A stretch of DNA of 64,000 bases from Oligoflexales bacterium (lineage in GTDB: Bacteria; Bdellovibrionota_B; Oligoflexia; Oligoflexales; RGVZ01): NCBI GenBank assembly GCA_947494335.1, contig CANLUT010000005.1:186001-250000 (forward strand), in the 5' to 3' direction. The position numbers were made by a program, and so were the translations under genes. Under the pieces are notes generated by a model. It had not been told where the DNA came from and searched no databases. It saw nothing but the letters and a program-made list of their open reading frames with translations. Numbering within the stretch: the stretch's first letter is position 1; each line of letters opens with the position of its first letter. This document shows, piece by piece, positions 1 through 64,000 of the stretch.

Positions 1-123
1 CGCAAGAAAAATCCGAGAACCTATGAGGAGCAAAAAGGTCCAGTTCCGTTTGGCGGCCTCGGACTTGCCTTTAATGATCAGGATTTGAAAGCCCTATTTG
101 GTGCTGCTGCATTAGCTCGCTAA
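1..123 (+). CDS. C-terminal end of an unidentified protein (partial)
   Basis: The window opens inside a reading frame that gives 40 residues and then two stop codons in tandem (TAA TAA at 121-126). The tail is charged at first (RKNPRTYEEQKG) and ends hydrophobic and alanine-rich (FGAAALAR). No family can be named from so short a piece. It converges on the FAH-family gene that follows on the other strand, with only 26 nt between them and no clear terminator hairpin. Confidence 0.55.
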   Translation, partial: RKKNPRTYEEQKGPVPFGGLGLAFNDQDLKALFGAAALAR

Positions 124-149
124 TAATTGTTACCCAGAATGCTGCGTGG

Positions 150-806
150 TCAGAGAACGCCTAACCATTGGCGGTGAGGTTCCAGCAGTTCAAGTAAAAA
201 TTTATCGCCTTTTTTGATTGGTCCGACTCCGGCAGGGGTGCCTGTGAAAATTAGATCTCCAGGTAGCAGCGTGTTGAACGACAATAGAAAATCCAATACC
301 TGCGGCACTGAGAATATCATTTGAGCTGTGTCACCAGTTTGTTTCAGTTCGTCATTTAGATAAAACTTGAAGCGGAAGTTCTCTTTTGTCTCGCAATCGG
401 AGAGCCGAACCAATGGGCTTACGACCGATGCCCCAGAAAAACTTTTAGCCAATGTCCATGGTAAACCCTTGGCTTTAAGCTCAGCCTGCTTCTCACGGCG
501 GGTGATATCAATGCCAAGTCCTATTGCATCCACAATATCCCAGCCGACCCCTTTGGTGCCAACCGCTGTGGTCTGGCCGATGCGCAGGACAAGCTCGGCC
601 TCGTAGTGAAACGCAGTGTCTGGAAAACCCATTTTGCCGCTTGCGAGGGGTCTAAGAGAGGAGGGGGCTTTAAGAAAGACAACCGGCTCTCCAACAGGCG
701 GCGTATTTCCCAGTTCTTTCACATGTTCTAGGTAGTTGCGCCCAATTCCATAGATGGTGGGTACAGGGGCTGGCCCAAAATTTTCAATTGTTACCGTTGG
801 TTGCAT
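150..806 (-). CDS. fumarylacetoacetate hydrolase (FAH) family protein
   Basis: This 218-residue protein has the small FAH fold used by acylpyruvases, oxaloacetate decarboxylases and 2-hydroxyhepta-2,4-diene-1,7-dioate isomerases. Visible family motifs are YGIGRNY near residue 19, FLKAPSS near 44, the metal-binding HYEAELVLRIG near 67, KSFSGA near 121 and the glycine-rich LLPGDLIFTGTPAGVGP near the C-terminus. The length is close to that of FAHD1/YcgM-type enzymes. It should be a cytoplasmic, divalent-metal-dependent hydrolase or decarboxylase of short keto acids; the exact substrate cannot be read from sequence. The ATG is preceded by an AGGA-type ribosome site. The gene stands alone, so context does not narrow the pathway. 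Confidence 0.9.
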   Translation of the reverse strand: MQPTVTIENFGPAPVPTIYGIGRNYLEHVKELGNTPPVGEPVVFLKAPSSLRPLASGKMGFPDTAFHYEAELVLRIGQTTAVGTKGVGWDIVDAIGLGIDITRREKQAELKAKGLPWTLAKSFSGASVVSPLVRLSDCETKENFRFKFYLNDELKQTGDTAQMIFSVPQVLDFLLSFNTLLPGDLIFTGTPAGVGPIKKGDKFLLELLEPHRQWLGVL

Positions 807-900
807 TGCTCAGAGTCCTTTGTCTAACTGACTAAAACAACTGTATATTTTATTTGGTCGGCCGGCAATTATAATATTTTTTATAAATTAATAAAAAACC

Positions 901-928
901 TTTACAAACTTTAAAAATTTTGTATAAC
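901..928 (+). promoter_or_regulatory. candidate sigma-70 promoter for the envelope protein gene
   Basis: TTTACA (901-906) and TATAAC (923-928) are separated by 16 nt in a very AT-rich stretch about 80 nt upstream of the ATG at 1009. Both hexamers differ from the consensus by one base. This is a pattern match only. Confidence 0.4.
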
Positions 929-1008
929 ACTATCATATTCCTTCAAAGAGAAGGGATTGGTGCTCTTAGCTGTTGCTGACTAACTCTTGCTGTTGAGGTG
1001 ATTTCCAA

Positions 1009-2022
1009 ATGAATCGAAATGCTATCCCATCCTGGCTTCGTCCCACCAAAGCAAAAATTATGACATCACTTCTTGCTCTTAGCGGGCTTATGGGATTTGC
1101 CTCCGTGGCGATCTCTGCTGAAGAGTTGACTCAAGCATCGCAGGCGACGGCCACATCTCAGACGGCTGAGTCGGCTGTAGTTGCAGATGAAATTTCCAAC
1201 GGTTCTGTGATTGATTTGGGTGAGGGTTTATCGATTGCACCCATCGCGGGCTGGAAAATTGAGCGCAAGTCCACGGGCATGTCCCTTGTGATGAAGGAGG
1301 TATTGCCTCCTCAGACTGGTGAGATCGATTATTCAAAGCCGGTATTTGCTAGAAATCTGACACTTTTGACGATGCATCAAGCGCGACCGATTGACGAGGC
1401 AGCCGTTGCTGAGTTGAAAGGTGAAGTCTCGAAAATGTATTCAAAAGGACTATCCTCATCGGATTTGACATTCACCGATCATAAGTTTTTTGACTACAAG
1501 GGCAAGGGTGATGGGTTGATTTTGTTCTCGCAGTTTACTCTAAACAACTATCAGATGATGCAAATGCAGGTTGTTGTTTCTGGCGACTCTAAATCCTATT
1601 TGATGACGTATACCGATTTGGCAAGCAACTTTGCAAATCCAGCAAGCTACGAAGCCGCTTGGAAATCTATGATATCGATTCAAGTTTCGGGCGTTGCTCC
1701 GAAGCGTTACCACAAAGAGATGATGATGGGTGGTATGTTTGCCGCTGCTTTGTTTGCAATTATCTTCCCTTTCGTACTCGTTCGTTGGTCAAATGCTCGT
1801 CGTTTGCGTAAGTTCGCAGCGGAACTTCAGTATGATTGGGACACTGGCGCTTCTAAGTCAGATGTTGATTACCAATTGAGTGATGTCAATGTGCTTGACC
1901 AAACCCGTCCAGTTCAAAAAATGGCAAAGTCTAAAAGATCTGAGTCCAAAAGGTTTGATATCGATGTCAGCTCCCTGAGTCACGTAAGCGCTATCAGCAC
2001 GCGGCATAGCCGCTTTGCATAA
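1009..2022 (+). CDS. exported membrane-anchored protein, unknown function
   Basis: The 337-residue product starts with a Sec-type signal sequence (basic start, hydrophobic stretch near residues 18-34, likely cleavage after AISA). A soluble domain follows to about residue 235. One hydrophobic segment near residues 240-262 (GMFAAALFAIIFPFVLV) is followed by arginines and a basic, serine-rich tail of about 75 residues. The predicted topology is a periplasmic domain with a single membrane anchor and a cytoplasmic tail. The soluble part loosely resembles PsbP/DcrB-type domains (a folded core with a GWKIERK segment), but that is a guess. It is monocistronic and ends at a strong terminator. Confidence 0.75.
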   Translation: MNRNAIPSWLRPTKAKIMTSLLALSGLMGFASVAISAEELTQASQATATSQTAESAVVADEISNGSVIDLGEGLSIAPIAGWKIERKSTGMSLVMKEVLPPQTGEIDYSKPVFARNLTLLTMHQARPIDEAAVAELKGEVSKMYSKGLSSSDLTFTDHKFFDYKGKGDGLILFSQFTLNNYQMMQMQVVVSGDSKSYLMTYTDLASNFANPASYEAAWKSMISIQVSGVAPKRYHKEMMMGGMFAAALFAIIFPFVLVRWSNARRLRKFAAELQYDWDTGASKSDVDYQLSDVNVLDQTRPVQKMAKSKRSESKRFDIDVSSLSHVSAISTRHSRFA

Positions 2023-2034
2023 GATCACAAATAG

Positions 2035-2068
2035 AAAACCGGCGTCGGATAAGTCCGACGCCGGTTTT
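2035..2068. terminator. bidirectional intrinsic terminator
   Basis: A perfect 15-bp stem AAAACCGGCGTCGGA with a 4-nt loop. It carries A-runs on one side and T-runs on the other, so it can serve both the gene ending at 2022 (+) and the gene ending at 2079 (-). Confidence 0.9.
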
Positions 2069-2078
2069 GCTTTCCGCA

Positions 2079-2891
2079 TTATTTTGGGATAACAACTTCA
2101 ATACTCGTATCGCTGATTTCTTCGGGCATACCTGCAACGATGGGAAGTGCAGGCGCAGGTTGTAATTTTGCGAGGTTGCCGTCAAAGATTGCGCCATTAG
2201 GCCAGCTGCCTACGAAGAATTCGGATCCACACTGCACCATGAGTTTGCCGCACTGGGTCCTTGCAGCATCAGCCTTGGTGACATTTGCAAAGCTACATGT
2301 CCCCGCGTTCGGTACCTGTAGGACCTCAAGCTTCGTCACGTTATTGGCTAACGACGGTTGGCATGAAATTGAGCAGGTGCAAAGCCCGGAAAATGCTTTT
2401 GGTCCCGTGACAGGGACCTCTAGCTGCCAAACGGTGGAGGCCGGAACTCCCTGAATTGATGGTGGCGTTGAATACAATTGCTGGACAAAAGCCACGCCCG
2501 ACAGCTTTCCGGAGTCACTATTAATCGCAATTCTTCGGGCGTCGTACAATAAGCCTGGATCTGAGAACCAGCTGGCAACGCCGACGTCAGCCTTGTCTGC
2601 CAAAACTTTTAAGTCACAACGATCGTCTTTTCTCAGGTTTTGAGTCATGAAGTTGACGAGGTTTTCCGTGCCTTTCGTTCCGGAGGTGTTCCCGGCGCCA
2701 CAGCCCGAAAGCGTGTAAACCAACTCTGGCCGGGCCAAATCAGCATCTTTCATGCCCACGACTTTAATTTCAACACCTACGGGGTCTCCGGGGTTGGTCT
2801 GGGGTCTCAGGCCCGTGCGGCAGGAAGAGATTGCGGCAGCTAACATCACTGCAACCGAAGTCATCTTCATGAGGTCAACTTGATGGAACAT
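2079..2891 (-). CDS. lipoprotein, unknown function
   Basis: This 270-residue protein begins with a short signal ending in the lipobox AISSC (Cys24), so it should be lipidated and carried to the envelope. The mature part has about ten further cysteines, including a CTCSISC cluster, which suggests disulphide bonds in the periplasm or on the surface. A GGGAGG site 4 nt before the ATG supports the start. No domain is recognised. It is convergent with the preceding gene and shares its terminator. Confidence 0.75.
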   Translation of the reverse strand: MFHQVDLMKMTSVAVMLAAAISSCRTGLRPQTNPGDPVGVEIKVVGMKDADLARPELVYTLSGCGAGNTSGTKGTENLVNFMTQNLRKDDRCDLKVLADKADVGVASWFSDPGLLYDARRIAINSDSGKLSGVAFVQQLYSTPPSIQGVPASTVWQLEVPVTGPKAFSGLCTCSISCQPSLANNVTKLEVLQVPNAGTCSFANVTKADAARTQCGKLMVQCGSEFFVGSWPNGAIFDGNLAKLQPAPALPIVAGMPEEISDTSIEVVIPK

Positions 2892-3038
2892 AGGGCCTCC
2901 CGACTAAATTTTAGACTCTCTTATTTTATAACGGGCACCGGACTTTGACCAAATTGTTGACGTCAAAAAAGGGGGCTGGCAAAGTGTTGATATAACTCAA
3001 AGACAAGTGCTCATATTCAATGATTGCGGAAGGTTGAT

Positions 3039-4001
3039 ATGGCGTTAATTGAAGTCAGGGGCATTTCCAAGTTCTACGGGCCGCACGCTGCCGTGCGAGA
3101 CGTGAGCTTTGACATCAAAGAGGGTGAGATTGTTGGTCTACTTGGCTTAAACGGGGCCGGTAAGAGTACGATTTTGAAAATTTTGGGTACGTTTTTGCTG
3201 CCATCCTCTGGGCGCGCGGTTATGGGGGGGCACTCGGTCGAAGATGATGCCGACAAAGTCCGAGAGTTGATCGGTTATCTGCCAGACACTCCGCCGCTCT
3301 ATGAAGAGATGCGAGTCATCCCATATCTTCGCTTTGTAGCGCAGCTGAAAAATGTAGCTCCCCGGCTCATTGATGAGCGCATTGCCAGTGTGTTGAAAAA
3401 AACAAACCTGCAAGAGGTGGCATGGCAACCACTAGGCGAGCTCTCCCATGGCTTCAGGCAGCGAGTCGGCATTGCTCAGGCCCTTATCCACGATCCACCC
3501 ATTATCATCTTGGATGAGCCGATCAACGGGCTTGATCCAGTTCAGATCGTCGAGATGCGCGATCTGATTTTATCTTTACGTGGTAAACACACAGTCATTC
3601 TATCGAGTCATATCTTGTCCGAGATTACCAGAACGTGTGATCGGATTCTGATAATTGATAAGGGTCGACTTGTTGCCGAGGGGCAAGAGGCTGAGCTTGA
3701 TAAGGCTGTGGCGAGATCCATGCGAGTTGTGGCCCAGTACGTGGGTAACATCTCCCTTGCGGAAATTCGAAAAATAAGTGGCGTTCGTCAGGTGATCGAG
3801 GGTCAGGGTGTTGAAAAAAATAGTAAGTTGTTGACGATAGAATGCGATGGAGATGTTCGATCTGAGGTTGCGCGTGCCATCATCACATCAGGAGCTCAGC
3901 TTTTAGAGCTAGGACGCGATGGTGATGGTCTTGAGTCTATTTTTATGAGTCTGGTCAGATCGTCCAAACTTCAGACGTCAGCGGAGGTCACTCATGGGTA
4001 A
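3039..4001 (+). CDS. ABC transporter ATP-binding protein, GldA-like
   Basis: The nucleotide-binding subunit of an ABC-2 type exporter. Walker A is GLNGAGKS (about residue 37), the signature is LSHGFRQRVGIAQAL and Walker B is IIILDEPINGLDP with the catalytic Glu; the H-loop lies in ILSSHIL. The LSxGxRQRVGxAQAL form of the signature is typical of the GldA/gliding-type family. I placed the start at ATG 3039, behind GGAAGG, rather than at the in-frame TTG at 3024. It overlaps the permease gene by 8 nt, so the two are translationally coupled. It energises the complex made with the next three genes. Confidence 0.9.
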   Translation: MALIEVRGISKFYGPHAAVRDVSFDIKEGEIVGLLGLNGAGKSTILKILGTFLLPSSGRAVMGGHSVEDDADKVRELIGYLPDTPPLYEEMRVIPYLRFVAQLKNVAPRLIDERIASVLKKTNLQEVAWQPLGELSHGFRQRVGIAQALIHDPPIIILDEPINGLDPVQIVEMRDLILSLRGKHTVILSSHILSEITRTCDRILIIDKGRLVAEGQEAELDKAVARSMRVVAQYVGNISLAEIRKISGVRQVIEGQGVEKNSKLLTIECDGDVRSEVARAIITSGAQLLELGRDGDGLESIFMSLVRSSKLQTSAEVTHG

Positions 4002-4722
4002 AACGTGGCAAATTGCCCGTAGGGAGTTGGGTGCATTTTTTAATACGTGGATGGGTTACGTAATCGTAGCTGCTGTTTTGATTATTGATGGTCTTTTGTT
4101 TAACGCGTTTGCAGTTGGAAATGAGCCCAAGCTTTCGGCTGATGTTCTATCGGACTTCTTCTATTTCTCAAGTGGTATGAGCATGGTTGCGGGGATATTT
4201 CTAGCGATGCGGCTCATGGCAGAAGAAAAGCAGAACGGAACCATCGTTTTGTTATTCTCATCACCGATTTCTGAGCGTCAGGTGATATACGGTAAGTTTG
4301 TTTCGGCCTTCCTTTTTGCCGGTGTTCTGCACTTGGTTTCGCTCTATATGCCAGCACTTATATTGGTGCATGGAAAAATTTCATTTGGTCACGTTTTGGC
4401 GGGCTACGTCTGCCTCATGTTGTTGAGTGCGGTAACTATTTCAATCACGTTATTGTCATCGACACTGGCGCCGAATCAATTGGTTGCAGCTGTTGGAGGT
4501 GGGTTTCTTACGGTTGTCTTGTTGACTTTTTGGATGCTGGCAAAGATCGTTGACCAACCGTTCAGGGATATTTTTAGTTGGCTTGCCATTCACAGTGACC
4601 ACTTCACGCCTTTCAGCAATGGCATCATAAATCTTCAGGATTTGGTTTTTTATGTTGGTTTAGTGGTGTTTTTTCTTGAGTGTGCCACGCGTGCTCTCAT
4701 TGGACGACGATGTCAGGGATGA
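3994..4722 (+). CDS. ABC-2 type permease, GldF-like
   Basis: This 242-residue integral membrane protein has about six hydrophobic segments. The EEKQNGTIVLLFSSPIS motif near residue 77 is typical of ABC-2 permeases of the GldF/NosY group. It starts 8 nt before the end of the ATPase gene, behind GCGGAGG. Together with the ATPase and the downstream GldG-like protein it should form an inner-membrane ABC complex. In Flavobacterium the homologous complex is linked to gliding, but in Proteobacteria-like genomes the substrate is unknown. No other gliding genes are visible here. Confidence 0.88.
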   Translation: MGKTWQIARRELGAFFNTWMGYVIVAAVLIIDGLLFNAFAVGNEPKLSADVLSDFFYFSSGMSMVAGIFLAMRLMAEEKQNGTIVLLFSSPISERQVIYGKFVSAFLFAGVLHLVSLYMPALILVHGKISFGHVLAGYVCLMLLSAVTISITLLSSTLAPNQLVAAVGGGFLTVVLLTFWMLAKIVDQPFRDIFSWLAIHSDHFTPFSNGIINLQDLVFYVGLVVFFLECATRALIGRRCQG

Positions 4723-4734
4723 GGAGTTAAAATA

Positions 4735-6651
4735 ATGAACATGACTAATCAGCTTACGGAAGTCCTTAGGCTCGTTTTGACCGTGATGGGCGCTTGTTTG
4801 TTTTTTGTCGGAGAGCGCTACTTTGTCGACTCTTCAACTCATTGGTGGCTAACCGGTTTCGGTGTTTTTGCATTGTTTGGCGGGGTTTTGCTAGCTGGCG
4901 TCTGCCTAAGGAAGGCGAAGCAGCAGGGCTATGAGCGCGAGTGGCCGGTGTGGGGGCTATCGATCATCTGGCAAGCCTTGTTTCTGCTCTCAGCTTTGGT
5001 CTACCTTGCTTATGCAAAGGTCATGGGTACAAAGCCTGCTCCAGTTACGTTCGTAGAAAAACTTCTTCTGGTTGGCTGGTTGGTCTCTGCCGTGCTGGGC
5101 TTTTTTATGGCGATTGGCTTCGAGTGGGCTCGTATGCGCAATGGTCGAGGGGTCTACGCCGAGCCGCAGCGGGTGCGTATGGCGACCCGTGATTGGCTTA
5201 AAGTGGGTATGTTAGCCATCGTTGTTGCCTGTTTGAATTATGCGGCTGCTAAGCGCAATATCGTGTGGGATTTGAGCTATCTGAAGACAACGTCTGTTAG
5301 TGATTCGACAAAGAAAATGGTCGATGCTTTAGGTCAGGATATCGAGGTTGGTATCTTTTTCCCTCAGGGTAACGAGGTGTTGTCTCAAGCAAAAATGTAT
5401 TTCAATCACCTGACCCAAACGTCCGCGCGTCTTTCTTTGAATTATTACGATGTGGAACTTCAGCCCTTGGAGGCCGAAAGGTTTCGGGTTAGTCGCAATG
5501 GCTACGTCGTGCTGAAGGCTGGTGAGCAGACTGAGCGCTTTGACATTGGTTTGAACTTAGCATCGGCGCGGAAGACCCTGCGGAGTCTTGATTCTGAATT
5601 TCAGAAGGCTTTACTCGCCGTCACAGAGAAGAAGAAAGTTCTCTATTTTACTCGTGGTCACGGTGAGCTGTCATGGTCAACGGGCGATGATGCGAGCTCC
5701 TTAAAGTCAATAAAGACACTTGAGAGTTATTTGCGGCAGTTGAATTTTACGATGCGGTTCTTTGGCGTAGGTGAGGGATCAGCCAACAAGGTGCCGCAAG
5801 ATGCTGATGCTGTCGTGATTGTCGGAGGCGATCAGCCTTTCTTGGATGAGGAGGTCAATGCCATCAAGGCCTATGTTCAAGCTGGTGGTAAAGTGCTAGC
5901 CATGCTTGACGTTGATATGGCGTCAGAGTCGCGCATAGATCAAGGAGTGAGACAAGTAGATAAAGACCCACTGGTACGTTGGCTTTCAACCATCGGTGTG
6001 ACCTTTGAACCTGGGATTTTGGCAAATGCGACAAACTTTGTAACAGCCAGCAGATCCGAGGCGGATGTTTGGTTTTTGTATACAAATATCTTTACGTCTC
6101 ATGAATCCGTTCAGTCTCTTGCGCGAAACGACCAACGAGCGGCAGTTCTGACCTTTCGTTCGGGCTATCTTGTCACATCGCCCAGTAATCCAGACTGGGC
6201 TGTATTTGACACGGTCCGGACATTGTCCGATACATTTGCGGATGAAAATCGGGACTTCAAATATTCCGAGGGCAAAGAAAAGCGCGAGCCTCGCGTCATA
6301 GGAGCTGCGATTGAGGCGAAATCTTCTGGCGCCAACGCAGGGGATCAGCCGGATAAAATTAAAGGCAGGGTCGTGGTTTTTGCAGATGCTACAGCTGCGA
6401 GTGACATGCTTATAAAAAGCCAGGCAAACGCGATCTACTTCGTTGATTCTCTACGATGGCTTGTGGGTGCGGTTAAAACCACTGGAGTTGCAGCTACAGA
6501 AGAGGACATTCGAATCAGGCATACAAAGAAAGAAGATATGATGTGGTTCTACGGTACGATCATTCTGGTTCCTGGACTCGTCGTTTTGTCAGGAGCAATC
6601 GCAACACGTCGCGCTCGCCGACAAAAGCGCACTGAAGGAAGTCAGTCATGA
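4735..6651 (+). CDS. GldG-like ABC auxiliary protein
   Basis: The 638-residue protein starts with several membrane segments (about residues 10-30, 37-55, 70-95, 110-135 and 157-170). A large extracytoplasmic region follows, and a C-terminal membrane helix (near 608-626) ends in a very basic tail (RRARRQKR). The soluble part matches the GldG/ABC_transp_aux family in organisation: a YFTRGHGE stretch near residue 300, then DADAVVIVGG and a LDVD segment near 390. GAGGAG sits 8 nt before the ATG. The gene lies 12 nt after the permease and overlaps the next gene by 4 nt (ATGA). It probably couples the permease to a periplasmic partner. Confidence 0.85.
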   Translation: MNMTNQLTEVLRLVLTVMGACLFFVGERYFVDSSTHWWLTGFGVFALFGGVLLAGVCLRKAKQQGYEREWPVWGLSIIWQALFLLSALVYLAYAKVMGTKPAPVTFVEKLLLVGWLVSAVLGFFMAIGFEWARMRNGRGVYAEPQRVRMATRDWLKVGMLAIVVACLNYAAAKRNIVWDLSYLKTTSVSDSTKKMVDALGQDIEVGIFFPQGNEVLSQAKMYFNHLTQTSARLSLNYYDVELQPLEAERFRVSRNGYVVLKAGEQTERFDIGLNLASARKTLRSLDSEFQKALLAVTEKKKVLYFTRGHGELSWSTGDDASSLKSIKTLESYLRQLNFTMRFFGVGEGSANKVPQDADAVVIVGGDQPFLDEEVNAIKAYVQAGGKVLAMLDVDMASESRIDQGVRQVDKDPLVRWLSTIGVTFEPGILANATNFVTASRSEADVWFLYTNIFTSHESVQSLARNDQRAAVLTFRSGYLVTSPSNPDWAVFDTVRTLSDTFADENRDFKYSEGKEKREPRVIGAAIEAKSSGANAGDQPDKIKGRVVVFADATAASDMLIKSQANAIYFVDSLRWLVGAVKTTGVAATEEDIRIRHTKKEDMMWFYGTIILVPGLVVLSGAIATRRARRQKRTEGSQS

Positions 6652-7652
6652 AACGAAAAGGCCTCGATTTAATTGCATGGTCAGCGGCGGTCATTGTGAG
6701 CTTACTGCTGGCGTTCTGGGCGTCTTTGCCAAAAGGTGAGGACAATCAAACAAAAGTTCCGGTCATTACGCTAAAGCCTGCGGTCATCGCAGCGGTGGAG
6801 CTGTCGGGTCCGGGAGTTCGTGTTGTCGCAAACAAGATGACAGAGCCTCTTGAGCGCTGGTGGATTTCTTACGAGCGCGGCGTAACTGATGCAGCCGGTG
6901 GAAAAGGATCTGAAACTGCGGAAAGTGAGCGCTTCGTTGCCTCCGGGAAGTTTCGGGATTTTCTTGTACTCTTTGCGCCAATGCAGGCGATTCGTGTTTT
7001 GGGTCGGATAGCCGACGAAAAGCTTTCTGACTATGGGCTTAAAGAAGGGACTAAAAATCTCGTATTGAAAGATGCACAAGGTTCGCCACTATTGACTCTG
7101 ACGATAGGCAAGCAGTTATATGGTGGTCGCAATCTTTACGTGTTGAATCAAAGTGATCAAAAAGTTCTCCTTATCGGCGGCGAATTAATCTCAGATTTTG
7201 AAAAACCAGAGTTGCGGTTTTTCGAGCGAGCATTGACATCGCTAGCGCTTGAGGATTTAAAGTCCGGAACCTTGATTCATGGCGGGAAAACAAAGCGCTT
7301 TGTACATTCTTCCCGTGATGCCAAGGGTGCTCAAATCTGGAGTGCAGATGGATCAGCTGGAGACCCGCTACCGCAGGTCTCAGCGTGGTTTGAGCGGTTA
7401 AGCCAGCTTAAGGCGGCAACCTACGCCTCGGACAAGGATGAGGAGGCCCTGAAGGCTTTGTCCACGCTTTTCGAGGTAAGGCTTGAGGGTGGTGGTGCTG
7501 ATGCGGAAGTCGTTCAGCTCAAGCGAAGAGGGCTGGGCAAAGACGTTGAGTATTGGGCTCACAGCAGTTATCTGAACCGCTATGTGAAGGTTGCATCTAC
7601 GCGAGCGGAAGCCTTGGAGAAAGACGTACCACAGATTCTTCAGGACCAATGA
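6648..7652 (+). CDS. DUF4340-type envelope protein of the Gld-like ABC operon
   Basis: A 334-residue protein with one N-terminal membrane anchor (about residues 9-26) and an extracytoplasmic domain. Its YGLKEGTKNLVLKD, LTIGKQLYGGRNLYV and LISDFEKPELRF stretches fit the DUF4340 family. That family is commonly encoded directly after GldG-like proteins. The start overlaps the stop of the preceding gene by 4 nt, so it is part of the same transcript. Its function is unknown; location suggests a periplasmic component of the complex. Confidence 0.8.
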   Translation: MKRKGLDLIAWSAAVIVSLLLAFWASLPKGEDNQTKVPVITLKPAVIAAVELSGPGVRVVANKMTEPLERWWISYERGVTDAAGGKGSETAESERFVASGKFRDFLVLFAPMQAIRVLGRIADEKLSDYGLKEGTKNLVLKDAQGSPLLTLTIGKQLYGGRNLYVLNQSDQKVLLIGGELISDFEKPELRFFERALTSLALEDLKSGTLIHGGKTKRFVHSSRDAKGAQIWSADGSAGDPLPQVSAWFERLSQLKAATYASDKDEEALKALSTLFEVRLEGGGADAEVVQLKRRGLGKDVEYWAHSSYLNRYVKVASTRAEALEKDVPQILQDQ

Positions 7653-7667
7653 CGTAATCCTCTGTTT

Positions 7668-7693
7668 AAACAGATTTTGCTTGCTGTTTTTTT
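7668..7693 (+). terminator. probable terminator of the GldAFG-like operon
   Basis: AAACAG and CTGTTT form a 6-bp stem with a 10-nt loop, followed by a run of T. It begins 15 nt after the operon's last stop codon. The left arm lies within a perfect palindrome CTGTTTAAACAG (7662-7673). Confidence 0.45.
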
Positions 7694-7808
7694 CTAATCG
7701 AATAATCCATCGCGATTTTAACTTACGCATTGGGCTGTCCGGAAGTTGTGCCTTTAAAAATGGCTATGGTACGATTATTGGTAAGAGCAACCGTGTGGGA
7801 GGCATCCT

Positions 7809-8651
7809 ATGGGTTTGAGAATATCAACGAACGTTTCATCATTGACTGGTCAAAGGCATTTGCGTGACACACGTCAATTGCTTGATCGTTCTATCGAGCG
7901 TCTGTCCAGCGGTTATCGCATTAATCGAGCTGGAGATGATGCAGCCGGTCTCGCGATCACGGAAAAGCTGCGCGCCAAGACGCGTGGACTGATTCAGGCC
8001 CAGCGCAATGCTTCTGACGGCGTTTCATTGATTCAAGTTGCCGAGGGTGGCTTGAACGAGGTTCAAAATATTTTGGTTCGTCTCCGAGAGCTTGGGGTTC
8101 AATCGGCATCCGATACGATTGGGGCAAGAGAGCGTAGATACCTTGATGAAGAATTTCAGAGCCTAAAACAAGAGGTTGATCGAATCGCAAACTCAACAGA
8201 GTTTAACGGAACTTACCTTCTGGACGGTACGGGTGGATCTCTGGATTTCCAGATTAACACTGGCGGTCAGAACCTCTTGGGAGTTGACCGAATCAGTTTT
8301 GATGCTTTCAAGCTTGACGTGAATTCAGATAAGCTTGGCATCGAGGATGTTGGTGTAGCGGACAAGAACGGCGCGCAGCGCAGTTTAGCATTTATTGATG
8401 ATGCAATTGAGACGGTGTCGTCTGTCCGTGGTGAGCTCGGTGCTATAGAAAATCGTCTCGAGTCGACCATCCGTAATATCTCTATTAGTGTGGAGAATCT
8501 CTCCGCAGCTCGTAGTCGTATTAAGGATGTCGACGTCGCTGACGAGACTGCCGAATTGGCCAAGCATAACATTCTCATGCAATCCGGAATTTCCGTGTTG
8601 TCTCAGGCAAACAGTATTCCGCAAATGGCGCTACAGTTACTCAAGGGATGA
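7809..8651 (+). CDS. fliC: flagellin
   Basis: The filament subunit, 280 residues. The conserved N-terminal D0/D1 region is clear (LRISTNVSSLTGQRHL, then ERLSSGYRINRAGDDAAGLA). So is the C-terminal D1/D0 region (RSRIKDVDVADETAELAK to the end at MALQLLKG). The middle is only about 60 residues, so the variable D2/D3 outer domains are essentially absent. GGGAGG lies 7 nt before the ATG. It stands alone between the Gld-like operon and a convergent acetyltransferase and ends in a strong terminator, as expected for a highly expressed gene. I did not find a convincing sigma-28 or sigma-54 promoter upstream. Confidence 0.97.
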   Translation: MGLRISTNVSSLTGQRHLRDTRQLLDRSIERLSSGYRINRAGDDAAGLAITEKLRAKTRGLIQAQRNASDGVSLIQVAEGGLNEVQNILVRLRELGVQSASDTIGARERRYLDEEFQSLKQEVDRIANSTEFNGTYLLDGTGGSLDFQINTGGQNLLGVDRISFDAFKLDVNSDKLGIEDVGVADKNGAQRSLAFIDDAIETVSSVRGELGAIENRLESTIRNISISVENLSAARSRIKDVDVADETAELAKHNILMQSGISVLSQANSIPQMALQLLKG

Positions 8652-8670
8652 TGGCACTTTCCTAAATTGA

Positions 8671-8697
8671 AAAACCCGCTGATTAGCGGGTTTTTTT
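8671..8697. terminator. bidirectional terminator after flagellin
   Basis: A perfect stem AAAACCCGCT / AGCGGGTTTT with a GATT loop and a seven-T run. The T-run reaches the end of the acetyltransferase gene on the other strand, so the hairpin may serve both genes. Confidence 0.92.
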
Positions 8698-9634
8698 ATA
8701 TGGAATCCAGTCCCCAAATAAAACTTCTTGCTAAAGCCTTTATCGCTTGTTCACCTTTAGGACCAATTGGTGCAGCGAGTGCCATGGCATGTTCCGAATG
8801 CTGTGATGAGCGTTGTTTCAATGGCTCCAGCCAGTGGTGGTGAAGCTGACCAGGGGCCAGAAGGGTCAGTGACTCAGTTAAATAACCGGACAGAATGGTC
8901 TGAATGTCGGCAATGAGCTCATCTGGAGATAGGGCGCCCCATTCATGGATAACAGCTTGTAAATCCGCTCCTTTGCCAATAATCATCCAAGAGACGATTT
9001 TCGCTCCTCTACGACGTACGAATACAAGCGAATTGGGTATCGTTAAAAGTGCCTTGAACTCCCTCGGACTGCGCTCGACTCCCCACTCAAGTCTTGGTCT
9101 TAAGGTCATCATGGAGCTCAGATCAGTATCGGTCAGACTACTGGGATCAACCCTGCGCAGCCCGGTATCATAAGGTCGTTCCGACCTGGAAATGGTCAGG
9201 CGCCATTCGCGCCCAATCGACGAAAAGCCGAAATTTTGGTAAAATTCTAATAAATCGCTCCAAAGAACCAGCGCGCAAAGACTCTGAGTGTAGGCAAGAT
9301 TTTCCAGCTGTGCGATCAGAGAGCGCATGTGACCCTGACCTCGAAAGTTTTCGTCGGTGGCCACATTGCCCACGAGACCAATAGGGATCGACTTCTGTTC
9401 TGAAGAGTGCTTGAGAGTGCGTGGCCATAGGCTGGCATGACCAATGAGCTGATTGCCCATGAATGCGCACCAACTGGTCGAGTTCCCCTCTGTAGAAAGC
9501 ACCAGAGGATACTCAGCATCATAGGACCAGTCGAGAGTTCCCTCGCGCAGGGACTTCATCAGAAGAAGGTCCCGTGAGTCCCGCTCGAGGGACGAGGCAG
9601 GGTTGCGAAACGAAATGTTCGATGGCGCGGACAC
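8696..9634 (-). CDS. GNAT family N-acetyltransferase
   Basis: The 312-residue protein has a GNAT domain in its first half. The acetyl-CoA binding segment GLVGNVATDENFRGQGHMRSL (quoted in part: NFRGQGHMRSL) carries the R/QxxGxG/A motif near residue 110, and FYQNFGF near residue 150 is the usual motif-B segment. The second half resembles a further acetyltransferase-like or Eis-type C-terminal region. The start is GTG, placed 6 nt after a perfect AGGAGG. The substrate is unknown. It is divergent from fliD and sits inside a flagellar gene block, so modification of a motility protein is possible but unproven. Confidence 0.85.
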   Translation of the reverse strand: MSAPSNISFRNPASSLERDSRDLLLMKSLREGTLDWSYDAEYPLVLSTEGNSTSWCAFMGNQLIGHASLWPRTLKHSSEQKSIPIGLVGNVATDENFRGQGHMRSLIAQLENLAYTQSLCALVLWSDLLEFYQNFGFSSIGREWRLTISRSERPYDTGLRRVDPSSLTDTDLSSMMTLRPRLEWGVERSPREFKALLTIPNSLVFVRRRGAKIVSWMIIGKGADLQAVIHEWGALSPDELIADIQTILSGYLTESLTLLAPGQLHHHWLEPLKQRSSQHSEHAMALAAPIGPKGEQAIKALARSFIWGLDSI

Positions 9635-9665
9635 TTTGTGCCTCCTATGATTAACGCACTTTGTG
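9632..9665. repeat. two copies of CACTTTGTG between fliD and the acetyltransferase
   Basis: CACTTTGTG occurs at 9632-9640 and again at 9657-9665, 25 bp apart start to start. Each copy is itself near-palindromic (CAC-TTT-GTG). The first overlaps the GTG start of the acetyltransferase and the second lies in the intergenic region before fliD. This could be an operator pair or chance. Confidence 0.3.
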
Positions 9666-9726
9666 AGTATACCATGACCTGGCCTTTTAGAGACGCTGTG
9701 ATCACAATGGATGGAGGATTTTTACA

Positions 9727-11085
9727 ATGCCAATCAGAATGAGTGGAGTTGGCGGCGGATTTGATCCAAAACTCGTGGATCAGCTGATTGAAGCTGAAAA
9801 AATTCCGATTGAATCCGCGAAACAGCGGAAAGAGAAATTTACGACCGAGAAAAAAGAAATCGAGAAACTTAACGGGTTCTTGAATGAGCTCGACTCAACA
9901 CTGAACTCTCTTAAGTCGAGAGCAGATTTTTTCAAAATGAAAGTCGAATCTTCGCATCCTGATATTATGGATGGCATTTGCAAAGCGGATGCGCTCATCG
10001 GGACCTATGAATTTGAAGTTCGCGGTGTCGCGCGATCTGATAAACAGCTTGCTTACGGGTTCCCTGACAAAGATCAAAGCGCGGTTGGGTTTGGTTATCT
10101 TCAAGTCGAACGTGAAGACATGACTCCAGCAGAGATTACCATTGAGCCGGGATCAACGCTGCAGGATGTGGCTCGCCAGATCAACGACGCTGATGTGGGC
10201 GTTCGCGCGATGGTTGTAAATACGAAGTATAATCCGGACAGTTTTAGACTTCTCGTGGTTAGTGAAAAATCCGGAAAAGAAGCACGAATAAAGGTCGATG
10301 AGGATACCACCTTTCTTGAGTTTCAAAACCAGGTAGTCGGACAAAATCTAGATGTCCTATTTGAAGACGTTCCTGTAACGGATGCGGATAACACTTTAGA
10401 TGAGCTTGTTGATGGTGTGACCTTCAACATAAAAAGAGCGGAACCTGGAACTCGCGTGCAGCTCAACATCACACACGATGTAGATAAAACAATAGAGAGC
10501 ATTAAAGCTTTTGTGGATAAGTATAACCAGCTCAGTGGTTACGGCCATGGTCAGTATCAGGAGGATCCCCAGACTGGCAAGCGGGGTATTTTGGCCGGTG
10601 ATCAGTCATTGACAGCAGTCATGCGCGGAGTCCAATCCGTTATTGGTAATAACCGAAGTAATAGCGGAAAGTTTCAAACACTCGCTGACGTAGGGATCAC
10701 GACTGATCCAAAATCTGGTGCCCTGAAGATGGACGACGCTAAAGTTAAATCTGCATTGGCCGAAGATTACGAAGGCGTTGCACGATTGTTCATTCGTGGT
10801 CGTGACGGAATGGGAATCGCCGAGGCTATGGCTGACAAGCTGAAGTCTCTAAGAGATCCAGGAAGTGGTGCTGTAAAGAGTCGACTAAGAGCTCTCGATA
10901 ACATCATCAAGTCACAAGACGAGGACATTGAGCGACGCGAGCGCCAAGCAGAGTCTAAAGGTGAAATGATTCGACGGCGTTTCGCGGCACTCGACGGGCA
11001 AATTGCCAACATGAAGTCTCAAGGAAGCTTCCTTGCGGCGCGCATGGGAACACCTCAGTCGAGTGGCGGGGGTGATTCGTCTTAA
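9727..11085 (+). CDS. fliD: flagellar hook-associated protein 2 (filament cap)
   Basis: A 452-residue FliD. The N-terminal domain has the family pattern SGVGGGFDPKLVDQLIEAEK followed by a heptad-rich coiled coil (about residues 30-65). The C-terminal domain includes KAFVDKYNQL near residue 260, GILAGDQSLTAVMRGVQ and a terminal coiled coil. The protein caps the growing filament and promotes flagellin insertion. GGAGG lies 9 nt before the ATG. fliS follows 32 nt later, the usual fliD-fliS pairing. Confidence 0.96.
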   Translation: MPIRMSGVGGGFDPKLVDQLIEAEKIPIESAKQRKEKFTTEKKEIEKLNGFLNELDSTLNSLKSRADFFKMKVESSHPDIMDGICKADALIGTYEFEVRGVARSDKQLAYGFPDKDQSAVGFGYLQVEREDMTPAEITIEPGSTLQDVARQINDADVGVRAMVVNTKYNPDSFRLLVVSEKSGKEARIKVDEDTTFLEFQNQVVGQNLDVLFEDVPVTDADNTLDELVDGVTFNIKRAEPGTRVQLNITHDVDKTIESIKAFVDKYNQLSGYGHGQYQEDPQTGKRGILAGDQSLTAVMRGVQSVIGNNRSNSGKFQTLADVGITTDPKSGALKMDDAKVKSALAEDYEGVARLFIRGRDGMGIAEAMADKLKSLRDPGSGAVKSRLRALDNIIKSQDEDIERRERQAESKGEMIRRRFAALDGQIANMKSQGSFLAARMGTPQSSGGGDSS

Positions 11086-11117
11086 GGATGAGACGTTTTA
11101 CTAATTAGGAGTGTGTG

Positions 11118-11633
11118 ATGACGAATCCGTACAAGCAGTATCAGAAAACCCAGGTAGTAACGGCAAGTCGTGAAAAGATCTTGTTGATGTTGTACGAAGG
11201 CGCCATCCGTTTCACAAAGCAAGCTCGCGTAGCTATGCTTGAAAAAAAGATTGCCGACAAAGGCAAAGCAATTAGTAAAGCAACGGCAATTCTCAGTGAG
11301 TTGATGGCGACCCTTGATTTCAAGGTTGGTGGTCAACTAGCGCAAGATCTCGAAAATCTCTACATCTTCATGATTGACAAGCTGATTGAAGCAAACATTC
11401 ACAACAAAGTTGAATGTCTTGATGATGTCGAGAGACTTCTCAACACTCTTTACAGCGCGTGGAAAGATGTTATTGAAAATCCTCGTCCAGACGGAGTGCC
11501 ATCTCCAGTGTTACAGCCTGAGGAATTCAAGAAATATCAAGAGCAGCTCGTAGCAGAAGGCAAGGATATGTCCGATGCCAAGCGCCAAGGCGAGGACGGC
11601 CAGTCCCGTGGCAACCTCAAGGTTGTTGCATAA
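11118..11633 (+). CDS. fliS: flagellar export chaperone FliS
   Basis: A 171-residue protein. The N-terminal NPYKQYQKTQVVTASREKIL and LMLYEGAIRF are diagnostic of FliS, which binds the C-terminus of flagellin and keeps it unfolded for export. It is longer than the usual ~130 residues because of a proline-rich then charged C-terminal tail (from about residue 125). I chose ATG 11118 rather than the GTG just before it, because AGGAG then has 7-nt spacing. Confidence 0.95.
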   Translation: MTNPYKQYQKTQVVTASREKILLMLYEGAIRFTKQARVAMLEKKIADKGKAISKATAILSELMATLDFKVGGQLAQDLENLYIFMIDKLIEANIHNKVECLDDVERLLNTLYSAWKDVIENPRPDGVPSPVLQPEEFKKYQEQLVAEGKDMSDAKRQGEDGQSRGNLKVVA

Positions 11634-11702
11634 AGCTACTCAGCGTTTGAATTTTCCTAAAAAATGTCCCCCATTTCCTCTGTTTGTGGGAATAATTTTC
11701 CG

Positions 11703-11729
11703 ACCACCCCTATGCGGGTGGTTTTTTTT
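11703..11729 (+). terminator. terminator after fliS
   Basis: A stem ACCACCC / GGGTGGT with a 6-nt loop CTATGC, followed by eight Ts. It lies 70 nt after the fliS stop codon. Confidence 0.88.
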
Positions 11730-11852
11730 GCCCTGTCAACGCCCCAATCCTTGAAAAGTTGCAACATTCACCCACGCCTCACAAGGCCTTGATAATCTCA
11801 AGAATACGAGTCAGGAGTTTTTCGGACTTCGTACAACCGTGAGGAGGGACTT

Positions 11853-13175
11853 ATGCCTATTTCACAATCACTGTATACAGCTATTACCGGTTTGTCCGTG
11901 ATGTCCGACGGTATGTCGGTTGTCGCCAACAACATCGCGAACGCCAACGGCAAAGGCTTCAAAAAAGGCCGTGCGGAATTTGAAGACATGGTCTCGTCTG
12001 ACCTGTCGACTGGTTCCGGTGCCGCGCAGCTCGGTCGTGGTGCTCGTATGCGGTCCGTTCGAACACTGCACACTCAGGGTGGTCTTGCGGTAACGGATAA
12101 CGTGACCGACTTGGCGATTCAGGGTAGCGGATTTTTTATTCTGAGCGGTAAGCAAGGTCAAGGCGACGATTCATCTGACCGTAAGTACACCCGCGTTGGA
12201 TCCTTCGTCTTTGATAAAGACGGATATCTTGCTGACCCAGGTGGAGACCGCGTGATGGGATTCCTTTCCACGAAGCAAGGAAACTTGTCGTCTCGTATGC
12301 AAGAAATTCGGATCGAAACAAGCCAGATTCAGCCGAAGAAAACTGACAAGGTCTTCCTTGATTTGAACTTGGATGCCCGTATTAAGCCATCGGAAGTGGA
12401 GTTTGATATCACCAATCCTGAGGCGACGTCCCAATTTAACAATACGATCACCGTATTCGACTCTCACGGTCGCGGCCATCCAATGACGGTATTCTACAAC
12501 CGTGTCCCTACAAGTGAGGGCATTGAGTGGAAGTGGCATGCTTGCGTTGAAGGTAAAGATGTTGCTGATCCGGTCGAAGGACAGGAGTTCATGCTCGGTG
12601 GATCTGGATCAGTCAAATTTGACTCCAAGGGTAACCTTCTTGAAGAAAACTTTGATGGCGGCGCCATCAACTTTGGGGAAGGCGCCGAGTCTAACCAAGT
12701 TATCGAGCTCGACTTCGGTAAGAATATTGGTCTCGAAAAAGGTAACGGCCTCAACGCAACCCGTTCGATTTCCGCAAAAAGTGTGACCAATTTCCACAGC
12801 CAGAACGGTTACGAGACTGGTAACATTAAGAGTATGAACATTGAGCTAGACGGCACGATTCGCGGTATCTATACCAACGGTGTCCAGAGAGTTCTCGGAG
12901 CTTTGGCACTCGCCACCTTTGAAAACCAGGATGGTCTGATGAAGGGCGGTAAAAACAACTTCACGGAGACTCTTGATTCGGGGCCTGCGAAGATTGGATT
13001 GGCACAAAGCGGAACACGCGGTTCGATCTACGCGTCAGCTCTTGAAGAATCCAACGTGGACTTGGCGCAAGAGTTCGTAACAATGATTATGACTCAGCGT
13101 GGATTCCAGGCAAACAGCCGCTCGATTACGACCACTGACTCCATGATTGAAGAGGTCGTGAACTTGAAACGCTAA
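11853..13175 (+). CDS. flgE: flagellar hook protein FlgE
   Basis: A 440-residue hook subunit. It starts with the rod/hook/HAP signature (LYTAITGLSVMSDGMSVVAN then NIANANGKGFKKGRAEF). It ends with the conserved ESNVDLAQEFVTMIMTQRGF and TTTDSMIEEVVNL helix. The centre has FDSHGRGHPMTVFYNR, typical of the FlgE D1/D2 junction. GAGGAGG lies upstream of the ATG. It is monocistronic between two terminators, away from the other hook genes that usually accompany it. Confidence 0.96.
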   Translation: MPISQSLYTAITGLSVMSDGMSVVANNIANANGKGFKKGRAEFEDMVSSDLSTGSGAAQLGRGARMRSVRTLHTQGGLAVTDNVTDLAIQGSGFFILSGKQGQGDDSSDRKYTRVGSFVFDKDGYLADPGGDRVMGFLSTKQGNLSSRMQEIRIETSQIQPKKTDKVFLDLNLDARIKPSEVEFDITNPEATSQFNNTITVFDSHGRGHPMTVFYNRVPTSEGIEWKWHACVEGKDVADPVEGQEFMLGGSGSVKFDSKGNLLEENFDGGAINFGEGAESNQVIELDFGKNIGLEKGNGLNATRSISAKSVTNFHSQNGYETGNIKSMNIELDGTIRGIYTNGVQRVLGALALATFENQDGLMKGGKNNFTETLDSGPAKIGLAQSGTRGSIYASALEESNVDLAQEFVTMIMTQRGFQANSRSITTTDSMIEEVVNLKR

Positions 13176-13207
13176 TTAGATTCCTTCTGAGGTTTGGTTG
13201 AATTGAG

Positions 13208-13238
13208 GAGGCCGTCCCATGGGGCGGCCTCTGTTTTT
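13208..13238 (+). terminator. terminator after flgE
   Basis: An 11-bp stem GAGGCCGTCCC / GGGGCGGCCTC (one G-T pair) with a 2-nt apex, followed by CTGTTTTTTG. It begins 32 nt after the flgE stop codon. Confidence 0.9.
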
Positions 13239-13248
13239 TGGTAAATTA

Positions 13249-13307
13249 GGGACACACGACCAAACCAAAATTAATATATGGACAATCAAGGTTTGGTCGT
13301 GTTTCCC
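13249..13307. repeat. long palindromic intergenic element (element D)
   Basis: GGGACACACGACCAAACC (13249-13266) and GGTTTGGTCGTGTTTCCC (13290-13307) are inverted repeats matching at 17 of 18 positions around an AT-rich 23-nt loop. There is no T-run, so it is not an ordinary terminator. Its GGGACAC-like ends recall those of the hairpins at 14.1, 24.8 and 31.0 kb, but the inner sequence differs. Confidence 0.75.
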
Positions 13308-13315
13308 CAAATACC

Positions 13316-13414
13316 CTAACCGCCTGTAATTACTTGCCGATTCTTCAAGATAGCAATCCCAAACGGCATCTGCCCCTGAGACGTTAGCTCCGGTTCCTGC
13401 TTCAACTTCGGCAT
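13316..13414 (-). CDS. possible 32-residue protein or gene remnant
   Basis: A minus-strand frame from ATG 13414 to TAG 13316 encodes 32 residues containing TSQGQMPFGIAILKNRQV. It ends 9 nt before the right arm of palindromic element D. It may be the decayed 3' end of a gene that carried the palindrome. The ribosome site is weak (GGAG within a GGAGAAAATCTCC palindrome). It is not recognised as any family. Confidence 0.2.
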   Translation of the reverse strand: MPKLKQEPELTSQGQMPFGIAILKNRQVITGG

Positions 13415-13596
13415 AGGAGAAAATCTCCTAAGCTTAGCCTCTTAGGCTGCCGTCGTGCTTCTTTGGACGACTATGTGATAGATTCGCTAAAAGCGATGTC
13501 AGAGGTTTCTTTTATCTGGTTTATTTGCATCAAATATGATGTTAAGTGTCGGCTTCGAAATCGAGATGATCGGAACCATTAAAGGAGATAGTTCTT
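13415..13596. other. intergenic region before an exported protein gene
   Basis: Together with the terminator, palindrome and tiny frame just upstream, this fills the 421-nt gap after flgE. I see no further gene here. The AAAGGAGAT ribosome site of the next gene lies at its end. Confidence 0.4.
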
Positions 13597-14064
13597 ATGA
13601 AAACGCTGGCTTTCAGTTTTGCTTTGATGATTACGGGTTTTTTCCCCAGTTTAGCCTTTGCCGCGATTCCCTGCGTGGCTGACGACGTGGCTTCTCTACC
13701 GGCGACGCTCGTTGGATTGACAAGTGTGAACGGTCAGAGCATTCGCCTTGAGATTACAACACCTGGGCCGTCTAAAGTGGCGCGTTGCTCCGTTACCAGT
13801 ACAGAGTGGGGTGATGAGATCCACTATACATTCGCAGAGCGTTTTGAGGCTGAAGTAAAAGTCAGTGTTGCCAATCCTATGGGTTCCCATCCAACTATTC
13901 ATGTATTCAAGCTTACAGACTTAGTCGTTGAGCCCATTTTAAGCGGTGATGAAAATGGTCGTTTCAACCGGACCGTGAAGATTTTTGACCCATCCCTTAA
14001 AGTCTCATATTTGATGTTTTTAGATGCTAATGGTCGGGTTGGTCGCGTAAGGGCAAAGCTCTAA
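13597..14064 (+). CDS. small exported protein, unknown function
   Basis: The 155-residue product has a clear Sec signal peptide (MKTLAFSFALMITGFF, cleavage expected after AFA near residue 23). The mature part is predicted to be mostly beta-strand, with two cysteines (residues 26 and 64) that could pair. A strong AAAGGAGAT site precedes the ATG. It has no recognised domain and stands alone, followed by a hairpin element. Confidence 0.7.
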   Translation: MKTLAFSFALMITGFFPSLAFAAIPCVADDVASLPATLVGLTSVNGQSIRLEITTPGPSKVARCSVTSTEWGDEIHYTFAERFEAEVKVSVANPMGSHPTIHVFKLTDLVVEPILSGDENGRFNRTVKIFDPSLKVSYLMFLDANGRVGRVRAKL

Positions 14065-14106
14065 AACGGCTGATATTTTTGAAATCAGTATTAATGGCCT
14101 GAAAAT

Positions 14107-14175
14107 CGGCGACGCGTAACTGATTGTCTATTGATGTTACAGATCAAGCAATCGTCAATCAGTAATGTGACGCTG
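14107..14175. repeat. hairpin element copy A (REP-like family)
   Basis: About 69 nt. CTGATTG and CAATCAG form a 7-bp stem; an internal loop (TCT/CGT) and an inner ATTG/CAAT stem follow around GATGTTACAG. The same layout and much of the same sequence recur at 24801-24868 (ATTGATGTTACAG and the outer CTGATTG are shared) and, more diverged, at 30953-31018. It starts 42 nt after a stop codon, as REP-type elements do. Confidence 0.7.
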
Positions 14176-14339
14176 AATTTTTCTGCCTAATGAGACAATT
14201 TGTCTGTCCTGAAACCCTAACTCCGACGTCGTAGCCGCAGGGGTGTTTAAGCGGCCGTAAAATTTGGGTCTTCAATGCCCCCCGAGCCTTCAATTTTAGC
14301 GATTAATGATGGCGCTAGTCAGCTTTCCTGTCCGATCAA
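14176..14339. other. intergenic region, nothing further recognised
   Basis: This is the remainder of the 341-nt gap before the WD40-like lipoprotein gene, apart from hairpin copy A and the promoter described separately. I see no reading frame with a ribosome site here. Confidence 0.4.
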
Positions 14340-14369
14340 TTGGGCGTCGGCTTCGATTAATGCTACAAT
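14340..14369 (+). promoter_or_regulatory. candidate extended -10 promoter
   Basis: TTGGGC (14340-14345) and TACAAT (14364-14369) are 18 nt apart, and the -10 is preceded by TGC, giving an extended -10. It lies 36 nt upstream of the TTG start of the WD40-like lipoprotein. Confidence 0.5.
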
Positions 14370-14405
14370 TTCACCGTATGCTTTTGGCGTGAAAAGGTCG
14401 ACAAA

Positions 14406-15551
14406 TTGAACGCGATTGTTGCATTGCTGGCGATTTTAATATTGGCTTCGAGCTGCAAAACTCGATCCGTGTATCAATCGTCATTGAAGCAAGAAAACGC
14501 GAAAAAGATTCGCCATTCAAATATTGATTTGCCGTTTAAAAACCCAGTGGGTTTTACGTTAGATCCACTGTCGCGACTGGCTTTTTTAACGTCCACATCG
14601 GGAGAAACTGCGCTGATTGATCTCGATCGCGGCAAAGCATTATGGCAAACTGCCTCGAATAAAGAAAAATTTGCGGTTTACGGGGAATTTAGCCCATCTG
14701 GGGCTCTCTTGGCTGTAAATTCCTCTCCGGGGAAAATTACGATTATTGAACCGAAGACCGGTCATGAAGTATCAAACTTAAAGCCTCCGTGCGTCGATCA
14801 ATCTGCTGCACATATTTTCTATTCCAAGATGGTTTGGTCAAATGATCAAAGACTTCTTGCTGCAGCTGTAGCGGCTAAAGGTGTGCTTCCTGAGCGAAAA
14901 AGATTCATCAATATTTGGGACACTCAAACTGGCAACTGCATCTTGGCAGTGCCAGCTGTCGGGAACATATTATCGTTGAGGTTTTCCGGTGACTCGAGGC
15001 ACCTTTACTCTTTTTCTCAGGACACGCATTTTTCAATTTATGATCTCACACGTAGAACTTTCACAACAGTAACTGTGGACGAGCTGAAATATCCTCATGA
15101 CTCATACGGAGCTTTTTTTGGAGGCAAGGTGAGTTTTCGTGATGACGGCAGACTGGCGACCGTAGCCTGGAATAGGTCTATTGGTGAAGCAGGAAATCCC
15201 CAAAACCCGTTTCGCTCAATGCCGATGGTCATTGGTATTGATTTGGAGGCAGGTAAGAAGATTTGGCAACGGGAGTGGACTCCGACCCGCGAAGAGAGGT
15301 TCTTCCAAGTAAAAACAGTTGAATTCGATCCATCTGGCAACCGCCTGGGAGTTTACGTCCATCCGGGTCGATGGTTTGTCATCAACTCAATCAACGGCGA
15401 TATTTTAGAGGTGTTCGAATCTGTAGACGGACCAGTACAATTTGATTCAAGCCTGGACGGCTCAATTCCAAATCTGTTTTTTTCAAAAAAACTCGACAAA
15501 TTCTTCGGTCCAATCGGTGGTGAAAAGCTTCCTGTATGGTCTATAAATTAA
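14406..15551 (+). CDS. WD40/beta-propeller-like lipoprotein
   Basis: A 381-residue protein that starts at TTG, with no nearby ATG in frame and an AAGG site upstream. The signal ends in lipobox LASSC (Cys17). The mature protein has repeated propeller-like blades: FTLDPLSRLAFLTS, GEFSPSGALLAVNS, VWSNDQRLLAAAV, FSGDSRHLYSFS, FRDDGRLATVAW and FDPSGNRLGVYV, each the start of a WD40-type strand set. It should be a surface or periplasmic beta-propeller that binds a partner, with no catalytic motif seen. It converges on the TIGR02147 regulator. Confidence 0.78.
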   Translation: MNAIVALLAILILASSCKTRSVYQSSLKQENAKKIRHSNIDLPFKNPVGFTLDPLSRLAFLTSTSGETALIDLDRGKALWQTASNKEKFAVYGEFSPSGALLAVNSSPGKITIIEPKTGHEVSNLKPPCVDQSAAHIFYSKMVWSNDQRLLAAAVAAKGVLPERKRFINIWDTQTGNCILAVPAVGNILSLRFSGDSRHLYSFSQDTHFSIYDLTRRTFTTVTVDELKYPHDSYGAFFGGKVSFRDDGRLATVAWNRSIGEAGNPQNPFRSMPMVIGIDLEAGKKIWQREWTPTREERFFQVKTVEFDPSGNRLGVYVHPGRWFVINSINGDILEVFESVDGPVQFDSSLDGSIPNLFFSKKLDKFFGPIGGEKLPVWSIN

Positions 15552-15598
15552 AACGAGAAATTACTGGAAGTACAGAGTCGGACGACGTGTGTTGGGTC

Positions 15599-16423
15599 TC
15601 AAGAGTGCGAGAGTGACGAATCAATTTTGGACATCGGAAAAAACTGCAAAGCCATTCCGTAAACCACATCTTTACCGTTACAATATTCCTCAAGCAAGCT
15701 TTGAGAAAAGCTTGCGATCTTTTGTTGGATTTCTCCGAAGCGATCCAAATCAATCGGGATTACAATTGAATCCAAATATCGAGAGGTCATAGGAACTGTA
15801 TCGATAGCTTTACGACCAAGTGTCGCCATTTCCCTATGGTATGACCTAACCCAATCTGATGGGATCCCATTATCTACATTTACTTTGAATGGATTGGCGA
15901 TCCAGCGTCCATCCTCAATCGTGACCAAGCCCAGTCTCTCAAGGCGTCGCAAAACCTCGTACAGCTCAATACTGTTCATGCTGATTAGTTTCATGATTGA
16001 TTCACACGACCCATCATAAAATCCGAGCATCATACACGTATAAACGGCCGAATATTTGGGGTTCGCCACAATTTGAAACTGATCATCCGTCACGTCTTTC
16101 TGATTAGACGTCTTCGTTCGCGCCAGTAGGCGCTTTGAGGCCGCATTTTTTTTACGAACATCGTTGGAAGTGCGAATTAGGACCATGTCCCTGAAATCAG
16201 CCGCTTTGATTGGAGTTAGGCGCAGTTTCTTTGCTATGTTCTGAGCTTTTTCGAGCGACAGATCGCCCTTGCCGGAGAAAATTTCACTTAGTCTAGAATG
16301 CGACATCTCAACATCGCGAGCAAATGCTCTTAGTGAGTAGCCAGAATTCTTCTTTCGACGACTGTTAAAGGCGTCCAAAAGTACTTCTCTGTAGTCGAGC
16401 TGAGAGGAAGACAAATCAGCCAT
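15599..16423 (-). CDS. TIGR02147 family protein (XRE-type HTH regulator)
   Basis: The 274-residue protein begins with the signature LDYREVLLDAFNSRRKKN, then SLRAFARDVEMSHSRLSEIF, a Cro/C1-type helix-turn-helix near residues 28-60. The longer C-terminal part includes a YEVLRRLERLGLV winged-helix-like segment near residue 150. This matches the TIGR02147 family, expanded in Fibrobacter and Bdellovibrio relatives. I chose ATG 16423: it overlaps the stop codon of the Kelch gene by one base (TAATG), a sign of translational coupling. It may regulate, or respond to, the coupled Kelch protein. Its targets are unknown. Confidence 0.85.
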   Translation of the reverse strand: MADLSSSQLDYREVLLDAFNSRRKKNSGYSLRAFARDVEMSHSRLSEIFSGKGDLSLEKAQNIAKKLRLTPIKAADFRDMVLIRTSNDVRKKNAASKRLLARTKTSNQKDVTDDQFQIVANPKYSAVYTCMMLGFYDGSCESIMKLISMNSIELYEVLRRLERLGLVTIEDGRWIANPFKVNVDNGIPSDWVRSYHREMATLGRKAIDTVPMTSRYLDSIVIPIDLDRFGEIQQKIASFSQSLLEEYCNGKDVVYGMALQFFPMSKIDSSLSHS

Positions 16424-18315
16424 TACCAACCTGTAAAAAATTCTGATCCGTAATTGGTAAAGCCTCTATCAAAAACTTGTCCGCCCCAAATCAACATGGA
16501 GCTACCTGTCCAGACGGCAGAAGACTCAATTGCTTTCAGAGGAATCATCTCGTCCGTATTGAATTCTTTCCAGACACCGGGGGACGTTGAACCAAGAGCG
16601 CCAGGGACATAACCCAGGACTGAGGATGCTAGCTCATACGTTCTCGAAGCTCCGTAAATCTTTCCTCCAAAAATCAGCATTTTGTCTCCAGCCCAAACAG
16701 CGCGATGCTTGAATCGGCCCTCTGCCATGGCTGCCATTTTTTGAAAACGCAGGGTCTTAAGATCTAAAATCAAACCCTCAGAGATCACGTTTGAATCTGA
16801 GTCAAAGCCCCCAAAAATATAAACTCGATTTTGACTTGGCACATGAAGGAATGAGCCATTGTGACGTGGAACATAATGCTGTCCGGCGGTGTTTATCTTT
16901 GACCATTTCATAGTCTCTGGGTCAAAGAATGCGCCATCATCGAGGATCTTTGAGCAGGCGTCGGCGATCTCCTGGACGCACCCGCCAAGTATTAGCATTT
17001 TGTTCGAGGACAGCTCGTTACCGGTATCTCCAGTCCAAACGGCGAAATGGTGTGCCCGTGCTTTTGGTGCCTCGGGGCTATCTGCGGGAATTTTCTGCCA
17101 AGTTTTGCTCACAAGGTCGTATATTCCGCCGTCCGCAGTGGGGGGTGTCAATGACTCCGGATTATCGTCATTAGGATGCCCGCCCCACACGATCATCTGG
17201 CTTCCTGTCCAAACTAAGGTGTGGTGAACCCTTGGTGAGGGGCTAGCAGACGACGCTGGAATCGGGGTCCATTGGTCTTCCTTCATGTTGTAGACGCCGC
17301 CGTCAGCCAGTCGGGTTTTACACCCGTCTCCGTCACGACAACCTCCCCACACAACAAATAGATTGCTGAGATTTAAGGAGGCACTGTCTCCAGTCCAGAC
17401 AGACTGAGATTCTGCGCGGGATGAGGGTGCTGCGTGCGTTGATATTGGCTTCCATGAGTTTTCTGCTTGATTGTAAATAGCGCCATCATTGAAATACTGG
17501 TTGCCACCACACGCGTAAATGGTGGCCTCACCTTCGCGGCACCCACCCCATATAATCATTCTATTCCGAGTCGAAGTTTCCCCAGAAGGCCCAGTCCATG
17601 CGGTAGCGTGAAAGCCGCGCGGTTCAAATGTGTATTCTTTTCCGTCTATCGTAAAATAAGGTGTTTCCAGATCTCTCCAATGAGGTTTTCCATTGTTGCC
17701 GACCAGCTCGAAAATACGTTGGATAGCTAGGGCAAAATCATCACAAAGACGATCTTCTTGTTGGGCCTGTTGCTCTTTGGTTCCCGAGAAAATGGCACCA
17801 ACCTCCTTGCGTAATCCTTCATCTCTTAAAATGTGGTGAACTGATTCGTGGATCAGTAAGCGATTTGCAAATGATTGGCCACCATCATGTAAGCCGACCT
17901 CACACAGGTTCAGCGAGAAAACGATATCATTAAGGCTTGGCGTCGATGGGTCATTAGTCCAAGCACACGTCGTGTATTCTCCTCGAGGAGCCTCTGAAGA
18001 ATCGTTGTATATGTGGCTGCTAGAAACGATGTCCGACGCGAGATTAAGAAGAACGTTATCTTGCATGACAAGCCGTTGAACGATTGGGTTTTGAGCTAAT
18101 TGCTCATCCTGCGCGAACATCTCTCTATTGAGCGCTGCCGTATTGACCCAATTTGCAGCCTCCCGTTGCGCTTGTCCTAACATGATCCTACGCCAATCAC
18201 CTCCGTTACCAACGCGGACGCCGCCGCTGGAATTGGCAGAAGATCCAAGTTCAGCGCTAATAAAAATTAGGAGAAGACAGATTAAGGAAGCCAACGATTT
18301 CCACGATGCGTTCAT
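16423..18315 (-). CDS. exported Kelch-repeat protein with an HExxH motif
   Basis: A 630-residue protein with an N-terminal signal (hydrophobic residues 8-21). Residues 30-210 form a domain holding HESVH (156-160), which has the zinc-metallopeptidase HExxH form. Residues from about 230 to 620 are Kelch-type propeller repeats, each with a WTG...MLIWGG pattern (for example AVWTGSSMLIWGGQ, LVWTGSQMIVWGG). Many cysteines occur in the WGGC variants. It is the first gene of a two-gene unit, coupled to the TIGR02147 regulator by a TAATG overlap. Whether the HExxH domain is an active protease is unknown, as I could not assign a third zinc ligand. Confidence 0.8.
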   Translation of the reverse strand: MNASWKSLASLICLLLIFISAELGSSANSSGGVRVGNGGDWRRIMLGQAQREAANWVNTAALNREMFAQDEQLAQNPIVQRLVMQDNVLLNLASDIVSSSHIYNDSSEAPRGEYTTCAWTNDPSTPSLNDIVFSLNLCEVGLHDGGQSFANRLLIHESVHHILRDEGLRKEVGAIFSGTKEQQAQQEDRLCDDFALAIQRIFELVGNNGKPHWRDLETPYFTIDGKEYTFEPRGFHATAWTGPSGETSTRNRMIIWGGCREGEATIYACGGNQYFNDGAIYNQAENSWKPISTHAAPSSRAESQSVWTGDSASLNLSNLFVVWGGCRDGDGCKTRLADGGVYNMKEDQWTPIPASSASPSPRVHHTLVWTGSQMIVWGGHPNDDNPESLTPPTADGGIYDLVSKTWQKIPADSPEAPKARAHHFAVWTGDTGNELSSNKMLILGGCVQEIADACSKILDDGAFFDPETMKWSKINTAGQHYVPRHNGSFLHVPSQNRVYIFGGFDSDSNVISEGLILDLKTLRFQKMAAMAEGRFKHRAVWAGDKMLIFGGKIYGASRTYELASSVLGYVPGALGSTSPGVWKEFNTDEMIPLKAIESSAVWTGSSMLIWGGQVFDRGFTNYGSEFFTGW

Positions 18316-18628
18316 AGTCGATGATCCTTTGGTTTTGCATAAGCGAGGGGAGATTCGTAACGAGAGGGATTCAACGGTAGCTGCACGACCTCTAAGCGCG
18401 ACGCTTATGTCCCAGGTGATTCAAACTGTCAATGGGAATTGTGACTTAAAAAACAATGTAAAATTATCTGGTTACACCACTATCGCAGACTGTTTCCTTG
18501 CTTTCTTCGGCTTATTGGCCCGACCACGCCGACCATCTTTGTTCTTCTGGTGGTCACCTTGAATTGAAAACCCGACCCGAATATTCGATCGTCACCGCAA
18601 GTGAATAACATTTCCGCTGGGAGGAATT
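18316..18628. other. divergent intergenic region
   Basis: This 313-nt gap separates the Kelch gene (-) and an outer-membrane protein gene (+). On the minus strand, 18470-18560 encodes a very basic stretch (KNKDGRRGRANKPKKARKQ) ending in a stop, but it has no start codon or ribosome site. I treat it as chance or a remnant. GGGAGG for the next gene lies at 18619-18624. Confidence 0.4.
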
Positions 18629-19258
18629 ATGGGCATTTCAATTCAGAAGTTTTTTGCTGTGCTGTTTTTTGGTTCATTAGTACTAGGTGATGCAACAGTC
18701 GCCCTCGGAGCTGACAATCGAGGCAACCGTCAGGGTAAGCGCGCGTACGCTGCTTGGGAGGCAATTGGAATGACGATGACGCCTGTCAGTGGAGTGCGTG
18801 CTGGTTATTTTTTCAATCCCGATATTGCTGGTGAGGTGTCCTATGGTTCATCGACAGCAACTATTGGTAGCTTTGAATCGAAGAAGTCTATTATCGAAGG
18901 CAAAGCGAAATACTTCTTTGGAGATACTTTTTATACTGACGGCGGAATTACTTACGAAAATTTCGACGTAAAATATTCTGTATTAAAATCTGGACAATCA
19001 ATAGACCGGGAAAATCTTAGCGGGAATATTTCAAACCTTGGTTTAAATGCTCACATTGGTAATCAATGGCAATGGCCTGGGTTCACAATTGGTTGTGATT
19101 GGATCGGATACTTTTTGTCAGTGTCTTCCTCTTCGAAATTTAGCTCCGCAGAAAATCTTGACGCAAGTCACCAAGTTAACCAGGAAAACAGCATCAAAAC
19201 AGCCATGGGTGGTTCTAGCTTGCATCTTGCAAGATTGTACATGGGTTGGGCATTCTAA
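18629..19258 (+). CDS. probable outer-membrane beta-barrel protein
   Basis: A 209-residue protein with a signal sequence (basic start, hydrophobic 9-28, cleavage after LGA likely). Alternating-strand sequence follows, such as VRAGYFFNPDIAGEVSYGSS and AKYFFGDTFYTDGGITYENF, and the chain ends in a C-terminal phenylalanine (MGWAF). That pattern is typical of small 8-stranded outer-membrane barrels. GGGAGG lies 5 nt before the ATG. It may be co-transcribed with the lipoprotein gene 81 nt downstream. Specific function unknown. Confidence 0.7.
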   Translation: MGISIQKFFAVLFFGSLVLGDATVALGADNRGNRQGKRAYAAWEAIGMTMTPVSGVRAGYFFNPDIAGEVSYGSSTATIGSFESKKSIIEGKAKYFFGDTFYTDGGITYENFDVKYSVLKSGQSIDRENLSGNISNLGLNAHIGNQWQWPGFTIGCDWIGYFLSVSSSSKFSSAENLDASHQVNQENSIKTAMGGSSLHLARLYMGWAF

Positions 19259-19339
19259 GCAGCGATTCAAGATAGAAACCGTCTTTTCATAAAATAATTT
19301 TCAAATGAAAAAAACGAACATCATCAATAAGGTATATCA

Positions 19340-19723
19340 ATGTACAACTTTAAATTCGCTCTAGCATTCTTTGGCTTATTAGCTCTGGCGTCTTGTGCTC
19401 ACGACTGGACAACAGCAAAATCTGTTTCAATGCGCCCCGGTAAAGGTGGTGTAGTAACCTTAAGTCCACACGAAGATCCGAGGGCGCGCGCAAAAGCGGA
19501 TGCCATTATGCAGAGGACATGCGGGAATAAGAAGGCATCGATCACTGAGGAAGGTGAAGTTGTTATTGGCGTCTCAAAAAGATCTCAAACTGATGTCAAC
19601 TCGAATGGATCTAGTGGAATTAGGCTGTCCAATAACGGGCTAGGTTTTGGTTCGCACTCGTCTGAAACCGACACTACTGAACGTCAAGTTACAGAGTGGC
19701 GCATTAACTATGAATGTAAATAA
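19340..19723 (+). CDS. small lipoprotein, unknown function
   Basis: A 127-residue protein with a lipoprotein signal ending in LASC (Cys19). The mature part contains two more cysteines (near 61 and 126) and a central serine/asparagine-rich segment (SNGSSGIRLSNNGLGFGS). A weak AAGG-type site precedes the ATG. It follows the beta-barrel gene and ends ahead of a strong hairpin. Confidence 0.7.
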   Translation: MYNFKFALAFFGLLALASCAHDWTTAKSVSMRPGKGGVVTLSPHEDPRARAKADAIMQRTCGNKKASITEEGEVVIGVSKRSQTDVNSNGSSGIRLSNNGLGFGSHSSETDTTERQVTEWRINYECK

Positions 19724-19750
19724 TACACTCGTCTAAATCCTGCCTGTCTA

Positions 19751-19780
19751 GATTGGCCTGGATGATAATCCAGGCCAATC
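19751..19780. terminator. perfect 13-bp hairpin after the lipoprotein gene
   Basis: GATTGGCCTGGAT and ATCCAGGCCAATC flank a GATA loop. It starts 27 nt after the stop codon. There is no T-run, so it may be a 3'-end stabiliser or a terminator with a poor tract. Confidence 0.6.
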
Positions 19781-20184
19781 GTCCATCAGCCTGCAGAAAA
19801 ATCGGATCTTCGACAACCACTGAGTCAAGTTGATGCGTCCACAAGTTGCAAATATGTTCATAGTCGCGAATTCATACAAACGTTGCTGACACTTGGATGA
19901 CAATGCTCAGTGGACTGAGTAAAAACTTGTGCGAAATTCGGTTGGTTTAAAAAACATAAGTGGAGCTCGTATAAAAGTCGGCTGACAAAAATACTCGGCG
20001 TAAACAGAAGTAAGGGTCCTCCATTCTTTCATTTTTTTTGAAGAAAAATTAGAAACAAATCCCTGGTGATCGAAGCATATGGCTTTGTCATTGGGTGTTA
20101 TCAAGCATCATGGGCTTGCATAAATTTTAAAAGTTCGATAGTCTTAAGAAGTCAGAGAAATAAATCGGGAAGGAGGTCACCATA
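19781..20184. other. intergenic region upstream of the 31-codon ORF
   Basis: About 400 nt, AT-rich. A minus-strand frame (19907-20104) exists but has no ribosome site and reads like noise. The last part holds a perfect AAGGAGGT (20170-20177) that serves the small ORF at 20185. No convincing promoter is seen. Confidence 0.4.
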
Positions 20185-20280
20185 ATGAACGTGTATATGA
20201 CAATCAATCTATCGCTCAACGCGCTGCTACACGCAGTTGGTGACGATCGTGCGCAGAAGGGGCCTCCTGGATTTATGTGA
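20185..20280 (+). CDS. 31-residue peptide with strong ribosome site and own terminator
   Basis: ATG 20185 lies 7 nt after AAGGAGGT, among the best ribosome sites in the window. The frame runs 31 codons to TGA 20278-20280. The peptide has a hydrophobic first half (MTINLSLNALLHAV) and a charged C-terminal half ending KGPPGFM. PPG is a known slow-translation motif that needs EF-P, so the ribosome may pause 3-4 codons before the stop. An intrinsic terminator starts 18 nt after the stop. It could be a leader peptide for attenuation, a small secreted or RiPP-type peptide, or a small protein of unknown role. No family recognised. Confidence 0.5.
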   Translation: MNVYMTINLSLNALLHAVGDDRAQKGPPGFM

Positions 20281-20298
20281 CGACACAGCAAGGTGTCT

Positions 20299-20334
20299 AA
20301 GCCCAGGTCGCCGTGAGGAGACCTGGGCTTTTTT
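20299..20334 (+). terminator. terminator directly after the 31-codon ORF
   Basis: An 11-bp perfect stem AAGCCCAGGTC / GACCTGGGCTT with a 10-nt loop, followed by TTTTGTTTTA. No obvious anti-terminator partner could be found by eye in the preceding ORF. Confidence 0.92.
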
Positions 20335-20412
20335 GTTTTAATGGTCTGTTATTTTTAAAGAATTAATAAGTTTAACTATTTTGATGGCCTGACGAGGCCT
20401 GGAGGAAACGTC

Positions 20413-20589
20413 ATGAACCTTATGGGACTAACAAACAACGCGGCAGGAGATCTGACGCAGGTGAAAGATGGTTATTGCCAAAATAAACAACGCTTTAAAA
20501 ACAAAATTAAAATTTGGAGCTTCAATAATGAATGCCAAGAAAATTTCGAGAGAAAACACCGCAAGCGAGAGTGCTGCAAGTCTATTTAA
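20413..20589 (+). CDS. possible small protein upstream of the ABCC-type transporter
   Basis: ATG 20413 stands 7 nt after GGAGG and opens a 58-codon frame. The product begins MNLMGLTNNAAGD and is lysine/asparagine-rich with four cysteines, three of them near the end (NNECQEN, RECCKSI). It overlaps another frame (20528-20839), so at most one is likely real. The ribosome site favours this start; the composition of the later part looks non-genic. Low confidence. Confidence 0.25.
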   Translation: MNLMGLTNNAAGDLTQVKDGYCQNKQRFKNKIKIWSFNNECQENFERKHRKRECCKSI

Positions 20590-20839
20590 TCCGCCATTCG
20601 TCGGGAATCCCGGACGTCGATTCGGAGATTTTGACGCTGTTACGTCTCGTGCGCCCACCACCAATGTATCAATTTTATTTCGTATATTAATCAGCCCGAT
20701 TCGATGGTTCCACTTCTGTTGGAAGCCTCGAAAAGCGAGGGCGAGCCGTGATTTTTTCTATCACAGCGAGCGGGAAGCCTTTCGGGTTGAGCAAGCCAGG
20801 AAGCTGGCATCTGCCAGGTTTTACGGATCGAAGTTTTAA
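20528..20839 (+). CDS. possible 103-residue protein upstream of the ABCC-type transporter
   Basis: ATG 20528 follows TTGGAGC. The frame encodes 103 residues with a hydrophobic patch (VSILFRILISPIRWFHF) and a basic C-terminal half. It overlaps the frame at 20413-20589 and the upstream extension of the transporter frame. No domain is recognised and the coding signal is weak; it may be only an open stretch. Confidence 0.25.
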   Translation: MNAKKISRENTASESAASLFNPPFVGNPGRRFGDFDAVTSRAPTTNVSILFRILISPIRWFHFCWKPRKARASRDFFYHSEREAFRVEQARKLASARFYGSKF

Positions 20840-20906
20840 CGTCAAGAGTTGGACTGTTGTGAGTATTTCATTGTCCAATTATTACGTAAAAACTTCGGAG
20901 TTTTTT

Positions 20907-23900
20907 ATGAAACTTGTGAAAAAAATATTATTTTCGGACGTCACATCGTTGGTTCGGTTGGGACGGACGCGCCCACTTGAAAGTGAGGACATGCCTTCGC
21001 TGCCGGATATCCATAATCGTCTCAAAGTCTCGAAGATATTTGAAACTTTAAAGCCGATTGAGGTGCGTCCAGGAGAAAAGGCATCGCGCGGCGCTGTCTT
21101 TAGATTTCTCGTTGACGTCGTGTGGCGGGTCAAGGGTGCTGTGGCCGGGATGGTCTTACTGTCTCTCGGGCTAGTTGTCTGTGATTTGCTGGGGCCGGTT
21201 TTATTAAACCGCTTACTGAATCTCTTTGTCACTCCGTCGCCCTCATGGGGTTTTATTGAGCGCGCCTCAGGTTTGGCCATGGCATTTGGCCTATGTGGTG
21301 CCATTGGCGGCATTCTTGGTCAGCATTATATTTATCGATTCCTAGCTATCGGCATGGTGGTGAACGCGGGCCTAAACGAGCGGATCTACGAGACATCACT
21401 AAAGCTAAGCAAAAAATCCAGACAAGCCTATCCAACGGGTGATGTCGTCAATTACATGGGTTCAGACACCGACTCGGTTCAGGACTTTGTATGGGCAATC
21501 AATGAGTTATTCATGGCAGTCATATCGATCATCGGTGCCTCGGTGCTGATGGTCTATTTTCTCGGGAACGCCGGTTATCTGGCGGTGCTAGCTCTTGTGC
21601 TGCTCGTGCCTCCAACTAAGTGGATTGCTAAAAAGTTCTGCTTTCACAGTGATGAGGTATCTAGTCAGCGAGATAAGCGCGCGGCCTATATGTCTCAGGT
21701 TCTGTCGTCCATCAGGATTGCCAAGTCATTTGGATGGGAACAGCTTATTGAGTCCAAGATTGGTGACATCCGCGACAAAGAGCTCGGGCATCGGAAAAAA
21801 TTTATTAAAGCATCTGGATTATCGGTGGTGCTTTATGGCTCTATCGGAACCATCGTTGGCGGAGTGGTACTAGGGGCCATGTCGTACCTCGGAGAGCCTT
21901 TGACGGCGGCTAAATTATTTACTGCATTATCTTTAATTGCGGTGATGGAGACCCCTTTTGGACATTTAACACATATTATCTCGATGATTACGGATGCCTT
22001 CGTTAGCGGTGAAAGGATCGGTAAATTTTTAGGTGCCGAAACCAGATCGGCCGGCACTCCTGAAAGCGCGCCTGTGGACGATGCTGTTGGACTAGAGTTT
22101 GACGATGGTGCACTTCAGTTTTCAGATGCTGACAAGCCTGTGCTGTCGGGATTACGGTTTCGCGTCGAACCCGGTACATCGCTTGCCATTGTTGGTCCCG
22201 TCGGTAGCGGAAAGTCTGCAATTCTTGGAGGGATTTTAAGGGAGGTTAGTCTAGCCAGCGGGCGGGTCGCGTTTTTTGGACGTGATGCGCTAGTGCAGGA
22301 TGCGCGGATAGCCTACGTTCCGCAGGAGGCATTTATTCAAAATGCGTCATTGCGACAGAACATTCTATTCGGCGCTCCTGATCTGAATCTTTCCGAAGCA
22401 TTGAAAGCCTCTTGTCTTGATGCTGACGTAAAACTGTTCTCCGCTGGTATAAATACCGAAATTGGAGAACACGGGGTCAATCTGTCTGGTGGTCAGAAAC
22501 AGCGCGTAGCTCTAGCTCGTGCGGTCATTCAGCGTCCATCTGTTGTGTTGCTTGACGACCCCCTCTCGGCCTTGGATGAAAAGACCGAGCAAAAGATCAT
22601 CGATGGGCTGATATTTGGATTATGGGCGCAAAAAACGCGAGTGGTTGTGACTCATCGGCTAAAGTATATTGGTCGATTCGATCAGATTTTGTTTTTAGAG
22701 AACGGGACCGTAGCGGCTATCGGTAGCTTTGAAGAGTTATTGGATAAGTCAGACAGGTTCCGTGAGTTTTATAGCCAGGCGGATATAACTGAAAACCCCA
22801 CTCAAGAAAAATCTTCTGATCATATTGGGACTGACAGTGGCGCAACTTGTCTAGAAACGGTAGAGGCTCCAGAAGAAATATTCGCTGATAAAGATCTGGC
22901 ACGAATTACCGAAAATGAGGACCGGCAGTATGGCTCGGTTTCAAAAGATCACTACGCTCTTTATTTGAGATCCATGTGGTCAAACCTGTCGGGTCGGCAG
23001 TCAAAGATTTTTCCGGTGATGGCTCTATTTGCCTTAGCGATGTTGGCGGCTACAGGGATGCCGATTTTAGTCAATGCTTGGATGGGAGTTTGGGGTGATA
23101 CTCTCGATCAGGCTGCGTCCGTGAACGGATCCCATGGCGTGTCCAGTCTCTCAAGTTTATTTTTTGGTATGGTATCTCCGTCACAGGGAGAAAATATTGG
23201 CATCTACATGGGGCTTGCAGCAGCGAGTGCCTGCGTCGCTTGGGGCCAATACATGCTTTATGGTCTGGGTGGAGTGCGAGCTGGAAAGAATTTTCATGAC
23301 CGCATGCTACAATCAGTGCTTGGTGCCAAAATCAGGTTTTTTGATTCAACGCCAGTTGGGCGAGTGCTTAACCGGTTTAGTAAAGACCTCGATACTATCG
23401 AGCGTCATCTTCCATGGTCCTTTGAACAATCGATTCGGTCGTTGTTTGGAATGATCGGGCAGCTGGTGTTGATATCGACGTTGTTACCATTGACGGTAAT
23501 CGTAACGATTCCTGTATTGGCGTTATATTACACTTTACAGCGCGATTACCGCATGTCCAGCCGTGAGGCTCAGAGACTTTATTCTGTGAGTCGATCGCCG
23601 CGGTACAGTCATTTTAAGGAAACACTGACGGGACTTACCGTGATCCGTGCATTTAAGCGGGAGGACTACTTTCGAAAAGAGTTTTTTAGCCGCATAAGTA
23701 TGAATCAAAGAATGTTTCATGGAATGGTTTTGCTAAACCGATGGTTCTCCCTTAGAGTTGCATTGACAGCAGCCGCCATCAGCATCGCTGTTAGCTTGGC
23801 CTCAGTTTGGTCAGTGGCGCACGGGTATATTATGGCGGGAACAGCAGGTCTTGCTATGATGTATGGGGTGCGGTTTTGGGAGACGTTGAATTGGGCTGTG

Positions 23901-24761
23901 CGTATGTTCAGTCAGCTTGAGTCGCAGATGACCTGTGTGGAGCGAGTGGCAAGATTTTCTAGTATTCCCCAGGAGTCGTCCGTGGAAAGTCATTCCGAGG
24001 ACGTTACCGATAAGAAGCCTGGCGCATCGCCTGGTCCACGGGGTCTTGATGTGATCTTTGATCAGGTCAGCATGCGCTACGCGGATCATCTTCCATTGAT
24101 TTTGCGTGGGTTGTCCTTTTCAATTAGAGCAGGCCAGCGCGTTGGAATCATCGGAAAAACTGGCGCAGGGAAGTCCAGTGTGTTTCACGCACTCTACCGG
24201 TTCAGTGAACTTACAGAAGGTCGAATTCTCATTGGAGGGCGATCACAGACCGCGATGCGTATCAGCGAGTTAAGATCCCTCATCAGCACGGTGCCTCAGG
24301 ATCCAGTGCTTTTTATGGGCGACTTGCGGGGGAATTGTGATCCATTTGATTTATATTCAGATGACGAAATATGGAGCGCCCTGGAGCGGGTTCAGCTGGC
24401 GGACCGCGTACGATCACTAAGCGATGGACTAAAGTCGGTGGTTTCGGAGGGTGGTTGTAACTTCAGTCAGGGCGAACGGCAGCTGATTTGTTTGGCGCGT
24501 GCATTGTTGTCTGAAGCTCCGATAATATTGATGGACGAAGCTACATCAGCGATTGATGTCGAGACTGATGTGCGGATCCAAACGACGATTCGCCGTGAAT
24601 TCCTCGGGCGAACAATTCTCATTATCGCTCATAGATTGGCGACTATTGCCGATTGTGATCAGATCATTGAGATAAAGGACGGAAGGGCAATTGGCCCATC
24701 ATCAATTGACCACAATTTAAAAGTTTCGCAAATCGCTTCAGATGATTGCTTGGTGCTGTAA
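20907..24761 (+). CDS. full-length ABC transporter of MRP/ABCC type
   Basis: A 1284-residue single-chain exporter, TMD1-NBD1-TMD2-NBD2. The N-terminus has the MRP 'L0' pattern (SLVRLGRTRPLESEDMPSL). NBD1: Walker A VGPVGSGKS (~430), VPQEAFIQNASLRQNILFG, signature LSGGQKQR (~525), and Walker B VVLLDDPLSALDE, with Asp in place of the catalytic Glu. NBD2: GKTGAGKSS (~1079), ISTVPQDPVLFMGDLRGNCD, signature FSQGERQLICLARAL, and IILMDEATSAIDVETD with the catalytic Glu. This asymmetry is the ABCC hallmark. Length matches short MRPs such as ABCC4, without TMD0. I chose ATG 20907 behind CGGAG; the frame is open upstream from GTG 20748. Substrate unknown. Confidence 0.9.
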   Translation: MKLVKKILFSDVTSLVRLGRTRPLESEDMPSLPDIHNRLKVSKIFETLKPIEVRPGEKASRGAVFRFLVDVVWRVKGAVAGMVLLSLGLVVCDLLGPVLLNRLLNLFVTPSPSWGFIERASGLAMAFGLCGAIGGILGQHYIYRFLAIGMVVNAGLNERIYETSLKLSKKSRQAYPTGDVVNYMGSDTDSVQDFVWAINELFMAVISIIGASVLMVYFLGNAGYLAVLALVLLVPPTKWIAKKFCFHSDEVSSQRDKRAAYMSQVLSSIRIAKSFGWEQLIESKIGDIRDKELGHRKKFIKASGLSVVLYGSIGTIVGGVVLGAMSYLGEPLTAAKLFTALSLIAVMETPFGHLTHIISMITDAFVSGERIGKFLGAETRSAGTPESAPVDDAVGLEFDDGALQFSDADKPVLSGLRFRVEPGTSLAIVGPVGSGKSAILGGILREVSLASGRVAFFGRDALVQDARIAYVPQEAFIQNASLRQNILFGAPDLNLSEALKASCLDADVKLFSAGINTEIGEHGVNLSGGQKQRVALARAVIQRPSVVLLDDPLSALDEKTEQKIIDGLIFGLWAQKTRVVVTHRLKYIGRFDQILFLENGTVAAIGSFEELLDKSDRFREFYSQADITENPTQEKSSDHIGTDSGATCLETVEAPEEIFADKDLARITENEDRQYGSVSKDHYALYLRSMWSNLSGRQSKIFPVMALFALAMLAATGMPILVNAWMGVWGDTLDQAASVNGSHGVSSLSSLFFGMVSPSQGENIGIYMGLAAASACVAWGQYMLYGLGGVRAGKNFHDRMLQSVLGAKIRFFDSTPVGRVLNRFSKDLDTIERHLPWSFEQSIRSLFGMIGQLVLISTLLPLTVIVTIPVLALYYTLQRDYRMSSREAQRLYSVSRSPRYSHFKETLTGLTVIRAFKREDYFRKEFFSRISMNQRMFHGMVLLNRWFSLRVALTAAAISIAVSLASVWSVAHGYIMAGTAGLAMMYGVRFWETLNWAVRMFSQLESQMTCVERVARFSSIPQESSVESHSEDVTDKKPGASPGPRGLDVIFDQVSMRYADHLPLILRGLSFSIRAGQRVGIIGKTGAGKSSVFHALYRFSELTEGRILIGGRSQTAMRISELRSLISTVPQDPVLFMGDLRGNCDPFDLYSDDEIWSALERVQLADRVRSLSDGLKSVVSEGGCNFSQGERQLICLARALLSEAPIILMDEATSAIDVETDVRIQTTIRREFLGRTILIIAHRLATIADCDQIIEIKDGRAIGPSSIDHNLKVSQIASDDCLVL

Positions 24762-24800
24762 GTTTTAAAGCCCTCAAATCAAGAGCAAAATCCATTTAAT

Positions 24801-24868
24801 CGGGGACAGATAACTGATTGCCCATTGATGTTACAGGTCAATCAATAGTCAATCATTTATGTGCCCGT
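24801..24868. repeat. hairpin element copy B (REP-like family)
   Basis: CTGATTG-CCC-ATTGAT pairs with ATCAAT-AGT-CAATCA around GTTACAGGTC. The outer ends GGGGACA and TGTGCCC are also partly complementary. It is close in sequence to copy A at 14107-14175. It lies 40 nt after the stop codon of the ABCC-type transporter and directly precedes the long repeat at 24876. Confidence 0.72.
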
Positions 24869-24875
24869 AAATCGG

Positions 24876-24988
24876 GTGCGCCTGCGGCGCAAGAATGTAT
24901 GACTTGTAAATTCCGGTGTTCGAGATGCTGATAGGTCAGGTTCGTGTCGGTGCCAGTCCGGCAACGACGAGAGCCAAGTTTTTTGGGT
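24876..24988. repeat. ~112-nt direct repeat, copy R1
   Basis: This segment is about 84% identical (hand alignment) to 29159-29271 in the same orientation. It starts with the small hairpin TGCGCC-TGC-GGCGCA and ends in a TTTTTT run. In both copies one minus-strand frame can be read with similar product (PISISNTGIYKSYILAPQAH here, interrupted by a stop just upstream). Several differences between copies are synonymous in that frame. It may be a decayed coding end or a non-coding repeat. Confidence 0.75.
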
Positions 24989-25288
24989 TAGGGGTTCGGG
25001 TTGAATCTTTGCTGAGCTTGCTTGGGAAAGTTGGGTACGATGACATCTGATCGGCGAAGTAGTCAGGCAAGATATCCAGAAGGTGCTGACTTTAAATTTT
25101 GTTTTTCCTAGAACTCCCACCGACAATTTATGGATCGTGATAAATCACAATCAAAACAAGTTTATGAATAGATGGTCAGTGCGGAAAGGATTAGTTGTCG
25201 ACTACTGTTTTACGGGATGATTTTTGGGGACATAGCATGTTCAGGTAGAAAAATTTACAGCGAGCTCAATCAATTATTTAAAGTTAAA
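24989..25288. other. intergenic region, no gene recognised
   Basis: This is the remainder of the ~600-nt gap between the ABCC-type transporter and the coiled-coil protein gene. Apart from the hairpin copy B, R1 repeat and terminator listed separately, I see no supported reading frame or promoter. Confidence 0.4.
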
Positions 25289-25318
25289 CTAAGATTCACT
25301 TGTGAAAATGAATCTTAG
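25289..25318 (-). terminator. probable terminator of the coiled-coil protein gene
   Basis: CTAAGATTCA and TGAATCTTAG form a 10-bp perfect stem with a 10-nt loop. On the minus strand it is followed by TTTAACTTTAAAT. It lies 43 nt after the stop codon of the coiled-coil gene. Confidence 0.65.
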
Positions 25319-25361
25319 CTTACCTTTTTTCTCATTTGACCTGAGTTAGTACGACCGTTTT

Positions 25362-28331
25362 TTATTGAACGCGAATCGCAACCTGAAGTGCGTGGGTGGC
25401 GCGAGAACCATCATTTAGCTGAATCATCACGTAGCCACTTTTTCCCCGAAGACTTTCCGGGATGTTGAATGAAAAGGTTATTGGTTCTGCCCTGGTCCCT
25501 GGAGACCAGCTGCCATAGTTCACCCCGGTGGTAGAGTTATTAGCTGGACGGATTCCAGGATCGCTTGATTGGGTGTAGCGTACCGAAAATGGTCCAGGCT
25601 GACGACTGTTCGCAAGGAAGTTGAACTGAACTTTGAAGGACAATACCTGCCCTGCAACTGCATCGAGCGCGCCGCTAGGAACGGGCTGGCCGTTTCGATC
25701 CTTCAGCGAAAGCACAGCATTCCTTTCCAATTTTATGGTTTGTGGGAAAATCTGTGTTGAGCTACTGACGCCGTTGATGCCCTGTGTTGTGCCCAATACA
25801 TTGACGGGAATGTCATCGGAAACCCAAACCCCTGGCTTAACGTTTACATCAAGGTCAACACTTTCTCCCGGGTTAATTTCTGGAGTGATCAAAGGTGACT
25901 TGATAAATGAAACGGTCGCTGGATCAGAGGAGAGGAACAGTTCTTTTGTCGTAATCATGTCTTTTGTATTGTTAGTCAGTTTAATTTTTGCTGGAACTTC
26001 CTCATCAACCCGTGGATTCTTTGATAGTGTTATGGCCTGAATTTCAAGGGGGAAGCGAATTTCAGCTTCAGGTGCAATTCGTTCCAATTCCGAATAGGCG
26101 CCATCAGCCCCTCGTAATTCAATAACACCTTCAAGGACAATTTTAGATAGCGCCTTAGCTTGACTAATCTTTGCCGCTACAACTCCTTCGAGGGTAGTGC
26201 GCGTGTTAGCTGCTAGTGAGGGTAGGTCACGGAGTTCAAATGTTAAAGACTCGCCATTTGTGTTGCCTGTGATGCGAACTCGCGCTTTGCCCAGTGGTGA
26301 TGACTTGAGGCCGTAATTATCAATGACCACACGAAGCTTTGCTCGATCTCCGGAGGCAAATAGACCGTCTCCAGACTCCTCGACGAGTTTGACGTCCCTA
26401 ACAATAAGTAAGTGTCCCGTTGAAAGAGAGTTCGTGACTGCTGCTTGGCCCAGCTGAAATTGGCGTGCTCGAGCTTGGGGCAGACTTGAACCGAATCCAT
26501 CGAGGATGCCTTGATCTTTTGCGCCTTGCTCCTCACCGCGGCTCTTGCTGCCGTCGTAGCTCCGCCCCAGTGCAGCATCGTAGTGACTTTTCACCGATCC
26601 GTTGAATGCAGTGGTATAGGAGTTACGGAAGACAGCGCTGTATTGGTCCACAAACTTTCGCGTGTAGGTGGCGTCATATCGCTCACGACACTTTGGTTCA
26701 AACTCAGGTAATTGAAGGCCTGAGCATGGGTATGCGCGGTAGCGGAAGTCCGCGCCAGGGGTGCTGAACGTCGGATTTCCTGCCATTGGCGGTCCATATG
26801 TAGGCTCCTTTGGGAATTGGAATGCAGGTGACGGTACATTGCCGATAGCGCGCTTGCGGGGGTCGAGGTCAGCACCATTATCACCAGGATTAGGGCTAAT
26901 TTGCGATGTTATATCAACGACGGCGTCATTTTCGGGTGCATTGGCAAGGAGTTGATCCCACGCTTGATTATAACCTAATGGGAAGTCTTCCTTTTGAGCT
27001 TTTTGATCCGCGGAGTCCTGGCCAAGTTTTAGTCCCTCACTGTATGATTGCGCAAGGCGCTGACTTGTCGAAGCTGATTCTCTTCCTGTTTTGTACCCTC
27101 TTGCGAAATCGCGCGAGCTACCTTCAGCGCTGCCTTTTTCCTCACCGGCCGCTTTTGCGTCGCGTTGTCCCATCGAGTCTGCAACGCTTGGAGCTCGCTC
27201 TTGAGCTTCACGACTTGAATGCTGGGTAGCCTCTTGTTCAGCTTGAGCTAAGACTCTTCCTAGGGCTGCATTGTAATTAGCAATAACTTGTTGAAGGTAC
27301 CTATAGGCGACCTGAGCTTCGTCTTCTTCCCTTTGCCATTCGCGTTTTGCGGAATCAAGAATTCCGGTGTGTCGGTCAACTTGATTTTGTGCGGTGCGCA
27401 CGTCGTCTTCAGCTCTAGATAAATTTCTTTCTTCGCTAGAAATTCGCGATTGCGCGTCAATTCTACTTGAACGCAGCTGGCTGTGCTCGGATTGTTTTGA
27501 ACTGATATCGCGATCGGTTTGCGATAGTCTACTGTCATAGTTGCGAATGTCACGTTCTTGCGTGTCAACTTGGCTTTGAGCATAAGATAAACGAGATTCG
27601 ACATCTCTTAGTTCTGCTCGCGTCGTCTCAAGTTGGCGGCGAAGGCGTTCTAGCTCTGGTGAATCTGGTTGCTCGCAACGTCGCTGATCGCATGCCGCAT
27701 GGACGGCAAGGCAGCTTTGTTGCGCAGCCTCTTGTGCAGCTTGCTTATTTTCGTTCGTGGAGCAGTGTCCGCTTCTGTGCTCTTCCCATCCGCGATCCAC
27801 GGAGCAGCATGTCCATGGGCCTTGACCCGGGCCGCCTTGATGATTGGCGATCCTTCGTTCAAGGTCTCGTTCCGTTCTTTGCAGCTCGTCACGTTGGCGT
27901 GCTAAATCCTCTGCTCTTCTGCGCAGAGTTGGTAGTTCACTTGCCGCGTCATTTCGTTGGCGGTTTAATTGGTTTCGGTCGGATTCCAATCGGGAAATTT
28001 GATTTTCCACATCGATGATGCTTCGGTCGATTCTTTGTAGATTGGTCCGCGCATCGTTTAGCGAGCGCTCAGCTCTTGACTCTCGAGACTCTGCATCGTT
28101 TAACTGTGACAAATAGTTTCGATGAACTGAGTCTTCTTGATCAAAGGTTCTCTTTGCTTGGTCGGACTGTGCGCGTTCCTGATTGTACCTGGCTTGAGCA
28201 TTCGGAACATCGATGTCCTGGGAATACGACGTCGTGGTTGTCATGCTGGCAGAGGCAAGCATTCCCAAGGCCACGAATGACCTTAGGATTTTTTTTAGGA
28301 CAAATCTTTTGGGTTGCCAATTTTGATTCAC
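25362..28331 (-). CDS. large exported coiled-coil protein with a cysteine-rich insert
   Basis: A 989-residue protein. I place the start at GTG 28331, 6 nt after a perfect GGAGG, though an in-frame ATG lies further up at 28403. A Sec signal follows (KKILRSFVALGMLASASM, cleavage near SYSQ). Residues ~35-380 are long heptad-rich coiled coils, broken near residue 180-235 by a cysteine-rich insert (WTCCSVDRGW...CDQRRC, seven or more Cys). The C-terminal ~300 residues contain Ig-like/CARDB-type beta domains (VIDNYGLKSSPLGKARVRIT, LTNNTKDMITTKELFLSS). It is probably a cell-surface or periplasmic fibrous protein. It stands alone, flanked by direct repeats R1 and R2. Confidence 0.8.
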   Translation of the reverse strand: MNQNWQPKRFVLKKILRSFVALGMLASASMTTTTSYSQDIDVPNAQARYNQERAQSDQAKRTFDQEDSVHRNYLSQLNDAESRESRAERSLNDARTNLQRIDRSIIDVENQISRLESDRNQLNRQRNDAASELPTLRRRAEDLARQRDELQRTERDLERRIANHQGGPGQGPWTCCSVDRGWEEHRSGHCSTNENKQAAQEAAQQSCLAVHAACDQRRCEQPDSPELERLRRQLETTRAELRDVESRLSYAQSQVDTQERDIRNYDSRLSQTDRDISSKQSEHSQLRSSRIDAQSRISSEERNLSRAEDDVRTAQNQVDRHTGILDSAKREWQREEDEAQVAYRYLQQVIANYNAALGRVLAQAEQEATQHSSREAQERAPSVADSMGQRDAKAAGEEKGSAEGSSRDFARGYKTGRESASTSQRLAQSYSEGLKLGQDSADQKAQKEDFPLGYNQAWDQLLANAPENDAVVDITSQISPNPGDNGADLDPRKRAIGNVPSPAFQFPKEPTYGPPMAGNPTFSTPGADFRYRAYPCSGLQLPEFEPKCRERYDATYTRKFVDQYSAVFRNSYTTAFNGSVKSHYDAALGRSYDGSKSRGEEQGAKDQGILDGFGSSLPQARARQFQLGQAAVTNSLSTGHLLIVRDVKLVEESGDGLFASGDRAKLRVVIDNYGLKSSPLGKARVRITGNTNGESLTFELRDLPSLAANTRTTLEGVVAAKISQAKALSKIVLEGVIELRGADGAYSELERIAPEAEIRFPLEIQAITLSKNPRVDEEVPAKIKLTNNTKDMITTKELFLSSDPATVSFIKSPLITPEINPGESVDLDVNVKPGVWVSDDIPVNVLGTTQGINGVSSSTQIFPQTIKLERNAVLSLKDRNGQPVPSGALDAVAGQVLSFKVQFNFLANSRQPGPFSVRYTQSSDPGIRPANNSTTGVNYGSWSPGTRAEPITFSFNIPESLRGKSGYVMIQLNDGSRATHALQVAIRVQ

Positions 28332-28797
28332 TTTTTGCCTCCTGCCCAGAGGGCCTGTCAAAAACGTTTGAGAGAGCCTGCACGTTGTCAGCGATTGGCG
28401 CATGACTTTTGATTGTCATCTCTATTGCAATACCAATGCCATGCTTTCTGATAGTCAAAATTAGCCGGAAGAAGACTGAATAAGTTCAGAAGGCCGAAAT
28501 TTTCGTCTAAATTGATGCATAATGGCGCGGTGCAGCGACAAAATAATACCGAGGTGGTTTCATTTTTATACCAGCGGATGTCTAACGGGTGTCATGGACT
28601 ATTTAGGATATTTTTAGTAGATAAGGGAAGTCGTCCGTCTCCAATCTGATTCAATCCTTTGCCGCTTTGTTTCATGTAGCGCTTTTCAAAGTCGCTAACA
28701 CTTGGCGCAAGTTGGCTCTCAGATGTGTTTACCTATAAATAAAAATAAAAATATTGATTCTAATAAAGTATAAACATCTGAGAGGGAAGAAATCAGG
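28332..28797. other. intergenic region upstream of the coiled-coil gene
   Basis: This region holds the presumed promoter area of the coiled-coil gene and an inverted repeat at 28716-28784. No reading frame with a ribosome site is seen. Confidence 0.4.
28716..28784. repeat. inverted repeat around an AT-rich core
   Basis: CTCTCAGATGTGTTTA (28716-28731) and TAAACATCTGAGAG (28771-28784) are inverted copies with one extra base in the left arm. The 39-nt core is almost entirely A and T. It lies 13 nt beyond the end of the S24-like fragment. It could be an operator, a terminator or a MITE-like end pair. Confidence 0.6.
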
Positions 28798-28944
28798 TCA
28801 CATCACTTGTGGACCAAAACTACGCTGGATTCCAACAACTTTACCGATGATCTCAAAAGATGATTGGCAGAGAGGCAGCCCTCTAGGCTGATCTTTTGCC
28901 CCCTCAGCATAAACGAGCCGTGAGCTCTGTTTATCCAAGCGTAG
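28798..28944 (-). pseudogene. remnant of a LexA/S24-type repressor C-terminal domain
   Basis: The minus-strand frame ending at TGA 28798-28800 reads LDKQSSRLVYAEGAKDQPRG and then FEIIGKVVGIQRSF. This resembles the last strands of S24/LexA-type peptidase domains, where a 'rlrLiSdNp... iiGrVvg' pattern is usual. No start codon or helix-turn-helix remains, and a stop lies at 28945-28947. Upstream the similarity seems to continue in other frames (GDRGHAKSLWSICQAQ), consistent with frameshift decay. A TATAAT box (minus strand, 29083-29078) lies further upstream. Assignment is tentative. Confidence 0.3.
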
Positions 28945-29158
28945 TTATCCTGTGGTTGCGCTTGGCAAATGGACCAAAGGCTCTTTGCATGGCCCCTATC
29001 GCCAGGACATTTCGTTGTAATTGTATTTGCGTTAGTGGCTAGTTTGATCGACGTTGTAGTATTAGCCAACGCCAGTCATTATACATTGCTAAGAATGCTG
29101 GCAATTTACGAGCGGCATCGTAGCTTCCGCGCAGAACAGTAGGTGTGGATCATTAAGT

Positions 29159-29271
29159 GTGCGCCTGCGGCGCAAGAATGTAGGACGTATAAATTCCGGT
29201 GCTCGAGATGCTGATTGGTAAGGTGCATCTCGGTGCCTGTCTGGAAACAACAAGAGCTAATTTTTTGAGCA
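29159..29271. repeat. ~112-nt direct repeat, copy R2
   Basis: This is the second copy of R1 (24876-24988), in the same orientation and about 4.3 kb away. The conserved minus-strand frame reads LPISISSTGIYTSYILAPQA and ends in a stop just outside the repeat. The sequence just before R2 (ATCATTAAGTGT) resembles the right end of the hairpin family (CAATCAATTAAGTGT in copy C), as if a hairpin once preceded it here as in R1. Confidence 0.75.
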
Positions 29272-29457
29272 GAAATGGAGTGACACAGGTAGATATCTTA
29301 GGTTAGTCGACGTGGCCAGATAGGGCGGGCTGACAAATAGTCTGAGACCTGAGAAGATAAGCCAGCGCTTTTATTTATTGTTTTACTTAGGCCCCATCGG
29401 CCTTTTGATTTTCTTCAAGGGATCAAAGGGTTTGTTAACTATTGAGAAGGTCCAGCG
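29272..29457. other. intergenic region before the FAD oxidase gene
   Basis: No gene is seen. The stretch AGGCCCCATCGGCCTTTTG (29389-29407) can form a short stem followed by T's and may be a weak terminator. GAGAAGG before the ATG at 29458 is the ribosome site. Confidence 0.35.
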
Positions 29458-30942
29458 ATGAAACTGAAAAACATATTCATGGCTATTTTGTTCCCACTCT
29501 TGGGATGTACCCATACACAAACCGCAAAAACAGTGTTCAAAGAAAATCAGACCGATACAAAAGGCGTGGTACTGAACGACATTCACTCTCAGCTAAACGA
29601 AACAAATCATCAGGCTCTGCTTGCGCCAAAATCTGTTGAGGAAATACAGGCAGCTGTTCGAGAGGCAAAACGTAGTGGAAAATACATCAGCATTAGTGGC
29701 GGAAAGCACTCCATGGGCGGCCAACAATTTGGAACTGGCACAGTCAACCTGAGTATGTCTGATTTCAATCAGGTCATCGGCCTTGATACAGACAAAGGAA
29801 TTGTTGAGGTGGAGTCAGGTATTCAGTGGCCGGAGCTGGTGGCCTGGCTTTCCAAAAATCAAGCAAGCGCGAAAAAGCAGTGGGGTATCCGACAAAAGCA
29901 GACTGGAGCTGATCGATTAAGCATTGGCGGTGCACTCTCATCTAATATCCATGGCCGTGGCTTAAAAATGCGACCAATGGTTGATGACGTTGAGTCCTTC
30001 ACTCTTGTCGATGCCGATGGGAATCTCAAAACCTGCAGTCGAACCGAAAACAGAAAGCTATTTCAGTTAGTGATCGGTGGATATGGGCTGTTCGGCGTCA
30101 TCGGAACAGTCAAAGTGCGACTTTCTCGTGTAAAAGTTCTGGAACGTGTTGTAGAGCTCATCGAAGTTAAAGACTTCATTCCTCTTGCTTCAGCTCGAAT
30201 CCGTGATGGTTTTCTGTATGGAGATTTTCAGTTTGCGATTGACCCTAAGTCCGATGATTTTATGAGGCGCGGAATTTATTCTCTCTACAAGCGAGTGAAT
30301 AGACCTCTCAGTATCGCGCGTGAGCAAAAAGAAATGAAGGGTGATGATTGGTATCGTTTGCTAGCCCTAGCACACACCGACAAGTCGCGCGCCTTTGACA
30401 TCTATTCCAAGTTTTATCTAACTACCAACGGACAGCTCTATCGTAGCGATACCCACCAAATGGGTGTTTATCTCGATGACTATCATCGCAAGTTTGACCC
30501 GGATGGAAACGCCTCCGAAATGATCAGCGAAATCTATGTCCCACGAGCAAAGCTAAGGGCCCTCTTCGATCAGCTGCGAGAGGATTTCAGAAAGAACGGT
30601 ACAAATGTGGTGTATGGTACCGTAAGACTTATCGAAAAAGACGATGAGAGTTTTCTTGCTTGGGCTAGACAGAATTACGCTGCCACAGTTTTTAACTTTC
30701 ATGTGGATCATTCCCCGGAAGGAATTGAAAAGGCTAAAAAAGAATTTCAGCTCATCATTGATCGCGCACTTGAACTTGGTGGCAGTTATTATCTGACTTA
30801 TCATCGATGGGCACGAAAGGATCAAGTTCTGAAAGCGTATCCCCAGATGCCAGAATTTCTTCGCCTCAAAAGGACGTATGATCCTGCTGAGCGATTTCAG
30901 AGCGATTGGTACCGGCACTATCGCGACATGTTTGCTAATTAG
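29458..30942 (+). CDS. FAD-binding oxidoreductase with lipoprotein signal
   Basis: A 494-residue protein. The N-terminus (MKLKNIFMAILFPLLGC) is a lipoprotein signal with Cys17 as the lipid site and no twin arginines. A PCMH-type FAD-binding domain follows: LAPKSVEEIQAAVREAKRSG, then ISGGKHSMGGQQFG near residue 81 and RLSIGGALSSNIHGRGL near 157. The C-terminal half fits FAD-linked sugar/aldonolactone oxidases; the end FLRLKRTYDPAERFQSDW matches the family's usual 'K..yDP...f.s..'. It probably oxidises a small alcohol or lactone at the envelope. It is followed by hairpin copy C. Substrate unknown. Confidence 0.85.
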   Translation: MKLKNIFMAILFPLLGCTHTQTAKTVFKENQTDTKGVVLNDIHSQLNETNHQALLAPKSVEEIQAAVREAKRSGKYISISGGKHSMGGQQFGTGTVNLSMSDFNQVIGLDTDKGIVEVESGIQWPELVAWLSKNQASAKKQWGIRQKQTGADRLSIGGALSSNIHGRGLKMRPMVDDVESFTLVDADGNLKTCSRTENRKLFQLVIGGYGLFGVIGTVKVRLSRVKVLERVVELIEVKDFIPLASARIRDGFLYGDFQFAIDPKSDDFMRRGIYSLYKRVNRPLSIAREQKEMKGDDWYRLLALAHTDKSRAFDIYSKFYLTTNGQLYRSDTHQMGVYLDDYHRKFDPDGNASEMISEIYVPRAKLRALFDQLREDFRKNGTNVVYGTVRLIEKDDESFLAWARQNYAATVFNFHVDHSPEGIEKAKKEFQLIIDRALELGGSYYLTYHRWARKDQVLKAYPQMPEFLRLKRTYDPAERFQSDWYRHYRDMFAN

Positions 30943-30952
30943 TTGGGGTAGT

Positions 30953-31018
30953 CGGGATACATATCTGATTGGCTATTGATTGATCTTCGCCAGCAATAAG
31001 CAATCAATTAAGTGTCTC
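30953..31018. repeat. hairpin element copy C (REP-like family)
   Basis: CGGGATACATATCTGATTGG then CTATTGATTG pair with CAATAAGCAATCAATTAAG. GATTG...TATTG pairs with CAATA...CAATC around TTCGCCAG. The outer ends (GGGATAC and GTGTCTC) are partly complementary, as in copy B. It lies between the FAD oxidase and a convergent gene. It is the most diverged of the three copies. Confidence 0.6.
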
Positions 31019-31047
31019 TGAATTTAACATTCTTTCGGCTTAAATGC

Positions 31048-31578
31048 TTAGTGACACGAGTCATAGTCAAGTATGCCGTCGCCCCTCGCCGAAATATTTG
31101 CCCAGCCGGTGACACCTCTTTTTGTTTTTATACGGAGCCAGCTTTCCGTTGCTGCTTGTTTGAGGTTATCGTCACAGATATCTCCTCCCGAAGTGCATTC
31201 AGTAGCGCGGACCTTTTTACCATCCCAAATCGATACGTTGCCTTCAGCCATGTAAGTTAAAACCTTCAGTTTCTTTCCATTGACCTTTGTGGAGCCAAAC
31301 TTCAATATCTTGATGAAGAACTCAACGCTGTCTAAAACTTCGCCTTTTTTTATAACGCCAACATTTTTAAACCCTCTACCTGGACCTTCCGCAAGATTAA
31401 TATCGGCAAGTACCTTTTGTGATTTCAACAGCCCGCAGCATTCCCCTTCACAGCCCTCGGCAAGTATGGGGAGCCTAGGCAGTGACTTAAGGGTAAAAAT
31501 ATCGACCACAGGAATTTTTTCACCAGCTAAACATTTAGATGAAACAACCATGAACAAAACAAAAAGGACATTTTTCAT
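31048..31578 (-). CDS. exported protein with SH3-like C-terminal segment
   Basis: A 176-residue protein starting at ATG 31578, behind GGAGG. The signal peptide is clear (MKNVLFVLFMVVSSKCLA). The mature part has an early cysteine group (GCEGECCG) and two further cysteines (CTSGGDIC). The C-terminal SWLRIKTKRGVTGWANIS is typical of bacterial SH3 (SH3b) domains, which often bind peptidoglycan or a partner protein. It converges on the FAD oxidase and is otherwise alone. I infer an envelope role; the ligand is unknown. Confidence 0.72.
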   Translation of the reverse strand: MKNVLFVLFMVVSSKCLAGEKIPVVDIFTLKSLPRLPILAEGCEGECCGLLKSQKVLADINLAEGPGRGFKNVGVIKKGEVLDSVEFFIKILKFGSTKVNGKKLKVLTYMAEGNVSIWDGKKVRATECTSGGDICDDNLKQAATESWLRIKTKRGVTGWANISARGDGILDYDSCH

Positions 31579-32045
31579 AAGGCCTCCGAGATCTCGCCTC
31601 AATAAAACTTTGATAATATATTTTCGAATATCTTAGTTGCGCTTGATTGCGGATCAGATGTCAGTTTAGGCGGCGATGACTCAAAATTCACCTTAAAATC
31701 GATTCTACACCTTAACTTAGTCTGAGGTCGGTTGGAACAGTGTCAGAAATTTTTAAAAATTCGATATACGCCCACGCTGGCGCAAAAATCGTATCAGCTA
31801 GTAAATCGGCAGGTTATCTGTGCCACCGGTTTCCCCGGGGTCAGCCGGCGAAACGCCGAATACTGCCGAACAGAATAATACTACCAACGTCTTTCTTTTC
31901 TTGTCTGAAGTTGGCGGGACAGGCATCCTCCGGCGTCGGCATACGGATATCTGACCGCCGCTCAACGGCGCGTATTTGAAACCTGGTTCAAGATTAAGGA
32001 GTGGTTTTAACCGAGATATCGTTTGAAGACGTTCAGGAGGATATG
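31579..32045. other. divergent intergenic region
   Basis: This 467-nt gap lies between two exported-protein genes. Small frames occur (for example 31740-31979, +) but lack ribosome sites and show no protein-like composition. GC-rich inverted motifs around 31825-31860 (CCGGCGAAACGCCG and neighbours) may fold but have no T-run. AGGAGG at 32035-32040 is the ribosome site of the next gene. Confidence 0.4.
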
Positions 32046-32747
32046 ATGATGCAATTTTTCACTGGAAAAAAGTTGTCGGTAGGGTCTCTGAATTCTGTGG
32101 AGGCTCTTGTGAAGAATGTAGTTGGAATATTTTTGATGTTTGTGATCTTTGCGTCATGCGACAATCCGAAGACGTCAAAAATTGAACCAGAGGCGGCGCC
32201 TAAACAGCCAGAGAGCGGAGCTGCGGACTCTGAAAATCCAGATTCTAGAGAACTCAAAATCTGCAGTTCACTTGATGACGTTCAAAATCACATAAATTCA
32301 AATGAGAATGAGCCAGAAGCCTTTTGCTTTCACAAGGTTGAGGACTCAACTCGCAATTTGGAGACCGGTCGCGCCATCAGGGCGGAAGAGCAATTTTCAC
32401 CGGGTGTAGAACTAGCATTCCTCAATAAGCAGAGAGGCTTTGTTGAAACCAAAGACGCTTGTAAATCGATTGATGGTGATAAGTGGTCTCCGCCTGAGAG
32501 CGCAAGCGATATCGCGTCACCTAGAGCAGCGTCGGCCTCCCATTCATTTGAGGCGATGGTCAGTTATTTAGGCGGTCATTCATGGGAAATTAGAACTGAC
32601 GGTCATCATCGCTGGTGGTTTTGGTCCGGATCATATGCTCTTCCATTGGAACGTTCCTGCGCGATGGTCGCTAATTTAATATCTCAGGTCACGTTCAGCG
32701 AAGCATCCTATGGCCGCAGTAGCGTTGTTTGTTTGAAGCGCAAGTGA
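32046..32747 (+). CDS. lipoprotein, unknown function
   Basis: A protein of about 233 residues. Three ATG codons in tandem (32043, 32046, 32049) follow AGGAGG; 32046 or 32049 gives the best spacing. The signal is unusually long (a basic/polar stretch before VVGIFLMFVIFASC), with lipobox FASC. A proline/glutamate-rich linker follows, then a domain with five cysteines. WEIRTDGHHRWWFWSGSYAL is a notably tryptophan-rich stretch. No family recognised. A bidirectional terminator lies downstream. Confidence 0.65.
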   Translation: MMQFFTGKKLSVGSLNSVEALVKNVVGIFLMFVIFASCDNPKTSKIEPEAAPKQPESGAADSENPDSRELKICSSLDDVQNHINSNENEPEAFCFHKVEDSTRNLETGRAIRAEEQFSPGVELAFLNKQRGFVETKDACKSIDGDKWSPPESASDIASPRAASASHSFEAMVSYLGGHSWEIRTDGHHRWWFWSGSYALPLERSCAMVANLISQVTFSEASYGRSSVVCLKRK

Positions 32748-32891
32748 CCAAATTAGTCAGATTTTAAAGTATTCGTAATATTTTTGGACTCCAGATTTTA
32801 TTTAAAATTACTTCAATCAAAAGCGGTTTTCATGGTGCATTGGTACAGGAAAAAATAAGGTTTGCAGTTAATTGGTATTAACGGATTATAA

Positions 32892-32935
32892 AAAATGCTG
32901 CATGCGGACCTGAACCGGGCCACATGCAGCATTTT
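32892..32935. terminator. bidirectional terminator
   Basis: AAAATGCTGCATG and CATGCAGCATTTT form a 13-bp perfect stem, with an 18-nt loop that can pair further. It lies between a lipoprotein gene (+) and cheW (-), and A/T tracts flank both sides. Confidence 0.85.
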
Positions 32936-33026
32936 ATTTAAGAACGCTCGTTCTAGTTATCCAAAATTCGCTTATTCTCAGCAAGATTTTCTGTAGTAGG
33001 GGAGCGAGTGGCCCCTAAATTTATTC

Positions 33027-33602
33027 TTAACCCACTTTTTGTGTGCCAGGTGTCGAGCTGTGGCTTTTGGCGGCTAAGATGATTTTTGAGACGCTTAAAA
33101 TTCCGACTAAATGCTTGTCGCGTTTTGAGACGCCGGACATAAGATCTAGACCGGTTTCGGCAGCTGGTTGAGCTTGTTCATCTATATCTGCGGCGGTGAC
33201 GGAAACGATCCCTGTTACGCCGTCAACGATAATTGCAATTGGGCCAGCATTATCCCCTGAATCACAAACAAGAACTCTGGTGCCGGCTGTCCCCTGCTCG
33301 TGCAGGCCACCTAGCATTTTCTTTAGATTGATAACTGGAATAATCTTCCCACGGAGGTTCATGACGCCCTCCGCGTAGGTTGGGCCGTTCGGAACAAAAG
33401 TTAGCTTTGGCACCATGAGAATCTCAAGAATTTTTTCTGAGTCCAGTAAATAGGCTAAAGCGCCAATTTTTAAATGCAGGAATCGATGCTGATTCGGTTG
33501 ACCAACGACCTGATGCTCATCCAACGAACGCGTGATGGCGAACAGACCTCGATATACATCCCCACCATCCTCGTTTTCTTGGCCCCATACATCTATTCCC
33601 AT
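33027..33602 (-). CDS. cheW: chemotaxis coupling protein CheW
   Basis: A 191-residue CheW. The core matches the family (FLHLKIGALAYLLDSEKILEI, then YAEGVMNLRGKIIPVINLKK and VTGIVSV near residue 130). An extra ~30 residues precede the CheW domain. The protein links CheA to chemoreceptors at the membrane. It starts 27 nt after the cheA stop codon in the same operon and ends ahead of a terminator. Confidence 0.93.
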   Translation of the reverse strand: MGIDVWGQENEDGGDVYRGLFAITRSLDEHQVVGQPNQHRFLHLKIGALAYLLDSEKILEILMVPKLTFVPNGPTYAEGVMNLRGKIIPVINLKKMLGGLHEQGTAGTRVLVCDSGDNAGPIAIIVDGVTGIVSVTAADIDEQAQPAAETGLDLMSGVSKRDKHLVGILSVSKIILAAKSHSSTPGTQKVG

Positions 33603-33629
33603 GTACGTCCTCCGTGATCAGTTAAGCAC

Positions 33630-35882
33630 TCAGGCAGCACTAATCCTGTTTTTCTTGCTTTTATGAAAGTCTTCGAGTTCTGCTGTATCCATGACTAAAA
33701 CAACCTCTCCGTCACCTAGAATGGCACCGCCTGCAATGCAGGGGATGCCCTGCATAAGATCACCTAAGGGCTTGATAACCATTTCTTGTTGGCTGATCAG
33801 AGAGTCCACAACGACTCCATATCGACGCTCTGCGTTGCCGATGATAACTGCGTATTTTCGATCGGTACTGCGTGCTTGTTGTGATGTCGTAGGAGTTCCG
33901 TGAGAAGACTGCTTAGATGTTCCGTACCATGAATCCGTACGTTTATGGTCTAGGCCAAGAATTGATTCCAGGTGGTAGATTGGAATGACCTTGTCCCGTA
34001 GTTTAAGGACTGAGGATTCACCAACAGTCTGAATATCACTTGGTTTGATGCGGATGCTTTCAATCACCGAGTTTAGCGGTATAGCCATCGTCTCTTCGCT
34101 CACCTCAACCATCAGGCTGTGGACAATTGCCAGGGTTAACGGTAGGCGAATGGTTATAGTTGAGCCTTTTCCGACTGTAGAATCGATGTCAACCGTGCCC
34201 TTTAATTTAGAAATCTGCTTACGAACCACATCCATCCCGACCCCTCGGCCGGAGACAGTTGTTACTGCTTCGGCTGTCGAGAATCCTGGTTCGAAGATCA
34301 AATTAAAAATCTCGTGGTCACTCAATAGAGTATCACTCTTAATAAGGCCTTTTTCGATACCTTTGCTGCGAATCCTTTTTGCGTCCATGCCTTTGCCGTC
34401 ATCGGAAATCTGTATGACGATTTGGTTGCCTTCTTGCTTGGCTGATAAAATAACGGTTCCCATCTCGTCTTTTCTCGATGCTGCTCTAGAGTCGGGAGAC
34501 TCGATACCGTGATCGCAGGCATTGCGAATCAGATGCACCAACGGATCGGCGATCTGTTCGACAAGTGTTTTATCGAACTCGGTTTCTTCACCTTGAATGA
34601 CGAGGTTGATGTTTTTTCCCAGTTGCCGTGCGAGGTCGCGAACGATGCGGGGATATTTATTGAATATGGTGCCCACTGGTACCATTCGCACCTTCATGAT
34701 GATTTCCTGGATCTCGTTCATGTGACGGCCAAATTGCTGCAATGTCTCCGTCATGGAGCTCATATACTTTCCATGAGAGTTCTGCAGTCGCATGGATTCG
34801 GCAATGTTCTGAAACTTGGTGCGATCAATCACGAGCTCGCCGACTAGGTTGACCAACGCGTCAAGCTTTTCAAGGTCGACGCGAATCGTTTCTGATGTCT
34901 CTGTTTTTTTCTTCGCTTGCGCAGCCTTGTCGTCGTTGACGTGGCTAGTGGTTTTTCTGACCGTTTCTTCGGCGTGCTCTATGTCATTACCTGGATTTGT
35001 TTTCTTATTCGCTCGCTCTTGTGTGGTTGTGATCTTGGAAGGTTTGCCTGCCGCCGCATCTTCCAGGAGTCTAATAATCGGGGCGGTCTTAATACCAGAT
35101 GGTTCCTGATTGAATACCGCCTCTAGAAGCTTTTTTAAACTGTCGATCGCTCCCAAGATGATATCGATGGTATCTGATGTAGGAGTCAGTTTGTCTTTGC
35201 GAACGTTATCAAACAGGTTTTCGAGTCTGTGGGTGAGTCGTTCTATGGCACGAAATCCAAACATGCCGGACGCTCCTTTAAGTGTATGGGCGGCGCGGAA
35301 TATCTCTTCGATCGTGTCTTTGCTTCCAGGGTTTTGCTCCAAACGCAAAATACATTCGTCAAGAGTTTGCATAATTTCGGCGGAGTTAGAGTGGAAATCT
35401 TTCATCATCTCGGGGTCGGAGGCAAAGTCGTTGGACTCCCACTCCTCAATTTCGGGTACATCTCGCGTATCTGAGGGAGGTTCGTTTGCTGGTGGCTGTA
35501 TCGCAATTTTTGGTTCGCGTACAGGAGTCGGAGCGTCCATTTCGGCGAGGAGCCGCTGTGCGTCGTCGTTTGACATCGCAGGCTCGCTGCTTGATTGTGA
35601 GCTAAGGGCATCCATTTCAGCCATGAGACGCGTAGCTTCTTCATCCGACATGGACTCATTTGCGGTATTAGTTTCGGTGTTCTCTAATTGGGGTTTTCCG
35701 GTCCAGTTGAGGACTAGATTCATCAGGTCCGAGGTTTCGATCAGTGCCTCGCGCAGGCGTGAGCGAGTCTCGTCCTGTAGAGCTCCCGTTAACCGAATTT
35801 CATCCAATGCAGCAATGACGATGGGTAGGCTCTCTCGGCGCAAACTATCAAGCGCTGCGCTGGTCAGAGCATTGTTATCCAT
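33630..35882 (-). CDS. cheA: chemotaxis histidine kinase CheA
   Basis: A 750-residue kinase. The Hpt domain has FRAAHTLKGASGMFG with phospho-acceptor His199. A low-complexity lysine/threonine linker runs to the dimerisation domain (IRVDLEKLDALVNLVGELVIDRTKF, shown in part: DALVNLVGELVIDRTK). The ATPase domain has HLIRNACDHGIE (N box), ISDDGKGMD (G1) and GRGVGMDVV (G2). A CheW-like domain closes the protein. No P2 (CheY-binding) domain is visible between Hpt and dimerisation. Upstream of Hpt, two copies of an MS-x3-A-x-RL-x-AEMDA motif occur at residues 78-92 and 103-117. Second gene of the operon. Confidence 0.95.
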   Translation of the reverse strand: MDNNALTSAALDSLRRESLPIVIAALDEIRLTGALQDETRSRLREALIETSDLMNLVLNWTGKPQLENTETNTANESMSDEEATRLMAEMDALSSQSSSEPAMSNDDAQRLLAEMDAPTPVREPKIAIQPPANEPPSDTRDVPEIEEWESNDFASDPEMMKDFHSNSAEIMQTLDECILRLEQNPGSKDTIEEIFRAAHTLKGASGMFGFRAIERLTHRLENLFDNVRKDKLTPTSDTIDIILGAIDSLKKLLEAVFNQEPSGIKTAPIIRLLEDAAAGKPSKITTTQERANKKTNPGNDIEHAEETVRKTTSHVNDDKAAQAKKKTETSETIRVDLEKLDALVNLVGELVIDRTKFQNIAESMRLQNSHGKYMSSMTETLQQFGRHMNEIQEIIMKVRMVPVGTIFNKYPRIVRDLARQLGKNINLVIQGEETEFDKTLVEQIADPLVHLIRNACDHGIESPDSRAASRKDEMGTVILSAKQEGNQIVIQISDDGKGMDAKRIRSKGIEKGLIKSDTLLSDHEIFNLIFEPGFSTAEAVTTVSGRGVGMDVVRKQISKLKGTVDIDSTVGKGSTITIRLPLTLAIVHSLMVEVSEETMAIPLNSVIESIRIKPSDIQTVGESSVLKLRDKVIPIYHLESILGLDHKRTDSWYGTSKQSSHGTPTTSQQARSTDRKYAVIIGNAERRYGVVVDSLISQQEMVIKPLGDLMQGIPCIAGGAILGDGEVVLVMDTAELEDFHKSKKNRISAA

Positions 35883-35908
35883 GCGCCGCCCCCTTACGAA
35901 AACTGTGA

Positions 35909-36424
35909 TTAAGAGGCTTTACTGACTTTTGACTCAGTAGGACTCAGGAATAGGAAATAGCTGTCAGCCATGGCATCAAATATCAGGCTTTGCTGGCATT
36001 TCTGACAGGCTTTTTCAGGGGCCGACTGTGCCGTGATAGATGCCTTGTCGGCTTTTACGTCGAGAAGGACTTCCATGTCGCCATGATCTTCGCAAACGTA
36101 GGGTGCAAAAAAAGACTCAACGGTCCCAGTGCCGATGGATTCGGGTACCATGTTGAATTGGTCGACCATTGGAATCGAACATTTCCTAAAGGTAAGTTGA
36201 CCGAGTTTTTCCAGATCTTTAATCAGGAAAACCCATTCGCGAACTCCGCAGGAGTTGAAGTTAGTGATGCCCTCAAGATCCATGATAATTGAATTGGCTT
36301 GAATGCGAGGAACATCCTGTTGCCTGAATGTGTCGTCAACATCACCTTTGAAAGTATAGAGAACGCCGTTTCCGGATTGTTCGATTTCAATCGTCAGACT
36401 GCCAAATGTGATTTTGTTGGACAT
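35909..36424 (-). CDS. STAS-like protein of the chemotaxis operon
   Basis: A 171-residue protein. The start at ATG 36424 is supported by GGAG with 8-nt spacing; the ATG six bases earlier is too close. The N-terminal ~100 residues resemble a STAS/anti-anti-sigma fold (SIIMDLEGITNFNSCGVREW, the usual 'vvlDlsgv..idS.G...l' pattern, with Asn-Ser in the phosphorylatable position). The C-terminal part has cysteines VCEDHGD and ACQKCQ, which could bind zinc. It is the first gene of the cheA-cheW unit, 26 nt before cheA. It may regulate or localise the kinase complex. Confidence 0.65.
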   Translation of the reverse strand: MSNKITFGSLTIEIEQSGNGVLYTFKGDVDDTFRQQDVPRIQANSIIMDLEGITNFNSCGVREWVFLIKDLEKLGQLTFRKCSIPMVDQFNMVPESIGTGTVESFFAPYVCEDHGDMEVLLDVKADKASITAQSAPEKACQKCQQSLIFDAMADSYFLFLSPTESKVSKAS

Positions 36425-36578
36425 GGTCATTCTCCGAGTAAGCCGTCGCTATTTGCTGGCAAACAAAACAATGTTTACCATGAGAGATTTCGGAGATTGG
36501 GTGCAAAAGCTTAAACGTACTTATTTGGCAAAAACCAAAAAAACACGAGAAATCTCGACAAGTCCAAAAGTTGCCTGG

Positions 36579-37967
<1,389 letters not shown>

Positions 37968-38052
37968 TTACGGGTCGTTTCATGCATAAATTTGACGCTA
38001 GTCACTCGTTGTTTTGTAAACGCCCTCAATTTGCTTAGGAGCGATCATCATT

Positions 38053-39579
38053 ATGAAAACTGGATTTAATAAAGAACCATGGAAAGCACTTCTACCAGAG
38101 ACCTATGACTGGGCTGCAAAAGTTAAGCTCGATATGGTCTCTGCTATCGTTGCTGGTGCCACGCATGTCGTCGCCTTGGCCGAGGCTAAAGAGGGTGACG
38201 ATTCGGTAAACCTAAATGCGCCTGAGTTGGCAGCTGATGTTCAGAAAAAGATTACGGAAGCGGTTGCTGCAGCCGGATGGAAAGGCTCTGGGAGTTTCGT
38301 TGCCATCGTTGACGGCAATCCTTACGTATTGGTGTCCCCGACAAAAGTAAAGACGTCGAAGCCGCAGAAAAGTCGTGCGCTGGGACTTGATGCAGCGAGC
38401 GTCTTGAAAAATCTTAAGTCGTCTCGAGTTGTGCTCTGCAAGGCGGAGGGTCTTTGCACGAAGTCAGTTTTTGACGGTGTGGCCCAAGGATTTTATGCTC
38501 AAGGTTCATTTAAGGGTAAAAAGAAAGATCCTTCCAAAAACCCGCTGCCGGGACATTTCAGTTTCTTTGGCGGAAAAATTGACGGTGATGACGAGAAGCA
38601 CCTGCGCTCGATGATTCGGGCAACAGCTCTAACGCGGTTTATGCAAGATGCTCCGGCCAATTGGTTCGACCCGCTACGTTTTGCGGAAATCGCTGAAGAC
38701 GTCTGCAAGGAAAACGGCATCAAAGTAACAATTCACGATAAGGCATCATTGCAGACGCTTGGCATGGGTTCATTTCTCAGTGTTAACGCAGGTTCTGCAA
38801 ATGAAGCGCGGATGATTGTCATGGAAATTGATGGTCAGGATAACTCTAAGTCCGTCGCTCTGATTGGCAAAGGACTAACGTTTGATGCCGGCGGAGTTTC
38901 CCTCAAGCCCGGACTTGGCATGGAAGAGATGAAGTATGACATGTCAGGTGGAGCAGCCGTTTTGGGATCGGCGTTCTATTTCAGTCAGGTGAAACCGCCT
39001 GTTAAAACGATCTGTATTATTGGAGCGACCGAGAACCTTATTAATTCACACGCCACCAAGCCAGGTGATGTGGTTGTCGCGATGAATGGTAAAACGATCG
39101 AAATTCAAAATACTGACGCTGAAGGGCGACTTGTGTTGGCGGACTTGGTTCACTATGCAAATGTCACGTTCAAGCCAGAAATGATGATCGACGTGGCAAC
39201 ATTGACGGGTGCCGTTTTGATTGCACTGGGTACTGTTGGCGCAGGACTGATGTCCAACGATGACGCAACCGCAGAGCATATCCTCAAAGCAAGTAAAGAA
39301 ATCGGTGAGCCATTCTGGCAATTACCACTTTGGCCTGAGCTTGAGCAGGAAACAAAGGGCACGACAGCCGATTTGAACAACATTGCAAAATCTTCAGTTA
39401 AAGCCGGAACCATCATGGGTGCCATGTTTATCAAGGAGTTTGTTGGTAACGCCAAGTGGGCTCACCTTGATATTGCTGGCACTGGCTGGAACTGCAAGGC
39501 CGTTGGATTCCCGGGCTCCGGAGGTTGTGCTTACGGCCTTCGGACCATGGTTGAGTCGGTGAAGCGTTTTGGCAAGTAA
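38053..39579 (+). CDS. pepA: leucyl aminopeptidase (M17)
   Basis: A 508-residue cytosolic aminopeptidase with two zinc/manganese ions. The metal-binding motifs are GKGLTFDAGGVSLKPG, KYDMSGGAAVLG and NTDAEGRLVLAD; the C-terminal domain is canonical and ends in a GTGWNCKAVGF segment. The N-terminal domain is the variable macrodomain-like part. TTAGGAGCG precedes the ATG. It overlaps the HAD phosphatase gene by 11 nt. Confidence 0.95.
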   Translation: MKTGFNKEPWKALLPETYDWAAKVKLDMVSAIVAGATHVVALAEAKEGDDSVNLNAPELAADVQKKITEAVAAAGWKGSGSFVAIVDGNPYVLVSPTKVKTSKPQKSRALGLDAASVLKNLKSSRVVLCKAEGLCTKSVFDGVAQGFYAQGSFKGKKKDPSKNPLPGHFSFFGGKIDGDDEKHLRSMIRATALTRFMQDAPANWFDPLRFAEIAEDVCKENGIKVTIHDKASLQTLGMGSFLSVNAGSANEARMIVMEIDGQDNSKSVALIGKGLTFDAGGVSLKPGLGMEEMKYDMSGGAAVLGSAFYFSQVKPPVKTICIIGATENLINSHATKPGDVVVAMNGKTIEIQNTDAEGRLVLADLVHYANVTFKPEMMIDVATLTGAVLIALGTVGAGLMSNDDATAEHILKASKEIGEPFWQLPLWPELEQETKGTTADLNNIAKSSVKAGTIMGAMFIKEFVGNAKWAHLDIAGTGWNCKAVGFPGSGGCAYGLRTMVESVKRFGK

Positions 39580-40225
39580 AACGCCTTTTGTTCTCTTCGA
39601 TATGGATGGAACGCTGCTCGACACGCGTCACGATATTGCGCGCGCCGCTAATAACGCACGCAAGGAGTTAGGGCTGTCGCAGCTTTCGCTCGAGGAGGTG
39701 GTGCGTGCTGTGGGTGACGGTGTTAATTTGTTTGTTAGCCGAGTCACCTATCCACAAGAAGACGCGCGGTTTCTTGATGCAAGAAAAGTTTTTATGCGTC
39801 ACTACGCTGCGAATGTTACCGGTGATACAAAGCCCTATGACGGCGTACCTGAGCTGTTAAATTTTTTGCGGGACAGCGGAATTCCCATGGGGGTCGTCAG
39901 TAACAAACCAGCTGCGCTTGTCGACGAGTTGGTGCGTTTTTTTAATTGGCAGCCCTTCTTCAAGACATGGCTCGGTGGTGATTCCACGGCAAAACCTAAA
40001 CCGGACAAGGGACCTCTTGTACATGCTTTAAATGTTAGTGGATTAGATTTGACTCATCCTATTGTGATGGTTGGCGATGGGCATCAGGATGTGCTTGCAG
40101 CTAAGGCCATGCAGTGTCAGGCAATCTGGGTCAGCTGGGGCTTTAATCCTGAGCATCCCGCTGATTATCCGAGTTTTCGCGCGGATCATCCGCGCGATAT
40201 TTCACGTTTTCTAATGACGCGCTAG
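39569..40225 (+). CDS. HAD-family phosphatase, phosphoglycolate phosphatase-like
   Basis: A 218-residue HAD subfamily IA enzyme. Motif I is FDMDGTLLDT, motif II is VVSNKP, motif III includes KPKPDKGPL and motif IV is MVGDGHQDV. It starts at TTG 39569, within the end of the aminopeptidase gene, since no ATG precedes motif I. It probably removes phosphate from 2-phosphoglycolate or a similar small metabolite. It is coupled to pepA. Confidence 0.88.
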   Translation: MASKTPFVLFDMDGTLLDTRHDIARAANNARKELGLSQLSLEEVVRAVGDGVNLFVSRVTYPQEDARFLDARKVFMRHYAANVTGDTKPYDGVPELLNFLRDSGIPMGVVSNKPAALVDELVRFFNWQPFFKTWLGGDSTAKPKPDKGPLVHALNVSGLDLTHPIVMVGDGHQDVLAAKAMQCQAIWVSWGFNPEHPADYPSFRADHPRDISRFLMTR

Positions 40226-40261
40226 GCTGGTTCGTATCGTTGTCAGTGATCGTCTGCCTAA

Positions 40262-40606
40262 TTAGAGGCATTCACCTTGGTAATATTGAATCATCACGGT
40301 CATATCTTTTTGCGACCGTAAGTCGCATGTAGCTTTTGTTTCGTACCAAACATAGGCAGACGGATTGTACCATCGATTGTCGATGGCCGTCGCTTTTACT
40401 GCTGCTGGATCAATGGAGCAAGGCAAGGCTTTTTGCTTCAGTTTTTCCACCGCATTGGCAAGACAGTGTTTGACAATGTGAAGGTCTGAGGCTGTTGTCG
40501 GTTTGCCAACCGATGTGACATGGCTCGTGCTATTTTGAGAGCCCTTTACGCCGCAAGCAGATACTGCGAGCGCGAGTAGTGACGTCATGTAAAAGCGCTT
40601 TGTCAT
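40262..40606 (-). CDS. small lipoprotein, unknown function
   Basis: A 114-residue protein with a lipoprotein signal and lipobox VSAC (Cys18). Four further cysteines and a DNRWYNPSAYVWYETKATC stretch are the main features. It is convergent with the HAD phosphatase gene and preceded by a purine-rich GGAGG-type site. No family recognised. Confidence 0.7.
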   Translation of the reverse strand: MTKRFYMTSLLALAVSACGVKGSQNSTSHVTSVGKPTTASDLHIVKHCLANAVEKLKQKALPCSIDPAAVKATAIDNRWYNPSAYVWYETKATCDLRSQKDMTVMIQYYQGECL

Positions 40607-40905
40607 AATTGGCCTCCAAAGCTCGGTGACACCGAGACTGTCCAGAGCAAATGGCGGGCCAATTTTAAGGTCCTGAATTCATTGATGCCTAACCAGTCCA
40701 GATGTCAAAGGCATTGACGGCCTGGGATCATGGTTGGAGTTCACTGCCTGTTCTAAAGGGTTAAAGAGCGCACCTTGTCGCAGTGATTTCAAATTCCTTG
40801 CATTAACTGGAGGTAAGTATCTGAAAATAATGGAATAATTTGCGTTAAAGCTCCCTTGTCTCATCTAATCTTAGTAAGTTACCGAATACCGTTTGGGAGC
40901 TGTCG
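40607..40905. other. intergenic region before the pilin-like operon
   Basis: A 299-nt divergent gap. No reading frame with a ribosome site is seen. GGGAG near 40895 is the ribosome site of the first pilin-like gene. Confidence 0.35.
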
Positions 40906-42612
40906 ATGGGGTTCAGGCGAAAAGATTATAAATTTCAGAAGACTGCAGGTGAAGAGGGTAGCCTGAGTATTGTCTTCGTGGTGCTGCTTTCAGCGGCGTC
41001 CCTTGTAGGTGTTTCCGCATTAGTGAAAAAGTATTCTGATGAGGGCAAGGTTGCCAAGCTAAATGAGCGTAGGGCCGACGCCGCGTTAAATCCGATAAAT
41101 GCGGCGATCGTGGCGAAGTCCCTTTTCTCTCCGCCGGGTCTGTGGACAACGCCTAACTTGGTTGGTCAACCCTCTCGTATGCCGAGTCTATATGTAGATC
41201 CATATATCCCCTCGGCAGCCGTATTCACGGGTAGTCCTCCTGCAGGATTGACGCTGGTAAATCCAAGTCCTGCCGGTAGCGCTATCTGGAGTAGCGCTGC
41301 CTATGCTAGTACCCGCAGTATTGATGTCTTTGCGGTTGATAGAAATCGATTAAATCCAGCTGGTCTCAACAGTTTGTTGACCGATGCGGCTGATGGCGGT
41401 TCGTTCGACGCTAGTTTGCTGTCACGAATGCCAACAACAAAGTCTACGATCAAGAACTTTGTTCTCTCGCATTGTACGCCCACAGGTGCGCCGTCTCCGA
41501 GCTTTACCGGGGTTTATTGCGTTCAGGCTGATTTCATCACAGCAAACTATAGCGTTAACAGTAATGCAGCATCGGGAAGTAACTCATCAACGGTATTTTT
41601 AGGGACACTACCGGTTCCACCCCCGCCTGTGTGCAATGGTGTCGTCGTTCCACCAAACATTCAGCCAGGTGACACCAGAACCGTGACGGTTTCAGCATCG
41701 GGAGTTGTAACAGGCTACACGTTCTCCGTTAGAGCGATGGTTGGTGGAGTGATGCGAACGTACGTCAATCAGGATGTGAGTAGGGTTTTGACGGCAGCCA
41801 ACAGCGTTCGGGGAACGGCTAATCTCGCGCCCTTGACCATCAACTTGTCAGATCTTAACTCGTTCAACTATACGACGATGCCGAGTGGAACCAGGCTTAG
41901 CGTTAATGTTTCCTTGAAAGGTGTTACCGGTGCGGCAGTCGCTTGTCCTGCGCCCAACATCGTCGTCACAAGGCCTAGTTGCTCGTTGGCTTTCAATAAG
42001 ACGACGCCCTATATGGCCGGAGAACTTGTGACTATGAATTACGGCCTTGCAAATTCGCGAACGGGCGATGTTTCGGACTATCAACAACAAAATATTGCCA
42101 TGAGCGGACGACCTCCAGCGTCACCCGATGGGAATCGGCAATATTCAGGCACAGCGCCCGGAGGCAACAACGTGCCTATATCTGCCTCAGTGACGCTGCG
42201 GCGCGGGCCTTTGGTGGTGGCGCAGTGTAGCACTTCAGGAATAAGCACTTTCCCGTGTCGGCCAAATCCAAACTTTGCAAGAGGTACACATTATGGAAAT
42301 CAAGCGAACTGGGATCCGAGTCGGTTTTTAAGTATTCCGGGACGTTTGCCGTTTGAACTTTACAATCAAATTGCCGGAAATCCCGGGAACTCATCTCTTG
42401 TCGATTCAGCAGGCAACCGTACAGAGTTGTGTCAGCGAGTTTTTGGGCCTTATGCAGCGCCTTGGGGCGGGGGAGCATTGCGATACAGTAGTCCTGGTAA
42501 CAACACGGTTTGTTTTGGTGTCAATGGGCGAGACTGTCGAAATGCAAAAGCCGCTGGTAATCCGCCTCACATCACCTGGACACTATGTCGCTGTGACATT
42601 AGATTTCCGTAG
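40906..42612 (+). CDS. PilX/GspK-like pilin-type protein, large
   Basis: A 568-residue protein. Near the N-terminus, GEEGSLSIVFVVLLSAASLVG has the form of a prepilin cleavage site (Gly followed by a hydrophobic helix) but lacks Glu at position +5. The remainder is a large extracytoplasmic region with proline- and serine-rich segments and many cysteines, mostly unrecognised. The organisation resembles PilX/GspK-type minor pseudopilins that start pilus assembly. It is the first of three related genes in a row. Confidence 0.65.
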   Translation: MGFRRKDYKFQKTAGEEGSLSIVFVVLLSAASLVGVSALVKKYSDEGKVAKLNERRADAALNPINAAIVAKSLFSPPGLWTTPNLVGQPSRMPSLYVDPYIPSAAVFTGSPPAGLTLVNPSPAGSAIWSSAAYASTRSIDVFAVDRNRLNPAGLNSLLTDAADGGSFDASLLSRMPTTKSTIKNFVLSHCTPTGAPSPSFTGVYCVQADFITANYSVNSNAASGSNSSTVFLGTLPVPPPPVCNGVVVPPNIQPGDTRTVTVSASGVVTGYTFSVRAMVGGVMRTYVNQDVSRVLTAANSVRGTANLAPLTINLSDLNSFNYTTMPSGTRLSVNVSLKGVTGAAVACPAPNIVVTRPSCSLAFNKTTPYMAGELVTMNYGLANSRTGDVSDYQQQNIAMSGRPPASPDGNRQYSGTAPGGNNVPISASVTLRRGPLVVAQCSTSGISTFPCRPNPNFARGTHYGNQANWDPSRFLSIPGRLPFELYNQIAGNPGNSSLVDSAGNRTELCQRVFGPYAAPWGGGALRYSSPGNNTVCFGVNGRDCRNAKAAGNPPHITWTLCRCDIRFP

Positions 42613-42642
42613 ATTAATTTAAGCGATGGAGTTTTTTCAGGC

Positions 42643-43389
42643 GTGAAACTAGGAGCAAAAAATATTTTCGATTTGATTTTAAGGCCTCTGCTGTGGGGTG
42701 AGGTTGGAGCCTCTATGCCTGCAATTTTAGTGTCATCAGGAATTCTCGGTATTTTGGGCTTTGGTGTCATAAAGTCACTGGGTGAAGCTGGAAAATTTCA
42801 AAATGAAAATGCTGTGCGTGCCTCTGCGACAAAATTTCAAGATGTGATGCGAGCAGAGCTCGCCAAAACTGCCAGAAAATTCATTGCCGATGATTGTACT
42901 GGTAGTCGTTTTGGTGGGGTGTCTAATCCGCTAAAGTTTGCGTTTGACAAGCTTGATATAAACTCTTTGGATAGCGGTGACAGCGTTTCCATGCGCTACA
43001 CGACGACGCCTGTTGCACGCGCGTCTGACCATAAAGATGCTGCCAAGCGCTGTACACAGCCGAGAAATGGAATTGCCAATGGGGCGAGGATCGGGGCTGG
43101 AGAGTACGCATATTTCTGTTTAAAGTTTGAGGCATCACAGAATTATGTTCAAAAAGGCAATCTCAGCACCCAGTCTTTTTGGCGCATCCCAGATACGTTC
43201 ATGGAAGTTATGATTGTACCTGTTCAGCTACAGACAGATACGCCCATTTTGTGCCGCGACGTCAATGGTGGTGCTCAAGGTGCTAAGATCCTGTACTCAG
43301 TTTACTACTCTAGTCAATTTGGTGCGTCGTCTGGAGGATCTCTTGGAAAGCGCCTTTACGGGGTATTTTACGTGAGTGGGGATCAATGA
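42643..43389 (+). CDS. second pilin-like protein
   Basis: A 248-residue protein starting at GTG. After a cytoplasmic lead, GEVGASMPAILVSSGILGIL resembles a class III-type prepilin site (Gly-Ala-Ser), again without Glu at +5. The mature part has a long helix with AKTARKFIADDC and cysteines suited to a disulphide-bonded pilin head. It lies 30 nt after the first gene, and its end lies 13 nt before the next gene's start. Likely a minor pilin. Confidence 0.65.
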   Translation: MKLGAKNIFDLILRPLLWGEVGASMPAILVSSGILGILGFGVIKSLGEAGKFQNENAVRASATKFQDVMRAELAKTARKFIADDCTGSRFGGVSNPLKFAFDKLDINSLDSGDSVSMRYTTTPVARASDHKDAAKRCTQPRNGIANGARIGAGEYAYFCLKFEASQNYVQKGNLSTQSFWRIPDTFMEVMIVPVQLQTDTPILCRDVNGGAQGAKILYSVYYSSQFGASSGGSLGKRLYGVFYVSGDQ

Positions 43390-43402
43390 TGAGCAGGCTG
43401 AC

Positions 43403-44188
43403 ATGAAAAAATTTTTGAATTATTTTGAGACCAAGAGATCTTGGAGAGGTTGGGATCGTCGAGCTGGAATGAGCCTGGTTGAACTTTTGGTCTCCATAGG
43501 TATTGCTGGAATCGTCATGACTTTTGCGGTTCGCTATTATCGCACATATCTAGAGCAGAAATGGGTGCAGGAGACCAAGTCAAATATGCAGGCGACCAAA
43601 GAGCAAGTGGCGGCTGTCTTGCGCAAAAAGATTCCTCGCTCCATCGCTGCACTTAGTGTGTCGCCGCCAACTACGAATGCGGCAGTCTGGACTTGCCCTT
43701 CCGGGGGGCCGTGTCGACTTTCCACAGATGCTATCAATGGCATCCGAATTGAAGTGACTTGTACATCGACAAGTGGCATTTCGATTCTCGATAAAACCCC
43801 TTTTGATCAAGTTTCTGCGAATTTGACTGGCCAATGTATCAAGTGTGGAAAAGGAACCAGGCCGGTGATGACCATCCAGCTATACACTGGAGGCGTTTTG
43901 ACGAGTAGTAAGCAGTTTCCGCAGACTAATGCCTATAATAATTTAGTGGCGATGGGTATGTGCTTTGATGCTCCGTTGTACCAAGAAAACACTGGTACCG
44001 CGGCAGTCCCAAATATGGTCAATCGATGGGATCGATGGAAGATCACACTTCTGCCGTACTATTTTACGCAGATGCCGACAGTAAGCCACTCTGCTGCTGA
44101 ACTGGCAGCACGAATCAAATTCGTACCTGAACAGATCATGCTAGCGCCAGATGCCCAGCTTGGGCCCAATATGCGGATTATCAGATGA
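43403..44188 (+). CDS. type IV pilin-like protein with canonical N-methylation motif
   Basis: A 261-residue protein. I prefer ATG 43403 (MKKFLNYFETKR) to GTG 43376, as the longer lead lacks a good ribosome site. The site AGMSLVELLVSIGIAGIVMT is a classic type IV prepilin motif: cleavage after Gly, then Met-Ser-Leu-Val-Glu with Glu at +5. The mature head has several cysteines (CKCG-like CIKCGKGTR). It is the only one of the three with Glu5. A peptidase (PilD-type) would have to act from elsewhere, since none is in the window. Confidence 0.75.
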   Translation: MKKFLNYFETKRSWRGWDRRAGMSLVELLVSIGIAGIVMTFAVRYYRTYLEQKWVQETKSNMQATKEQVAAVLRKKIPRSIAALSVSPPTTNAAVWTCPSGGPCRLSTDAINGIRIEVTCTSTSGISILDKTPFDQVSANLTGQCIKCGKGTRPVMTIQLYTGGVLTSSKQFPQTNAYNNLVAMGMCFDAPLYQENTGTAAVPNMVNRWDRWKITLLPYYFTQMPTVSHSAAELAARIKFVPEQIMLAPDAQLGPNMRIIR

Positions 44189-44233
44189 ATCTTTGAACTT
44201 GTTAGAGCGGCTTGCAAAAGCTACGAACACAAA

Positions 44234-44482
44234 TCAGTTGCATGTTACCTGTATATTTGCACAGTAAATGTAATCGCCATCATGACCTGTCATAACTTCG
44301 TTTCTGAAGCAACGTGGACCCAAGTTCATCCGACCATAGTCCACATTGACCTGACAAGATCCATCCTGAATCATGGTTCTGGCTCGCTCGGAAACTTGCT
44401 CAGCGTATGATGGTTGAAAAAAAGATAGCATTAGCCCGGCGCCAACTGCGCCAGAGATGACAGAAATAATCACTGTTTTCAT
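44234..44482 (-). CDS. small exported protein, unknown function
   Basis: An 82-residue protein with a signal or anchor (VIISVISGAVGAGLMLSFF) and likely cleavage at SYA-E. The mature ~55 residues contain four cysteines (two in CANIQVTC), suited to disulphides. It converges on the pilin-like operon and lies 23 nt downstream of the glucokinase gene on the same strand, so it may be co-transcribed. Confidence 0.65.
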   Translation of the reverse strand: MKTVIISVISGAVGAGLMLSFFQPSYAEQVSERARTMIQDGSCQVNVDYGRMNLGPRCFRNEVMTGHDGDYIYCANIQVTCN

Positions 44483-44505
44483 GCAGGATCTCCCGTGTAG
44501 TTGTT

Positions 44506-45492
44506 TTACAATCTAATGACGGAGCACTGAATCGCCGCTCCCTTGAGACCGTTCACATCATCCATGATAACAAAAACCGGTATTGATTTCAGTAGCTCAC
44601 TGAATCGACCTTTATCTGTAAATCCGCGCATAAAGTATTTTTGCAGATCGTTGCTTATACGTGGCGCGACACCTCCACCAAGGAAGACGCCCTGACGCGG
44701 AACGCATTTTAAGGACAAATTGGCGGCCTCTCGTCCATATAGCGTTGCATAAAGCGCAACAACGTCGCTTGCAAAGGGGTCACCTGCAGCGTTTGCTTTG
44801 ATGATGGGTTCGCCCCAGTCAAATTGGCTTGATGGCAGGCTTCCCAAGTATGCAGGAAGTTCCGTCTTTCGATGTCCTGCCAAAAAGCGCGATAAATTCC
44901 TAAAGCCATCTCGTCCCCCAAGCACTCTTTCCCAACTTACGTGCTCGGGGTATTCGCGTCGTAAATACAGAAGCAACTCGTCTTCGATAGGGTTTGTGGG
45001 ACTAAAGGATGCGTGGCCGCCTTCTCCTGGCATGGGGTGATGGGTTTTCCCATTCCAACCGATAATCGCTTCGCCGAGGCCCGTGCCTGCTGCGATCAAT
45101 GCCATGGCTCCAGGGCCTGGTGAACCGGGATTGATCGTAAATTTTCCAGATGCCTCGAGACCAAGGAGTCCCCAGCCGTGGGATTCCATGTCGTTACAAA
45201 TTTTAAATGGAGTGTGGAACGTGTGTTCCATCTCATCGGAATCGATACTCCAGCCAAGGTTTGTCAGGTGAACGCGACCATCGATCACGGGTCCAGCAAC
45301 CCCAGCTCCAATGGCGTCAAATTTCAGTTCAGGGTTTTGCTTACACCAAGCCGTGACCATGGAAGGTAAAGAGCGAAAGTCGCTGCTCGCAAATTTTGTT
45401 AATCCTAGAATCTTTGTGACCTTGGTTCCTTCAAGCGTGCACTGTCCCAATGCAGACTTGGTCCCTCCGATGTCGATCGCCAGAATTTTCAT
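44506..45492 (-). CDS. glk: glucokinase
   Basis: A 328-residue sugar kinase of the Glk type. The start is ATG 45492 (KILAIDIGGTKSALG), which gives the phosphate-1 motif at the very N-terminus; AGGAGG lies 11 nt upstream. Other motifs are GAGVAGPVIDGRVHLTNLGW, the adenosine-binding LIAAGTGLGEA, MPGEGGHASFSP and GVFLGGGVAPRI. It phosphorylates glucose with ATP in the cytoplasm. Confidence 0.93.
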   Translation of the reverse strand: MKILAIDIGGTKSALGQCTLEGTKVTKILGLTKFASSDFRSLPSMVTAWCKQNPELKFDAIGAGVAGPVIDGRVHLTNLGWSIDSDEMEHTFHTPFKICNDMESHGWGLLGLEASGKFTINPGSPGPGAMALIAAGTGLGEAIIGWNGKTHHPMPGEGGHASFSPTNPIEDELLLYLRREYPEHVSWERVLGGRDGFRNLSRFLAGHRKTELPAYLGSLPSSQFDWGEPIIKANAAGDPFASDVVALYATLYGREAANLSLKCVPRQGVFLGGGVAPRISNDLQKYFMRGFTDKGRFSELLKSIPVFVIMDDVNGLKGAAIQCSVIRL

Positions 45493-45719
45493 ATGAGCCA
45501 ATACCTCCTATCTGCCTTAATTTACCGATAGAATGTCGGTCTAGCTAGCAGATAATCAAAGGCCGAATGATTGAGGGGTCTTCAGCAACGTAAGTATGTC
45601 TGATATTCTTTCTTCAGGTTTAACGCAGTTGGATAATCGGGCTTCAGACTCCTTGTGTCTTTGTAGTAACATCAGTCACTAGCGATTTGTTTTGATGCTG
45701 CCACCAAACAGGAGATGAA

Positions 45720-46592
45720 ATGTCGTCAAGCCCACTTGATAATTTGCTCAAGCTATTAAAAGTCACACCTGTTGAAAGTGATGTGTTTGTTGGGCATGCG
45801 CAGGATCTTGGTTTTGGCCAGCTTTTTGGAGGCCACGTGCTTGCCCAGTCGCTGATGGCCGCAGCTCAGACCATAGAATCCGATCGGTTGTGTCATTCCC
45901 TCCATGGATATTTTTTGCGTCTCGGTCGCACCAATGAACCGATTCATTACGAAGTGGACCGCGTGCGTAGCGGGCAAAGTTTTTCAACCAGGCTTGTCGT
46001 TGCAAAGCAGGGTGGTGTTGCGATATTTTCAATGTCGGCTTCATTTCAAAGGTTGGAACCAGGATTCTCGCATCAGGATTCCATGCCGCAAAATGTAAAG
46101 GGCCCTGACGGTCTTCTTAGCGAGCTCGAGCGTGTGCGGAGTGTGAAAGAAAAGATTCCCGAAAAGGCTCGCGATGCATTGACAGCAGATCGGGCCATTG
46201 AGATTCGTGTAGCAGATCCCGTAGATTATTTTTCGCCTGAACAGCGACCAGCCATAAAAAATTCATGGTTCAGAACATTGGGTTCCGTGCAAGATCCTGA
46301 TCCCTATCTGCATCAGGCTGTGTTGGCTTATGCCTCAGATTTTGGTTTGGCTTCTACCGCCGGGATGCCCCATGGCTTTACTTTCTTTAAACCTGGAATT
46401 CAAATTGCCAGTCTTGATCATTCCCTTTGGTTTCATCGCGCCGTCGATCTCGATGGATGGATGCTCTACGCCAAAGATAGTCCATCTGCAGCGGGTGCCC
46501 GTGGATTTAACCGCGGGCAGATTTTTAGTCATGACGGACAGCTCATGGCGTCCGTGGCTCAAGAGTCCTTAATTCGTGTCGCAAAAAAGTAA
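45720..46592 (+). CDS. tesB: acyl-CoA thioesterase II
   Basis: A 290-residue double-hotdog thioesterase. Conserved features are FVGHAQDLGFGQLFGGHVLAQSL, HSLHGYFLRLGRTNEPIHYEV, RSGQSFSTRLVVAKQ and the C-terminal SLDHSLWFHR with ARGFNRGQIF. It cleaves acyl-CoA to free fatty acid and CoA. AGGAG precedes the ATG. It converges on the pirin gene with 7 nt between stops. Confidence 0.95.
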   Translation: MSSSPLDNLLKLLKVTPVESDVFVGHAQDLGFGQLFGGHVLAQSLMAAAQTIESDRLCHSLHGYFLRLGRTNEPIHYEVDRVRSGQSFSTRLVVAKQGGVAIFSMSASFQRLEPGFSHQDSMPQNVKGPDGLLSELERVRSVKEKIPEKARDALTADRAIEIRVADPVDYFSPEQRPAIKNSWFRTLGSVQDPDPYLHQAVLAYASDFGLASTAGMPHGFTFFKPGIQIASLDHSLWFHRAVDLDGWMLYAKDSPSAAGARGFNRGQIFSHDGQLMASVAQESLIRVAKK

Positions 46593-46599
46593 TGAGTGC

Positions 46600-47463
46600 C
46601 TATTCGTAGCGCCCCATAGTGCCAGCATCGTAACCAAGAAATGCCTGAGTGATTTCTTCGCGCGTGTTCATCACAAAAGGACCAAGACCGACCATGGGTT
46701 CGCCCAGTGGTTCTCCGCCCATGAATAAAAGTTTTGAGTCTGTTTCTGCAGTTAAGGCAATTGTACTTCCAGCGCTGTCAAAAACGGCAAGTTCGACCTC
46801 ACCAAACTGTTGGTTGTCATCAGTCTTGCATCGACCGCTGAGACAGAACAGCACGGCAGTATGATTCTCCGGAACGGTTAACTCCACAGGTTGACCTGCT
46901 TTAAGGCGAATATCCCATAGATTGACCGGTGTTTGGGTGACCGCTGGCCCCTTTTTCCCGCAGTACTCGCCTGCGATGATGCGAAGCTTCCCCGCTTGGT
47001 TCGGAAGATCGACGGTTGGGATATCTGATTCCAAAAGTGTCTGATAACGGGGCCTAAGAGATTTGTCTTTGGCCCTTAGATTAACCCAAAGTTGAATGAC
47101 CTCAAATAAACCGCCGGCTTTCTGGAAAGTCTCGCTGTGCATCTCTTCATGAAGAACACCTGCGCCGGCAGTCATCCATTGAACATCTCCAGGGCCTACA
47201 GTCCCTGTGCTCCCAGAGGAATCTCTATGGGTGACCTCACCACTGTAAATGATCGTTACGGTTTCAAAACCGCGATGAGGATGCTCGCTAACGCCTTTCT
47301 GGCCAGACGACGGCGGAAACTCATGAGGACCGGCGTAGTCTAGAAGTAGAAATGGTGAAATTTTCTTGCCTAGATCGTTGTAGCCAAACATGTTGCGTAC
47401 GGGAAAGCCGTTGCCAACCCAGTGATTGCTTCTTGGCTTTTGGATGGTGACGATCTTTTTCAA
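46600..47463 (-). CDS. pirin family protein
   Basis: About 287 residues, bicupin fold. The metal-binding motif HPHRGFETVTIIYSGEVTHRDS (in part: HPHRGFETVTIIYSG) and the GDVQWMTAGAGVLHEEM segment are diagnostic. The start is uncertain. TTG 47463 has GGGGAG 9 nt upstream and gives the usual N-terminus; TTG 47484 would overlap the hldE stop. Pirins bind iron and some have quercetinase activity; the role here is unknown. It lies directly downstream of hldE. Confidence 0.88.
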   Translation of the reverse strand: MKKIVTIQKPRSNHWVGNGFPVRNMFGYNDLGKKISPFLLLDYAGPHEFPPSSGQKGVSEHPHRGFETVTIIYSGEVTHRDSSGSTGTVGPGDVQWMTAGAGVLHEEMHSETFQKAGGLFEVIQLWVNLRAKDKSLRPRYQTLLESDIPTVDLPNQAGKLRIIAGEYCGKKGPAVTQTPVNLWDIRLKAGQPVELTVPENHTAVLFCLSGRCKTDDNQQFGEVELAVFDSAGSTIALTAETDSKLLFMGGEPLGEPMVGLGPFVMNTREEITQAFLGYDAGTMGRYE

Positions 47464-47480
47464 TTGGATGTACTCCCCGA

Positions 47481-48977
47481 TCAATGCTTCGCTTTTTGCA
47501 CCAATGAAGATGTGCTTCGCCCATCAACGAGAGGAATGACCTCCACTCGTCCGCCCCATGCGATAACCTCTTTAGCACCAACAATCGTATCGACCGTGTA
47601 ATCACCACCTTTGACTAAAACATTCGGTTTAAGTTCCAGTATCAGTGAGTGGGGGGTCTCTTCGCCAAAAATGGTCACGTAGTCAACGCAAGCAAGGGCT
47701 GCCATGATCCGCGCGCGGTCGTCTTCGCTCTGTAGTGGGCGAGACGGGCCTTTTAGCTTACGAACGCTTTCGTCGCTATTCAGTGCGACGATCAGCAGAT
47801 CACCAAATGATTTGGACTTTTGTAGGGATTCAATGTGACCAGCATGAAGCAGGTCAAAACAGCCGTTCGTAAACACGACTTTTTTGCCTTCTTCTCGCGC
47901 CTGGGCAAGAATTTGACAAAGCTCCTGACGGGGTAAAACTTTTTCCGGTTCGGTCTCGCCAGTTTCAGATTTAAATGCATCAAGAAATTCAGCTGCCGTC
48001 AGCGTCGCCGTTCCGAGTTTCCCGCAAACAATGCCAGCCGCAATATTGGCGAGTTGAACGCTTCGGGATGCTCCGACAGCGGCACCCATACCCATGGCAA
48101 GAAAAGCAACCATGGTATCACCCGCGCCGCTCACGTCGGCTACTTGTAGTGCAGTTGACTCAAAGTGTTCAGATCCTTCAACATCTTTCCCACGGATAGT
48201 TACGCCTTTATCACTCAGTGATAAAACCACATTACGAGCACCACTTGACTCTAAGATGGCCTGACAAAGAGCATCCACTTCACTGTCAAAAGAGGTGACT
48301 TTGAATCCCGGTTTTGTGATTTTAAGTATGTCTCGCCCTTCCGAGAGGTTGGGCTTGATGAGCGTTGTTCCGTTGTAACGCTTCATATCAAGGGACTTAG
48401 GGTCTGTGATAACCGGGACATTATTAGCATTTGCAAGTTTGATCACTCGTTGCAAGAGTGCGGGCGTACAAACACCTTTGCCGTAGTCGCTGATCACCAG
48501 CGCCTTGGGTCCTTTTAAACCGACGAATGCCGTGGCCTTCTCTGCAAGCAGATCTTCTTCACTCGGAGTAATGATTGCACTTGTCTCACTGTCAATCCGC
48601 ACGACTTGCTGGTACCCAGCCATCACGCGCAGCTTTCTTGTGGTAGGATGCTGGGCGTTTTTTAAAAGAGCCGATGTGTCAACGCCGAGCTCATGACAAA
48701 TTTGCTCAAATCGCTGTCCATCTGCATCTTGTCCGATGCGTCCTGCCAGCGTGACTTTACCGCCGAAGTCTGCAATGTTTGCTGCAACGTTGGCTGCGCC
48801 ACCAAGCACAGCCCATTGTTTTTGTTCCAGCACAACCGGAACAGGTGCTTCTGGAGAGATGCGGCTCACTTTACCTGTGACATAGGTATCGAGGATCAAG
48901 TCACCCAGCACGAACACGCGTGTACCCTGCATTTTCAATACGTCATCGCCCACGCTGGACGCTAGTTTTCTAATCAT
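47481..48977 (-). CDS. hldE: bifunctional heptose 7-phosphate kinase / heptose 1-phosphate adenylyltransferase
   Basis: A 498-residue two-domain enzyme of ADP-heptose synthesis for LPS. The N-terminal PfkB kinase domain has VSRISPEAPVPVV, ALVISDYGKGV and the anion-hole motif ADVSGAGDTMVAFLA. The C-terminal nucleotidyltransferase domain has KVVFTNGCFDLLHAGHIESL. ATG 48977 is chosen because GGAG lies 6 nt upstream; in-frame codons upstream lack a site. It works with GmhA, encoded 2.6 kb further on; GmhB is not in the window. Confidence 0.95.
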   Translation of the reverse strand: MIRKLASSVGDDVLKMQGTRVFVLGDLILDTYVTGKVSRISPEAPVPVVLEQKQWAVLGGAANVAANIADFGGKVTLAGRIGQDADGQRFEQICHELGVDTSALLKNAQHPTTRKLRVMAGYQQVVRIDSETSAIITPSEEDLLAEKATAFVGLKGPKALVISDYGKGVCTPALLQRVIKLANANNVPVITDPKSLDMKRYNGTTLIKPNLSEGRDILKITKPGFKVTSFDSEVDALCQAILESSGARNVVLSLSDKGVTIRGKDVEGSEHFESTALQVADVSGAGDTMVAFLAMGMGAAVGASRSVQLANIAAGIVCGKLGTATLTAAEFLDAFKSETGETEPEKVLPRQELCQILAQAREEGKKVVFTNGCFDLLHAGHIESLQKSKSFGDLLIVALNSDESVRKLKGPSRPLQSEDDRARIMAALACVDYVTIFGEETPHSLILELKPNVLVKGGDYTVDTIVGAKEVIAWGGRVEVIPLVDGRSTSSLVQKAKH

Positions 48978-49208
48978 GGAACGCTCCATCACAAAATATT
49001 TCGATCCATGATCTGAGTATTTCATTTTCTTGGGGAAATTGGTACGGGACTCTCACGTAAACGACGCCTGCGAGCAGGCAGATTCGCAATGAAACCTGGC
49101 GCAGATTTTTTATGTAAAATACTGAAAATATTAGAATAAATAGCGAGATCAATGGATCACCTCAATGTCTGTCGAGTTTCTTCCGATTCCTTCCTGATAG
49201 GAGAAGCA

Positions 49209-50117
49209 ATGGAAAATAAACAACTTTTTTTCGTAGTCGTTCTAGCGGTGTTTCTTGCGCGCTGCGCGGACGCAGAGATGGCTGGTGGTTCGGGTTCAGC
49301 TGCAAAATCTAAAAAACAGATAACTCCTCCAACAGGATTACCAACATTTGGGTGTATCGAAACATCTGTCACAGCTAATGCTGGTCAGACAGTACAAATT
49401 AATGTTTCTGGTCCCTCTGCATCGACATCTGTAGCGGTCCAAGATGACTTTGGAATGGCCACAGTCGATACAATAGCGATATCCTATACAGCTCCTGGCA
49501 TCGTGTCAGAAAACCGTGACGTAGTTTTAACGCTTAAAGATGGCTCAAAGACAGCCTCTTGCTTGGTCAAGCTTATTGGCACGGGGAAAGTATTGATTCA
49601 TGACGATGGCACCAGTCGCGCTCTCTTGGCCAACATTTATAAATTAAATCATGGGCCAGGTGTTATCGTTGATAGAGAGGTTTATAATTTACCAGACCTG
49701 TCGACTCTAACACCCCTTCCACAGCGTTACATGGCGCCGAATATTAATGTTCCCACTACAAAGTGGACGAATGGATTTCCATCGGCGCCAGATCTAGTGG
49801 AATGGTTTGCTATTCGTTTTAGTGGCAAAATTTCAGTGCCCTTGGACGGACAATATACGTTCAGGTTTTCTGCGTTAGACGATGGCGCAAAACTGTTTAT
49901 TGACGATCAGTTGGTTCTGAATTGGGACGGATTATCCTGGCCAGAGGCCATTGCTGCACGTCAGCCTTCTTCGATTAACCTGACCAAAGGTGAACATCGT
50001 TTTAGAGTTGACTACCTCCAAGGTCCGCGTGACTATTTGGGGGTGGTGCTACAGTGGAAAGTTCCAAATACCGCAGAGTTTTCTTTTATCCCTGCCTCGG
50101 CACTTAGTCGCCCCTAA
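49209..50117 (+). CDS. PA14-domain lipoprotein
   Basis: About 302 residues. ATG 49209 follows ATAGGAGAAGC. The signal (NKQLFFVVVLAVFLARC) ends in lipobox LARC. A beta-rich central domain is followed by a C-terminal PA14-type domain: FAIRFSGKISVPLDGQYTF, SALDDGAKLFIDDQLVLNWDG and KGEHRFRVDYLQGPRDYLGV. PA14 domains bind carbohydrates in many bacterial surface proteins. Ligand unknown. Confidence 0.82.
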   Translation: MENKQLFFVVVLAVFLARCADAEMAGGSGSAAKSKKQITPPTGLPTFGCIETSVTANAGQTVQINVSGPSASTSVAVQDDFGMATVDTIAISYTAPGIVSENRDVVLTLKDGSKTASCLVKLIGTGKVLIHDDGTSRALLANIYKLNHGPGVIVDREVYNLPDLSTLTPLPQRYMAPNINVPTTKWTNGFPSAPDLVEWFAIRFSGKISVPLDGQYTFRFSALDDGAKLFIDDQLVLNWDGLSWPEAIAARQPSSINLTKGEHRFRVDYLQGPRDYLGVVLQWKVPNTAEFSFIPASALSRP

Positions 50118-50141
50118 TGGTCACAGTCCATTGTCGTTCCG

Positions 50142-51062
50142 TTAGTTAAGAGTCGCAAAAAATCGATCCCAAAGTCTTATGTGGTCTGCGAGTCGGCGGG
50201 ACTCGACGGATCTTTGACCCTCAAATGAGAAGGCTCTGCGGCCGTATGTTTCAAGATAGTAGTCATCAGACCCACCAACAGCGGAGTAACCTAGAATGTC
50301 GCTCACGGTGCCGTACGGGTAATTAAAAATATCTTTGACCAGCTCGCCGAACTCCTGGTGTCTAGTCAGTGCATCACCTGTGAGTCCTTCAGAGGTCCAC
50401 GCCCATGGATGAATAAGGCCGCCAATACAGCAGTGATATTCCATCGTCGCTTCAACGGTAAGTTGAAGCGACTGGGCCTCCAAGGCGACGAAATTGGTAA
50501 CCGCCAGCGTTTCTGGTTGGCGAAAGCCCTGATTACCTGCCGCTTGAATTTTAAAATCTCGGTTTAAATCAGCGCCGACGGCATTGCCGCGCTGTCCAGC
50601 GCTGTACCCGTCGGGATTCATGATTGGAACAAAGTAGACGACACCACCATTTTCTATGAATCGGTTAAATTCAGGCGCTGGATTGGTTTTGGCTAAAAAC
50701 TCAAAAGGCAACCGATCCGTGATGTGCAGGTATTCGTTGCCGTGAATGGCTTCCGAAATGAATACGGCAGGTCGACCTTTTGTGGAGACATCCCTGTTCA
50801 TAATCCTGAGTGCCATTAGCGGTTTGTTTTGCCCCGAGCGACCATATTCTATCCACTCAGTCGTAGAAGAGTGCTCCAGGTGTAATTTTGCAAAGGCTGA
50901 ATGAATATCAGCAAGCGGAGGGCGTGAAATTCCCGAGTCACTATGAATCAGCTCATACTCAAGCGGACGCCCAAAGAGATAACGCTCGGCCGAGCGAGTT
51001 GTGGTCGCAAGTGCCGCAGCAATGCTCGCGATCGCGAGAAGCATAGCCAAAGTTAGTCGCAT
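50142..51062 (-). CDS. M14-type zinc carboxypeptidase, exported
   Basis: A 306-residue protein with a signal peptide (residues 1-20). Zinc ligands are the HGNE motif (SEAIHGNEYLH) and a later histidine in ATMEYHCC; the catalytic Glu is probably in RRAFSFEGQ near the C-terminus. NPDGYSAGQRGNAVGADLNRDF is a good match to the M14 family (in part: GNAVGADLNRDF). It probably trims peptides or peptidoglycan in the periplasm. The start overlaps the secB stop by one base (TGATG). Confidence 0.85.
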   Translation of the reverse strand: MRLTLAMLLAIASIAAALATTTRSAERYLFGRPLEYELIHSDSGISRPPLADIHSAFAKLHLEHSSTTEWIEYGRSGQNKPLMALRIMNRDVSTKGRPAVFISEAIHGNEYLHITDRLPFEFLAKTNPAPEFNRFIENGGVVYFVPIMNPDGYSAGQRGNAVGADLNRDFKIQAAGNQGFRQPETLAVTNFVALEAQSLQLTVEATMEYHCCIGGLIHPWAWTSEGLTGDALTRHQEFGELVKDIFNYPYGTVSDILGYSAVGGSDDYYLETYGRRAFSFEGQRSVESRRLADHIRLWDRFFATLN

Positions 51063-51529
51063 CAGTGCACTCCGCCCTGAGTCGGCGCGGCTTCGCGCTG
51101 GTTGCGCATGGCCTCAAAATTAAGCGGAGCTAACATAATTGGAGGGAGGGAGCCCATAGTCATCGCCTGATCAATATTGGCCCTAGCGTACGGAAACAGT
51201 GTTTGCGGGCAGAATACGAGGAGAATGTGATCCAACTGCTGCGGCGACGCGTTTTTGATTTCAAAAACACCTGATTGTTCAATCTCAATCATAAAGACCG
51301 ACTCCTCGCCAACTTTCGCATCGAGAAGAACATTCAGCGTCACTTCGTAGAAGTTGTTATTCATCTTTTTTGGCGTGACATTCACCTCAACCTTCATCTC
51401 TGGTTGATGCTGTTGCTGAAAAATCTGGGGTGCTTTCGGTAACTCAAACGACAAGTCTTTGACATAGATGCGAGCAATCGTAATTTCAACTTGTCCTGCT
51501 TGAGGCTGTCCTTGTCCCGGCTGATTCAT
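51062..51529 (-). CDS. secB: protein-export chaperone SecB
   Basis: A 155-residue SecB. Characteristic stretches are VEITIARIYVKDLSFELP near the N-terminus, then EVTLNVLLDAKVGEESVFMIEIEQSGVF (in part: EVTLNVLLDAKVG) and the cluster LLVFCPQTLFPYARANI. It keeps precursors unfolded and delivers them to SecA, consistent with the many exported proteins encoded here. It is coupled to the M14 peptidase gene. Confidence 0.95.
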   Translation of the reverse strand: MNQPGQGQPQAGQVEITIARIYVKDLSFELPKAPQIFQQQHQPEMKVEVNVTPKKMNNNFYEVTLNVLLDAKVGEESVFMIEIEQSGVFEIKNASPQQLDHILLVFCPQTLFPYARANIDQAMTMGSLPPIMLAPLNFEAMRNQREAAPTQGGVH

Positions 51530-51578
51530 GATGTGATCTCCATGGATATGGCTTTGATGTTTAATAACTGAGGAATCA

Positions 51579-52172
51579 TTACTTGTAGTTTTGCGGGGCT
51601 AGTTGTCGTTCAATCAACTCGATGAATATGTGAATCACCTTGATGTGAAGCTCTTGAACCCGATCGGCATACTGACCTGCGGGCGTTGCAATATGGACAT
51701 CGACCAAATCGCCCAAGGCGCACTGATCTTTGCCTGTCAGGGCGACGACTTTCATGCCAATACTTTTAGCTACCTGAGCTGCTTTCACGACGTTCTTGCT
51801 GGTGCCGCTGGTCGAAATTCCAACTAAAACATCACCCGGTCGCCCGTGTGCTTCGAGATAACGACTAAACACGAATTCGTAGCCGTAGTCATTCGCAACA
51901 CAGGCGAGGTGACTTGGATCAGAGATAGCTGCAGCAGCGTAGGCTGGTCGGTCAAGACGATAACGCCCGGAGAGCTCCTCAGCAAAATGCATGGCGTCAC
52001 ACATACTGCCGCCGTTACCGCAAGAAAAAATCCGTCCCTGCTTACTCAGAGAGGCAGCCATCATGGCAGCAGCTTCAGCGATACGGCTCAACTTTGCCTG
52101 ATCGGCCATCAGTTGAGTTAAACCAGCCTGGGCTTCCTTTAGTGCTGCGAGAATCGTTTCGTTGCTTGCCAC
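51579..52172 (-). CDS. gmhA: phosphoheptose isomerase
   Basis: A 197-residue SIS-domain enzyme converting sedoheptulose 7-phosphate to D-glycero-D-manno-heptose 7-phosphate. Motifs are GRIFSCGNGGSMCDAMHFAEELSGRY (in part: CGNGGSMCDAMHFAEELSG) and VGISTSGTSKNVV. It provides the first step of the pathway continued by HldE. It lies 17 nt downstream of ugd on the same strand. Confidence 0.96.
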   Translation of the reverse strand: MASNETILAALKEAQAGLTQLMADQAKLSRIAEAAAMMAASLSKQGRIFSCGNGGSMCDAMHFAEELSGRYRLDRPAYAAAAISDPSHLACVANDYGYEFVFSRYLEAHGRPGDVLVGISTSGTSKNVVKAAQVAKSIGMKVVALTGKDQCALGDLVDVHIATPAGQYADRVQELHIKVIHIFIELIERQLAPQNYK

Positions 52173-52189
52173 GAGGATCTCCTTGGGTG

Positions 52190-53545
52190 CTAGGTGCGTG
52201 CGCGTTGTGATGCGGAAGCGTCAGGGCGCCCCATGCACTCATAGTGAAATCCAAGGTTCTTTAAATGTTTGAAGCTCCACTGGTTTCGCAGATCGAATAC
52301 GGCACGGGTTCGCATCAGAGACGCTACTTTTTCGAAGTTTGGCCGTTTGTATTCAGGCCACTCCGTCACCAACACCAAGGCGTCGGCATTTTTGACGGCA
52401 TCGTATGCTTGGTCAACATAAGTGAGTCCATTTTGGCTGCCAATTTCGCGGCTGAAGTTCTCCTGACCCTGTGGGTCATGACCTATGACCGTCGCGCCTG
52501 CCTTAAGAAGTGTTTCAATGATTGTCAGTGCAGGAGCCTCGCGCACATCGTCAGTGCCTGGTTTGAACGCTAAACCCCAAACGGCTACGGTTTTGCCTTT
52601 GAGATTGCCACCAAAGTGGTTTAGGACCTTCAAAGCACCGTGTTTCTTTTGTGCCTCATTGGCCGTCGTCACACTTTTCAAAATTTCCAATGAAACGCCG
52701 AAGTGATCGCCAGTTTTTACAAGAGCCGCAACATCCTTGGGAAAGCAGCTTCCACCGTAGCCAGGGCCGGCCCAAAGAAATTTGCGGCCGATACGCGGAT
52801 CCGAGCCCATACCTCGCCGAACATTGTCGATATCAGCACCAACTTTTTCGCAAAGCCTTGACAGCTCGTTCATAAAGCTGATGCGCGTCGCCAACATGGC
52901 GTTACTTCCATATTTGATAAGCTCTGAGGAGCGGCGATCCACGATAAATAGCTTTGACGGATCATCGATGACAAATACCGTATAGAGCTCTCGAAGGAGT
53001 TCGGCATCCTGGTCATTGGTAACCCCAGCCACAATACGGTCAGGGTGTAGGAAGTCATTGACAGCAGCGCCTTCTTTAAGGAACTCGGGGTTAGAGCCAA
53101 CGCTGACTCGGTGTTTGGCACCTCGCGCCTTCAGGGTCTGTTGGATAATGTCATCTACAATGTCGCACGTGCCGACAGGGACTGTAGACTTCACCATGGC
53201 AAGCAGGTTGCCGGAACACATCTCGCCAATGCTTTTGGCTACGGCCTTTACGTAAGACAAGTCTGCGCTGCCGTCTTCCCCCTCAGGAGTTCCAACGGCG
53301 ATGAACGCGACATCCGCGCCATTCAGGGCGTCTTCCAGTTTTGTCGTAAAGAAAAGTCGATCATGTTCAAGATTTTGCTGAATCAGAGGCTCAAGACCCG
53401 GCTCATAAATCGGCGAGTGCGCTTCTTTGAGCATTTTTATCTTCTTCTCGTCCAAATCCACGCAGGTTACAACATGGCCGACCTCAGCGAGGCAGGTACC
53501 CGTAACGAGCCCAACATAACCGGTTCCGATGACCGCAATCCGCAT
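52190..53545 (-). CDS. ugd: UDP-glucose 6-dehydrogenase
   Basis: A 451-residue NAD-dependent dehydrogenase that makes UDP-glucuronate for surface polysaccharides. The N-terminal Rossmann motif is VIGTGYVGLVTGTCLAEVGH. The catalytic region has GPGYGGSCFPKDVAAL with the active-site Cys, and the C-terminal domain has VWGLAFKPGTDDVREAPAL. An AGGATT-type site precedes the start. It is the first gene of a unit with gmhA. Confidence 0.96.
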   Translation of the reverse strand: MRIAVIGTGYVGLVTGTCLAEVGHVVTCVDLDEKKIKMLKEAHSPIYEPGLEPLIQQNLEHDRLFFTTKLEDALNGADVAFIAVGTPEGEDGSADLSYVKAVAKSIGEMCSGNLLAMVKSTVPVGTCDIVDDIIQQTLKARGAKHRVSVGSNPEFLKEGAAVNDFLHPDRIVAGVTNDQDAELLRELYTVFVIDDPSKLFIVDRRSSELIKYGSNAMLATRISFMNELSRLCEKVGADIDNVRRGMGSDPRIGRKFLWAGPGYGGSCFPKDVAALVKTGDHFGVSLEILKSVTTANEAQKKHGALKVLNHFGGNLKGKTVAVWGLAFKPGTDDVREAPALTIIETLLKAGATVIGHDPQGQENFSREIGSQNGLTYVDQAYDAVKNADALVLVTEWPEYKRPNFEKVASLMRTRAVFDLRNQWSFKHLKNLGFHYECMGRPDASASQRART

Positions 53546-53729
53546 CAGCTAATCCTCCGTACTTTCAAGTACTTTTTGACGATTGTGAGATTAGCGCAAG
53601 GCTGGTGGGGGTGCAACATGAGTCTCTGGGCCCTGGGGTGATTTTGCGATCAAAACCGGCACAGGGTAAAATAAAAGAGGATTAAACATCCTAATTTATT
53701 GTTTATTTTTTGGTTTGGTTGGGTGCACG

Positions 53730-54623
53730 ATGTCAGATGATAAAACCATAATTGCCGATCCGGGTAGCACCGTATTTCAGCCGCCAAAACGCAAAGCAGC
53801 GTCGCTGATTCAATACAACGGCGCAAATCTAGGCAGAAGAATTCAATTAATCGAGCAACGAACGATCGTTGGTCGCACCCCCGAATCGCACATCTTTGTC
53901 AACGAAGCTAGTGTATCTCGCCAACATGCCGCAATAACTTCATCGGCAGCAGGGTTTGAAATCGAAGATCTCGGAAGTTCCAATGGCACATTCATCAACG
54001 ACGTGAAAGTCACAACCAGAACATTGCTCAAAGATGGGGACATGCTTCGTCTTGGAACAGTTTTGTTTCGCTTTTTTGCCTCTGACAATGCGGAATCCAT
54101 CTGGGCTGATAAAATTTATCGGATGGCTACCATTGACGCAGGAACGGATACGTTCAACAAAAAATACCTTCTCGACTTTTTAGACAGTCAGCTCAAATTT
54201 GCGAGGCAGTACAAGCGCCCGTTATCAATCATTTACTACGATCTTGATCATTTCAAAAAGGTTAATGACACGCTTGGGCATAACGGCGGTGATGTTGTAT
54301 TGCGTGACACAGCCAGTATTTGTAAGTCAGCCATTCGCAAAGATGACGTCCTTGGGCGTTACGGTGGAGAGGAGTTTGTCATAGTACTTCCCGATACCGA
54401 CCAAAAAGTGGCCGCTGATCTTGCAGAACGTTTGCGTGCAGCGATCCAAAATCATGTGTTCAAAATTGAAGTGGATGGCAAAGTTGTGGATCACCGACAA
54501 ACGATGAGTATGGGTGTATCTCAACTCTCTCCCGACATGCAAACAGTCGAGGCGTTTTTGGAATCGGCAGACAAAAAGTTGTATTTTTCGAAGCAGAACG
54601 GAAGAAATAAAGTCACGGTTTGA
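53730..54623 (+). CDS. FHA-GGDEF diguanylate cyclase
   Basis: A 297-residue protein. An FHA domain (RTIVGRTPESHIFVNEASVS, then RQHAAI and DLGSSNGTFIND) is followed by a GGDEF domain with active-site GRYGGEEFVIVLPD and metal-binding YYDLDHFKKVND. No RxxD inhibition motif is evident just before the active site. It should make cyclic di-GMP in response to a phosphothreonine partner. The start is ATG 53730. The frame is open upstream but the lead lacks a site. Confidence 0.95.
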   Translation: MSDDKTIIADPGSTVFQPPKRKAASLIQYNGANLGRRIQLIEQRTIVGRTPESHIFVNEASVSRQHAAITSSAAGFEIEDLGSSNGTFINDVKVTTRTLLKDGDMLRLGTVLFRFFASDNAESIWADKIYRMATIDAGTDTFNKKYLLDFLDSQLKFARQYKRPLSIIYYDLDHFKKVNDTLGHNGGDVVLRDTASICKSAIRKDDVLGRYGGEEFVIVLPDTDQKVAADLAERLRAAIQNHVFKIEVDGKVVDHRQTMSMGVSQLSPDMQTVEAFLESADKKLYFSKQNGRNKVTV

Positions 54624-54641
54624 ACCTAGAAGCGGTGGAGA

Positions 54642-55247
54642 ATGCGTGTGATCTCGAAGTCATTAAAAAATTTTTCGATTATATTCTTGTCTGCGGTGGC
54701 TTGGTCAGGTTGTGTCAGCTCAATTGATAAAGGGTTTGAGCTTAATGACGAAATTCACAATGACGAGGACTACTACGACAAGTATCAGTCGGCCACGCGT
54801 GGTGGCGACTTGATTCAAAAGTTTGATGTAAAGTATCGGCTTCATGCCACGTACCTTTCGCCCGAATTTCGCTCGGCGCTCGTAAAGCGTGTGCAAAAAC
54901 TTTATATGGAAGATGCCGCTGGAGCTTTTGAAGAAGCCTCATCAAAAGCTGGATTCATTGTGACTATATACGGTCTCGAACGCGAGACGGTCGACTTATC
55001 AAATACCAGCCACTGGACGCTCATTTTTGAAACTAAAGACGGACCCGTGCGTCCCGTTTTGGTTCGCAAAATTAATGACAAGATTCGGTGGAGAAATTTC
55101 TTTGAGACAATTTCCCCTTGGACATCCGACTATTTGGTCGTTTTTGACCGCGCTGCAGTGAATCCTGGCGCCACCAACCTTGTGGAAAAGCCTAAGACAA
55201 AGCTTGTTTTGGCAACAGGCGAGGGAAAAGTTCAACTGGAGTGGTAA
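54642..55247 (+). CDS. lipoprotein, unknown function
   Basis: A 201-residue protein with a lipoprotein signal and lipobox WSGC. The start may be ATG 54642 or GTG 54648; GGAG spacing suits the latter. Residues of interest include an acidic early segment (NDEIHNDEDYYDKYQ) and a beta-rich rest ending in TGEGKVQLEW. It lies 18 nt after the GGDEF gene in the same direction and probably shares its transcript. No family recognised. Confidence 0.7.
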   Translation: MRVISKSLKNFSIIFLSAVAWSGCVSSIDKGFELNDEIHNDEDYYDKYQSATRGGDLIQKFDVKYRLHATYLSPEFRSALVKRVQKLYMEDAAGAFEEASSKAGFIVTIYGLERETVDLSNTSHWTLIFETKDGPVRPVLVRKINDKIRWRNFFETISPWTSDYLVVFDRAAVNPGATNLVEKPKTKLVLATGEGKVQLEW

Positions 55248-55273
55248 CTCATTTCTCGTGAGGGAGTATGGCC

Positions 55274-55723
55274 ATGGCGCGCTTTCGTTACAGCGATCTA
55301 GTTCTTGAGCTGGTAGAGCTTTGTCATGAAGTTAAAAAAGACCTTCAGCAGCGTCTGCGGTACTATCGCGCGAGTGCATACAAGATGGACGCGGCCAGGC
55401 CCATTAATGAGCGCGTAGACCAACTCCGGGCTATTTTTGATATCTTGTCGGATGATGATCTGGCTGAAGCTTTGGCAGATCACGATGCAATCATGGACTG
55501 TGGTCCGCAGATGCTTCAAGCCGGTGAATGCTCGGTCACCGCAAGGGTGGGAGTGCTGATAGCAGCTATGGATCCAGCGCTTAACGCCCTTGTTAGACGG
55601 CATGGTAATAGCCAAAGCCAGGTGCGCGTTGAGACCATTAAGGCCCTTTATCGACATCGCTCTACCTTGATGAATATTTGCCGCGAGGGTTCCCGATCCT
55701 GGGAGCTGTTGCGCGGTCTTTGA
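55274..55723 (+). CDS. unknown protein, all-helical
   Basis: A 149-residue protein predicted to be mostly alpha-helical (LVLELVELCHEVKKDLQQRL, ALADHDAIMDCGPQ). It has three cysteines and no signal sequence, so it should be cytoplasmic. ATG 55274 is preferred: GGGAG is 7 nt upstream, and the ATG 6 nt earlier is too close. It sits between a lipoprotein gene and a membrane metallopeptidase-like gene in one direction. No family recognised. Confidence 0.65.
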   Translation: MARFRYSDLVLELVELCHEVKKDLQQRLRYYRASAYKMDAARPINERVDQLRAIFDILSDDDLAEALADHDAIMDCGPQMLQAGECSVTARVGVLIAAMDPALNALVRRHGNSQSQVRVETIKALYRHRSTLMNICREGSRSWELLRGL

Positions 55724-55732
55724 TCGCTTATC

Positions 55733-57952
55733 GTGAAGCCAGTCGTTAAACTTTCTGCCATCCAGCTGCTCATTTCATCCTTGGTGTTGTTTTTTCCTTC
55801 AGCACTAAATCTTGAATATGAATACGCATGGCAAGTCGCCCTTGTCATGGTGATCGTTGCGTCTTTATCCTCTATGGTTCTTCCATCCCGTTGGCTGAAC
55901 CTTTTCAGTTCCAATTCAAGGTGGACGTTCGCAGGGCTAGTGATTTCGCCGATTGTGACGATGATTCCCGGCGGCTTGGTTTTTGCGACATCTCAATGTC
56001 AATGCAGCGTGAATGGATTTTTGTTTTGGATGATTCTTTTGGTCATACCTGCGGTCTGGATATCGATGGCCACACTCCAAATAGCATGCTTCATAAAAAA
56101 TCGGGCCAATTTTCGCTTTAAAGCTCTGATTTTGTCATGGCCTTGGATTTTGATATTGGTATCTCTGATATGGCTTTGGATTTTTCCTCAAAAGCGCGTG
56201 ACCAGCATGATGCTGGGTTTTATCCATGGACCGATATATGACCGGCAGATTGAGATTGACGGTGGTATTGTACTTGCTCGCCTTTCTCACGGTTTAATTG
56301 GCCTTTATTTTTTGGCGTTGGCTTCCGAGCTAATTGAATGGCGTTCAGCAAGATCAAAAACGATAGCCTTTGCGATCGGAGTTTTGTCTTTCTTGGCGGC
56401 GGGATACCCAAGCCAGCGTCACGGTTTAGATGCGTTGCAATCAGAGCTTCCAAAGCTCATAACGGGGGCTGATGTAGAGTTTTATTATGATTCAAGTAAG
56501 CCGAACGCCGATGAGACCGCTAAACAGCTAGTGAGAGATGCAGTCTTTCATGTCAAGGAAATCAAAGAATCCTTCGGATTAACGACCATCAGACCTTTAA
56601 AAATTTTTGCATACTCGTCTGAAGTGAAAAAAAAGCTTCTATTTGGTGGAGGCCAAACAGATGTGACCGATGTTAAAACGCCGACCGTACATATCGATTT
56701 TCAAGCATCTCCCCATCCCACGCTACGGCACGAGTTAATTCATGCTGTGGCGAGCTATGCAAGTTGGATGTCACTGGGATTTCATCCAAATATGCTTGTT
56801 ACAGAGGGCGTGGCTATGGCTCTCGCGCCAGTTGACTACTCATTATCGTTGGATCAGATGGCAGCTGGTCTTATCAAGAGTGGACGCGTCGGCGATGTGA
56901 CTCATTTATTTAATCCGCTTGGTTTCTGGAGTGAGTCTGGCACGAGATCCTACGCCGTGGCTGGCTCATTGCTAAGGTGGATCAGTGATCGTTTCGGACC
57001 AGAGGCCTTGCGTTCCATATACGCAGGACAGACGCTTCGTGACGTGACCGGACGTAGCGGGCAGCAGCTTGTTGACGCTTGGCAAGCCGACATTTTGAGT
57101 TACGATACCGAGAAAACAGCCATGCTCATCGAAAGCCTATCGCGTGAGCCAAGCGTTTTGACGGATATCTGTCCACATTCGGTCGCTGATCTCGCGCGAA
57201 AAAGGTCCGATGGCTGGTTTGTTCGCCTGCGGCAGCCAATGGGCTGGGACCCTGAGAATTGGGTGGACTGGCGTTCACGCTTATCCTCTGGTGATCGCCA
57301 GGCACGTCTTGAAGCCCTACGTTCTGCAGTAAAAAAATTTGTAACAACATCTATAAATGATCGCACGGGCCTCCATGTTTGGATTGAGACCATTGATAAG
57401 TCTAGAACGTGGCCACCGCAAGTTTTAGAGGACGTTGAGGCTGCGATCATCTCCAGCGATCTTCACGCTCTTGTCGGTGCTACAAATCAATCAAACGCCC
57501 TGTTGAATGATCTTCGGGAATTTATGAAGACGCGTCTTTTAGGTGTCTCTATTGTGCGGCAGATCGAGGCCCGGTTGGCCCTGGCAGAGTTTATGCCAGC
57601 TGAAACGCAGCTTCCTTGGCGTCAATATTTAGCTGGTTGGGGTGAGTTACCGGCTGTGGGCGGGGAGCAACCTTGGATTGAGGTCTATCTTCGAGCGCGG
57701 CGATCGAATAGAGCGACCCCAGAGACGATGACTCTGTGGGCGTCTCTTTTGGGGAAAACAAGTAATTATCTAGAAATTAGGCGCGAATGGCTGAAGATGC
57801 TTGCAAGCGGGTGGTTTGAACTTGCCGATTATGAAAAGGCAGAGAGCGTTTACAAAGATATTGCAGCAGATTCGACTGGAGAAGCGCGTTTATTGGCAAA
57901 CGAACACGTTCGCCGGATGCAATATCTGAAGTCGAGTGGCATAAAGCTGTGA
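55733..57952 (+). CDS. membrane protein with HExxH metallopeptidase-like domain
   Basis: A 739-residue protein starting at GTG. The N-terminal ~230 residues hold about seven hydrophobic segments. A long extracytoplasmic or cytoplasmic domain follows with HELIH (near residue 337, in TLRHELIHAVASY) and a downstream Glu in LVTEGVAMAL that could complete a gluzincin site, as in 'peptidase MA' proteins. The C-terminal part appears helical with TPR-like repeats (LADYEKAESVYKDIA). It ends 2 nt before a convergent gene. Substrate unknown. Confidence 0.7.
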   Translation: MKPVVKLSAIQLLISSLVLFFPSALNLEYEYAWQVALVMVIVASLSSMVLPSRWLNLFSSNSRWTFAGLVISPIVTMIPGGLVFATSQCQCSVNGFLFWMILLVIPAVWISMATLQIACFIKNRANFRFKALILSWPWILILVSLIWLWIFPQKRVTSMMLGFIHGPIYDRQIEIDGGIVLARLSHGLIGLYFLALASELIEWRSARSKTIAFAIGVLSFLAAGYPSQRHGLDALQSELPKLITGADVEFYYDSSKPNADETAKQLVRDAVFHVKEIKESFGLTTIRPLKIFAYSSEVKKKLLFGGGQTDVTDVKTPTVHIDFQASPHPTLRHELIHAVASYASWMSLGFHPNMLVTEGVAMALAPVDYSLSLDQMAAGLIKSGRVGDVTHLFNPLGFWSESGTRSYAVAGSLLRWISDRFGPEALRSIYAGQTLRDVTGRSGQQLVDAWQADILSYDTEKTAMLIESLSREPSVLTDICPHSVADLARKRSDGWFVRLRQPMGWDPENWVDWRSRLSSGDRQARLEALRSAVKKFVTTSINDRTGLHVWIETIDKSRTWPPQVLEDVEAAIISSDLHALVGATNQSNALLNDLREFMKTRLLGVSIVRQIEARLALAEFMPAETQLPWRQYLAGWGELPAVGGEQPWIEVYLRARRSNRATPETMTLWASLLGKTSNYLEIRREWLKMLASGWFELADYEKAESVYKDIAADSTGEARLLANEHVRRMQYLKSSGIKL

Positions 57953-57954
57953 AC

Positions 57955-58950
57955 CTATGCTTTGTTGATACGACCTAAGATAAAATGAAAAATCACCTCT
58001 GCACCTATGCGGGCAGCCCGGCCCGACGGGTCAAGGTCAGGTGCTATCTCTGCGATCTCGAGGATTCGCACTTTGCGATTCCTACCGGCTGCAAATGCAA
58101 ACTGACATAGCTCCCAGGGTGAAAATCCAATGACCGGTGCCGCGCTGACGCCCTCTATGTCTGAGCATGAGTCCATATCGATTGTCAAAGCAATGTAGTC
58201 GGTCTTTTTTGTCAATGACCTAAGTTCTGCCTTGAATGCATCGATGACGTCATCATCTTTTTTTAAGGATGAAAGCTCTAAAACCTTAACACCCTGTTTA
58301 CGACAATACTCAAAATGGCTTCTGGCATTTCGTCCGTCTCGCGCTCCGAATTGTAACAGATGCTCACCCTCAACAACTCCACTCTCAATAATTTGCCGAA
58401 AGGGTGTGCCAGAGTGCGGTAGATTGTTTTCTAGTTCTCGTACATCAAGGTGAGGGTCAACATTGATCACGCCAAAATCAAAATCCTTTTTACTGCGCTT
58501 CAGGCCCGCAAATGTTCCGAGTATATGCGGAGCCGCAAAATCATGACCACCACCGACGGCGATTACAGTCGCTCCCAAATGTGCCGCTGCAGTGCATGCC
58601 AGTCGCGAATGCTCGTGGGTATCAGTGATGACCTTCGCAGGAGTTATGTTACCGGCATCGAGAAAACGCCATTTTTCAAAATTTCTACTGAGTGGCCAGG
58701 CGAATTTATAAAGTGCGCTGCGCACCGCATCAGGTCCTTTGTCAGCGCCCGGACGTCCGCGGTTAAGTTTTACTCCGGTATCATCGGCAGCACCGATCAA
58801 CACAAATGTTTGAGAGTGCAACGATGCCATTTCAGACAGCGTGATCTGTTCGACCCATTCACCGAGCCTGGGATCTCCTGGGCGCCCTTTGAAATACAGA
58901 CCGGACGGAGCGGGGGTCATGCGGAGATTTTTTAGTTCAGTGTTCAACAT
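57955..58950 (-). CDS. arginase-fold ureohydrolase, formimidoylglutamase-like
   Basis: A 331-residue enzyme with metal-binding motifs VGGGHDFAAP, GVINVDPHLDVRE and TIDMDSCSDIEGVSA, as in the arginase/agmatinase/formimidoylglutamase family. The spacing and the SGTPFRQII segment favour formimidoylglutamase (HutG) of histidine degradation, which hydrolyses formimidoyl-L-glutamate to glutamate and formamide. No other hut genes are in the window, so the pathway is unconfirmed. A good ribosome site is not visible before ATG 58950. Confidence 0.82.
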   Translation of the reverse strand: MLNTELKNLRMTPAPSGLYFKGRPGDPRLGEWVEQITLSEMASLHSQTFVLIGAADDTGVKLNRGRPGADKGPDAVRSALYKFAWPLSRNFEKWRFLDAGNITPAKVITDTHEHSRLACTAAAHLGATVIAVGGGHDFAAPHILGTFAGLKRSKKDFDFGVINVDPHLDVRELENNLPHSGTPFRQIIESGVVEGEHLLQFGARDGRNARSHFEYCRKQGVKVLELSSLKKDDDVIDAFKAELRSLTKKTDYIALTIDMDSCSDIEGVSAAPVIGFSPWELCQFAFAAGRNRKVRILEIAEIAPDLDPSGRAARIGAEVIFHFILGRINKA

Positions 58951-59004
58951 GGGGTGCCCAAGTCTTTAAGAGTCCGAAGAATCTATTTTCTGGCAAATGT
59001 TTTA

Positions 59005-59013
59005 TGCTATAAT
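59005..59013 (+). promoter_or_regulatory. candidate extended -10 promoter
   Basis: TGCTATAAT is a perfect extended -10 box, 25 nt upstream of the ATG at 59038. No convincing -35 hexamer is present at the usual distance. Confidence 0.55.
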
Positions 59014-59037
59014 ATCACAGATGTAGTGGAGTGTAAG

Positions 59038-59490
59038 ATGAATACACGATTTTATGTGTTACTACTTTTTATAATGCTGTTTGTGCCAACGGCATATGCG
59101 CAAAAAGTGCGGAGTAAGCTCGTTCCGCACACGCAGGCCTACCGTCCACGTCCAGAACGAGGGTCGCACATTGATATCAAAGTGACCCCACCCGGTGCGA
59201 GAGGGTCGGATGGACGGGTTTTGGTTGAGGTGTACAATCGTGGCAAGCAGCACTTAGCGTTGATTCAGTTTGATGTGACTCTGCTTAATCGCGGTGGATT
59301 TGAAATCACCGCCCCTGTCAGAGCTGACGATTTGAAGCCTAACATGTCGGGTAGCCAGTGGATCATTATTCCGCGCATTCGTGGTGCATTTCCATCGATT
59401 GACGAGGCGATTGCTGACAACATCAAAGCCGTTGCAACTGACGCACGCGAAGTGAAAATTAAATCGTTCGTTGACCTCATCAAAAACTGA
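59038..59490 (+). CDS. small exported protein, unknown function
   Basis: A 150-residue protein with a Sec signal (FYVLLLFIMLFVPTAYA, cleavage before Gln near residue 22). The mature part is basic, with DIKVTPPGARGSDGRVLVEV resembling a beta-sandwich start (FxxG-like). GGAG lies 9 nt before ATG 59038. It is divergent from the formimidoylglutamase-like gene. Not recognised. Confidence 0.7.
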   Translation: MNTRFYVLLLFIMLFVPTAYAQKVRSKLVPHTQAYRPRPERGSHIDIKVTPPGARGSDGRVLVEVYNRGKQHLALIQFDVTLLNRGGFEITAPVRADDLKPNMSGSQWIIIPRIRGAFPSIDEAIADNIKAVATDAREVKIKSFVDLIKN

Positions 59491-59498
59491 CCGACTGA

Positions 59499-59510
59499 CC
59501 AGTTAACTGG
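59499..59510. repeat. perfect 12-bp palindrome
   Basis: CCAGTTAACTGG lies 8 nt after the stop codon. It sits inside the larger inverted pair CTGACC...GGTCAG, which could fold into a hairpin. Confidence 0.5.
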
Positions 59511-59662
59511 CTGAATGGTCAGCTGAATTTCGGCCATTATTTCGACAGTTTTAGTGTGTTTTTGACATCCCCGCGTGTGGCCCATTGGCCAAACGCTGTT
59601 GTTTTCGAGGCTTATTAAAAATAGGCATTGGCCCGGAGTTTGCTCGGTGATAGGCAGAATCC

Positions 59663-59680
59663 GCGGCCAGGCCGCTTTTT
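59663..59680 (+). terminator. terminator-like hairpin upstream of a lipoprotein gene
   Basis: GCGGC and GCCGC form a 5-bp stem with a 3-nt loop, followed directly by five T's. It lies 25 nt upstream of ATG 59705. It is either the end of the upstream transcript or an attenuator. Confidence 0.4.
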
Positions 59681-59704
59681 GCCCAAACTAAAGGAGATGT
59701 TTTT

Positions 59705-60214
59705 ATGAAGCGATTGTTTAACGCGTGCAGTCTAATGGTTCTTGCTTCCTTGATAAATTCTTGCGGAAGCGAGCTACGTTCTGGAGCGAAGCTAGCTCAT
59801 GATTCGCAACCTGCTCATATCAAGCCTGTGACTGATGTTGTTGAAATTGAAGGATCTGACGCAAATAGTTTATTTTCTGCTCTTGAAAATCTTGGCGTCC
59901 AAGATACGGATCACTTGATCGGCGCAACAAATCTCCGCATCAAAAATCTACGTTGTGACAAAGATCTTGCTAACCCAGCTCGTAAGACCCGCTGTATTTA
60001 TGATGCGGTCAATGCAGAGACTGGCAGCCTCGAGTCTTTCTCCGGGATTGTAGGAAAAGCATCTGATGACTTGTTTACCATTCTTTCGAAGCATGGTTTG
60101 AACGTTAATGCTGGAATCAATCCAAACTATCGTGCTGTTGCAGCTTCGGTGTTGACCTGCTCAATGCCGGTCATCCCTAATCCAGTAGCTTTCTGCGTTG
60201 TAGAAAGACTCTAA
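59705..60214 (+). CDS. lipoprotein, unknown function
   Basis: A 169-residue protein with lipoprotein signal and lipobox INSC (Cys20). A strong AAAGGAGATG site precedes ATG. The mature protein has four further cysteines (LRCDK, TRCIYD, LTCSMP, AFCVV) that may form two disulphides. No family recognised. Downstream hairpin serves as terminator. Confidence 0.7.
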   Translation: MKRLFNACSLMVLASLINSCGSELRSGAKLAHDSQPAHIKPVTDVVEIEGSDANSLFSALENLGVQDTDHLIGATNLRIKNLRCDKDLANPARKTRCIYDAVNAETGSLESFSGIVGKASDDLFTILSKHGLNVNAGINPNYRAVAASVLTCSMPVIPNPVAFCVVERL

Positions 60215-60225
60215 AATCTAAGCTT

Positions 60226-60273
60226 GGGCCAGCTAATCGACTCCGCGAATGAAGGCGGTCGGTTGGCTGGCCC
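60226..60273. terminator. bidirectional terminator
   Basis: GGGCCAGC and GCTGGCCC form an 8-bp stem around a 32-nt loop that can itself pair (CCGC/GCGG). It lies between convergent stops at 60214 (+) and 60280 (-). Confidence 0.7.
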
Positions 60274-60279
60274 TTGTAG

Positions 60280-61149
60280 TTATTTTACATTTAAAAATTT
60301 TAGTAAGGCGTCGATTTCATCTTTCCTATCACTGGCAAAGGCTTGCGTGTGCTTGTTGCCATCAAATGAACGCAATGTGATTTGATCAGATGGCAGTTTC
60401 TGGTAAAGACTTTCACCAGCAGCATAGGGGACCACTGGATCACGACGATCATGGTAAGCCAAAATGGGCACTTTGATTTGATTGATGTAGTCTTCTGGAT
60501 CTTCATCACCGCTTAGTAAAATCCACGGCAGCCATTGGAAGGGCCATGTCAGCCAGTGACGCGCTAGGACTTGCCTGGCTACACTGCGGTAGGACGAAAA
60601 TGTGCTTTCAAGTATCAAGCCATCAATCTTGGCGCCGCTTTTCGCCAGAGATGTGATCGCCACGGCGCCGCCGAGGCTTTGTCCGATGACAAAGCGCCTT
60701 GAGTTGGGGTACTCGCGCTGAAACCAATTGAGCATGGCAACGCCGTCCTCTACAACCCCATGCCTTGAAGGGGTTCCTGTCGAACCATCATAGCCGCGGT
60801 AATCAAATACAATAACGTCGACCCCTCGCGTGGCCAGCCATGCCACTGACAAAAAATGGGTGGATCGATTTTCGGCGTTACCGTGAAACTGTATGATCGC
60901 TGTTTTGTGTTTTGGCGGATTTTCTGCTGGGATCTTCCATGCCTTTAACTGGACTCCGTCAGAACTTGGAACAGTCGTCTCCAAGTATTCAAGATCGATC
61001 TTTTTTGGCGTCAAATAAATATTCGCGTGGGGATGGTAAAAAAGATGGTTGCAACTTGTCACGACGAAAACAGTGATGGTCATGACAAAGGCCTCCCAGG
61101 AGGCCTTTGGTGTCACGCGATTATTTTTTCTCGTGCGTTTCTTGATCAT
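60280..61149 (-). CDS. alpha/beta hydrolase, probable lipoprotein
   Basis: A protein of up to 289 residues. The catalytic nucleophile elbow is GQSLGG (FVIGQSLGGAVAI), the oxyanion region FHGNAENRS, the acid likely in HDRRDPVVP and the His in FDGNKHTQAF. The family matches serine hydrolases such as BEM46/YfhR-type. The full-length start (ATG 61149) gives a basic lead, then hydrophobic AFVMTITVFVVTSC with lipobox TSC; the shorter start at ATG 61083 has GGGAGG 8 nt upstream but no basic lead. The two cannot be distinguished by sequence alone. It begins directly after the thiolase stop codon. Confidence 0.85.
   Translation of the reverse strand: MIKKRTRKNNRVTPKASWEAFVMTITVFVVTSCNHLFYHPHANIYLTPKKIDLEYLETTVPSSDGVQLKAWKIPAENPPKHKTAIIQFHGNAENRSTHFLSVAWLATRGVDVIVFDYRGYDGSTGTPSRHGVVEDGVAMLNWFQREYPNSRRFVIGQSLGGAVAITSLAKSGAKIDGLILESTFSSYRSVARQVLARHWLTWPFQWLPWILLSGDEDPEDYINQIKVPILAYHDRRDPVVPYAAGESLYQKLPSDQITLRSFDGNKHTQAFASDRKDEIDALLKFLNVK
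61087..61108 (-). terminator. perfect palindrome at the start of the hydrolase gene
   Basis: AAAGGCCTCC and GGAGGCCTTT are perfectly inverted around a 2-nt centre. It sits within the first codons of the hydrolase if the upstream start is used, or just before the gene if ATG 61083 is used. It may terminate part of the thiolase transcript or hide the GGGAGG ribosome site. Confidence 0.45.
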
Positions 61150-62337
61150 TTAAAGCAATTCAAAGATGCCTGCGGCACCCATGCCGGTTCCGATGCACAT
61201 GGAGACCATACCCCATTTTTGTTTATCTCGCTTCATGCCATGGAGAAGCGTAGCAGTGAGTTTTGCTCCTGTCGCTCCTAGTGGATGGCCGAGCGCGATC
61301 GCGCCACCGGTGACATTTATTCGCTCGGGGTCGAGTTGAAGATTTCTAACCACAGCCAAAGCTTGGGCGGCAAATGCCTCATTCAATTCAATTCGCTCGA
61401 TTTTGTCTGGAGATATTCCTGCTAGTTTGCACGCTTTTGGAATCGCAGCGATTGGTCCAATGCCCATGACGCGCGGAGGAACTCCTGCGACCGAGAATCC
61501 CGCAAAACGGGCCATTGGTTTTAAATTGTGCTTTTTGACAAAATCTTCGCTGCAAACAAAACACATCGCCGCTCCATCACTCATCTGTGAGCTGTTACCA
61601 GCCGTCACGGAACCTCCGGCTTGAAGAAATGCAGGACGAAGTTTTGCCAGGGCGTCAATGGTTGTGTCGGCACGTGGTCCTTCATCAGTATCGACAATTT
61701 GCTCGCGTATATCGACTTTCCCACCGTCTTTGGGTAATCGTGACACGGCCTTAATCGGAATGATTTCGTCTTTAAATAGACCCTTCTCAATGGCCTTGCA
61801 CGCCTTTTGGTGACTATCAAAGGCAAACTTGTCCTGATCAGCCCTGGAAACTTTGAAATCAATGGAAACGTTTTCGGCTGTCATACCCATTCCAAGGTAA
61901 GCTGCTGGGTGCAAATCATTCATTTGGCGGCTTCCAACGACCTTATGACCCATCATGGGTATCAATGACATGCTCTCCGTTCCGCCGGCTAAAATGCAAT
62001 CAGCTTGCCCAGCCATCACACGATCGGCAGCCATGGCGATTGTTTGCAGGCCCGACGAACAAAATCTATTCACCGTAACGCCTGATACCGACTCGGGAAG
62101 TCCTGATAACAAAACGATAAATCGTGCGATGTTCATCCCTTGTTCTGCCTCTGGCATGGCGCAGCCCACGATAACATCCTCGATCAGTGCAGGATCAAAC
62201 TTTGGCGTCCGTTCGAGGATGCCTTTGATGACGTCCGCACAGAGATCGTCGGGGCGCTTTGCTTTGAAGCCGCCACGGAAAGCTTTGCCAACGGCACTTC
62301 GGTAAGGGGAAACAATATATGCTGCTTTCGCTGTCAT
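61150..62337 (-). CDS. acetyl-CoA acyltransferase (thiolase)
   Basis: A 395-residue thiolase that releases acetyl-CoA from 3-ketoacyl-CoA at the last step of beta-oxidation. The nucleophilic Cys is in TVNRFCSSGLQTIAMAADRV (in part: RFCSSGLQTIA). The His and second Cys are in GGAIALGHPLGATGAK and MVSMCIGTGMGAAGI. Length matches the family. It lies 32 nt after the dehydrogenase/hydratase gene and forms an operon with it. Confidence 0.95.
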   Translation of the reverse strand: MTAKAAYIVSPYRSAVGKAFRGGFKAKRPDDLCADVIKGILERTPKFDPALIEDVIVGCAMPEAEQGMNIARFIVLLSGLPESVSGVTVNRFCSSGLQTIAMAADRVMAGQADCILAGGTESMSLIPMMGHKVVGSRQMNDLHPAAYLGMGMTAENVSIDFKVSRADQDKFAFDSHQKACKAIEKGLFKDEIIPIKAVSRLPKDGGKVDIREQIVDTDEGPRADTTIDALAKLRPAFLQAGGSVTAGNSSQMSDGAAMCFVCSEDFVKKHNLKPMARFAGFSVAGVPPRVMGIGPIAAIPKACKLAGISPDKIERIELNEAFAAQALAVVRNLQLDPERINVTGGAIALGHPLGATGAKLTATLLHGMKRDKQKWGMVSMCIGTGMGAAGIFELL

Positions 62338-62369
62338 GTGCTGATACCTCGTTGGTTCGTTAAAAGATC

Positions 62370-64000
62370 TTAGTTGCGCAGTGGACTGCCTGTCTTTAGC
62401 ATGTGTTCAATGCGAGCTTGGGTTTTTTCTGTTTGGCAAAGTTCCACAAACACTTCGCGCTCAAGATCAAGCAAATACTGCTCAGAAACGGCCATTCCGC
62501 CATCAACCTCGCCGCCGCAAAGGACTCGTGCAATGCGTTCTGCAATAAATGCATCGTGTTTAGATACCTGCTTTTGCTCTAGCATGTTGTATAGCATCAT
62601 GCGGAAAGTCTGTACGCCAGGGTCTCCAACAACCTTGATCTCAGTGCGTGGCGTTGGCGGGACATATCCACATTGAACCATATGCAGTGCTTGTGCTTTC
62701 GCACGCGCGACCACATGCTCACGTGATAGAGAGATCGTTGATGATTGAGGCATAAGTCCCATTTCAATCGCTTCGTGCGCAGATGTCGAGGTTCTTGCCA
62801 TGCCGATGAGCAAGAATGCCCGCTGCAAGAACTGCATGGGATCTGGACGCTCTGCCAGCGTCATCAGATCGTAACAGCGAAGAGCGAGCTCCTTTGTGCC
62901 GCCCCCAGCCGGTAACAGGCCAACACCGATTTCTACGAGACCAGCATATGTTTCGCCAGCAAGCACGCGGTGCGCACTGTGCAGTGTTGTCTCGCAGCCG
63001 CCACCGAGAGCAAGTCCATGAACCCCAGCTACGACCGGGAACGGTGCAAACTTGATCATTTGCATGGCGCCTTGGAATGTGCGTATGAATTTGTCCAGGG
63101 TTGGCCAGTCTTTTTTGCCAATGACCTCAAGAATCTCCTTGAGATTGGCGCCTGCTGAGAATGCATCTCCCTCATTGCCAATGACCATCGCATCAAATGA
63201 CTCTGATACTTTTGGTACCGATTTCAGCATAAACTCAACAATGCTGCTGTCGAGTGCATTCATTTTACTATGAAAGGTTAGGCACGCCACGCCGTCGCCA
63301 ATGTCGACAAGTGACGCGTTTTTCGTACTCATCACGACCCGTTTGTCAGCATCAGTCTGGAATTTAGGTAATCTGAATTTGTGATTTTCCAACGGGATTT
63401 TCGGACGCGCTGGTTTTTGGCTAAAGAATTGGTCCGATGGACCGCTTAGTGTCCAAACCATGGTTCCCGGAGCCACATCATAAAATTTGATACCTGGTTT
63501 GCACCATGATGGAAGCTTAACGTTTTCGTCCTGCATGCGCTTCAGGACTTTGTCATACCCAAGTCCTTGCCATAGTTCAAAGGGACCCATCTCCCAGTTA
63601 AATCCCCATTTAAGACCTTCGTCGATGGGCTTGGGGATTCCTCCGGCGATGTCATCCATCAGTAAAGCCGAGTAGCTGAAGGTATCCCGTAGAATATGCC
63701 ACACAAATTGGGCATAGGGGTCTTTCTGTTCAAGAACAATCGAGAGTCGTTTGATTAAATCTGGCTCTTTTGCCGTTTGGGCGCCCCATGGCACATCGGC
63801 TGGAGCTTGGCTGACATAGTCTCCAGTGGACGGCCGCAAGGCCAGAATCACGGTTTTCCCAGCTGCATCCTTATCTTTCTTGTAACAGCCGACATTGTTT
63901 GATTTTTGACCGAGTCGGCCTGCTGCAATGAGATCGTCAATCCATTTTGGCATCTTGAACCATTCACGGTAAGGGTCATTTGGCACTCGCTCAAATGTAT
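62370..64000 (-). CDS. 3-hydroxyacyl-CoA dehydrogenase / enoyl-CoA hydratase (C-terminal part)
   Basis: The 3' part of a FadN/FadB-type bifunctional beta-oxidation enzyme, at least 543 residues here; the frame stays open to the window edge (TFERVPNDPYREW), so the start is outside. The end of the dehydrogenase domain (MDDIAGGIPKPIDEGLKWGFNWEMGPFEL, in part: IDEGLKWGFNWEMGPFEL) is followed by an enoyl-CoA hydratase-like domain: EGDAFSAGANLKEIL (oxyanion), GVHGLALGGGCETTL, and GLVEIGVGLLPAGGGTKEL. The dehydrogenase-first order matches Bacillus FadN. It acts with the adjacent thiolase. Confidence 0.9.
   Translation of the reverse strand, partial: TFERVPNDPYREWFKMPKWIDDLIAAGRLGQKSNNVGCYKKDKDAAGKTVILALRPSTGDYVSQAPADVPWGAQTAKEPDLIKRLSIVLEQKDPYAQFVWHILRDTFSYSALLMDDIAGGIPKPIDEGLKWGFNWEMGPFELWQGLGYDKVLKRMQDENVKLPSWCKPGIKFYDVAPGTMVWTLSGPSDQFFSQKPARPKIPLENHKFRLPKFQTDADKRVVMSTKNASLVDIGDGVACLTFHSKMNALDSSIVEFMLKSVPKVSESFDAMVIGNEGDAFSAGANLKEILEVIGKKDWPTLDKFIRTFQGAMQMIKFAPFPVVAGVHGLALGGGCETTLHSAHRVLAGETYAGLVEIGVGLLPAGGGTKELALRCYDLMTLAERPDPMQFLQRAFLLIGMARTSTSAHEAIEMGLMPQSSTISLSREHVVARAKAQALHMVQCGYVPPTPRTEIKVVGDPGVQTFRMMLYNMLEQKQVSKHDAFIAERIARVLCGGEVDGGMAVSEQYLLDLEREVFVELCQTEKTQARIEHMLKTGSPLRN

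Follow-up and report, generated by a model that had tools for sequence, protein, structure and literature searches.

A predicted full-length ABCC/MRP-type exporter in an Oligoflexales bacterium and its fused and unfused bacterial relatives

The exporter gene and its surroundings

The window, a 64,000-nucleotide stretch of DNA from an Oligoflexales bacterium, contains the gene for an ABC exporter, P0001, preceded by three small ORFs and a hairpin (Table 1). The translation is a single 1284-aa chain in the order TMD1-NBD1-TMD2-NBD2, and Pfam found ABC_membrane and ABC_tran twice each. A preliminary description of this DNA, made from the letters alone, had reported one chain of about 1284 residues with two TMDs and two ATPase domains, and the open frame and Pfam bear this out. 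The frame is open further 5', as far as GTG 20748. ATG 20907 is the likely start because CGGAG lies directly 5' of it and because the frame 5' of the ATG is unlike that of the nearest relative. Foreign GC content or codon use was not found in the gene. Its GC content is 0.489 versus 0.480 for the window, and its codon cosine is 0.933 where neighbors score 0.89–0.96, a comparison made with window genes only.

Table 1. Coordinates of the exporter gene, its domains and the upstream features in the window.
Feature	Position	Strand	Basis
Small ORF (31 aa) that has a Shine-Dalgarno; possibly a leader peptide	20185..20280	+	Counterpart in G005
Terminator-like hairpin (strong, intrinsic-type), then T run	20299..20330	+	RNA fold
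58-aa small ORF, weakly conserved in G005	20413..20589	+	Weak, may not be a gene
103-aa small ORF just 5' of exporter	20528..20839	+	Counterpart in G005
Full-length ABCC-type exporter gene (P0001)	20907..24761	+	Open frame; MRP model TIGR00957; PDB matches; trees
L0/lasso-like N-terminal segment, residues 1-45	20907..21041	+	MRP4 alignment; model helices; conserved across bacterial ABCCs
TMD1, residues 61-375	21087..22031	+	Model helices; plant ABCC TMD1 alignments
NBD1, residues 393-629	22083..22793	+	Pfam, motif alignment, model
TMD2, residues 680-1018	22944..23960	+	Pfam, motif alignment, model
NBD2, residues 1049-1284	24051..24758	+	Pfam, motif alignment; Walker B and H-loop read from translation

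The exporter is adjoined by a gene on the minus strand (25362-28403) for a 1013-aa protein that has no Pfam match and contains a long region resembling a coiled coil. Further away are a HTH/DUF4423 regulator gene and a kelch-repeat protein gene that overlap by a few bases (15599-18315, minus strand). Translations at 11853-13175 and 33027-35882 read as a protein resembling flagellar hook FlgE and as CheW/CheA-like proteins, respectively. A search of the window with Rfam gave no match, and PADLOC gave nothing beyond generic ATPase similarity.

The nearest relative of P0001 (75% identical) is encoded in genome G005, where the 31-aa and 58-aa ORFs have counterparts 5' of the same exporter. The 31-aa ORF ends just before the terminator-like hairpin. 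When 20 genomes were searched for its pattern G-x-D-x-A-x-K-G-x-P-G, G005 alone had it. The 103-aa ORF has a G005 counterpart in the same place (41% identical, E 1e-15); no Pfam family matched it. The RNA fold of 20270-20345 has an energy of −31.5 kcal/mol (z −4.7), and a similar hairpin occupies the same place in G005. A Shine-Dalgarno small ORF followed by a strong hairpin, both kept in G005, could mean that a leader peptide and terminator attenuate expression as in BmrCD, a precedent of such control for an exporter (PMC4191407), in which case the pump might respond to ribosome-targeting antibiotics. We consider this quite unlikely, a lead rather than a result. The hairpin is separated from the start codon 3' of it by ∼580 bases that contain other small ORFs, the longer fold reaches a z of only −1.5 with no competing antiterminator shown, and the module occurs in two genomes only. 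Attenuation would bear on regulation only and does not compete with the assignment of the exporter to the ABCC family.

Family, ATP sites and predicted structure

Human members of the ABCC family include the MRPs, which are drug-resistance pumps, and the cystic-fibrosis channel. The MRP model TIGR00957 (NCBIfam MRP_assoc_pro) matched residues 95-1259 of P0001 with 702 bits, short of its curated cut-off of 1470 bits, versus 466 bits for the CFTR model and 434 bits for the best bacterial half-exporter model. In a PDB sequence search the best 60 of 580 matches were all ABCCs, including MRP1, ABCC2, plant ABCC2, ABCC3, MRP4, YCF1, MRP5, SUR and CFTR; P-glycoprotein was not among these 60. By sequence over the whole chain MRP1 (ABCC1) scored highest, with 627 bits, but P0001 lacks the TMD0 of MRP1 and YCF1. 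MRP4 (ABCC4; human/bovine 8bjf, 8sx7) is likewise full-length without TMD0, has the L0/lasso, a degenerate site 1 and a canonical site 2, and aligns with P0001 from residue 3 to 1260 at 28% identity. P0001 differs from MRP4 in its apparently partial NBD1 deletion, its NBD2 signature (FSQGE versus FSVGQ) and its place in a bacterial clade.

The N-terminal segment, FSDVTSLVRLGRTRPLESEDM, is L0-like. Residues 1-1200 were modeled using AlphaFold2 with 38 relatives (pLDDT 85, pTM 0.79), and helices were predicted at 2-7, 10-21 and 38-45 ahead of TMD1 with pLDDT ∼87–92. These candidate L0/lasso helices, the MRP4 alignment from residue 3 and the conservation of the bacterial N-termini uphold the L0-like N-terminus of the preliminary description, which had proposed structural modeling as a check. 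The best 50 Foldseek matches of the model in the PDB were all ABCCs, and MRP4 8sx7 had a TM-score of 0.83 by both lengths. Together, Pfam, the model and Foldseek give a type I exporter fold with TMD-NBD-TMD-NBD in one chain.

NBD1 carries the motifs GPVGSGKS, LSGGQ, LLDDPLSALD and THR (Walker A 430-437, Q473, LSGGQ 526-530, Walker B D550, Asp551 at the catalytic position, H583). NBD2 carries GKTGAGKS, the degenerate signature FSQGE, ILMDEATSAID and AHR (Walker A 1083-1090, Q1131, signature 1186-1190, Walker B D1210, catalytic Glu1211, H1242). The translation contains every motif quoted in the preliminary description, VPQEAFIQNASLRQNILFG in NBD1 and ISTVPQDPVLFMGDL and FSQGERQLICLARAL in NBD2, and confirms Asp for Glu in NBD1 and the catalytic Glu of NBD2. 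These motifs make site 1 degenerate and leave site 2 canonical, the arrangement seen in the ABCC subfamily.

The same description held that this asymmetry defines eukaryotic ABCCs, which is overstated. The two-gene exporters L113, L117 and L118, from P0001's own genome and relatives, have the same pattern; L117 and L118 are ordinary heterodimeric pairs of its own genome. The pattern has been described for TM287/288 and TmrAB, and P0001 shares it with TM287/288-type exporters and BmrCD (review PMC7756269). Since two-gene heterodimeric exporters carry it too, ATP-site asymmetry alone is no ABCC marker. It was dropped as an ABCC-specific feature after this comparison and, judged by the motifs, is necessary for membership but not specific.

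Bacterial relatives, trees and the origin of the family

Matches with E 1e-100 or better occur in 17/56 genomes of the window's own phylum-level group. In the phylum to which the Bdellovibrionales genome G061 belongs, 53/369 genomes match the MRP model at 1e-110, nearly all with frames of ∼1170–1310 aa; 0/14 control genomes match at 1e-120. The full-length clade is thus spread over Oligoflexia and Bdellovibrionota. A single scan of genome contigs gave close relatives only; its WOR-3 match is an NBD match inside a 361-aa frame. Phage searches gave distant matches, the best in 2–3 pieces with 26–28% identity and in unannotated records. P0001 had no match at E 1e-60 in a plasmid search. An S-type protein, of the second bacterial group described below, found one full-length ABCC in PLSDB, from Aeromonas caviae. 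This divergent ABCC-like protein (L134, 2926-6531) lies on a 4.94 Mb record that is a plasmid in PLSDB and is chromosome-sized.

Unfused two-gene ABCC pairs are common in Oligoflexia. A group of the same class that is probably Silvanigrella-like (f12) has an N-half gene matching L109 in 11/14 genomes (E 1e-124 or better). On the minus strand at L109 the frame 6926-9028 overlaps the frame 5079-6929 by four bases, and 12/12 further unfused loci have the N-half gene, then the C-half gene. These pairs (L109, L111, L112, L139-L150) resemble P0001 in that order and in matching asymmetry, and the N-gene of L109 keeps part of L0, but they encode two proteins.

Reference sequences of MRP1, MRP4, MRP5, SUR1, YCF1, CFTR and P-glycoprotein were checked end to end against PDB chains (∼2.2–2.3 bits per residue; CFTR differs by two residues in length). 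Plant ABCC2 (9u57) and ABCC13 (9vrc) were copied from printed alignments; 9vrb, the sibling entry of 9vrc, carries the description rice MRP5. Because long branches came together in an early tree that had few unfused rows, the tree was rebuilt with eleven more pairs. In the resulting concatenated tree, with a heterodimer outgroup and support as bootstrap/SH-aLRT, the outgroup is followed by unfused groups U1 (7 rows, 100/100) and U2 (6 rows, 100/99), then the fused proteins (19 rows, 100/99). The fused clade splits into a B-type including P0001 (100/100) and the S-type plus eukaryotes (100/99). Eukaryotic ABCCs form one clade (100/99); the S-type as a single clade has only 80/68 and is not firm. 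Half-trees and concatenated trees agree, and in a tree of N- and C-halves together each half places the S-type with eukaryotes and P0001 outside. The letter make-up differs among tree rows.

In the trees P0001 branches with known ABCCs, apart from ABCB and half exporters, and its NBDs do not fall inside ordinary bacterial exporters, an outcome against which the preliminary description had suggested checking. Its option of a little-studied bacterial ABCC lineage fits the fully supported bacterial clade that holds P0001. From these matches and trees, P0001 is assigned as an ABCC/MRP-type full-length exporter of the bacterial B-type clade. A degenerate site 1 (PMC7756269) would also be expected of an ordinary heterodimeric exporter of the TM287/288 or BmrCD kind that had been fused by chance and had converged on MRP-like features. 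This is very improbable, since P0001 and eukaryotic ABCCs form a group that leaves out the heterodimers L113, L118 and L117 (100/100), and its whole-chain MRP match and L0 segment are specific. A TM287/288-type heterodimeric exporter was rejected as an identity for P0001, a single chain that branches apart from these three. L113 and L118, of the general TM287/288/BmrCD kind, stand for it outside the ABCC clade in a tree without TM287/288 and BmrCD themselves.

The S-type ABCCs (L011, L012, L015, L022, L100, L114) and Aeromonas L134 are full-length like P0001. They differ from it in being closer to eukaryotes (L012 scores 1007 bits with the MRP model), and the S-type also in its NBD1 spacing. 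A 13-residue deletion between Walker A and the Q-loop of NBD1 is typical of MRPs. The spacing is 43 in P0001, as counted on the translation, 35 in all S-type proteins measured and in almost every eukaryote sampled (SUR1 carries an insertion), 36–47 in the B-type, and at least ∼48 in those unfused pairs and outgroups that were measured; in NBD2 it is 47–48 in nearly all rows. By this count (43 versus 35) P0001 appears to carry the MRP deletion in part, and the series lends the B/S/eukaryote ordering what appears to be support independent of the trees.

AU tests rejected grouping P0001 with eukaryotes (p=6e-5), the B-type with eukaryotes without the S-type (p=0.006), bacterial fused proteins to which eukaryotes do not belong (p=0.019, and 0.0002 once further unfused pairs were included) and all unfused pairs as one clade (p=0.02), p-values that are weakened because the groups were named after the first trees were seen. 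The P0001 gene is not a recent import from a eukaryote, since the AU test rejects placing it with eukaryotes and neither its GC content nor its codon use is unusual. The preliminary option of a eukaryotic gene is not borne out, given also the bacterial clade and its spread over Oligoflexia and Bdellovibrionota. Relatives through many bacteria had been named there as evidence against its reading; this applies in part, with recent transfer out and the rest of the reading standing.

The trees give a ladder from unfused pairs to fused B-type proteins such as P0001, then to fused S-type proteins with all eukaryotic ABCCs, so that the eukaryotic family appears to sit inside a bacterial two-gene-to-fused series. 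The simplest reading would be one fusion in bacteria, then one transfer to eukaryotes. Eukaryotic ABCCs (MRPs, CFTR, SUR, YCF1) may thus have been acquired already fused from a bacterium, with Oligoflexia and Bdellovibrionota keeping the two-gene, B-type and S-type steps, a proposal to which we give slightly less than an even chance. The sampling behind the direction of gene flow is limited: it covers two related phyla, a single Aeromonas sequence and eight eukaryotic ABCCs, 6 of the 8 being in the best-sampled tree. Xiong et al. (PMC4649718) dated the ABCC fusion to the last eukaryotic ancestor or earlier, with half-size basal prokaryotic relatives; the fused bacterial ABCCs would move it to bacteria.

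Old transfers from eukaryotes, the S-type coming from an early or unsampled line and the B-type from a still earlier one, would account for the sister relation of the S-type and eukaryotes and their identical NBD1 deletion. Members of these phyla are predators of cells or host-associated, which makes contact with eukaryotic DNA plausible. Two or more transfers would however be needed, the family is rooted by unfused relatives from bacteria, and the AU test rejects grouping the P0001 gene with eukaryotes; we regard such transfers as unlikely. If fusion in bacteria is true, the fused and unfused bacterial ABCCs would be real intermediates on the way to MRPs, CFTR and SUR. A literature search, mostly of papers available without subscription, found no paper on full-length bacterial ABCCs, so these proteins are probably, rather than certainly, new to the literature.

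Proposed transport cycle and substrate

Our overall explanation, with a probability of roughly 0.85, is that P0001 is an inner-membrane bacterial ABCC exporter with ATP retention at site 1 and export driven by site 2, fused in bacteria before eukaryotes got the family. Domain order, motifs, the L0 helices of the model and the place in a B-type clade sister to S-type plus eukaryotic ABCCs are observed, and we infer how the pump cycles, which class of substrate it takes and that the fusion came that early. If P0001 works like MRP1 and bacterial heterodimers, site 1 (NBD1 Walker A/B and Asp551 with the non-canonical NBD2 signature) would hold ATP for long periods. ATP binding and hydrolysis at site 2 (NBD2 Walker A/B and Glu1211 with the NBD1 LSGGQ) would power outward transport. 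Bacterial ABCCs would offer simpler models for asking why one of the ATP sites decays and what role the lasso plays.

Most ABCC members transport organic anions or conjugates. LNWAVR in TMD2 of P0001 corresponds to MRP1 N1245/W1246/R1249, and NR to N1196/R1197. All five, which we take to be TM16/17 residues of the MRP1 ligand site, are kept in P0001 and most B-type proteins. An MRP1-like substrate is doubtful because K332, H335 and R433 of the MRP1 N-half pocket are not kept and R593 is Glu. The exported compound might be amphipathic and perhaps anionic, though we hold this with low certainty. In genome G048 the S-type ABCC gene overlaps a glycosyltransferase-like gene by four bases (L115, 10440-18074, minus strand) and comes after genes that read as methyltransferase-like and ketoacyl-synthase-like, a hint that this S-type protein may export a glycosylated product.
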